Source: Acidobacteriaceae bacterium
Lineage (GTDB): Bacteria > Acidobacteriota > Terriglobia > Terriglobales > Acidobacteriaceae
NCBI GenBank assembly: GCA_003164635.1
Contig: PLTV01000097.1
Span: 13,359 to 48,803 of the forward strand
Length of the DNA: 35,445 nt
Direction of reading: 5' to 3'
Translations under genes and position numbers: made by a program
Shown: positions 1 to 35,445 of the stretch, piece by piece
How positions within the stretch are numbered: the stretch's first letter is position 1
Layout: the number at the start of each line of letters is the position of its first letter
Notes under the pieces: model-generated
Told to the model about the DNA's origin: nothing
The model's input: the letters and a program-made list of their open reading frames with translations, nothing else
The model's database searches: none

Positions 1-342
1 GAACATGGATCTATCGGATTGCGGTGAACTGTGCGTTGCAGGTGTTGCAGAAACGCAAGGCCGAGGGGGGAGTGCCGATCACCGAAGAGTATGACGAAGA
101 GCATTCGGGCCTTCAACTGTCTGACGGTGGCGCCGGCCCCGAAAGGCTGCTGCTTGACCGGGAAATTGAACACAGAAGGCACGCGGCAATGGAAAAGATG
201 ACGGAAGATGAGCGGCTCGCAACTGATTCATGTGGCGGACACAAATTCGAATCTGACGGTTCGCAAAGAGGCATTCTTCTGGCTCGGTCAATCCCAGGAT
301 CCCCGCGCCTTAACGTATCTCGAACAGGTACTGAAGAAATAA
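1..342 (+). pseudogene. Fused remnant: ECF sigma factor front part joined to HEAT-repeat protein tail
   Basis: The reading frame entering at base 3 encodes TWIYRIAVNCALQVLQKRK followed by an acidic linker and a PERLLLDREI..AMEKMTEDER stretch. This matches region 2 and the start of the linker/region 4 of an RpoE-like ECF sigma factor. Where region 4 (the -35 binding helix-turn-helix) should follow, the match stops at about base 210. From ATG 208, in a different frame, the DNA encodes a tail containing TVRKEAFFWLGQSQDPRAL and ending LEQVLKK at TAA 340-342, typical of the last HEAT-like repeat of acidobacterial HEAT proteins often found beside ECF sigma genes. The sigma frame itself runs on as nonsense to 386. 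I read this as an internal deletion that fused two neighbouring genes out of frame. The gene start lies outside the window. A sequencing frameshift alone would not explain the missing region 4. Confidence 0.6.
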
Positions 343-373
343 GGAGCCAGCCCCTGGATTTAGAGTTCTCGCA

Positions 374-1891
374 TCACCAGCTATAAACATCCAGGGTGCG
401 GATCGCAGCAGATCGCCCCTCGAACGAGAGATCTGCAGTCCCATTGGGCAAGATGAGTCCAACCGTGCCGGTTTCCGATCCGGCTGTCGGTGGAAGAGCA
501 ACGGCCGTCGAAAGACCTGACGTGTTCTTCATCCGTAATGTGGCAACAATCCCAGAAGTGTTTGCGTAGTGAAGTCGCGCAAAGGTTGGACCATGCAATG
601 CCTGAATCCCGGTTATGTTGTTTTGACTCGCCGTGTACTCTGCCGGCGGCTTATCTTCGCCATCGACGACCATGAGCTCAAGATCATGCGCGGGAACAGA
701 GACTGTGCTGTTTACTAATGCGATGTCTCGTCTGTTCCAGACGTCGCGCAACGATTTCGGAGCGCTAATCAGCCCAAGCTTCTCCCAATCGACTTTGACT
801 TGCGTGGCAACGCCGGTGCGATTCAATATCGCGACCGCGCGCCGTCCAGCGATCGTCATGGGCTTTACCCAGATCTGGATCCCAGGAGAGGGTTCGTCGA
901 CTTTGATCGGTTGCAATCCATATGGGTCGTTATGAATCGCGAGTGCTTCTTCATTGGTCAATAGCGATAACGCAGTTGGCGAAAGCCGAGTCAAGTCGGA
1001 GCCAACCATGAGCGGCGCGCTCGAAATAACCCACAGCCCCATATGGGTACGATCGAGAGCATCGGTCATGCCGCGCATGCCCATCACCATCATGTCCAGG
1101 TCGTTGAAGTAGCCGGTATGCTGTGCTTCGGGATGCCATCCGGCGTCGAACGACTCGAGAACGTTTTTCGAAGTGATGACACGTTTCTCGTGTTCGGCAT
1201 CATGCAGAGTCTCTACAACAGGCGGAATGATGTCCCCGCCGGTGCGCCAAATGGTGCTCTCTATTTCTCCCACACCGGGAGCCCAGAACCAGGGATTCTG
1301 GCTACCCCACTCACAGATTGAAAAATATAACTTCCGTCCGGTCGTCTTTTCCGCCTTCTGAATAGCGCGGGCAACCTGCGCGTATTGCACTGCACCGGAC
1401 AACTTCTCCTTGGCGCCGCCGCACCAGTCAACCTTTACGTAGTCGAAGCCCCACTTGGAAAACTGCAGGAAGTCCTGGTCAAAATGACCCTCGCTGCCCG
1501 AATTCAGGTACTTGGGGCCGGAGTCAGGGTACATGCTGCACCCGTCTTTGCCGGCATCGGTGTAGATTCCAGCCTTGAGGCCAAGGCTGTGAATATAGGC
1601 GGCAATATTGGCCATGTCGCCGTCTTTCTGACCCGATTGAAGCGCAGGCCACTGTTTGGCATTGACCACGATGTTGCCGGCAGTATCGCGCTCTCCCAGC
1701 CACCAGCCTTCATCAATGACGACATACTCGTAGCCGGCTTCCTTCATCCCGTTCGCCGCCAGCGTTCTTGCCTGCTGCTGAATAATCTGAGAATTCACGA
1801 TGTTTGCGAAACTATTCCAGGAATTCCACCCCATTGGCGCAGAGGCGAAACACGCGGTTGCAGATACGAGAAATAGCCATGAGGAACGCAT
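374..1891 (-). CDS. Secreted alpha-galactosidase, glycoside hydrolase family 27
   Basis: A 505-aa enzyme predicted to remove terminal alpha-1,6-linked galactose from oligosaccharides or galactomannan side chains by a retaining mechanism. A signal peptide of about 17 residues precedes the GH27 opening motif APMGWNSWNSF (residues 18-28). The nucleophile region is YVKVDWCGG with Asp155, and the acid/base region is WRTGGDI with Asp220. FNDLDMMVMGM near residue 265 is the family's conserved NDPDM-type segment. After the (beta/alpha)8 barrel comes a beta-rich C-terminal domain. Length fits bacterial GH27 enzymes. The gene stands alone: it ends 31 bases from the sigma/HEAT remnant on the other strand and diverges from the metal efflux operon, so no operon partner or transporter is evident. 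Family assignment is firm; the natural substrate is inferred. Confidence 0.92.
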   Translation of the reverse strand: MRSSWLFLVSATACFASAPMGWNSWNSFANIVNSQIIQQQARTLAANGMKEAGYEYVVIDEGWWLGERDTAGNIVVNAKQWPALQSGQKDGDMANIAAYIHSLGLKAGIYTDAGKDGCSMYPDSGPKYLNSGSEGHFDQDFLQFSKWGFDYVKVDWCGGAKEKLSGAVQYAQVARAIQKAEKTTGRKLYFSICEWGSQNPWFWAPGVGEIESTIWRTGGDIIPPVVETLHDAEHEKRVITSKNVLESFDAGWHPEAQHTGYFNDLDMMVMGMRGMTDALDRTHMGLWVISSAPLMVGSDLTRLSPTALSLLTNEEALAIHNDPYGLQPIKVDEPSPGIQIWVKPMTIAGRRAVAILNRTGVATQVKVDWEKLGLISAPKSLRDVWNRRDIALVNSTVSVPAHDLELMVVDGEDKPPAEYTASQNNITGIQALHGPTFARLHYANTSGIVATLRMKNTSGLSTAVALPPTAGSETGTVGLILPNGTADLSFEGRSAAIRTLDVYSW

Positions 1892-2161
1892 CAGAACAAC
1901 ATATCAGGCTTGATTGCCGACGGACCCCTTCATGCTGAGGGGGAGTTATCGGCACAATGCATTCATATTTCGAGACCATCTGATAGGTTTTCCGAGAGGG
2001 TATTTATGCCGGCGCATGTTTTGGTACATGCTCTTCGTGGCGATCGGACACGCACTTTCACCTCTATCCGATGTGCATATTGCGAAAGATGGGTGTATCG
2101 TTGCGTTTATCCGAAGAATGGCATCGCCTCTGTTGGGAAATGACGAGGCGGAGGCTTGTCG
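1892..2161. other. Divergent intergenic region with a hairpin
   Basis: About 270 bases separate the alpha-galactosidase start from the efflux operon and must hold both promoters. An imperfect inverted repeat at 1915-1954 pairs TGCCGA with TCGGCA and CCCC with GGGG around an 11-base loop; on the minus strand it lies just upstream of the alpha-galactosidase start, so it could be an operator or a leader hairpin. A smaller GCATG/CATGC repeat is near 2015-2032. I could not place convincing -35/-10 pairs. Short open frames here lack family features and ribosome binding sites. Confidence 0.35.
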
Positions 2162-2446
2162 ATGGGTTCACCCGCAATGCATGACCCCACGCGAATCTGG
2201 CGTGTCGCCGTTTCCATCCTGTTGATCGTGCTGGTATTGGCGACCGCGATGGGAATCGTGTGGCACCACCATGATCAGTGCATGGCGGGCAACTGCACGC
2301 TGTGTCACATGGTGATCGCGTCGCCGGCGGCGGCTATCGAGGCCAACGAATCTGTGCCGGCCACCGCAGAATGCACGGGCCCGGAGATTCACTTTATATC
2401 GCAATGCAGGGTGAACGAGAAACCACCCCGCGCCCCTCCTGTATAG
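2162..2446 (+). CDS. Small His/Cys-rich membrane protein at head of metal efflux operon
   Basis: A 94-aa protein with one hydrophobic segment (about residues 13-34, a membrane anchor or uncleaved signal). It is followed at once by HHHD (35-38), then Cys40, Cys45, Cys48 and His49 (CTLCH), with further Cys71 and Cys82. The cluster would face the periplasm and could bind soft or transition-metal ions. I chose ATG 2162 because GGAGG at 2150-2154 sits seven bases upstream; an in-frame TTG at 2156 is the alternative. The CzcC-like gene starts 71 bases downstream on the same strand. I recall short His/Cys proteins of this style before RND metal pumps in other bacteria, but I cannot name the family. 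A role as metal sensor or periplasmic metal carrier is inference. Confidence 0.6.
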   Translation: MGSPAMHDPTRIWRVAVSILLIVLVLATAMGIVWHHHDQCMAGNCTLCHMVIASPAAAIEANESVPATAECTGPEIHFISQCRVNEKPPRAPPV

Positions 2447-2517
2447 CCAATTCCCTTCCTTCGTGCCTCTCAGGCACTTTCATTGGCTATTTCGTCTGTT
2501 CAGGAGTTGGAGCGCCT

Positions 2518-3852
2518 ATGCGTTCGACAACTTTACGATTTTTTATCTTTGCGCCTTTGTGCTTGATCGCGGGTTCATTGACTGCGCAGAATCCGCCTGC
2601 TCAGTCTTCGGCGCAGGGTAACCAGGCGCCGGCTGCGAACCAGTTGGCGCAGAAGCCCGGAGCGCAGTTGATCGCCCTGGATCAGGCGATCCAGCTGGCG
2701 ATAGAGCACAATCACAATCTACTGGCCGCGCGGACTACGATCCAGGAAAACGAGGCGGAAGAGATCACTGCCAACCTGCGGCCTGATCCGGTGCTGTTGG
2801 GCGATACGCAGTTTCTGCCGATCTTCCAGCCCAGCAGTTTCACCGCGGATTACCTGGACAATACGGCGCAGTTTGACCTGGGCGTGAGCTACCTGTTCGA
2901 GCGCGGGAAGAAGCGGCAGAACCGGCTGCAGGCAGCGAAGGACCAGACCGCAGTGACGCGATGGCAGGTTGGGGACAACGAGCGGACGCTCAAGTTCAGC
3001 GTAGCGACAGATTTCATCAATGTGGAACTGGCCGAGTCGACCCTCGAGCTTGCCAACCAGGACCTGAAGAGCTTTCAGAACTCGGTGGACATTACCGAGG
3101 AGCGCTACAAAGCGGGAGCTATTGGTCTGGACGATCTGCTGAAGATGAAGCTGCAATTGCTGCAGTTCCAAACCGATGTGACGCAGGCGAAGCTGGCGCG
3201 GTTGCAGGGACTGTCGGATCTGCGCCAGTTACTGGGGTACGAGCAGGTGAGCGCGGACTACGATGTGGCCGGAAGCTTCGACTACCAGCCATTGAAGGGT
3301 GGACTCGAAGATATGCAGGCGGCAGCGCTGCACAACCGGCCGGACCTACAGGCGGCGCAGCAGGGAGTGGCAGCGGCCCATAGCGCATTCAATCTGCAAA
3401 AGGCCATTGGAAAGCGGGACGTGACTGGGCAGATCAACTATACGCATCTCGGATATTTGAACGAGATTTCGCTTTTTGGATCGATGCAGTTGCCGATCTT
3501 CGACCGCAATCAAGGAGAAATCAAGAGGGCCGGATTCGCAATTACGCAGGCGCAGGAACAGCAACTCTACGCAAACGGGCAGGTACTGACGGATGTAAGG
3601 GACGCCTACGAAGGGTGGCGGGCGAATGACGAGGTGGTGGGGCTGTACCGCTCAGGCTATCTCGACGAGGCGCAGCAATCGCTGGACATTACGGATTACG
3701 CGTACAAACACGGGGCGGCCAGCCTACTGGACTTTCTGGATGCGGAACGAACTTTCCGCGCAACGCAACTAGCTTACCGGCAGACGCTGGCGTCGTACCT
3801 GCAGGCGCTGGAACAACTTCGCGAAGCGGTCGGGACCAGGAGCTTACCATGA
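2518..3852 (+). CDS. czcC: TolC-family outer-membrane channel of metal RND efflux system (CzcC-like)
   Basis: A 444-aa outer-membrane efflux protein that would form the exit duct of a tripartite pump with the two following genes. The signal peptide (RSTTLRFFIFAPLCLIAGSLTAQ, cut near residue 24) is followed by a low-complexity Gln/Ala-rich linker. Two repeats of the outer-membrane efflux domain follow, rich in long helices (for example ERYKAGAIGLDDLLKMKLQL and the matching YKHGAASLLDFLDAERTF near the end). The open frame extends upstream to 2278, but ATG 2518 gives a proper signal peptide and has GGAG at 2503-2506 and 2509-2512. The stop overlaps the next start as ATGA, which indicates translational coupling to the adaptor gene. 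Symbol is by family and operon order. Confidence 0.85.
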   Translation: MRSTTLRFFIFAPLCLIAGSLTAQNPPAQSSAQGNQAPAANQLAQKPGAQLIALDQAIQLAIEHNHNLLAARTTIQENEAEEITANLRPDPVLLGDTQFLPIFQPSSFTADYLDNTAQFDLGVSYLFERGKKRQNRLQAAKDQTAVTRWQVGDNERTLKFSVATDFINVELAESTLELANQDLKSFQNSVDITEERYKAGAIGLDDLLKMKLQLLQFQTDVTQAKLARLQGLSDLRQLLGYEQVSADYDVAGSFDYQPLKGGLEDMQAAALHNRPDLQAAQQGVAAAHSAFNLQKAIGKRDVTGQINYTHLGYLNEISLFGSMQLPIFDRNQGEIKRAGFAITQAQEQQLYANGQVLTDVRDAYEGWRANDEVVGLYRSGYLDEAQQSLDITDYAYKHGAASLLDFLDAERTFRATQLAYRQTLASYLQALEQLREAVGTRSLP

Positions 3853-5030
3853 GACACGCACAGAAGATGGACAGGGCCCGCCGGATGGGGAGTGTGTGGC
3901 CGATATTACTTGTGCTTCCGGTTTTGGCCGGCTGCCATTCGAACGATAGTGCGAACGGAATGACGTCGTTTTCGTCGAAAGCCTCGCCCTCGGCGACGCC
4001 GCAATTGTTCACAATTCCCGCAGACCAGATGAGCCACGTACAACTGGTAACGATGACGCCTGGCACGATGGCGAACACGCTGCGTTTGACTGGTGCAGTA
4101 GCCTACAACGCATTCAAAACAACGCCGGTGTTTACACAGGTTGGCGGGCCGGTAAGCCGGATCATGGTGCTCCCGGGCGATCATGTGCAAATGAATCAGC
4201 CGATGCTTGAAGTGAGTAGCCCGGACTACGCGCAGTTGCTCGATGGCTATCTGAAGGCCGCCGACTCTTTTCGGCTGGCGGACAAGTATTACGTACGCGC
4301 GCAGGGTCTGTATGAGCACCACGCCATTGCACAACAGGATCTGGAGCAGGCGGAGAGCAATCGCACACAAGCGCAGGATGACTTGAATGCGGCCGAGCAG
4401 GGCATGCGCATCCTGGGAATCAAGAATCCCGACGAACTGGCGAAGGCACCATCGTCGGCGCAGATTCCTGTACTGGCGCCGATCGCCGGCGAGGTGGTGG
4501 AGCGATTGGTATCGCCAGGGCAGGTGCTGCAGGCGGGGCAGACGCAGGCATTCACCATCTCGGACTTGCGCACGGTGTGGGTTCTGGCAAATGTGTACCA
4601 GGCAGATCTGAAGTATGTGAAGAGCGGCGAAGACGTGGTGGTGCAGACGGACGCGTTCCCTGACAGCTTCCACGGCAAGATTTCGTATGTGTCTCCGGCA
4701 CTCGATCCGAACACGCGCACGCTGCAGGCACGCATCGTGGTGGACAATCCAGGGGAGAAGTTGAAGCGCGATATGTTTTGCACGGTTCTGGTGACAGCCG
4801 GCTTGCTGAAGAATGCGCTGGCTGTGCCGAATTCAGCAGTGTTGCGCGACGACAACAACCAGCCCTTTGTGTATGCGGCGACGGGAGAAAACCAGTTTGG
4901 GCGACGCGATGTGGAACTTGGCGCTGTCGAGGGAAATCAGACGCAAATTGCAAAGGGCGTATCGCCGGGCGACAAGATTGTAGGCAACGGGAGCCTGTTC
5001 CTGCAGTTCGCCAACTCGCTGCAGCACTGA
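3849..5030 (+). CDS. czcB: RND efflux periplasmic adaptor lipoprotein (CzcB-like)
   Basis: A 393-aa membrane-fusion protein that bridges the inner-membrane pump and the outer-membrane channel. The N-terminus has a signal ending in the lipobox VLAGC (Cys29), so it is probably a lipoprotein. Barrel-sandwich halves are recognisable as GGPVSRIMVLPGDHV and LAPIAGEVVERLVSPGQVL, with a coiled-coil hairpin between them containing YVRAQGLYEHHAIAQQDLEQ. The beta-barrel segment includes DLRTVWVLANVYQADL, and a membrane-proximal domain follows. No His-rich N-terminal metal-binding extension is present. ATG 3849 overlaps the stop of the upstream channel gene by four bases. CzcB rather than CusB is inferred from the partner pump. 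Confidence 0.85.
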   Translation: MRHAQKMDRARRMGSVWPILLVLPVLAGCHSNDSANGMTSFSSKASPSATPQLFTIPADQMSHVQLVTMTPGTMANTLRLTGAVAYNAFKTTPVFTQVGGPVSRIMVLPGDHVQMNQPMLEVSSPDYAQLLDGYLKAADSFRLADKYYVRAQGLYEHHAIAQQDLEQAESNRTQAQDDLNAAEQGMRILGIKNPDELAKAPSSAQIPVLAPIAGEVVERLVSPGQVLQAGQTQAFTISDLRTVWVLANVYQADLKYVKSGEDVVVQTDAFPDSFHGKISYVSPALDPNTRTLQARIVVDNPGEKLKRDMFCTVLVTAGLLKNALAVPNSAVLRDDNNQPFVYAATGENQFGRRDVELGAVEGNQTQIAKGVSPGDKIVGNGSLFLQFANSLQH

Positions 5031-5044
5031 GAGGACAGGCCGAA

Positions 5045-8000
5045 ATGATTCATCGCATCATTCAATTTGCGCTTCGGCAAAAGCCGATCGTCCTGTTCCT
5101 GGTGGCGTTCATGACTGTGGGCGGCGCCATAGCCTTCCACAACATGCCGGTAGACGCGTACCCGGATCTGTCGCCGCCAATGGTTGAAGTGATCACGCAA
5201 TGGCCCGGCCACGCGGCGGAAGAGGTAGAGCGGCTGGTGACTGTTCCCACGGAAGTGGAGATGAACGGTGTGCCCAAGTTGACGGTCATGCGTTCGATTT
5301 CGCTCTACGGGCTTTCGGACGTGATCATGACCTTCGACGAAGGCACCGACGACTACTTTGCGCGGGAAGTCGTATTTCAGCGCCTAAGCGAAGTGACGTA
5401 TCCGCAGAGCGTAACCCCCACGCTGGCTCCGCTGGCGAGCCCGTCGGGACTCGTGTACCGGTACGTGATTGAAAGCCCGGACCGTACGCCTCAGGAACTG
5501 AAGACGATTGAGGACTGGGTGCTGGAGAGGCAGTACAAGCAGGTGCCCGGTGTGGCCGACGACTCCGGCTTTGGCGGCACGGTGATGCAGTACCAGGTGC
5601 TGCTCGATCCGACGAAGCTATACGGATATCACGTGACTGTGCCGACGGTCATTCAGCAGCTTTCGGTGAACAACTCGAATGCCGGCGGCGGATTCTACGA
5701 GCAGGGACAGCAGTTCGACTACGTAACCGGCGTGGGACTGGTGCGCGACACGTCGGATATCGCCAATATCGTGGTGGGCTCGCAGAATGGCGTCCCTACG
5801 CGCGTTGGGGACATCGGGCAGGTGGAGATCGGGAACGCGCCGCGGCTGGGAGAGTTCGGTTTTAACAAAACGGATGACGCGGTGGAAGGCGTCATCATGA
5901 TGCGGCGCGGTGAGCAGACACAGAATGTGCTCAAGGGCGTGGAAGCCAAGACGCAGGAGCTGAACGAACACATTCTGCCGCCGGACGTGAAGGTGCGCCC
6001 GTACTACGACCGCAGCGACCTGGTGCAACTGACCATCGACACGGTGGAACATAACCTGCTGACCGGCATGCTGCTGGTGCTTGTTGTGCTGATGGCGTTC
6101 CTGGTGAGCTTTCGCGCGGCGGTGATTGTGGCGCTGACCATCCCGCTGTCGCTGCTGTTCGCATTTATCTTTGTACACGCGGAGGGGATCCCAGCCAACC
6201 TGCTCTCGATTGGAGCGATCGACTTCGGCATTCTGATCGATGGCACGCTGGTGATGGTTGAAAACATCTTCCGCGAACTGGGTGCGCGCGAGGGTCAGGA
6301 ATACGACCTCGAAGAGGTAATCAAGAACGCCGCGAAAGATGTGGACCGGCCTATTTTTTATTCGGTCGCCGTGATCATCGCCGGCTATTTGCCCATTTAC
6401 GCGCTCACGGGCCCGTCGGGCAAGCTGTTCAAACCGATGGCCGACACGGTGGGATTTGCGCTGGTTGGGGCGCTGATCTTGACGTTGACGCTTGTGCCGT
6501 TGCTATGCGCCCTGTGGTTCAAAAAGGGCGTACACGAAAAGGAGAACAAGCCATTCAAGTGGATCGTGAAAAAATATGCGGTCTGGCTGGACTGGTGCCT
6601 GGAGCGGCCGCGAACGACGCTGGTTCTAGCTTTGGTTATTTTTGCGGCCGCGCTGCTGCTGATTCCCTTTATAGGTGGGGAGTTCATGCCGCACCTGGAT
6701 GAGGGCGCGATGTGGATTCGCGCCACGATGCCCTATACGGTTTCATTCGAGACGGCGAGCAAGTTTTCGCCGCAGGTGCGAGACATTCTGATGAAGTACC
6801 CGATGGTAACGGACGTGGGCTCGGAACTGGGGCGGCCCGATGACGGCACCGATCCGACAGGCTTCTTCAACGATGAGTTCTATGTTGGGCTGAAGCCCTA
6901 TAACGATGTGGCGTGGAAGACGGGATCGCTTCACAACAAAGCGGAGTTGCAAGCTAACATTGAGCGCCAGCTGGATGCGTTTCCGGGCGTGATCTTCAAC
7001 TTTACGCAGCCGGCGGAAGACGCTGTGGACGAAGCGTTGACGGGACTCAAAAGCGCGCTGGCGGTAAAGGTATACGGGCCCGACCTTAATGTTTTGCAAA
7101 ACACGGCGCTGGAGATCAAGCGGCGTCTGAGCGGGGTGCCGGGCTTCACTGAGTTGACCGTAGTGCGCGAATTGGGGCAGCCGACTCTGTCGATCAACGT
7201 GGATCGCGGCAAGATCGCGCGTTACGGCATCAACGTGGCCGACGTGGAGGCGATTGTACAGGCGGCAGTGGGCGGGCAGGCGGCCACGCAGGTTGTGCAG
7301 GGAGAAAAGCTCTTCGACCTGGTGGTGCGGATGAAGCCGGAGTTTCGCGAAAGCCCGCAGGAGATTGGCAACCTGCTGGTGGGAACACCCGCAGGCCAGC
7401 AGATTCCGCTGAGTGCACTTGCCGATATTCGCGAATCGAGCGGGGCATCGTTCATTTACCGCGAAGACAATTCGCGTTACATCGGTGTGCAGTACAGTGT
7501 GGAAGGCCGTGACCTGGAGAGCGCGGTGAGCGCAGGCCAGAAGGCAATTGCGGATGTTCAGAAGACGCTGCCTTCGGGATACCGTTTGACATGGGGCGGC
7601 GAGTACGACGAGTTGGTGGGCGCGGAACACCAGTTGGCAATTATCGGTCCGTTGGCGCTGCTGATTATCTCGATGATTCTTTTCGCGCTCTACGATAACT
7701 TCAAGTTTCCGATCATCGTTCTTTTGGGTGTATTGCTAACCGATCCGGTCGGCGCATTGCTGGCGCTGAAGTTGACGCACACTCCATTCAGCGCGTCGTC
7801 GGCTCTGGGCATGCTGGCGTTGATTGGCGTTTCGGTGGAGACAGCCGTGATTCTCGTCTCTTACATCAACAAGCTGCGCATCGAACAGAAGATGGGCATC
7901 CGGGCAGCCACGCGAGAGGCTTCGCTGCTGCGCCTGCGACCCATTATGATGACGGCGCTTGTGGCGTGCCTGGGACTGCTGCCGGCGGCCCTGTCTACGG

Positions 8001-8137
8001 GCATCGGTTCCGATACGCAGAAGCCGTTTGCGATAGTGATTGTGGCAGGGTTGGTGTCGCGGTTACTTCTTGGTTTTTTTGTAAACCCGGTGCTCTACCA
8101 GCTAGTGGCGCGGGAGGGCGATGTGTTGAAGGTTTAA
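5045..8137 (+). CDS. czcA: Heavy-metal RND efflux pump (CzcA-like)
   Basis: A 1030-aa inner-membrane proton/metal antiporter of the HME-RND family. Topology is typical: TM1 near residues 12-32, a large periplasmic loop, TM2-TM6, a second periplasmic loop, then TM7-TM12 ending near residue 1020. The TM4 motif GAIDFGILIDGTLVMVEN carries Asp393, Asp399 and Glu406, spaced exactly as the Asp402/Asp408/Glu415 set of Cupriavidus CzcA; the monovalent pumps CusA/SilA differ here. This favours divalent Co/Zn/Cd (or Ni) export. The open frame extends back to 4778 inside czcB, but ATG 5045 with GAGG at 5031-5034 starts right at the conserved N-terminal MIHRIIQFALRQ. It is the last gene of the operon and runs convergent with the first propeller gene. 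Confidence 0.9.
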   Translation: MIHRIIQFALRQKPIVLFLVAFMTVGGAIAFHNMPVDAYPDLSPPMVEVITQWPGHAAEEVERLVTVPTEVEMNGVPKLTVMRSISLYGLSDVIMTFDEGTDDYFAREVVFQRLSEVTYPQSVTPTLAPLASPSGLVYRYVIESPDRTPQELKTIEDWVLERQYKQVPGVADDSGFGGTVMQYQVLLDPTKLYGYHVTVPTVIQQLSVNNSNAGGGFYEQGQQFDYVTGVGLVRDTSDIANIVVGSQNGVPTRVGDIGQVEIGNAPRLGEFGFNKTDDAVEGVIMMRRGEQTQNVLKGVEAKTQELNEHILPPDVKVRPYYDRSDLVQLTIDTVEHNLLTGMLLVLVVLMAFLVSFRAAVIVALTIPLSLLFAFIFVHAEGIPANLLSIGAIDFGILIDGTLVMVENIFRELGAREGQEYDLEEVIKNAAKDVDRPIFYSVAVIIAGYLPIYALTGPSGKLFKPMADTVGFALVGALILTLTLVPLLCALWFKKGVHEKENKPFKWIVKKYAVWLDWCLERPRTTLVLALVIFAAALLLIPFIGGEFMPHLDEGAMWIRATMPYTVSFETASKFSPQVRDILMKYPMVTDVGSELGRPDDGTDPTGFFNDEFYVGLKPYNDVAWKTGSLHNKAELQANIERQLDAFPGVIFNFTQPAEDAVDEALTGLKSALAVKVYGPDLNVLQNTALEIKRRLSGVPGFTELTVVRELGQPTLSINVDRGKIARYGINVADVEAIVQAAVGGQAATQVVQGEKLFDLVVRMKPEFRESPQEIGNLLVGTPAGQQIPLSALADIRESSGASFIYREDNSRYIGVQYSVEGRDLESAVSAGQKAIADVQKTLPSGYRLTWGGEYDELVGAEHQLAIIGPLALLIISMILFALYDNFKFPIIVLLGVLLTDPVGALLALKLTHTPFSASSALGMLALIGVSVETAVILVSYINKLRIEQKMGIRAATREASLLRLRPIMMTALVACLGLLPAALSTGIGSDTQKPFAIVIVAGLVSRLLLGFFVNPVLYQLVAREGDVLKV

Positions 8138-8177
8138 TGCGGGATGCGGAGTCTTCGATGCACCGGGAGTTCAATGA

Positions 8178-11100
8178 CTACTCGTTTCGCTTACGGCCTG
8201 GTTCAAGCGCAGAAAAGGTGCAGGTGTCGCTCGTCAATTTGATCGGGGCGACTTTGATTTCCTGCAGGCTGTTTTTGGTTAGCAGCGCGTTGAAGTCGAC
8301 GATCTGCTTCTGCGTGTCTTTCCAGGCTTCGATGGTGTGGTTGAGGTTGGTACAGTCTTTTTGCCAGGTGGCGACCTGGGTGGGGGTAGGCGCCATGTCG
8401 AGGCCTACCTGCATCATGCTGACCATTGTGTTGTAGGCGTTGTTCAGATTCATGAACGACTCGATTGCCTTCGGATCGGGAGCTACGCGGCGAGGGCCGC
8501 CTCCGCCGAATCCGGCGGTCATGACGCCGCCAATTTTATTGAGGCCGGCATCCAGCGTTTTGGCCTGTGCGTCCACTTCGGCGGGCAGTGTGCCTTTCCT
8601 GAGCGAGTCAAGCTGGGTCTTGACTGCGTCGACTTCATCACGGCCTTCGAAGCTCTGCTCCATGCCTTTGACGGAGAGCAGGGTGAGCTTACTCTGCTGG
8701 CGCAGATTGGCCATGAGCGCGGGGCTTTGGCCGGCACGCGGATCGTTGACTACAGTAACGTCGCGTGTATAGACCTGACCATCCACGGTGAGCTTCAGCT
8801 TATAAACCCCGGGGATCACCTGCGGCCCGTGGGGACCGGGCGTTGTGGATCCCTCAACCATGTTCATTTCGTTTTCGAGGTCGTGGCGGAGGGCTGGCGG
8901 ATCTTCATATTGCAGATTCCAGTTGACGCGATTCAGACCGACATGCGCACTGAGGGCGCGCGTCTCCGGCGCGGCCAGCCAGTAGTGCGGATACTCCGCG
9001 CCCTCGATGGGCGGAGGCAGAGTGCTGGTCATGGTGCGGACCAGCGCACCGTTTGAATCGAAGACCTGGAGCTGGATGGGCCCCGTGGGTTCCTTACTCA
9101 GGTAGTAATCGACGATTGCCCCATAGGGGACGTTGGGTGCGTGTGGAACTTCGATGGAGAAGGGCTGATCCCAGTTGCTGTTGATGCGAGTACGAATCGC
9201 CTCCGAGGGCGGGAAGAAATACACAGGCGAGGAGCTGATGGCTTGTGCGTTGGCGGCGATCTGGCGCAGCGGGGTGATGTCGTCGAGGACCCAGAATCCG
9301 CGGCCGTACGTGGCAATGACCAGGTCGTTGAGATGGGTATCGGTGTGGACGTCGAGACCGCGGATGGAAGTGCTGGGCAGGTTCTGGCGCAGCAATTGCC
9401 AGTGGTCGCCGTTGTCGAAGCTGACGTAGACGGTAGATTCCGTCCCTGCGAAGAGCAGGCCAGGCTGTTGGGGATCGACGACCAGATTGTTGACCCAGCT
9501 TCCGGTGCGCTCATCGCGCGGCAGGCCATTGACGATGCTGGTCCAGGTCTTGCCTCCGTCGACGGTGCGCCAGACCAGCGGCACGTCCGGGTTTTCATCG
9601 GGCGGAAGAGTTTGGCCGCGCTCGGGTGCAATGCGTGCGGCAATGTATGCGGTGTTGGCGTCGTCGCCGGCCACGATGGTGTTGAACTGCGTATGGGGCG
9701 GCACTTCGGCGATGTTGCTGACGTTCGTCCAGGTCTTGCCGTGGTCCATGGTGTTGTAGATCTGGCCGTTGGTGCTGACGGTCCAAATGATGCCGCGTTT
9801 GACCCTGGAGATCGAGAAGTCGGTGATGGAGGGATCGGGCGGTGGAGGCCCGCCGGCTGGCGGCTGCGGCAAAGGCGATGGCTGTGGCGGCTGGGCCGGC
9901 GTTGGGGGCGGCGGCTGCGGAATGGTGCCGCAGGCAACCTGCGGTTTGTCTTTGGCGGTAGTGAGTTCTGGACTCGCGGCAGTGAACGTGTGAGCGCCGT
10001 CGTGCGAGACAAGCAGACACTGGTAGGCGACGTAGAGTGCACCCGGATCGAAGGCGAGGTCAAACTTCTTCTGGAAGTCGCGACCCGCGACATACTTGAT
10101 GGCATCGGAACCGAAGTTCGGCGCGACGTTCTGCCACTGCCCTGTCGACATGTCGATTTTGATCATGCCGCTGCCGCCTCCACCCGGACCGTAGCCAACG
10201 CCATAAATGACGTTCGGATTCTTGGGGTCGGGCGTGTCGACGCCGAATTCCGACGAAGGAAGCGGGCTCCAGTCAGTGAAGTTGATCTGGCCCCAGTTGC
10301 CACGGCTCGAGATCATGACCGAGCCTGTGTCTTGCTGCGCGCCCATGATCCGGTAGGGATATTGGCTGTCGGTGGCGACGTGGTAAATCTGCGAGATGAC
10401 CTCGGTATACCAAAGGCTCCATGTGCGGCCGTTATCGAGGGTCACGCTGGCGCCCTGGTCTGAGCCGACCAGCATGCGGTGGCCGTTGGTGGGATCGATC
10501 CACAGCTTGTGATAGTCCTCGCCGCCGGGCGCGCCTTTGAAGGGTTGAAACGTGACCCCGCCATCGGTCGAGCGGTACATGGCGGTGCTCATGGTGTAGA
10601 GAATGTCAGGGTTCTGCGAGTCGACGAAGACACCTGAGCTGTAGGCGCCCTGGCCGTTGCTGATGCGCAGATCTTTGCCCGCCATGTGCTGCCAGGTGGC
10701 GCCGCCGTCGTCGGAGCGGTAAAGGCCCGAGCCGTTTTCGATATTGTTGCCGATGATGTACATGCGCAGACCTTGTGTGTGCATGGCCACGGCTACCGCG
10801 ATACGGCCTTGAAACGGCGGAATCTTGATCTCACTCCAGGTCTTGCCTTCGTCGGTGGACTTGTAGACCTGGGCCGGCTTGGGTTTGGGACGATTGGCGC
10901 CTCCACCGGCGCCGCCACCACCGCCCGGGCCCGCGCCTCCGGTGCCCTGCGTGGCAGCCAGCATGACATTGGGATCGTCAAACGCGGACTGCAGATCGCG
11001 CGTGCCGTCGTAGTTCTCGGGCTTCAGGACGTTGGTCCAGGTCTGGCCGCCATCGGTGGAACGGTAAACTCCGCCGCCGTGATGACTGGTATCCCCGAGG

Positions 11101-11582
11101 GCGGAGACAATCACCAGGTTGTAATCTGCGGGATCGACAACAATGCTGTTAATCTTCACCGTGTCCTCGAGGCCGATGTGCTGCCATGTTGCGCCGGCAT
11201 CGGTCGACTTCCACATCCCATTGCCCAGGCTGCCCCCGATGGGGTCGCCGGCTCCGGCATAAACGACATTGGGATTGGAAGGAGCGACCTGGATGGCGCC
11301 GACGCTATCCACGCTGGTCTCCTGATCCATGACTGGCAACCAGGTCACGCCGCCGCTGGTGGTTTTCCAGATGCCGCCCAATGGCGTGCCGGCATAAAAC
11401 ACGCCGGAATCGCCGATGACGCCGGTCACCGAAGAGATGCGTCCGCCGTGGAAAGGCCCAACGTTCCGCCATTTGAGGCCGCGATAAAGGCTGGGATCGA
11501 CCTGCGCTGCCGCAGTTACGCCAGATACCACTAGGATCAAAAAAGCCAGCAGGCAAAATGCTGTGCGCGACACTCGCGTCAT
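8178..11582 (-). CDS. Large secreted Asp-box (BNR/VPS10-like) propeller protein, paralog 1
   Basis: A 1134-aa exported protein of the sortilin-like/BNR family that databases often label glycosyl hydrolase. I count 11 Asp-box motifs (for example TDAGATW, TDGGQTW, VDGGKTW), pointing to tandem beta-propellers as in GH74 enzymes and VPS10 domains. Shared landmarks with the three paralogs are VGPFHGGR after the signal, an APGGEDYHKLWIDP segment, and GAQQD. A Gly-rich insert (near residue 220) and a Pro-rich stretch (near residue 560) look like hinges. The C-terminus has a beta domain (GLNRVNWNLQYE) and a helical tail. The start is ATG 11580-11582, which begins the signal peptide MTRVSRTAFCLLAFLILVVS and has AGAGG ten bases upstream. 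The frame also opens at 11642, overlapping the upstream gene stop by four bases, but that adds a charged leader. Activity is unproven. Confidence 0.8.
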   Translation of the reverse strand: MTRVSRTAFCLLAFLILVVSGVTAAAQVDPSLYRGLKWRNVGPFHGGRISSVTGVIGDSGVFYAGTPLGGIWKTTSGGVTWLPVMDQETSVDSVGAIQVAPSNPNVVYAGAGDPIGGSLGNGMWKSTDAGATWQHIGLEDTVKINSIVVDPADYNLVIVSALGDTSHHGGGVYRSTDGGQTWTNVLKPENYDGTRDLQSAFDDPNVMLAATQGTGGAGPGGGGGAGGGANRPKPKPAQVYKSTDEGKTWSEIKIPPFQGRIAVAVAMHTQGLRMYIIGNNIENGSGLYRSDDGGATWQHMAGKDLRISNGQGAYSSGVFVDSQNPDILYTMSTAMYRSTDGGVTFQPFKGAPGGEDYHKLWIDPTNGHRMLVGSDQGASVTLDNGRTWSLWYTEVISQIYHVATDSQYPYRIMGAQQDTGSVMISSRGNWGQINFTDWSPLPSSEFGVDTPDPKNPNVIYGVGYGPGGGGSGMIKIDMSTGQWQNVAPNFGSDAIKYVAGRDFQKKFDLAFDPGALYVAYQCLLVSHDGAHTFTAASPELTTAKDKPQVACGTIPQPPPPTPAQPPQPSPLPQPPAGGPPPPDPSITDFSISRVKRGIIWTVSTNGQIYNTMDHGKTWTNVSNIAEVPPHTQFNTIVAGDDANTAYIAARIAPERGQTLPPDENPDVPLVWRTVDGGKTWTSIVNGLPRDERTGSWVNNLVVDPQQPGLLFAGTESTVYVSFDNGDHWQLLRQNLPSTSIRGLDVHTDTHLNDLVIATYGRGFWVLDDITPLRQIAANAQAISSSPVYFFPPSEAIRTRINSNWDQPFSIEVPHAPNVPYGAIVDYYLSKEPTGPIQLQVFDSNGALVRTMTSTLPPPIEGAEYPHYWLAAPETRALSAHVGLNRVNWNLQYEDPPALRHDLENEMNMVEGSTTPGPHGPQVIPGVYKLKLTVDGQVYTRDVTVVNDPRAGQSPALMANLRQQSKLTLLSVKGMEQSFEGRDEVDAVKTQLDSLRKGTLPAEVDAQAKTLDAGLNKIGGVMTAGFGGGGPRRVAPDPKAIESFMNLNNAYNTMVSMMQVGLDMAPTPTQVATWQKDCTNLNHTIEAWKDTQKQIVDFNALLTKNSLQEIKVAPIKLTSDTCTFSALEPGRKRNE

Positions 11583-11638
11583 GGTGGTTGAACCTCTGGG
11601 GGAAACTTCATCGTGATGCGGGAAGTATACAGGGACGA

Positions 11639-12238
11639 TCAAACTGGATCGCCGTGATTAACTGTTTCGTTGCGGCCGCCAATAGAGCGTAATCCCCTGC
11701 CCCGCAGGCGGATTCGCACAGCAACGGCGAGAAAGCAGACGGCCGCGAGAATCTCGAGAAAAACCTTGCCTCCATCGAGCAGGTCGGGATGACCGTCCTT
11801 CAGGTCGGGATCCGTGAGGATGCTGTGGATGAAGAGCAGCACTGCAGCGGGAAAGACGAGGTAGTGCAGGCTTCGCCAGATCGGGCGGCCAATACGCGTT
11901 CGCAGGAGCGACGTGACAAAGACCAGCAGAAGAAGGTATAGCGCGGCCGCACCAGCAAGATTGATGAAGGGTTGTAGCGGCGATTGGATGGGCAGGAGGA
12001 TGTCGAAGAGGCGGAAGTGCGGCTTGTCGAGAAAGAGGAGCACGATAGGGTGGCTCACGGTGAGAACGATGGTGCACCACGCCGTCCAGCGGTGGAAGGC
12101 GAAGATATCGAGTTTGCGATGAGGCCACTGGCGCACTGGGCTGTAGCGCATCGAGATGAGGGTGCCGAGCAGAAGGTTGAGGCCCGCTGCTGCTGCCGCC
12201 CCGAGGCCGAGATATGAGCAAAGATCCAACAAGGTCAT
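11639..12238 (-). CDS. Ferric-reductase-like transmembrane haem protein
   Basis: A 199-aa integral membrane protein with about six hydrophobic segments and two pairs of likely haem ligands. His49 and His63 lie in FHRWTAWCTIVLTVSH (14 residues apart), and His125 and His138 lie in LHYLVFPAAVLLFIH (13 apart). This is the bis-His pattern of the ferric reductase-like transmembrane domain family, which includes MsrQ. No flavin or NADPH domain is fused, so it would be the membrane electron-transfer subunit only; an MsrP-like partner is not in the window. I chose ATG 12238, with a GGAG about 11 bases upstream; an in-frame ATG at 12295 adds 19 residues without a clear ribosome binding site. It lies directly upstream of propeller paralog 1 and may be cotranscribed with it. 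Confidence 0.72.
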   Translation of the reverse strand: MTLLDLCSYLGLGAAAAAGLNLLLGTLISMRYSPVRQWPHRKLDIFAFHRWTAWCTIVLTVSHPIVLLFLDKPHFRLFDILLPIQSPLQPFINLAGAAALYLLLLVFVTSLLRTRIGRPIWRSLHYLVFPAAVLLFIHSILTDPDLKDGHPDLLDGGKVFLEILAAVCFLAVAVRIRLRGRGLRSIGGRNETVNHGDPV

Positions 12239-12445
12239 TCGAGGCGGCGCTCCAGAATGCGTCCGATGCTGAGGTGCCAGTATAAATTCCGCCATAGCGC
12301 GGCAAGTTTTTCAAGGAAACGGACTCGCTTCCGCTACACTAGCAATCCACTGGTAAAGATGATGGGAAACCTCATCCCAGCCGATCGCCGGTTCTGCATC
12401 CGGTCCAATCTTGTTCCGCAACTTCAAACGCCAGGAGCCATCCTC
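12239..12445. promoter_or_regulatory. Divergent promoter region between the haem protein and propeller paralog 2
   Basis: About 200 bases between two divergent genes. A possible sigma-70-type -10 (TACACT, 12335-12340) faces the plus strand but lacks a good -35. CAGGAG at 12432-12437 is the ribosome binding site that decides the GTG start at 12446. No operator-like repeat stands out. Confidence 0.3.
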
Positions 12446-15400
12446 GTGCAACTTCGCCTGCGCTTCAACTTTGATCTTTTGAACTCGTTTGTTCGACGTG
12501 CCGCGTTTACATGTGCGCTTATGGTCTTGCCGTGGCCCGGATTCGCACAGCAGCCACCGGCGAAAGCTGTAGGCCCAACCGGTCCGGCGGATGGATTTTC
12601 AGCCCTGAAGCTGAGGCAAATTGGGCCATTCCGTGGCGGGCGCGTTGATGCCGTGACGGGGGTGCCGGGACAGCCGCTGGTGTACTACTTTGGCGGAACC
12701 GGCGGGGGCGTGTTCAAGACGACAAACGGCGGCCACACGTGGGAGCCGATCACGGACGGCAAGATCAACTTTGGCTCGATCGGGTCGATCGCCGTGGCCG
12801 CTTCTGATCCGAACGTGGTCTACGTGGGCACGGGCGAGAGCGCTATTCGTGGAAATGCGTCACATGGGGATGGCGTGTACAAGTCGATGGATGCGGGAAA
12901 GACATGGATGCATGTCGGCCTGGAGGATACGCAGCAGATTGGGCAGATTCGCATTGATCCGACGAACCCCGATCTGGTTTACGTTGCGGCGCTCGGACAC
13001 ATGGCCGGCCCGAATCCCGAGCGAGGCGTATTTCGCTCGAAGGACGGCGGGAAGACGTGGCAGAAGGTGCTGTTCAAGAGCGAGAATGCCGGAGCCATCG
13101 ACTTGGCCATGGATCCTACAAATTCGCGGGTGTTGTATGCGGCGATCTGGCAGGTAGTGCGGAAGCCGTGGACATTTGAGAGTGGCGGCCCCGATGGCGG
13201 CGTGTGGAAGTCCACTGACGGTGGCGACACGTGGAAGGAACTCACGCACAATCCGGGCATGCCCAAGGGTGTTCTGGGACGCATAGGCGTGACGGTTTCT
13301 CCTGCGAATCCTGATCGTGTCTGGGCGCTGATTGAGGCGCAGGATGGTGGCGTGTTCCGTTCGGAAGACGCAGGCGCAACGTGGAGCAAGCTAAACGGCG
13401 ATGCAGGAATCAAGCAGCGGGCGTGGTACTACTCGCAGATTTTTGCCGATCCAAAGAACGCGGATGTCGTGTATGCCGTGAACACTTCGTTTTTCCGGTC
13501 GACCGATGGCGGGAAGAAGTTTGACCCCATTCGCAATCAGCACGGCGACAACCACGACCTCTGGATTGCGCCGGAGGATCAGAACCGCTTTATCGAGTCG
13601 AGCGATGGCGGCGCACAGGTAACCTTCGACGGCGGAAAGAGTTGGAGCACGGAAGACAATCAGCCTACGGGGCAGTTCTACCGCGTGGCTGTGGACAATG
13701 ACTTCCCGTACCACATCTATGGCGCGCAGCAGGATAACAGCACCGTCGCCATTGCAAGCCGCAGCAACAATGGCTCAATCACGGAGCGTGACTGGCACGA
13801 TGTAGGCGGCGGCGAGAGCGGATGGATTGCGCCCGACCCCACCGATTCCAACTTTGTCTACGCGGGTTCGTACGACGGGCTTCTGACGCGGCTGGACACA
13901 AAGACAGGCGCGATGCGCGACGTGAACGCTTGGCCGGACAATCCTATGGGATACGGTGTGGAGGCCATGAAGTACCGCTTCCAGTGGAGTTTCCCGCTGC
14001 TGTTTTCTCCGCACGATCCGAAGCGGCTCTACGCGGGCAGCCAGGTTCTACTGCAAACCACCGATGAGGGCCAACACTGGACGGCGATGAGCCCCGACCT
14101 CACGCGCAATGACAAGACCAAGCAGGGACCGTCAGGCGGGCCCATTACGAAAGACAACACAGCGGTTGAGTATTACGACACGATCTTTACCGTGGATGAG
14201 TCGCCCGTAAAGGCTGGGGTGATCTGGGTGGGATCGGATGATGGGCTGATTCACGTCACGACCGACGATGGAAAGAACTGGCAGGATGTTACGCCGAAGG
14301 ATGCGCCGCAGTGGATTCGCATGAATTGCATTGCCGCGTCGCCCTTTGACGCAGGGACGGCGTACGTGGCTGCGACGATGTATCTCTCCGATGACTTTCA
14401 TCCGTTTCTCTGGAAGACGACGGACTACGGCAAGACTTGGAAAAAGATTGTGAACGGAATTCCGGAGAACGATTTCACGCGCGCCATCCGGCCCGATCCC
14501 AATGAGAAAGGGCTGCTGTTCGCGGGAACCGAGTCGCATCTCTATATTTCGTACGATGACGGCGACAAGTGGCTTCCCTTCCAGCTCAATCTTCCCGCGG
14601 TCCCGGTGACCGATCTTGCATTTCAGAAGCGAGACGATGCGCTGGTGATTGCGACCCAAGGACGCGGGTTTTATGTGCTGGATGACATGCCACTGGTACG
14701 CGCGCTCGATCCGGCGAAGTTTAAACACACCGATGCTCTGGCGCTCTTTGCGCCGAAGACAGCAATGCGCATAGCAGGAGGAGGCGGTGGCGGAGGGAGG
14801 CCGGATCCAACCGCCGGGCAGAATCCGCCGGATGGCGCGGTTCTTTATTACCTCTTGAAGGAAGAGCCCAAGAGTGAGCTGAAGCTACGCATTCTGGATG
14901 CATCGGGCAAGCTGGTGCGCGAAATATCGAGCAAGCCGCCGACTCAGTCCAACGGCGAAGAGGATCCGGAAGACGAGCGACCGAAGGAGGGTCTGGCGCC
15001 ATCGAAGGAAGGCATGAGCCGCTTTGTGTGGGATCTGCGGTATGAAAAGGCGACCGGTTTTCCCGGCCTTCTGATGTGGGATGGGTCGCTCGATGGGCCG
15101 CTCGCGATCCCGGGCAAGTATAAAGTGGAACTTGTGGTCGATGGGAAGACCGAGTCGCAGGACTTCGAGGTCGTGAAGGATCCGCGAGCGCCCACCACTC
15201 CGCAGCAGTTTGAGGAGCAACTGGCACTGGGCCTGAAGATTCGCGATCGCGTTACGGAGGCCAACAGCAGCGTGGTTCGCATCCGCAAGGCAAAGGAGCA
15301 GCTCAAGCCCTATTTGACCAGCGGGGACGAGCGTGTGAAGACGAGTGCAAAAGATCTTACCGATCAACTCACCGCGATTGAAGAGAACATCTACCAGACC

Positions 15401-15649
15401 AAGCTTCACGCCGGCGAGGACGCACTCAACTTTCCAATCAAACTAAATAACAAGATTGCGTCGGTTGGCGGCGTGGTGGAGTCGACCGACATTGCGCCGA
15501 CAGCACAATCGGTCGCGGTCTTCGATGAGTTGTCCGCGAAGCTGCAGGTGGAACTGGATCACCTGCACCAGATTGAGACAGCCGGCATCGAGAACTTCAA
15601 CAAGTTGGTTCGGGATCAGAACATCCCGGCGGTCAATCTCAAGGAGTAG
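12446..15649 (+). CDS. Large secreted Asp-box (BNR/VPS10-like) propeller protein, paralog 2
   Basis: A 1067-aa exported member of the same family as its neighbours, with 11 Asp-boxes by eye (KDGGKTW, TDGGDTW, EDAGATW, TDDGKNW and others) forming probable tandem propellers. It opens with IGPFRGGRVDAVTG, closest in that motif to paralog 1 rather than to paralogs 3 and 4. GAQQDNSTV marks the conserved middle segment. A short Gly run (near residue 780) precedes the C-terminal beta domain (SRFVWDLRYE) and a Lys/Glu-rich helical tail. The frame opens at 12257, but GTG 12446 has a good CAGGAG eight bases upstream and gives a signal peptide ending PWPGFAQQ. It is first in a (+) operon, 50 bases ahead of paralog 3. 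Glycan or peptide binding or cleavage is possible, but no catalytic residues can be assigned with confidence. Confidence 0.8.
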   Translation: MQLRLRFNFDLLNSFVRRAAFTCALMVLPWPGFAQQPPAKAVGPTGPADGFSALKLRQIGPFRGGRVDAVTGVPGQPLVYYFGGTGGGVFKTTNGGHTWEPITDGKINFGSIGSIAVAASDPNVVYVGTGESAIRGNASHGDGVYKSMDAGKTWMHVGLEDTQQIGQIRIDPTNPDLVYVAALGHMAGPNPERGVFRSKDGGKTWQKVLFKSENAGAIDLAMDPTNSRVLYAAIWQVVRKPWTFESGGPDGGVWKSTDGGDTWKELTHNPGMPKGVLGRIGVTVSPANPDRVWALIEAQDGGVFRSEDAGATWSKLNGDAGIKQRAWYYSQIFADPKNADVVYAVNTSFFRSTDGGKKFDPIRNQHGDNHDLWIAPEDQNRFIESSDGGAQVTFDGGKSWSTEDNQPTGQFYRVAVDNDFPYHIYGAQQDNSTVAIASRSNNGSITERDWHDVGGGESGWIAPDPTDSNFVYAGSYDGLLTRLDTKTGAMRDVNAWPDNPMGYGVEAMKYRFQWSFPLLFSPHDPKRLYAGSQVLLQTTDEGQHWTAMSPDLTRNDKTKQGPSGGPITKDNTAVEYYDTIFTVDESPVKAGVIWVGSDDGLIHVTTDDGKNWQDVTPKDAPQWIRMNCIAASPFDAGTAYVAATMYLSDDFHPFLWKTTDYGKTWKKIVNGIPENDFTRAIRPDPNEKGLLFAGTESHLYISYDDGDKWLPFQLNLPAVPVTDLAFQKRDDALVIATQGRGFYVLDDMPLVRALDPAKFKHTDALALFAPKTAMRIAGGGGGGGRPDPTAGQNPPDGAVLYYLLKEEPKSELKLRILDASGKLVREISSKPPTQSNGEEDPEDERPKEGLAPSKEGMSRFVWDLRYEKATGFPGLLMWDGSLDGPLAIPGKYKVELVVDGKTESQDFEVVKDPRAPTTPQQFEEQLALGLKIRDRVTEANSSVVRIRKAKEQLKPYLTSGDERVKTSAKDLTDQLTAIEENIYQTKLHAGEDALNFPIKLNNKIASVGGVVESTDIAPTAQSVAVFDELSAKLQVELDHLHQIETAGIENFNKLVRDQNIPAVNLKE

Positions 15650-15699
15650 ACAACGGACCGTCACGGTGGCCACCACACATGCGCAGAAGAAGGAGCAAT

Positions 15700-18600
15700 A
15701 TGGAGAGCTTTCGCCGAGGATTGCTTGTATCCATCGCGGTTTTAGGCATTGTGCAACTCAGCAGGGCCCAGGTGGATCCCAAGCTGTTTTCCGACATGCG
15801 CTGGCGTGAGATCGGGCCCATGCGCGCCGGGCGCACACGCGCGCTTGCCGGTGTGCCCAGCGAACCGGCTACGTTTTACATGGGTGCCGTGAACGGGGGC
15901 GTGTGGAAAACGACCGACGCGGGCGCGACATGGCACAGTACCTGGGGCGATGAACCGAGCGGGTCGATTGGGGCGATGGCCGTGGCGTTGAGCGATCCCA
16001 ACGTGATTTACGTGGCGAGCGGCGAAGGACTGCAACGGCCCGATCTCTCAACTGGCGACGGCGTTTACAAATCCACCGATGCGGGGAAGACGTGGACTCA
16101 CCTAGAGGGTTTGCGCGACGGGCAGCAGATTGGCGAGCTTGCCATCGACCCGCATGATGCGAATCGTGCCTTTGTCGCGGTCGAGGGCCATCCGTATGGG
16201 CCGAACCAGGAGCGCGGGTTGTATCGAACAATCGATGGTGGAAAGACGTTCGAGCGCGTTCTTTTTGTGAACGATCGAACAGGCGCGTCGGACGTGCAGA
16301 TCGATCCGCAGAACGCAAAGATCGTTTTTGCCGGCATGTGGCAGCGCCAGGAAGCGCCTTGGGAAAACGGATCATTTATTGGAGCCGAAGGCGGTCTATA
16401 CCGCTCGACGGACGGCGGCGATCACTGGACGAAGCTTACGGGGAACGGGCTTCCGGACGACATTCTGCAAGTAAATCTGACGATTTCGCCGACCAATTCG
16501 AAGCGCATCTATGGAGCCATTGCGCCACTACACGGAGCGGTGGGGATTTACCGTTCGGACGACGGTGGCGATCACTGGGTTAACGCCCCGGATAACGACA
16601 CACGACCGGAAGAACGCATCGGAGGCGGAGACTGTCCCGTTCCGATGGTCGATCCCAAAGACCCGGACACGTTGTATGTGGCGAGCATCGTCACGATGAA
16701 GTCGACCGACGCGGGCAAGACCTGGACTTCACTGCGCGGTTCGCCGGGCGGCGACGACTACCAGAATGTCTTCGTGAATCCCAACAACACGAAGATCATT
16801 GCGCTGGCCAGCGATCAGGGCGTGATCATCTCGCAGAATGGCGGCGAGACCTGGGTGGAGTGGTACAACCAGCCGACAGCGCAGATGTACCATGCGACGG
16901 CCGACAACGCGTTTCCCTATCGGGTGTGCGGAGGCCAGCAGGATTCGGGGTCGGCGTGCGTGCCGAGCCGCAGCGATGATGGGCGCATTACGTTTCACGA
17001 TTGGCACCCTGTTGGAATCGAAGAGTATGGTTACGCAGCGCCGGACCCGCTCGATCCGGATATTGTCTACGGCGGCAAGGTGACGCGCTATGACCGCCGC
17101 ACCGGCCAGATTCAAAGTGTTGAGCCCAAGCCGCTGCGCAGCTATCGCGTGCTGCGCACGGAGCCGCTCCAGTTTTCACCTGTCGATCCGCACAAGCTCT
17201 ACTTTGCGACGAATACGCTGTGGCTCACTTCAGACGGCGGCAAGAATTGGAAGGAAGTCTCGCCAGATTTGACGCGGCCAACGTGGGATTTACCGTCTTC
17301 AGTCGAGGCCTACAAGGATTCGCCGATGGCCAAGGCGACGCAGCGCGGCGTCATTTACGCGCTGGGACTTTCGCCGCTTGACGGCAACCGCCTTTGGGCC
17401 GGCACGGATGACGGCCTCATCTGGACCACCGCGGATGGTGGCGCGCACTGGAACAACGTGACGCCGCCGGAACTGAAGCCCTTCTGGAAAGTCTTCAACA
17501 TGGATGCCGGCCACTTTGATGTGCAGACCGCCTACGCGGCGGTCAACACACTGCGGCTCGACGACATGCGCCCGCATCTCTTCCGCACGCATGACGGCGG
17601 CAAGTCGTGGACTGAGATCGACAACGGCATCCCCGCGGGAGCAGCCACGAGCGCGATCCGCGAAGACCCGAAGCGTAAGGGACTGCTTTATGCGGGCTCG
17701 GAGACGCAGGCCTACGTCTCCTTCGACGATGGCGACCATTGGCAGTCGCTGCGTTTGAATATGCCGGCAAGCTCGGTGCGCGATCTGGAAGTGAAAGACG
17801 ACGACCTGATCGCAGCCACGCACGGCCGCGGGTTCCTGATCCTCGATGACGTGACACCACTGCGCCAGCTTGCTGCCGAAACGGCAGGGGTGGCCGCACA
17901 TCTCTACACTCCACAAACCGCACTGCGCATTCGCAACGACATGAATCCGCCGACACCGTGGCCGGCCGATATGGCTACAGGTGAGAACCCGCCCGATGGC
18001 GCCATCATCGACTATTTTCTCGGCACGGGGATCAGCGGCAAGGTTTCGCTGGAGATTGCCGATGACGCGGGCCACACGATTGCCCGCTTCAACAGCGACG
18101 ATCCCGTACCACCGCTGGATCCGCGCTATTCCGTACCCGAGGTGTGGGCGCGGCCGCCACGCGCGCTCTCGGCGGCGCCGGGGCATCATCGCTTCCTGTG
18201 GGACCTGCAATATCCGCAGGTGCCGGGCATGTCTACAGGTCCCGACGCGGATCTAGCCACGCCGCACAATACGCCATCAGTCTCAACTGCGCCGTGGGTA
18301 CTCCCGGGCAATTACACGGTGCGTCTAATTGCGAATGACAAAACGCTTACGCAGCCACTCAAAGTAGCCATGGATCCGCGTGTAAAGACGTCGCAAGCCG
18401 ATCTTGAGAGCCAGTTCAAACTGGCCAAAAGCATCTACGACGAAGTCCTGGAGACGACCGCTGCGCTGCACGAGATCAGCGTGCTGCGCGAGCAGTTGAA
18501 AGATCGTGCAAGTCAGCCGCCCGTTGCGCACGCCGAACCCTCGATCGAATCGAAGCTCGATGCGATTGCCGGTTCCGATCGGGGTGGCCGAGGCGGCTTT

Positions 18601-18894
18601 ATGCGTGGGCCCGCAGGACCGCCGACGCTGGGAACCGTGCGCATGGTTCTGGCGCGGCTGGAGCACTCGATAGAGAGTGCAGACGCGGCGCCCACCGCAG
18701 CGCAGGACGAAGCTTACACGACCACTGCGAAGCCGCTCCCTGGCCTTTTGGAGCAATGGAAGCAGCTCAAGCAGACCGATTTGAAGTCGCTAAACGACAC
18801 GCTCAGACGGGAACATCTGGCTGTGCTCACGCTCGATACACGCGAATTCGATCGCAACGCAGAAGATGAGCTGGAGATGGGCGACGAGGAGTAA
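15700..18894 (+). CDS. Large secreted Asp-box (BNR/VPS10-like) propeller protein, paralog 3
   Basis: A 1064-aa exported propeller protein. ATG 15700 is preceded by AAGGAG (15690-15695) and starts a clear signal peptide (ESFRRGLLVSIAVLGIVQLSRA, cut before QVDPKLF); the frame also has ATG 15679, which would only add Arg-rich residues. The mature protein begins IGPMRAGRTRALAG, a variant shared with paralog 4. I count 11 Asp-box or near Asp-box motifs (TDAGATW, TDGGDHW, HDGGKSW). GGQQDSGSA replaces the GAQQD seen in the others. The C-terminal beta domain (HHRFLWDLQYP) and a roughly 140-residue helical tail match paralogs 1 and 2. The gene lies between paralogs 2 and 4 in one operon, with a 109-base gap downstream. 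Confidence 0.8.
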   Translation: MESFRRGLLVSIAVLGIVQLSRAQVDPKLFSDMRWREIGPMRAGRTRALAGVPSEPATFYMGAVNGGVWKTTDAGATWHSTWGDEPSGSIGAMAVALSDPNVIYVASGEGLQRPDLSTGDGVYKSTDAGKTWTHLEGLRDGQQIGELAIDPHDANRAFVAVEGHPYGPNQERGLYRTIDGGKTFERVLFVNDRTGASDVQIDPQNAKIVFAGMWQRQEAPWENGSFIGAEGGLYRSTDGGDHWTKLTGNGLPDDILQVNLTISPTNSKRIYGAIAPLHGAVGIYRSDDGGDHWVNAPDNDTRPEERIGGGDCPVPMVDPKDPDTLYVASIVTMKSTDAGKTWTSLRGSPGGDDYQNVFVNPNNTKIIALASDQGVIISQNGGETWVEWYNQPTAQMYHATADNAFPYRVCGGQQDSGSACVPSRSDDGRITFHDWHPVGIEEYGYAAPDPLDPDIVYGGKVTRYDRRTGQIQSVEPKPLRSYRVLRTEPLQFSPVDPHKLYFATNTLWLTSDGGKNWKEVSPDLTRPTWDLPSSVEAYKDSPMAKATQRGVIYALGLSPLDGNRLWAGTDDGLIWTTADGGAHWNNVTPPELKPFWKVFNMDAGHFDVQTAYAAVNTLRLDDMRPHLFRTHDGGKSWTEIDNGIPAGAATSAIREDPKRKGLLYAGSETQAYVSFDDGDHWQSLRLNMPASSVRDLEVKDDDLIAATHGRGFLILDDVTPLRQLAAETAGVAAHLYTPQTALRIRNDMNPPTPWPADMATGENPPDGAIIDYFLGTGISGKVSLEIADDAGHTIARFNSDDPVPPLDPRYSVPEVWARPPRALSAAPGHHRFLWDLQYPQVPGMSTGPDADLATPHNTPSVSTAPWVLPGNYTVRLIANDKTLTQPLKVAMDPRVKTSQADLESQFKLAKSIYDEVLETTAALHEISVLREQLKDRASQPPVAHAEPSIESKLDAIAGSDRGGRGGFMRGPAGPPTLGTVRMVLARLEHSIESADAAPTAAQDEAYTTTAKPLPGLLEQWKQLKQTDLKSLNDTLRREHLAVLTLDTREFDRNAEDELEMGDEE

Positions 18895-19003
18895 GTGATC
18901 CGAAGGAGCAAGAAGATCATCGTGGGTCGGGTACAATTCGGTACAAGAGCAACCCGCTCGACCTGACCCAAGCACGAAAAGCTGAAAATCATGGGAGCCT
19001 TCC

Positions 19004-21865
19004 ATGGCCATTCGCGGCCGCTTCTCGGCCTGGTTGTTCGTCTTCATTGCATTGCGGGTTTCTGCCCAACAATATTCGCCTGACTTGCTCGGCGGCCTGC
19101 AGTGGCGCGACGTGGGCCCGATGCGCGCCGGGCGCAGTTATGCCGTGGCTGGAAACTCGGCCCAACCCGATACGTTTTATACCGGCTCGGTGGGAGGCGG
19201 CGTATGGAAGACCGAAAACGCGGGGCGCACATGGTTTTCCATTGGCGATGATGCGACGACGGGGATTCCGATTGGCTCGATTGGCGCCATAGCAGTCGCC
19301 CCCTCGGATCCGAACATCGTGTACGTGGGGACGGGCGAGCCGGACATCCGCAGCCAACATTCGTATGGCATTGGCCTCTTCAAATCGACCGACGCAGGCA
19401 AAACGTGGCATTCAATCGGGCTGGCCGAGACGCGCCAGATCGGCAAGATCGTTGTCGATTCCGCCGATCCCAATCGCGTCTACGTAGCGGCACTCGGCCA
19501 CGTCTACAAGGCAAACCCCGACCGCGGGGTTTATCGCTCAACCGACGGTGGCGCGCACTGGAAGAGAATTCTCTGGAACGCGAAAGACCCGGACGACGTG
19601 GGCGCGATCGACCTTGCGATCGACCCGCAGCATCCGCACACCCTCTATGCGTCGCTGTGGGCGACGCGCCGTCCGCCGTGGGCGGTGTACGCACCACCCA
19701 ATATGCCCGGTGGCGGCCTCTATAAGTCGACGGACGGTGGAGACACGTGGCATCCACTCACCGGCGGCCTCCCGACCGACGATTATGTTGGCAAGATCGG
19801 GATCGCAGTTGCACCAAGCAATACCAACCGGCTCTATGCAGTCGTGGATGATACAGGCAGAGCGGTCGCGCGTTCGTTACGCGGTGGCGGCGATGAGGCC
19901 AATGCACCCAAACCTTCGGGCGGAATTTATCGTTCTGACGATGGCGGCACTACGTGGACGCTGGTGAACAGCGAGCAGCGGCTCTGGGGCCGGGGATGGT
20001 ATTTTGGGCAGATCGCGGTCGACCCGGCCAATCCCGATCGCGCGTACGATATCAATACCGCGACGTACATGACGCTGGACGCCGGCAAGACGTGGGTTCC
20101 TGTGAAGGGCGCGCCGGGCGGCGACGACTATCACCAACTGTGGATCGATCCGCGCGACGGCAACCGCATGGCGCTCTCGAGCGACCAGGGGACGGTGATC
20201 TCCGTGGATGGCGCAAAGTCCTGGAGCACGTGGTACAACCAGCCCACCGCCGAGATCTATCACCTGGCGGCAAGCAAAGGCTATCCCTACCGGCTCTATG
20301 GTGCGCAGCAGGACTCGGGCGCGGTGAGCGTAGCCACGTGGTCGCGCATGGGCGTGCTGAGTTTTCGCGATTGGGAGCCGATCTGCGAAGCCGGTGAAAG
20401 CAGCACAGTCGTGCCCGATCCGGACAATGCGGCCCTGCTCTACGGCAACGGGGATCAGCGTTGCAACATGGCACTGAATGTTTCCGCGCCAGCCGGTGGT
20501 GAACTGCCCGCGCCCGATCCGAAGGATCCCAACCGGCGCACGTGGACGCTGCCACAGGTTTTCTCGCTTGCCGACGAAGCGCTCTACTACGCAAATCAGT
20601 TCGTCTTCCGCTCGCGGGATCGCGGCAAGACGTGGTTGAAGATCAGTCCCGATCTCACACGGCTGAATCCTCCGGTGCCTGCGACGCTCGATGCGGTAAC
20701 GGCCAAAGATATTGATGAGCCGATGACCGATCGCTTTGGCGTGGTGTACACGATCGGCCCTTCGCCGCTCGATGCCAAAACTGTCTGGGTGGGCACGGAC
20801 GATGGGCTGATCCACGTGACGCACGACGATGGCGCAACCTGGAACGATGTGACACCACCGGCTATGACGGCATGGAGCAAGGTCTCGCAGATCGAAGCCG
20901 GGCATTTCGACTCGGGAACCGCGTACGCTTCCGTCGATCGGCATCGCCTCGCCGATGACCATCCGTACATCTATCGCACGCACGATGGCGGAAAGAGCTG
21001 GCAGAATGTCGTTGCCGGAATTCCGGAAGGCGCGTTCGTGAACTCCGTGAAAGAAGACCCGCGGCAGAAGGGGCTGCTCTATGCGGCGACCGAGTTACGC
21101 GTCTATGTTTCGTTCGACGACGGCGACCATTGGCAGCCCTTGCAGCTCAACATGCCCGTTACATCGGTGCGCGACCTGGTTGTGCACGATGATGATCTTG
21201 CCATCGCTACGCACGGCCGAGGATTTTGGGTTCTCGACCAGATGGCTCCGCTGCGGCAACTGGCGGCGCACGGAAACGAGATTACTTCGGCGAGGGTTTT
21301 TCTTTTTGTTCCTGGGGAAACCTGGACAATGCAACAAGGCGGCCAGAACGGCACGCCACTGCCGCATGAAGAGCCGCAAGAGGAGAATCCTCCGCAGGGT
21401 GTGGTTGCGTACTACTGGCTCAAGTCGGTTCCGCAAGGCCCGGTAAAGATTGACCTCGTCGATGACGCGGGCAAGGTGGACGCCTGCCTGGCCAGCGATA
21501 CGCCCGTGAAGCCGGTGGATACAGAAGCGATCAACGTGCAGGCTGTTTGGATGGAGCCCACGCCGCCACCGCCGGCGGCGACTGGAATGCATCGCGCTGT
21601 GCTGAGCATGGTTGCGCAGCGCGGGTTCGGCCGCCGTCCGGCGACTCCAGCACCGGACGCCTGCCATCCTGCAGGAGCCGCGCCGGTGCAGACCGAGGCT
21701 GCGCCGACGCGCCCCGGGCGAGGATCGCAAGGCCTGCAGCCGGGAAACTACACAATTCGGCTTACCGTGGATGGCCAGACGTTTACGCAACCTGTCACGA
21801 TCAAGCCTGACCCGCGACATCTGCCCAATGCCGCAGGAGCACCGGATGATGATGATGATGAGTAA
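19004..21865 (+). CDS. Large secreted Asp-box (BNR/VPS10-like) propeller protein, paralog 4, short C-terminus
   Basis: A 953-aa exported propeller protein with signal peptide AIRGRFSAWLFVFIALRVSAQ and a GGGAG about seven bases before ATG 19004. It begins VGPMRAGRSYAVAG, like paralog 3, and keeps 11 Asp-box-like motifs and GAQQDSGAV. Its C-terminal part differs: the beta-domain motif is degenerate (MHRAVLSMVAQ), a Pro/Ala-rich insert follows, and the protein stops after KPDPRHLP with an acidic DDDDDE tail. The helical tail of about 100-150 residues present in paralogs 1-3 is absent. The tail is encoded by a GAT repeat that overlaps the start codons of the downstream receptor gene by 20 bases, so the two are likely translationally coupled. 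Confidence 0.8.
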   Translation: MAIRGRFSAWLFVFIALRVSAQQYSPDLLGGLQWRDVGPMRAGRSYAVAGNSAQPDTFYTGSVGGGVWKTENAGRTWFSIGDDATTGIPIGSIGAIAVAPSDPNIVYVGTGEPDIRSQHSYGIGLFKSTDAGKTWHSIGLAETRQIGKIVVDSADPNRVYVAALGHVYKANPDRGVYRSTDGGAHWKRILWNAKDPDDVGAIDLAIDPQHPHTLYASLWATRRPPWAVYAPPNMPGGGLYKSTDGGDTWHPLTGGLPTDDYVGKIGIAVAPSNTNRLYAVVDDTGRAVARSLRGGGDEANAPKPSGGIYRSDDGGTTWTLVNSEQRLWGRGWYFGQIAVDPANPDRAYDINTATYMTLDAGKTWVPVKGAPGGDDYHQLWIDPRDGNRMALSSDQGTVISVDGAKSWSTWYNQPTAEIYHLAASKGYPYRLYGAQQDSGAVSVATWSRMGVLSFRDWEPICEAGESSTVVPDPDNAALLYGNGDQRCNMALNVSAPAGGELPAPDPKDPNRRTWTLPQVFSLADEALYYANQFVFRSRDRGKTWLKISPDLTRLNPPVPATLDAVTAKDIDEPMTDRFGVVYTIGPSPLDAKTVWVGTDDGLIHVTHDDGATWNDVTPPAMTAWSKVSQIEAGHFDSGTAYASVDRHRLADDHPYIYRTHDGGKSWQNVVAGIPEGAFVNSVKEDPRQKGLLYAATELRVYVSFDDGDHWQPLQLNMPVTSVRDLVVHDDDLAIATHGRGFWVLDQMAPLRQLAAHGNEITSARVFLFVPGETWTMQQGGQNGTPLPHEEPQEENPPQGVVAYYWLKSVPQGPVKIDLVDDAGKVDACLASDTPVKPVDTEAINVQAVWMEPTPPPPAATGMHRAVLSMVAQRGFGRRPATPAPDACHPAGAAPVQTEAAPTRPGRGSQGLQPGNYTIRLTVDGQTFTQPVTIKPDPRHLPNAAGAPDDDDDE
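21845..21859 (+). repeat. GAT x5 microsatellite spanning a gene overlap
   Basis: Five consecutive GAT units. In the propeller frame they encode Asp-Asp-Asp-Asp-Asp before the final Glu and TAA at 21863-21865; in the receptor frame the same bases are five successive ATG start codons (21846, 21849, 21852, 21855, 21858). AGGAG at 21835-21839 precedes them. Gain or loss of a whole unit would keep both frames intact but change the acidic tail and the number and spacing of start codons. Confidence 0.85.
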
Positions 21866-24800
21866 TCTTGGAGGCAGCGGTCCGATTGGAGCACGGCGGA
21901 GCGCGGAAAGTTATGGCGCGAGAAGCGCAATGTCGTTGCTGCTGGCGATGATTTTTCTGGTCTTCGCGGGCGCGCTGGTTGCGCAAAACCCCAATGGGGC
22001 TCTGCGCGGCGTGATTCAAGATCAGACTCACGCGCGGATTGGGTCGGCGAGGATTTCGATTACGCTGGCGGATACATCGCTGGTGCGTCGTGCCATGTCG
22101 GATCACAGCGGAGAGTTCCGTATCGATGGTTTGACCTCAGGGAGCTGGTCCGTTGCAGTTTCCGCCAGCGGTTTTCAAGATGTATCGACCACCACGGTCA
22201 TCGCAATAAGCACGGTGCGCGATTTGACGGTGACCATGAAGCCGGGTGCGCAGGTGACGACAGTTGACGTGCAGTCCGGGGCAGGATCGATCACGTCGCA
22301 GCCGATTGACTTGAGCAGCAGCGTGCATCAGGCGATTGCAACAAACCGCGATCTCGAAGCGCTGCCGCTGCCAGCGCGCAGCTTCGCCAACGTTGCGTAT
22401 CTCGCGCCGGGAACCGAGCCGGTGGAACCATCGGACCCAACCAAGGCACGCATTACCGCTGTGTCAACGGGAGGAAGTTCGGGATTGAACAACGAACTAT
22501 CAGTCGATGGCGCAGATAATTCTGACGATTACATTGGCGGGTTCCTGCAGAACTTTTCGCCGGATGCAATTCAGGAATTTGCCGTAAGAACCTCGCAGGA
22601 AGACGCGGACACCGGAGGGACGACGGCGGGCTCCGTGGTGATCACCACAAGGAGCGGTTCTAATGAGTGGCATGGAGGTGCGGCCTTCTATGAGCGTGCC
22701 GCTGCTCTCAACGCGCGCTTTCCCATCGAGAATCCGGCGCCGAACCCGAAACAGTCGTTCTCACGACAAAACTATGTAGGAACACTGGGCGGCAGCATCG
22801 TGAAGAACAAGGTCTGGTTCTTCACGGCATTCGAAGGGATACACGAAGATGCCAGCATCGCCTACAGCCCTGCGAGTTCGACGCAATTTGATGCGCTGTC
22901 GACGCTGGCTTCGCAGGGATTGATCCCTGGCGCGAGTTCGATTCCCGTCCCGGCGAGTGTTCCGGTCCCATTTCGCGATTTCTTCGGATCAGAGCGGTTT
23001 GACTGGGCTCAATCGGCCCGATCGCAGTGGTTTGTGCGCGGCTCAGTGGATAGTTACACCACGCACAACGATCTTGTGCAACAAGGCACGCTGCCTTCAA
23101 CGGGTCTGCTGACTCACAACAACTATATGAGCCTCGCGATCGGCAATCAGTTTGCGATGAGCGGGTCTTTGCTGGGTAGATTTGTCTTTTCTGCGAGCGG
23201 GTTGCACTTGACGCAGACGCGGAACAGCGACCTTGGCTTTGCTCTGGCTTTTCCCTTCAGCTCGACATCGCTCACGGTTTCAGGCTTTGAAACCTTTGGG
23301 GACAATCAGTTTGCCACGCCGATAACTTTCTTCCCCTCGGAACGAAACCAGGAGAAATATCAGCTCCGCTACGATATGGACAAAACGCTCGGAACGCACG
23401 CCATCCGATTCGGAGCCAATCTGATTCATGAGCCGGTGCTGAGCGGAGCATTCCCTGGAAACACGGAAACGCTCTACACGTTCCCACAGAACCCGACGTA
23501 CTACCTGAGTGATCCGAGGCAATTCACCGCCGACATGCAGGCTGGCGCTTCGACTTCGGATCTGGGCGGCGGCTTCTCGCAAGACGTGCAGAGGGTGGCC
23601 TTCTACGCGCAGGACTCATGGCGCATCAGGCGTAACTTTACGTTGAACTACGGCCTGCGTTATTCGACGACCGATGGTCTGTTTGTTTCGTCGGGGCGCA
23701 GCCAGTTGCAGAATCCGGGATATGTAACACTTGCAGCGCTTCAGATTCCGCTCGTGAACGCGGCGCCGCACGACGATCATCGCCAGATTGCGCCAAGGCT
23801 GGGCATTGCGTGGTCACCAGGAAGCAGCGGAAGAACCGTGGTGCGCGCAGGAGTCGGACTGTACTTCAGCGACCTGGCGCAAAACGGCTGGGTCACCGCA
23901 TTTCAGGCTGTCAATATGGCGCCGGGCCCCTGCGTCGATCCTGTTGCGAATCCTGGAGGCGCAGAGAATTCCGGCTGCGTTTCCGGCGATGCGTCGGGAG
24001 GGTCAGCTAACCTAATCGCGCCGAGCTATAAAACTCCGTATGCCTTTCACGTCTCGGCGGGAGCGCAACATGCGTTCAGCGAGAACTGGTCGATCTCAGG
24101 GGATTTCGTTCACGAAGAAGGCAATCATGCCTATCGCGCTTACAGTTACACCGGGGGGACCAACCTCTTCACTCCTTTGGTTTCGCTCGGTGATCCTGAA
24201 CAGGCGAATGTCGTGCCCGATGTGAATGTCTTCCATTCCGACAATCGGTCCAGCTACAACGGGTTGCTCGTCCACTTGCAGGGGAACGTCGCGCGCCGCG
24301 TGAGTTTAATTGCGAATTACACCTTTTCGAAGGCGCAGACCTGGGGCTGCGTGCTCGGGGAGTTGTTCGACTACGTCAATGGAGTGTGCAATCCGCTGGA
24401 CCCGTTTGGGCCGGGGGATTATGGGCCATCGGGCGAAGACGTGCGCCAGCGCGCGGTATTCGCGGGCACATGGCACGCTCCGGGCAAGGTCGACTTGAGC
24501 ACTTTGACCCAAGCTGAATCAGCACGGCCGTTCACCATAACCACGGCAGACAACGCAGGCCGGATCTCCATCAATGGCGTTCCAAGCGTTCTCGACCAAT
24601 TCCGGGGAACGCCCTATATTCAAGCCGATCTCCGGGTGAGCCGGCCAACCTCGCTCGGCGACAAGTGGAACGTGATGCCTTTCATCGAGTTCTTCAATTT
24701 GTTCAATCGAAATAATCCGGGTGCGAACTATGTGACGAATATCGCGACGCTCCCGGTTCCGGCCGCAGAGGTGTCTGCGGGCAACGTCACCAGCATTTGC

Positions 24801-24947
24801 ACGAACACGGCATGCACTGCGACCACGCCCATCACAAGCCCGAACCAACTTCGACTGGCGGGCGGCGCACTCGGCGACTTCTTTGGGCCGGGCACCACCG
24901 TCGGGATTCCGTTTGCTGCGCAGCTAGGAATTCGTGTTACTTTCTGA
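21846..24947 (+). CDS. Oar-like TonB-dependent outer-membrane receptor
   Basis: A 1033-aa outer-membrane protein of the acidobacterial Oar/carboxypeptidase-regulatory-like group. A signal segment (SLLLAMIFLVFAGALVAQ, about residues 30-47) is followed by a CarboxypepD-regulatory-like beta domain (GALRGVIQDQTHARIGSARI, about 50-130). The plug follows (NNELSVDGADNSDDYIGGFLQ and DTGGTTAGSVVITTRSGSNEWHG, about 210-280), then a long beta-barrel ending in the terminal aromatic signature LGIRVTF. Start 21846 is chosen for the AGGAG six bases upstream; a later ATG at 21930 would begin right at the signal and is possible. Such receptors import large ligands or act in surface adhesion. Placement at the end of the propeller operon suggests those proteins process or capture what it imports, but this is inference. 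Confidence 0.88.
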   Translation: MMMMMSNLGGSGPIGARRSAESYGARSAMSLLLAMIFLVFAGALVAQNPNGALRGVIQDQTHARIGSARISITLADTSLVRRAMSDHSGEFRIDGLTSGSWSVAVSASGFQDVSTTTVIAISTVRDLTVTMKPGAQVTTVDVQSGAGSITSQPIDLSSSVHQAIATNRDLEALPLPARSFANVAYLAPGTEPVEPSDPTKARITAVSTGGSSGLNNELSVDGADNSDDYIGGFLQNFSPDAIQEFAVRTSQEDADTGGTTAGSVVITTRSGSNEWHGGAAFYERAAALNARFPIENPAPNPKQSFSRQNYVGTLGGSIVKNKVWFFTAFEGIHEDASIAYSPASSTQFDALSTLASQGLIPGASSIPVPASVPVPFRDFFGSERFDWAQSARSQWFVRGSVDSYTTHNDLVQQGTLPSTGLLTHNNYMSLAIGNQFAMSGSLLGRFVFSASGLHLTQTRNSDLGFALAFPFSSTSLTVSGFETFGDNQFATPITFFPSERNQEKYQLRYDMDKTLGTHAIRFGANLIHEPVLSGAFPGNTETLYTFPQNPTYYLSDPRQFTADMQAGASTSDLGGGFSQDVQRVAFYAQDSWRIRRNFTLNYGLRYSTTDGLFVSSGRSQLQNPGYVTLAALQIPLVNAAPHDDHRQIAPRLGIAWSPGSSGRTVVRAGVGLYFSDLAQNGWVTAFQAVNMAPGPCVDPVANPGGAENSGCVSGDASGGSANLIAPSYKTPYAFHVSAGAQHAFSENWSISGDFVHEEGNHAYRAYSYTGGTNLFTPLVSLGDPEQANVVPDVNVFHSDNRSSYNGLLVHLQGNVARRVSLIANYTFSKAQTWGCVLGELFDYVNGVCNPLDPFGPGDYGPSGEDVRQRAVFAGTWHAPGKVDLSTLTQAESARPFTITTADNAGRISINGVPSVLDQFRGTPYIQADLRVSRPTSLGDKWNVMPFIEFFNLFNRNNPGANYVTNIATLPVPAAEVSAGNVTSICTNTACTATTPITSPNQLRLAGGALGDFFGPGTTVGIPFAAQLGIRVTF

Positions 24948-25070
24948 GTTGATTGGATGCCTGTAATCGGGTCTTTCGCTTCACGATCTAGTTCTTGGTG
25001 ATCTGCCTCAGGAGAGGCTCGGGTGATCCGGTGAGAGCACCACCCGGCCTCTGGAATTCGCATCTTGTTC
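24948..25070. terminator. Possible bidirectional terminator hairpins between convergent genes
   Basis: The receptor and tectonin genes converge here. Two hairpins are readable: GCCTC/GAGGC with an AGGA loop (25005-25018), and CGGGTG/CACCCG (25020-25046) with an inner GGTG/CACC pairing. Neither is followed by a clear T run on either strand, so factor-independent termination is doubtful. Confidence 0.3.
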
Positions 25071-25949
25071 CTACGGTCGAACGAAAGTGAAGACCTGGTC
25101 GGCGGAGTTGACTCCAAAGACGCCGGCTCCGGATCCGGCGGCAATGTTCTTGAGAGAGCCAGTGACCTGGACAAATTCTTCGCGGCTGGGGTCGAAGCGG
25201 AAGATTTCGTTGGAAGTGTTGATAGCCCAGACGCCATCCCCGCCGGCTGCGACTTCCCCGACAGGCGCCGCTACAAGGTTGAACAAGCCGGTCTTCGAAT
25301 CGTAGCGAAAGACTTGACTGGAGCCGTTGATCCCCCACACGTCATTCACTCCAACCGAGATCGTCCCCAGGGTGCCCGAGACTTGTTGCCAGGACTCCGC
25401 GGCAAGGTTGAAGTGAAAGATTTGGCCGGCACTATTCAGCCCCCACACATCGCCGCCGCCGGTTGCGACGTGAGTCAGGAAGCCGCTGACTTGGACGAAC
25501 GCGTTCTCGCAGTAGTTGAACCTGAAGATTTCATCCCCGGAGTTGAGGCCCCAAACTTCATAGGGATGACAATCGTCCTGGTTGCCTATGCCGACGGCGA
25601 TTTGCGTGAGGATGCCCGGTATCTGAACGAACTCCTTTTTGCTGTAGTTGAACCTGTAAACGAAGTTTGCGTTGAATCCCCAGACCTCGTCATTCTGTGA
25701 GAGAGTGCCGCCGCCCACAGCTACGTTGGTGAGCGAGACCTTGGCTATTTTGTCAAATGCCTTCGAACTGGCCGAATATCGCCAGACATTGTCATCGGCA
25801 TCGATGCCAAAGACCTCGTTCCGGCCCGCGGAAACGCTGGTGAGGGAGCCTTTAACCTGCTTAAAATGCTGTGCTGACGCCGGGACGACGAGCGAAGTCC
25901 CGCAGACGAGAACCAGAAGTACGTTGGAACAAGCGGTTTTGCGCGACAT
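25071..25949 (-). CDS. Secreted tectonin-type beta-propeller protein (lectin-like)
   Basis: A 292-aa exported protein made almost entirely of seven repeats of about 36-44 residues, each built like FVQVxGxLxxIAVGxxDVWGxNxxxxIFRF. This is the tectonin/tachylectin pattern, and seven units would suit a closed propeller. Known relatives (for example fungal tectonin 2 and animal tectonins) bind glycans; a surface- or foe-binding lectin role is inferred. The start is ATG 25949 with AAGGAG six bases upstream, beginning the signal peptide SRKTACSNVLLVLVCGTSL..PASA; the frame runs on to 26018 but that part is the untranslated leader. The leader and signal peptide are nearly identical in DNA to those of the protease-like gene at 29856. 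Repeats 2 and 3 carry short insertions; repeat 3 contains Cys in its insert. Confidence 0.8.
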   Translation of the reverse strand: MSRKTACSNVLLVLVCGTSLVVPASAQHFKQVKGSLTSVSAGRNEVFGIDADDNVWRYSASSKAFDKIAKVSLTNVAVGGGTLSQNDEVWGFNANFVYRFNYSKKEFVQIPGILTQIAVGIGNQDDCHPYEVWGLNSGDEIFRFNYCENAFVQVSGFLTHVATGGGDVWGLNSAGQIFHFNLAAESWQQVSGTLGTISVGVNDVWGINGSSQVFRYDSKTGLFNLVAAPVGEVAAGGDGVWAINTSNEIFRFDPSREEFVQVTGSLKNIAAGSGAGVFGVNSADQVFTFVRP

Positions 25950-25994
25950 AAAAATCTCCTTGGTGAATTTCAAATACGTGGGAATAGCGGGTGC
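25865..25994 (-). repeat. Shared leader/signal-peptide module, copy A
   Basis: Read on the minus strand this starts GCACCCGCTATTCCC, continues through ACCAAGGAGAT and the ATG, and ends GTCAGCACAGCATT inside the signal peptide cleavage region. The same order and mostly the same bases occur at 29810-29941 on the plus strand. Similarity stops just after the signal peptide, where the two mature proteins differ completely. Confidence 0.85.
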
Positions 25995-26144
25995 GGAAGG
26001 AAAGAGCGTGTCGCTCATGGCTTCTTAGCCCAAAGGTGGCGGCCGGTGTGTAACGAATCGTGACTGGACTCGCGACGTTTCATGGCAGGTACGCCGCAAT
26101 CGAGCCTCTACTCAACAAAGCGCAAACCTGTGTCAGGAACTATC

Positions 26145-26285
26145 ATGAGCAAGAAAAAAAATCGAAAGATATTTGCAGTCCCCGAGCTGAAGCAACCGCC
26201 AGCACATGGAATCCAGTCATTCGTCAGGAACGACATTGGGGCCGCTGAAACGTTCGCGGTGCCGACCCTTCGGGCGCGATGTTGA
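26145..26285 (+). CDS. Possible 46-aa basic peptide, unrecognised
   Basis: A short open frame starting at ATG 26145, with AGGA about eight bases upstream, encodes a Lys-rich start (MSKKKNRKIF), then AVPELKQPPAHGIQSFVRND and a tail IGAAETFAVPTLRARC ending in a single Cys before TGA. It has no signal peptide or membrane segment. It is divergent from the tectonin gene (195 bases apart) and points toward the kinase remnant. I do not recognise a family. It could be a small regulatory protein, a precursor peptide with a leader and a short core, or chance. No modifying enzyme is nearby, which weakens the precursor idea. Confidence 0.3.
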   Translation: MSKKKNRKIFAVPELKQPPAHGIQSFVRNDIGAAETFAVPTLRARC

Positions 26286-26340
26286 CTCGACTCGCAAAAC
26301 CAGTCGCTCTTGCCATTGTGTTGCTATCGGCAAGGTGTAA

Positions 26341-26453
26341 GAGCGCCGAGCCAGCGACAGGGCCTATTCGTGGAACTCCTGGCGACGCACAGGGGCAACT
26401 TCTGGTGCTGACTGCAATGGGTCATCCAGGAGTTTCCAGCGTTCAGTTTCCAC
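26341..26453 (-). pseudogene. Decayed 5' fragment of a Ser/Thr kinase gene
   Basis: On the minus strand, GTG 26453 opens a frame reading METERWKLLDDPLQSAPEVA and continues PVRRQEFHE before a TAG at 26366-26364. This is plainly homologous to the first 29 residues of the kinase at 28777 (METERWKLVDDLLQSALELA..PERREEF). DNA similarity carries on past the stop to about 26341 (TCGGCGCTC), with small gaps. It lies 35 bases beyond the stop of the intact kinase and in the same orientation, so it looks like the residue of a tandem duplicate that was lost. Confidence 0.75.
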
Positions 26454-26488
26454 GATTCAGGCGTGCGGTGCCTCTGCGTGAGGATCAG

Positions 26489-28777
26489 CTAATTCCGCGG
26501 TTGCGAAGAAGCTCGCTTTTTGGCGCGGGCTACCAAGGCTGCAAGACGAGGATCGTCATGAAGAGGAGCAAACAGGGGATCGTTCTCCAGGCCCACGGCG
26601 ATTCGCGGGGCCAAATTGTCGATCACTCCATCGAGGAGCGCCAGCGCCTCGTCAGCTTTCCCTTTGCGGACAAGGACGGAAGCAAGGTCGTATTTGGTCG
26701 CCGAAATCTCGCCCTGGTCAGGGTCGAGGACGCGTCGTTCGATCACCATTAGCTCATTGAGTGTCTTGATTGCAGCGTCGTCCTGGCCCGTATCCCTTTG
26801 CAACTCGGCAAAGTTAAGCATGGCATTGATTGTTCCGATGTTCTCGGGGCCCAAAACGCGCAGATGCCTGTCCAGCGACTCTCGTTGCATGACCATAGCT
26901 TCCTCCATTTGCCCGCTGTCGTGCAGCATACCTGCAAGATTGTCCATGGTCGTTAGGGTGCCGTAAGCATCGGGCCCCAGTAAGCGCTTCTGCTTTTCCA
27001 ATACCTCGCGATTGATTTTTACGGCTTCCACACAATTGCCTTCCTGGCAGAGCGTGAAGGCGAGTTCGCCCATGGTGCCCAGGGTGTCCGGATGGTCTGG
27101 GCCCATCACGCTGCGCTGAATGTCGAGCACCTTCCTCGCCAGCGTCTCGGCCTCAGTGAGTCGGCCTTGTTGCACGAGTGCCCACGCCAGGTCGTGCATG
27201 GCTTGCAGCGTGCCGCGATCTCTCTGCGCGTCAAACGACCCGCCAATTTGAATGCTCCGATCAAAGAGGATCTGTGCGCGCGAGAACAGGCCCATATTCA
27301 AGTAAGCGCGGCCCATAACCCGCATCATTTGCGCCTTAAGGTCCGGATCGTTCGATAAGCTCGTATCTATATCCTTCGCTGCTTTGTCGAGGACCGCGCG
27401 TGCCGTCACTGTATCGCCGACCCTTTCATTGGGGTCCGAAACCCTGAACACCCCCGTCATGAAGTCTGCGATGCGGTTAGCGCGATCACGTTCGCGGGTA
27501 ATCCGCCGCAGCTCAACAGCCTGTGTCAGGGCAAAGCCCGCAAGCAGCGCCACCAGCGCCGCCGCCACGGCCACACCTACCCGGTGCCGGCGGACGTATT
27601 TGCGCATACGATACGGCAGCGTGTCCGGCCGGGCGGCGATCGGCTCATGCTTCAGATAGCGATGGAGATCGTCGGCCAGAGCAGTCACCGAGGCGTAGCG
27701 TTCCTTCGGTTTCTTCTTGAGAGTCTTGGCAATGATTGTGTCGAGGTCTCCGCGAAGCAGGTGTTGGAGCTTGTCTGAGGTGGCATGGCGCCTCTCTGCC
27801 AAACCTTGGTCCTTCGCTGACGCCACAGCCTGCGATGCAAGACGTGCCTCGGCATCGGTGATCGATTTCACCAGATCCGCGGGAGAATGCAAACCCGTAC
27901 TGGTGGGATGCTCGCCTGTCAGGAGTACGAAGAGCAGGACGCCCAGCAAATAGACGTCCGTTGCGGTAGTGATGGCAGCACCGGTCAGCTGCTCAGGCGC
28001 CGCATACTGTGGGGTCAGCACCCTGCTCGCCTCCGCGGTAAGCTGGGCGGGGACCGCGTCTTCAGCAAGCACCTTGGCAATGCCGAAGTCCAGCAGCTTG
28101 ACCTGTCCATCGTTTCTGATGAATACATTGCTCGGCTTGATGTCGCGATGAACAATCAAGTTGCTGTGTGCATGGGCGACGGCGCTCAGCACATCGAGGA
28201 ACAGATGGATGCGCGCATCGATGCCAAGTTTGTGCCGGTCGCAGTATTCGTCAATGGCCTGCCCTTCCACATATTCCAGAACAAGAAAAGGCTCACTGGT
28301 GGAGGTGACACCCGCATCGATCAATTCCGCAATCTGCGGGTGAGAGAGTTTGCCAAGGATCGCGCCTTCGCGTTTGAATCGCTCGGCGCCGGCCGCGTCG
28401 AGCACGGCAAGGTGGATAAACTTGATTGCAACCTTGCGCTCGAAGCGCCCATCGCAGCGTTCGGCCAGCCATACGCTTCCCATGCCGCCGCTGCCGATCA
28501 TCTTCAGAATGCGATAGTGGGAGACGACCTGGCCAACAAGGGGTTGCGCGATCGACGGAGCCACGTCAGCCGCCATCGCGCGGGCAGCAATCTCCACCGC
28601 CGGCGTTTCGAGAAAAGCTCCGGCCCTTCGGTGCGAGGTGAGCAGCGAATTGATCTCGCCGACGAGCGCCGAATCGCCGCCGCAGGCTTGCGCGAGGAAC
28701 TCCTCGCGACGCTCCGGGGCAAGCTCCAGCGCCGACTGCAATAAATCATCCACGAGTTTCCAGCGTTCAGTCTCCAT
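26489..28777 (-). CDS. Membrane Ser/Thr protein kinase with C-terminal TPR domain
   Basis: A 762-aa Hanks-type kinase. An N-terminal helical region of about 85 residues (METERWKLVDDLL) is typical of kinases paired with ECF sigma factors. The kinase domain spans about residues 88-370: Gly-rich loop IGSGGMGSVW (94-103), VAIK with Lys119, catalytic HRDIKPSN (His210-Asp212), DFG (Asp230) and APEQ; all key residues are intact. A basic stretch and one transmembrane helix (about 399-420) follow, then a region of some 330 residues with TPR-like repeats and tetratricopeptide-type periodicity. If the kinase is cytoplasmic, the TPR part faces the periplasm. The start at ATG 28777 has a poor ribosome binding site. 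The sigma gene ends 47 bases upstream on the same strand, so the pair probably forms one transcript and one pathway. Confidence 0.9.
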   Translation of the reverse strand: METERWKLVDDLLQSALELAPERREEFLAQACGGDSALVGEINSLLTSHRRAGAFLETPAVEIAARAMAADVAPSIAQPLVGQVVSHYRILKMIGSGGMGSVWLAERCDGRFERKVAIKFIHLAVLDAAGAERFKREGAILGKLSHPQIAELIDAGVTSTSEPFLVLEYVEGQAIDEYCDRHKLGIDARIHLFLDVLSAVAHAHSNLIVHRDIKPSNVFIRNDGQVKLLDFGIAKVLAEDAVPAQLTAEASRVLTPQYAAPEQLTGAAITTATDVYLLGVLLFVLLTGEHPTSTGLHSPADLVKSITDAEARLASQAVASAKDQGLAERRHATSDKLQHLLRGDLDTIIAKTLKKKPKERYASVTALADDLHRYLKHEPIAARPDTLPYRMRKYVRRHRVGVAVAAALVALLAGFALTQAVELRRITRERDRANRIADFMTGVFRVSDPNERVGDTVTARAVLDKAAKDIDTSLSNDPDLKAQMMRVMGRAYLNMGLFSRAQILFDRSIQIGGSFDAQRDRGTLQAMHDLAWALVQQGRLTEAETLARKVLDIQRSVMGPDHPDTLGTMGELAFTLCQEGNCVEAVKINREVLEKQKRLLGPDAYGTLTTMDNLAGMLHDSGQMEEAMVMQRESLDRHLRVLGPENIGTINAMLNFAELQRDTGQDDAAIKTLNELMVIERRVLDPDQGEISATKYDLASVLVRKGKADEALALLDGVIDNLAPRIAVGLENDPLFAPLHDDPRLAALVARAKKRASSQPRN

Positions 28778-28824
28778 GATTTAGAAGCGCAGTTCGGAGT
28801 CAGGAAATTCGCATTGCCGCCCCA

Positions 28825-29412
28825 TCACGTCTTGGCATGCTCCGCAGACATGCCCCCCATTTCGCGGTATAGCCAGGCGCGTGCGGTAGTCCAATCGCGC
28901 ATGACTGTAATAGAGGAGATATTCAACACTTCGGCGGTCTCTTCCACGCTCAAGCCTCCGAAGAAACGCAGTTCGACAACTCGTGCTTTGCGCGAATCGA
29001 AGCGCGCGAGTGCGAGCATCGCATCATCGAGAATGACGAGATCTGCATCGCGCTCCGGCCCGAATACGTTGGTCTCTTCTAAAGAAATTTGCTGCATACC
29101 AGCCCCACGTTTCAAGTTTCGCCGCCGGGCGTGATCAACCAATATGCGCCGCATAAGTTGTGCCGAAACGGCGAAGAAGTGAGCGCGGTCCTTGAAACGC
29201 ATGCGTTTGAAGTCCACAAGCCGCAGGTAGGCCTCGTTTACCAGGGCGGTGGTCTGCAGCGTGATTTCTGCCCGCTCGCCTCTCAGATAGTGGCGGGCAA
29301 CGCGGCGCAATTCGTCGTAGACGATCGGCGTTAGCTTATCCAGGGCGAACTGGTCCCCATTACTCCACTCCTGGAGCAGTGTGCTGACATCGTTTCCCGA
29401 CGACGGATTCAC
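28825..29412 (-). CDS. ECF-type RNA polymerase sigma factor
   Basis: A 195-aa sigma-70 family protein of the ECF-like group found with Ser/Thr kinases in Acidobacteria and Planctomycetes. Region 2 is seen as PIVYDELRRVARHYLRGER and TTALVNEAYLRLVDF, with FFAVSAQLMRRILVDHARRR completing the core-binding and -10 recognition part. Region 4 contains the helix-turn-helix LSVEETAEVLNISSITVMRDW. GTG 29412 is chosen because GAAAGGA (29420-29426) lies seven bases upstream; the frame also opens at TTG 29460, inside the promoter. It likely redirects transcription under control of the downstream kinase; targets are unknown, though the two flanking secreted-protein genes are candidates. Confidence 0.88.
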   Translation of the reverse strand: MNPSSGNDVSTLLQEWSNGDQFALDKLTPIVYDELRRVARHYLRGERAEITLQTTALVNEAYLRLVDFKRMRFKDRAHFFAVSAQLMRRILVDHARRRNLKRGAGMQQISLEETNVFGPERDADLVILDDAMLALARFDSRKARVVELRFFGGLSVEETAEVLNISSITVMRDWTTARAWLYREMGGMSAEHAKT

Positions 29413-29459
29413 AGCGAAATCCTTTCGACAATTGGCCACAATACTGAGGAATGGGCGCA

Positions 29460-29487
29460 ATTATAGCCCGCTGGTCTGCGCCCGCAA
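29460..29487 (-). promoter_or_regulatory. Likely promoter of the sigma-kinase pair
   Basis: On the minus strand a perfect TATAAT (29465-29460) lies 16 bases after TTGCGG (29487-29482), a fair housekeeping-type -35. It is about 47 bases upstream of the GTG at 29412. Confidence 0.5.
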
Positions 29488-29809
29488 ATAACTATCCCAA
29501 AACTTTCCTTGCCAGATGATAGGTCCTGACCCCGGCTTGCGCCTTGTTAAGTAGAGGCTTTGAAAGCGGCGAATCGCCGAGCAAGCCGGAGCCTCCAAAA
29601 ACTAACTGGAAAAATGCGGTGCTTTCCGATCCTTTTCCCGCAGGTCGATCGCAGTTTCACATCAGCAAATTCAAGAAGACAGGAGGTTCTCCGGCGAGCC
29701 GCCCAAAATGTCCAACTGTCTGCGGCTTCGATGCCAGGAACTATCACAATGCACGGAACTTAGACACGGCCCACCGATTCTGCCCATAGAAGGGTCTGAG
29801 TTTGCTGTA
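29488..29809. other. Intergenic region upstream of the protease-like gene
   Basis: About 320 bases between the sigma factor promoter and copy B of the leader module. A short palindrome GGCGAATCGCC lies near 29567-29577. Overlapping short open frames have no family features. Nothing else recognised. Confidence 0.3.
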
Positions 29810-29941
29810 GCACCCGCTATTCCCCCGAAACGAAAAACCAACCAAGGAGATTCCAATGTCACGCAAAACCGCTTATTGCAGCGCTCTTCTGCCACTCGTC
29901 TGCGGGGCCTTACTCGTCGTCCCGGCCTCAGCACAGCATTC
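29810..29941 (+). repeat. Shared leader/signal-peptide module, copy B
   Basis: Starts GCACCCGCTATTCCC, has ACCAAGGAGAT before ATG 29856, and ends with CTCAGCACAGCATT at the signal cleavage region. It is the inverted counterpart of 25865-25994. The conserved block upstream of the ribosome binding site may include the promoter of both genes. Confidence 0.85.
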
Positions 29942-31070
29942 CGCCAACCCGGCAAACTCGCAAAATGCCAAGTCCACCGCTTTTAGGGGTATCGGCAGTC
30001 CTGTCGTCTCAGACCCAACCAAAGCCCAGGCGATTCTCGACTACTGGTCTCCAGACCGGCTGTCGAACGCCCGCCCTTTGCCTATTCCAATTCTGGACAA
30101 GGAAGCCATCGATGCCGCCGCTGCCAAGGTTCCTGTAAATGGGCCCAGCGGAGGAAGCCCCGGCGGACGCCCCTCCATTCAGGCAGAACCCACCGAAGAG
30201 ACCCAGACGGAAACCTTCCCGCTGAATCAGGGAGATGCAGATGAGTCCGCCCCCAGTGACCCACCGGGATTCAATTATGTGTATCCTTACAACAACTTCC
30301 GAACGGGCGTGAACAATACTTACCCCTACTCAACCGTAGGAAAGCTGTTCTTCATAGTCCCTTCGGGTGCAACACTGCCTCCCGGCGAGTACGTTTGCAC
30401 CGCTTCGGTCGCAATGAATAGCTATACGCTTGTAACTTCTCGCCAGTGCATGTACGACGTCAACACGGGTAAATGGTACAGCAGCTTTGTGTTCTATCCC
30501 GGTTGGAACAGCGGAAAGAACAGTAAGCTGGGAGGCGCATGGACAGTGCGCTATGCGTGGACCTGGCCCACCGGCTATGCAAACTATTACTACGACATCG
30601 GCTTCCTGGCCCTGAACGACCACAACGGACAAGGCTGCGATAACAGCACCGGATCCAAATCAATCGGCCATTACACAGGATGGCTAGGCAACTGGTACGG
30701 CGAAGACTATTCGCAAGTGCAGTGGAGCCTCTTCGGCTACCCGACAACGAATCCCTTCAACGGGAACTACCTCTACCAGGACAACGCCGCAACTGCGGCA
30801 CTTAACCCATTCGGCTTCTCTGGGACAGTTGGAGTTGGCAACCCACAAGCCGGGGGCATTACGGGCGGTCCCTGGGTCCTGGGATTTGACCCGAACAACG
30901 CATCCAGCAGCGTCCCGGTGGACAACATCAACGCCAATAAGAACCTGATCAACTCGGTCATAAGCTATAAGAGTGCATCGTACCCGCTTATGGTTGTCGG
31001 CCCAGAATTTGAGTCGAATAACTTCAGCAACCTCTACGGCGGCTACCTCGCCAATAACGGTTGCAATTAG
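29856..31070 (+). CDS. Secreted trypsin-fold protein with degenerate catalytic triad (pseudoprotease)
   Basis: A 404-aa exported protein. Signal peptide (cut near residue 27), then a Pro/Ser/Glu-rich pro-like region to about residue 140, then a V8/trypsin-like domain: YPYSTVGKLFF opens the fold and YVCTASVAMNSYTLVTSRQC matches the segment that normally ends TAAHC or TAGHC. The catalytic His position is Gln197 (CAG 30444-30446). The Asp position is kept (YDIGFLAL, Asp247). The Ser position in the GxSGGP motif is Thr336 (GITGGPW, ACG 30861-30863). Two of three triad residues are therefore changed while the fold and Cys pair (181/198) remain. It may bind rather than cut, or be an unusual Thr enzyme (unlikely without His). 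AAGGAG at 29844-29849 fixes the start. A strong hairpin follows the stop. Confidence 0.75.
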   Translation: MSRKTAYCSALLPLVCGALLVVPASAQHSANPANSQNAKSTAFRGIGSPVVSDPTKAQAILDYWSPDRLSNARPLPIPILDKEAIDAAAAKVPVNGPSGGSPGGRPSIQAEPTEETQTETFPLNQGDADESAPSDPPGFNYVYPYNNFRTGVNNTYPYSTVGKLFFIVPSGATLPPGEYVCTASVAMNSYTLVTSRQCMYDVNTGKWYSSFVFYPGWNSGKNSKLGGAWTVRYAWTWPTGYANYYYDIGFLALNDHNGQGCDNSTGSKSIGHYTGWLGNWYGEDYSQVQWSLFGYPTTNPFNGNYLYQDNAATAALNPFGFSGTVGVGNPQAGGITGGPWVLGFDPNNASSSVPVDNINANKNLINSVISYKSASYPLMVVGPEFESNNFSNLYGGYLANNGCN

Positions 31071-31091
31071 CAGGGCACGCCTAGAACATGG

Positions 31092-31127
31092 ACCGGCCCC
31101 GGGGACGCAACCGTCTTCGGGGCCGGT
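31092..31127 (+). terminator. Long stable hairpin after the pseudoprotease gene
   Basis: ACCGGCCCCGGGGACG pairs with CGTCTTCGGGGCCGGT around a four-base CAAC loop: 14 Watson-Crick pairs plus two G-T pairs in the middle. It begins 21 bases after the stop codon. No T run follows, so it may stop transcription with help or protect the 3' end of the mRNA. Confidence 0.55.
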
Positions 31128-31264
31128 GCATTGAGCTTCTGGAAGCCCGGGCCACGGGCGCTGCGCAGCGTTGTCACCCGACGACGCTCGAAGCTCCGAA
31201 GCGCGGCTAACAACCATTGCGCCCGCAGCGCGGAAGGTCGTTTTGCAGGAGATGGAGCGAGTGC

Positions 31265-32587
31265 CTACGGATGAATGATGCGGACGGCGAGAACGGTGAA
31301 AGAGACAGGCGCCCCGGTCACGGCCTTTGAGCGAATGAGGACCTCGAAGTAAGGTGACGGGGCCTTTGCCTCGCGTTCGACAGCCTGCTGGAGTTGAGCC
31401 CGATGCTGATTATCGGCCAGGATCATGGCGAGGGCTTCGGTTCCGGCCTGACGCAGGCCTTGCACGATCATGACGTTGCCGTGTCCCATCTGGCCGGGTA
31501 AGACTGCCAACGTTGCGTAGTCTTCTCCGGTGGACCCGGTGCTAACGAGGCCCTGATAGTCAGTGAGTTCGCCGGGCTGAGGGTTCCGGTTGCGGAAGTG
31601 CATGCCTCCGCCAGCGGTTTCTTCAACCGGCTGAAAGTTGAGCTTGTCAGTGAAGAGCGCTACCCAGGGATTGGAGGTGGGACCGCCAAGGAAGATGAAG
31701 TTGCCATATTCCAAATCGCGCCGGTCGAGGTCGTGGGCGGCCGTAAGCGTGAACTGCTGGTTCATGGGTCCGGCAAGCTTCATCAGGCTCGACAAAGCGG
31801 TGAGGTCGGCAAATGAGGTCAGTTGGGCGACGGAGATGTAGCTAAGGAGGCTGGTGAAATTCGGTGGAATTTTCGCCGGAATCATTTTTTGGCGGTAGTC
31901 GGGTTGCAGAAATTCGTCGAGGGTGACGGGTTTGTTTTGCAGCCGGCGCAGCATAAGACTGCTGTCGGAAATAACGATGCGGGTGCGGCGGTCGGGCTGA
32001 ATCAATTTATCGAGCGGCCAGGGTGGAGTTTGAGAGCGAGATTCATTGGCGGCGCGGAACCAGCCTACGGCGCAAAGGACGGCTGCGGCCGATGCTGCGA
32101 TCAGGAGTGCCCACAGCAGCCAGCGGTTTTTGGGGGGAGCAGGCGTGGGCTGCGGAACGGAAGGAAACGGGATCAACTGCTGGCGATCTTCGGGCTCGAT
32201 GTCTTCGAATTCCAGCACGTAGGATCCGCGGCGGATTTCTATACGCTGCGGTTCATGCCGGCCTTCGACGGCGAAATATTCGTGGAGCCTAAGCCGCAAC
32301 TGCCTTACGTGGACGCGAACGGCGCTGTCTTCGGTGGTGCTGTAATCGAGGGGTTTGCCGAAGACACCAATGCCAATCTGGCGCTCGGTGAGACTGTCGG
32401 CCCGGCCACGAATAGCAAACTCGGCAAGGTAAGTAAGAAGCGAAGGCAGCTTGGAAGATTTTTGAAATGGGGCTGTGGCAAGGATGCGCTCGATGAGAAG
32501 CCAACGCGGGTCGGAGTGGATGTCAGTAACGGACTTTTCACTCGCGACACTTACCTTTTGATTGGGCTCCACGGGCGCCATTTCCAT
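31265..32587 (-). CDS. Membrane-anchored winged-helix regulator (CadC/OmpR-like N-terminus)
   Basis: A 440-aa protein. The N-terminal ~120 residues contain RWLLIERILATAPFQKSSKL, ERQIGIGVFGKPLDYSTTED and VRVHVRQLRLRLHEYF..IEIRRGSYVLEFE, a winged-helix-like domain I know from many acidobacterial membrane regulators. A Pro-rich linker and one transmembrane helix (RWLLWALLIAASAAAVLCAVGWF) follow. The C-terminal ~250 residues would be periplasmic and contain PWVALFTDKLNFQPVEE; I do not recognise this domain. The frame is open to 32857. I chose ATG 32587 because the DNA just upstream is AT-rich and promoter-like, but ATG 32668 has a better ribosome binding site (AGGCGG) and would add 27 residues. 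A one-component sensor-regulator is likely; the signal and targets are unknown. Confidence 0.7.
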   Translation of the reverse strand: MEMAPVEPNQKVSVASEKSVTDIHSDPRWLLIERILATAPFQKSSKLPSLLTYLAEFAIRGRADSLTERQIGIGVFGKPLDYSTTEDSAVRVHVRQLRLRLHEYFAVEGRHEPQRIEIRRGSYVLEFEDIEPEDRQQLIPFPSVPQPTPAPPKNRWLLWALLIAASAAAVLCAVGWFRAANESRSQTPPWPLDKLIQPDRRTRIVISDSSLMLRRLQNKPVTLDEFLQPDYRQKMIPAKIPPNFTSLLSYISVAQLTSFADLTALSSLMKLAGPMNQQFTLTAAHDLDRRDLEYGNFIFLGGPTSNPWVALFTDKLNFQPVEETAGGGMHFRNRNPQPGELTDYQGLVSTGSTGEDYATLAVLPGQMGHGNVMIVQGLRQAGTEALAMILADNQHRAQLQQAVEREAKAPSPYFEVLIRSKAVTGAPVSFTVLAVRIIHP

Positions 32588-33363
32588 ATCTGCTTGAATA
32601 TAGTGGAAATCTTGACCTATTGACTCCAAAATAAAGTAACCGCTTCGCTTACCCTCGGTAACCACCATGGCCGATGACCGCCTTGCCAACGCGGTTGTGG
32701 AGACATTTTCCCGATGGAAATGACGGCACGATTTGGCGGTGAAAGCTTTTGATTTCACCTTGTTTTCAATGGCTAAGCTCTGGTGGTAGACATTTAGTGG
32801 CATCAGACTCGGAGTGAGGTCGAGGCAGCCCCAGAGCCAGCCGAACAGGTTTGTCACACACTCATATTTCGACTGGCAATAGGGCTTAGTTCTATGGAAA
32901 ACTCAGGTTTCAAATTAGACGACAGTCGTCATTCCGTGGGAAAACCGCGGGGTGTTTTGGTAGTGATGCCAAAGCGCCACTTTCTCTCGCTGGAAGAAGT
33001 TTTGTTCAGACTGGAAAACAAGACGCTTCCAACGAAAGTTGCCTTGGTTCTCGAGTGGTCGCTGGCTGGGATGGCGATTCGGCGATCGTGCACGGCGCCT
33101 GTTCAGCTTCGCGGCCCGTCGAGTTAGTTTGGACACGAGCTGTGCAGAGCCGGAATGGACGAAAACTGGGGGGAGTGCCTGCACGGGTCTCGGAATCGGG
33201 ACCCCGGGCACCCAAATTCTGTAGCGACCTTTCTTTTACCAATTGGGTTCTCGATTGGAGCCCAAACCCGCCGCGATATAGGGCTTGAGGATTGCGGGAG
33301 ACGTTTTGCCGTCCCGCTTTCCTTCCGCGGATTAGCCGGCTCCAACGCGAGGTCGAGAATCGA
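32588..33363. other. Long intergenic region, no gene recognised
   Basis: About 780 bases between the amidase stop and the chosen regulator start. The part next to the regulator (32588-32660) is AT-rich with TATATT on the minus strand about 15 bases before the ATG, a possible -10. The rest has short overlapping open frames on both strands, none with a ribosome binding site, signal peptide or motif I could support. Confidence 0.35.
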
Positions 33364-35082
33364 CTATGGCTCAAGCGGCCGTGTGGCCCCGGAGAGCAGT
33401 CCGCGTTCCACGAGGACCGGCGGCTTGCGATGGTGGGTTTGGAGTTCGTAATCGTACGCCCAGCCGATCAGGTCTCCGTCGTGCCACTTGCGCGCACTGA
33501 TTTCTATGCCGAATGGCAGTCCATCCGGATAAAAGCCAGCCGGAATGCTGATTGCCGGCAAGCCGAGCATGTTAATCCAGTTAGTATCGCTGTGCGGTCC
33601 TTCGCTCAGGCGGCCATCCTGCGGCATGGTCTCGTCAATCGGCGGCATCTGGTTTGCCGGATAAACGAACCCGTCGAGATGCAGCCGATCGAGTTCTTTC
33701 TCATACATCTGGAGTACCTGGCGTCGCGGACCCCGGAGGTTTGCTTCGGCCTGAGGGTCGATTTCAAGGGTCGCCTGCTGGATGTTGGCCGCCGCGGCCA
33801 TGCCGGTCCTGTTGCCGCCGATAATGACTGGTGGAAGCGGCTTCCCGATTAATTGCTCGTACTGGTTCGCTGAATGATATTCTGCCGGGCCAAAGCTGGA
33901 GAGAAATGTTTCAGTGCCCTCGCGAATGTAAGGGAGCGTGCAGATGTGGGAGGCGGCAACAGCGAAGCCGGCGGGGAGAATTTGATCATCGATCAGCACA
34001 GTGGCGCCTGCTGCCCTGATTTCTTCGACTGACTTCATAAAGGCTGCGCGGGTCTCTGGTTTGAGTGGAGTCCTGGCATCGTTCATTGCCTTGGCAAACT
34101 GCTCCGGAGTGGCGTTGGGGCATACGCCCTGAAAGGCCGGCGTTTCGCCATCGAGGATGAAGGCAGGAACGGCGAAGCGTTTCCCTTTGAGCGCGCCGGG
34201 CTTGAGATAGCGCGTGTAGGGGCCTGGCTGCGCTTTGCTTGCATAATCCGCGGTCGCTGGATCGAGCGGGTCTTCGCCGGCGATTACAGTGAGTGCCACT
34301 GCAGCATCGGCGACGTTGCGCGCGATGGGGCCGGTGTTATCGAGTTGCCAATCTAGCGGCGCGATACCTGCGATGCTGACCAGACCGCGTGTTGGGAAAA
34401 TGCCGACAAGATTGCTTGTTGAAACGGGCATGCGGATGGAGTTCCCGGTGTCAGTTCCGTTGCCAAGGACGGCGAGATTGGAAGTCACGGCGGTGACCGT
34501 GCCGCCCGACGAACCGCCCGGTGAAAAACGCACGTCATACGCGTTCCCTGTTCGGCCGAAGGCGGTGGAGCGTGTGGTATCGCTGGCCGCGAAGTCGGGC
34601 ATATTGGTCACGCCGAGCAGAATTGCACCGGCTGCGCGAAGCTTTACAACGATGGTTGCATCGCGCGGTGCAACCAATTCGTGGCCTGGGATCATGTAGC
34701 CTACCCATCCATCGGTGGTGACGAGGCCAGCGACGCTTGTGTTGGCTTTGGTCACGATGGGCACGCCCCACAAAGGGCCGAGGTGAAAGCCAGGCTGATT
34801 TGCTTCGGTGTCTTCGCGCGCGGCCGCTGCAAGCGCAGTTTTTGCCGTGACGGTCTGGACGGCTCGATAGACGCCGTTGTAGCGCTCGATGCGATCGAGG
34901 TGCCATTGAACCACCTGCACGACGGTATAGCGATGTTCGCAATACAACGCATGCAGCCGATCGACAGTAACGTCGATGAGATCGCGGTCCATCGTAGCAT
35001 GACTGCTTGAATGAACAGGCGACGGGCGCTGGGCGAGGGATACGGGAAGGCCGAAGAGGACCAGCAGGAGGAGGAAGCGCAT
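33364..35082 (-). CDS. Exported amidase-signature family hydrolase
   Basis: A 572-aa enzyme predicted to hydrolyse an amide bond. The N-terminus is a signal peptide (RFLLLLVLFGLPVSLA), so it acts outside the cytoplasm, unlike GatA. The Ser-cisSer-Lys triad is readable: Lys112 in LWGVPIVTKANTSVAG, the cis-Ser in SPGGSSGG (Ser191/192) and the nucleophile Ser215 in GTDTGNSIRMP. The Asp after the catalytic Lys in most relatives is Ala here, and the usual GGS is GNS. The C-terminal part includes LGLPAISIPAGFYPDGLPFGIEI, a standard family segment. ATG 35082 has only a weak ribosome binding site. It is transcribed alone toward the regulator, 776 bases away. Substrate (peptide amide, urethane or other) cannot be inferred. 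Confidence 0.87.
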   Translation of the reverse strand: MRFLLLLVLFGLPVSLAQRPSPVHSSSHATMDRDLIDVTVDRLHALYCEHRYTVVQVVQWHLDRIERYNGVYRAVQTVTAKTALAAAAREDTEANQPGFHLGPLWGVPIVTKANTSVAGLVTTDGWVGYMIPGHELVAPRDATIVVKLRAAGAILLGVTNMPDFAASDTTRSTAFGRTGNAYDVRFSPGGSSGGTVTAVTSNLAVLGNGTDTGNSIRMPVSTSNLVGIFPTRGLVSIAGIAPLDWQLDNTGPIARNVADAAVALTVIAGEDPLDPATADYASKAQPGPYTRYLKPGALKGKRFAVPAFILDGETPAFQGVCPNATPEQFAKAMNDARTPLKPETRAAFMKSVEEIRAAGATVLIDDQILPAGFAVAASHICTLPYIREGTETFLSSFGPAEYHSANQYEQLIGKPLPPVIIGGNRTGMAAAANIQQATLEIDPQAEANLRGPRRQVLQMYEKELDRLHLDGFVYPANQMPPIDETMPQDGRLSEGPHSDTNWINMLGLPAISIPAGFYPDGLPFGIEISARKWHDGDLIGWAYDYELQTHHRKPPVLVERGLLSGATRPLEP

Positions 35083-35445
35083 GCGGCCATTCTAGCGGCA
35101 ACGCGAAGATAGATCGCCGATCTATTTATCGCAAGTGCAGCTCGGGCCGGTTGCGAGATTGTCAACAGGAATGCTGCATGAAAACGTTCAAGCAAGTCGA
35201 CCGCAATAGCTCGGGCGCCATGAGCGATTGCATCGCAAACTGAAAGAGGACGCGACGAAACCGCCTGCAACATCCCTTCGCGCACAGCGGAGCCGGTTTG
35301 ATAACTTTCGCTCTGTGTTCAACAGGGTGGGCCCGCACGAGGGCCTTAGCAATCAGGTCCGAGCGGGTTTGCGAGGGGAATCGACGCGTGGGTAAACGGT
35401 CACAACCGGCGTTGCTTAAGCCTGCGTGGGAATGAGAACCCTCTT
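35083..35445. other. Right end of window, nothing recognised
   Basis: About 360 bases upstream of the amidase. It should contain the amidase promoter on the minus strand, which I could not place. The short open frames here show no coding features, and no tRNA-like fold was seen. Confidence 0.3.

Follow-up and report, generated by a model that had tools for sequence, protein, structure and literature searches.

Inactive members of the serine protease families are known from prokaryotes: the accessible text of PMC2605481 gives 42 putatively inactive serine protease homologues (SPHs) among the 966 serine proteases of 91 prokaryotic genomes. MamO, as presented in the available part of PMC4794232, is a pseudoprotease which promotes the proteolytic activity of an active relative and binds metal; according to the same text, activity was lost after duplication three times in the MamE family. 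For ECF43 sigma factors, the available part of PMC13147305 names as hallmarks a QTTA consensus around the phosphorylated threonine and an adjacent Hanks-type kinase. Few bacterial pseudoproteases have a known origin.

Here we describe a candidate secreted pseudoprotease from an Acidobacteriaceae bacterium. The analysed stretch of DNA, 35,445 nucleotides of contig PLTV01000097.1, will be referred to as the window.

RESULTS

An intact gene with two replaced catalytic residues

The gene, identified by translation and homology to S1 proteases, extends from 29856 to 31070 on the plus strand and encodes a 404-residue protein (P0001). The frame runs uninterrupted from ATG to TAG and is preceded by an AAGGAG ribosome binding site (29844–29849), as the original prediction had stated. 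It lies within a 56-kb contig of a 4.8 Mb genome, which consists of 398 contigs and has 70% completeness. The protein starts with a signal peptide, followed by a region (YW...R...A.P.P.P) common to other members, and ends with a protease-like domain. No family match was obtained in Pfam or NCBIfam at E values up to 1. Since the two closest intact relatives likewise have no Pfam family at 0.01, the missing match is not a sign of decay. Directly 3′ of the gene there is an imperfect palindrome (31088–31131), a possible terminator. A gene on the minus strand (31265–32857) converges on it; its 530-residue product has no Pfam family, and inspection by eye suggests a part resembling DNA-binding proteins and a single membrane stretch.

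In a phmmer comparison with solved serine proteases P0001 matched 3cp7 (AL20, E 1.5e-13) and 3wy8 (E 7.2e-11), and a profile built from seven sequences matched both of them again (E 6.6e-39 and 2.9e-35). Alignment to these proteases and to the homologues placed Gln197 (CAG, 30444–30446, plus strand), Asp247 (GAC, 30594–30596, plus strand) and Thr336 (ACG, 30861–30863, plus strand) on the catalytic His, Asp and Ser, respectively. The corresponding motifs are TSRQC from residue 194, YDIGFLAL, which contains Asp247, and GITGGPW from residue 334. The residues and numbers given in the original prediction were thus correct. P0001 has the catalytic domain of AL20-like S1 peptidases by homology, and does not have the His-Asp-Ser triad of the active enzymes. 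With catalytic residues absent and the gene intact it answers the description of a serine protease homologue. The only histidines are at positions 28, 256 and 272, and by homology none of them can substitute for the missing one.

All three catalytic residues were intact in 17/17 homologues, a set which was collected from whole-genome searches and plasmid matches and includes the paralogue from the same genome, P0001 itself being excluded. At the 27 columns invariant in the first six aligned homologues P0001 differs three times, and two of the three are the catalytic His and Ser. Among the sampled relatives the catalytic loss is therefore private to P0001. The Gln/Thr version was found in no other genome searched, and the family alignment proposed with the original prediction yielded no subgroup in which Gln and Thr are conserved. 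Intact relatives had also been named as a possible counter-argument, in case they marked the changes as recent private mutations; the relatives are indeed intact and the changes private, and it is the recency that did not find the same support.

Homologues, own genome included, are present in 5/397 genomes of the order, in eight of a phylum sample of 396 and in one of 80 of the genus. Scans of genome-contig and viral-contig collections gave no confirmed P0001-related locus. The intact paralogue in the same genome (contig C71) is 44% identical to P0001 and carries TARHC and GGTSGGP. CHAT is a caspase-like domain, and the paralogue gene shares its strand with a TPR-CHAT gene that immediately precedes it (L012:210-4139, contig C71 of G000), so that the two may belong together. 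Another homologue with an intact triad (L009:157-1923) continues with about 300 residues containing three HVFFRDGNGNGILHIS-like repeats unrecognised by Pfam, and homologues of Streptomyces have ricin-type lectin domains in this place; a protease joined to a carbohydrate-binding-like part therefore seems to recur. A diverged homologue with intact residues (L055:702-1739), annotated as hypothetical, is encoded on a conjugative plasmid of Xylella taiwanensis.

The leader resembles that of a neighbouring tectonin gene

About 4 kb from the P0001 gene, in inverted orientation, lies a gene for a tectonin, a beta-propeller protein of sugar-binding type (25071–25949, minus strand; PF19193 repeats, E 1e-46). 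We place its start at the Met of MSRKTACS; the listed open reading frame begins at 26018. DNA alignment showed that 29810–29940, i.e. the segment from −46 to codon 28 of the P0001 gene, has an inverted copy in the tectonin leader (25865–25994, minus strand), with 80% identity over 131 bp (E 3e-28). The shared segment comprises the 5′ untranslated region with AAGGAG (29810–29855, plus strand) and the signal peptide of codons 1–28 (29856–29939, plus strand), which is presumably cleaved at ASA|QH by the AXA rule. Similarity extended to tectonin leaders of genome G758 (79% over 94 bp), genome G692 (73% over 126 bp) and contig C213 of the same genome (68% over 104 bp), all three tectonins having the same MSRKTA-type signal peptide.

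Identity between P0001 and the window tectonin, anchored at the ATG, was 24, 23 and 24 of 30 in the bins of the signal peptide and fell to 11/30 in the next bin, whereas the tectonins among themselves still had 21–25/30 per bin beyond the signal peptide. The leader was absent from the two proteases closest to P0001 (8–13/30 in the signal-peptide bins). These values indicate a leader of tectonin origin, fused to the protease body where the signal peptide ends. As judged from the sequence, the P0001 gene is a chimera of a tectonin-type leader and a protease body, and the tectonin gene of the window is the likely donor. Neither this leader nor the gene setting described below figured in the original prediction. 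Between the two genes the coding part of the leader has a dS of 0.19–0.38 (28 codons, three methods).

DNA comparison also revealed a 44-bp element upstream of both genes, at 29516–29559 (plus strand) before P0001 and at 26103–26146 (minus strand) before the tectonin gene, the copies being 86% identical. In both places it precedes the leader and has the same orientation relative to it, with a gap to the leader 142 bp longer before P0001. With up to three mismatches allowed, a pattern made from both copies matched the genome at these two sites and at no others, and the reversed control matched nowhere, which does not support a scattered genomic repeat. The element was not found near tectonins of other genomes, nor was a sigma-70-like promoter found.

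Sigma factor and kinase genes between the two leaders

Between the two leaders, on the minus strand, are genes for an ECF sigma factor (28825–29460; TIGR02999) and for a Hanks-type Ser/Thr kinase with one hydrophobic, membrane-type stretch and TPRs (26489–28777), assigned by domain searches and motifs; the P0001 gene is head-to-head with this pair. The sigma factor reads LQTTALV, and has both the QTTA of region 2.2 and the adjacent Hanks kinase that characterise ECF43. DNA comparison identified 92 bp derived from the start of the kinase gene (26369–26460, minus strand; 82% identical to 28693–28784), a decayed copy directly upstream of the tectonin gene, from which we infer that the locus was duplicated and rearranged before. 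Elsewhere in the window, at 8178–21865, there are four large Sortilin/Vps10 BNR-repeat proteins, three consecutive on the plus strand and one on the minus strand.

In genome G417 (L051:7542-14925) a sigma factor, a kinase and four tectonins are encoded on one strand in an operon-like arrangement, and in G503 (L052:3056-10606) a sigma factor, a kinase, a kelch-type protein frame and two tectonins also share one strand. The sigma factors of these loci are only 31–34% identical to that of the window. No sigma-kinase pair was detected at E 1e-8 in the stretches analysed around the tectonins of G432, G692, G758 and C213 (L021, L048, L049 and L050), some of which lie on short contigs. These genomes may contain many such pairs, so we regard the link of the pair to tectonins as suggestive.

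Tectonin homologues occur in 7/397 genomes of the order, and the only genome shared with the protease homologues is the one studied here; a conserved tectonin–protease pair is therefore unsupported by the order sample. Neither gene is typical of the genus: both were absent from the 79 other genus genomes searched, and they thus look accessory. Among the open-licence literature matches listed, nothing dealt with tectonin together with a sigma factor or Acidobacteri.

Signs of maintenance

P0001 retains Cys181 and Cys198 (the pair beside the His position), Cys261, Cys403, Gly334 and Ser370, with equivalents of Gly193 and Ser214 present. It forms a clade with two intact sisters (support 100/99, inner order open), and its branch (0.72) is similar in length to that of the own-genome paralogue (0.65) and exceeds that of the G641 protein (0.44). 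At the three codon positions P0001 differs from the G641 gene by 0.353, 0.319 and 0.630, and the intact pair differ from each other by 0.299, 0.315 and 0.589; the third-position excess of P0001 resembles that of the intact pair. Among these three genes synonymous divergence is close to saturation or past it, therefore dN/dS of the protein body is uninformative. The frame, the structural cysteines and the evolutionary rate look maintained at this level of analysis.

Changes private to P0001 were not concentrated around the active site: they affected 11/28 positions lying at most five residues from those of His, Asp, Ser and Ser370, and 42/134 elsewhere (p 0.51). Remodelled active-site surroundings are unsupported by this count, and we see no sign of a remodelled cleft. 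Single-sequence AlphaFold2 of residues 141–404 alone had a pLDDT of 32.8.

DISCUSSION

We consider it somewhat probable that P0001 is a secreted pseudoprotease that functions by binding, that it combines the duplicated body of an AL20-like S1 protease with the 5′ block of the nearby tectonin gene, and that the two genes are expressed together. A pseudoprotease explains the data best, since the frame, the structural cysteines and the rate look maintained, and with two of three catalytic residues lost P0001 most likely binds rather than cuts. In favour of the pseudoprotease named in the original prediction, two catalytic residues are missing from a secreted homologue that is intact in other respects, and a recent loss that has not yet led to decay still competes with it.

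Such a recent inactivation, leaving a functionless duplicate in which stops have not yet accumulated, is unlikely, with some real chance of being right. Gln and Thr are private to P0001, the genome is a single one of about 70% completeness, His to Gln takes one base change, and the changes are not enriched near the active site, as a new role might have made them. The 404 codons, however, have stayed open since the capture of the leader, whose dS is given above. In simulations of unconstrained drift, with about half of this dS on the branch, stop-free runs made up from 2.5% (d 0.10) to 0.2% (d 0.20), figures to be read with the caveat that P0001 could have remained a working protease during the greater part of the elapsed time. 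Moreover, the Ser codons of the sisters are AGC and AGT, from which ACG is at least two changes away. Threonine can serve as nucleophile in other folds, and P0001 keeps Asp247 and the glycine two residues before the nucleophile position, which would suit a protease using Thr336 with another base. We find this very hard to accept: the general base is lost, and the remaining histidines are in the signal peptide (position 28) or in stretches following the Asp strand (256 and 272), unaligned to the active site.

That the genome is fragmented and incomplete raises the question of an assembly or sequencing artefact, but the gene is interior to its contig with the frame open throughout, two separate codons are changed together with neighbouring A-to-S and T-to-I replacements, and leader copies with 80% identity are no collapsed repeat; we regard an artefact as exceedingly improbable. 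The likeness of leaders and elements could also have come from a chance rearrangement without shared regulation. Local duplication does move leader blocks here, as the kinase fragment at 26369–26460 illustrates, and the extra 142 bp before P0001 fits such an origin. Against it, element and leader were kept before both genes in order and orientation, and the element is nowhere else in the genome. A chance origin is doubtful in our view, while deserving considerable weight.

The pseudoprotease that we favour may have arisen as follows. An AL20-like S1 protease would have been duplicated, the intact paralogue remaining on C71, and the body of one copy would have been joined to the tectonin 5′ block, consisting of the upstream element, the ribosome binding region and the signal peptide. 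By analogy with ECF43, the kinase would sense something outside the cell and phosphorylate the sigma factor, which could then switch on tectonin and pseudoprotease together. To judge from their signal peptides both proteins would be exported. The pseudoprotease would fold and keep its peptide-binding cleft and, for want of the missing residues, could not cleave. Its ligands may be peptides or proteins, and it could serve as a partner or decoy for the substrates of the intact protease, or else accompany the tectonin. In a more elaborate version, to which we give little credence, leader capture would have placed the dead protease under the sigma-kinase pair; the tectonin propeller would bind surface glycans, the dead protease would hold peptides of rivals or predators, and the intact paralogue would act on them. 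If true, this would be a case in which a bacterium recruited a pseudoenzyme by a swap of the whole block from promoter to signal peptide.

One genome displays the steps: an intact paralogue, a likely leader donor 4 kb away, a junction where the signal peptide ends, and two replaced catalytic residues. This makes two questions testable, namely whether a new expression and export context accompanies the loss of catalysis, and whether pairs of ECF sigma factor and kinase control secreted tectonins.

An AL20-like pseudoprotease with a borrowed leader appears new to us. Searches of the open-licence literature found nothing on this combination or on Acidobacteri with pseudoprotease, and on signal-peptide and leader swaps returned mainly unrelated work. 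The kind as such is already known, since inactive homologues of serine proteases form an established class. P0001 is like them in missing catalytic residues, and unlike them in having a leader of the type that an unrelated secreted protein carries. The AL20-like proteases 3cp7 and 3wy8 resemble it over the whole catalytic domain, including the GKLFF start, GYP..PF.G and GG..GGPW, and glutamyl endopeptidase 1p3c is more distant. P0001 differs from these enzymes in having Gln and Thr for the catalytic His and Ser, and in two extra cysteines, which among the six aligned homologues are common to its two closest relatives; Cys403 also aligns in L009.

In terminal reassortment of type III effectors a 5′ block for regulation and export is joined to a different coding body. 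P0001 likewise appears to have such a block on a new body; unlike the effectors it carries a tectonin leader whose signal peptide is of Sec type, and evidence of type III secretion is absent. The sigma-kinase pair shares QTTA and an adjacent kinase with TPRs with EcfK-PknS and EcfP-PknT, as far as the available text of PMC13147305 describes them. In contrast to those systems, the neighbours here are a tectonin and a candidate pseudoprotease.

The nearest working parallel is MamO. In the available part of PMC4794232 MamO and the inactive MamE copies of magnetotactic bacteria are, like P0001, duplicates of a trypsin-fold protease with a degenerate triad and an active copy in the same genome. The same text assigns MamO to the HtrA/Trypsin-2 branch, with a non-glycine residue 193 and a metal-binding di-histidine (PMC4794232). 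P0001 differs in its lack of such a family assignment, in keeping Gly334 at the 193-equivalent position, and in having three histidines only; a metal role is not indicated.
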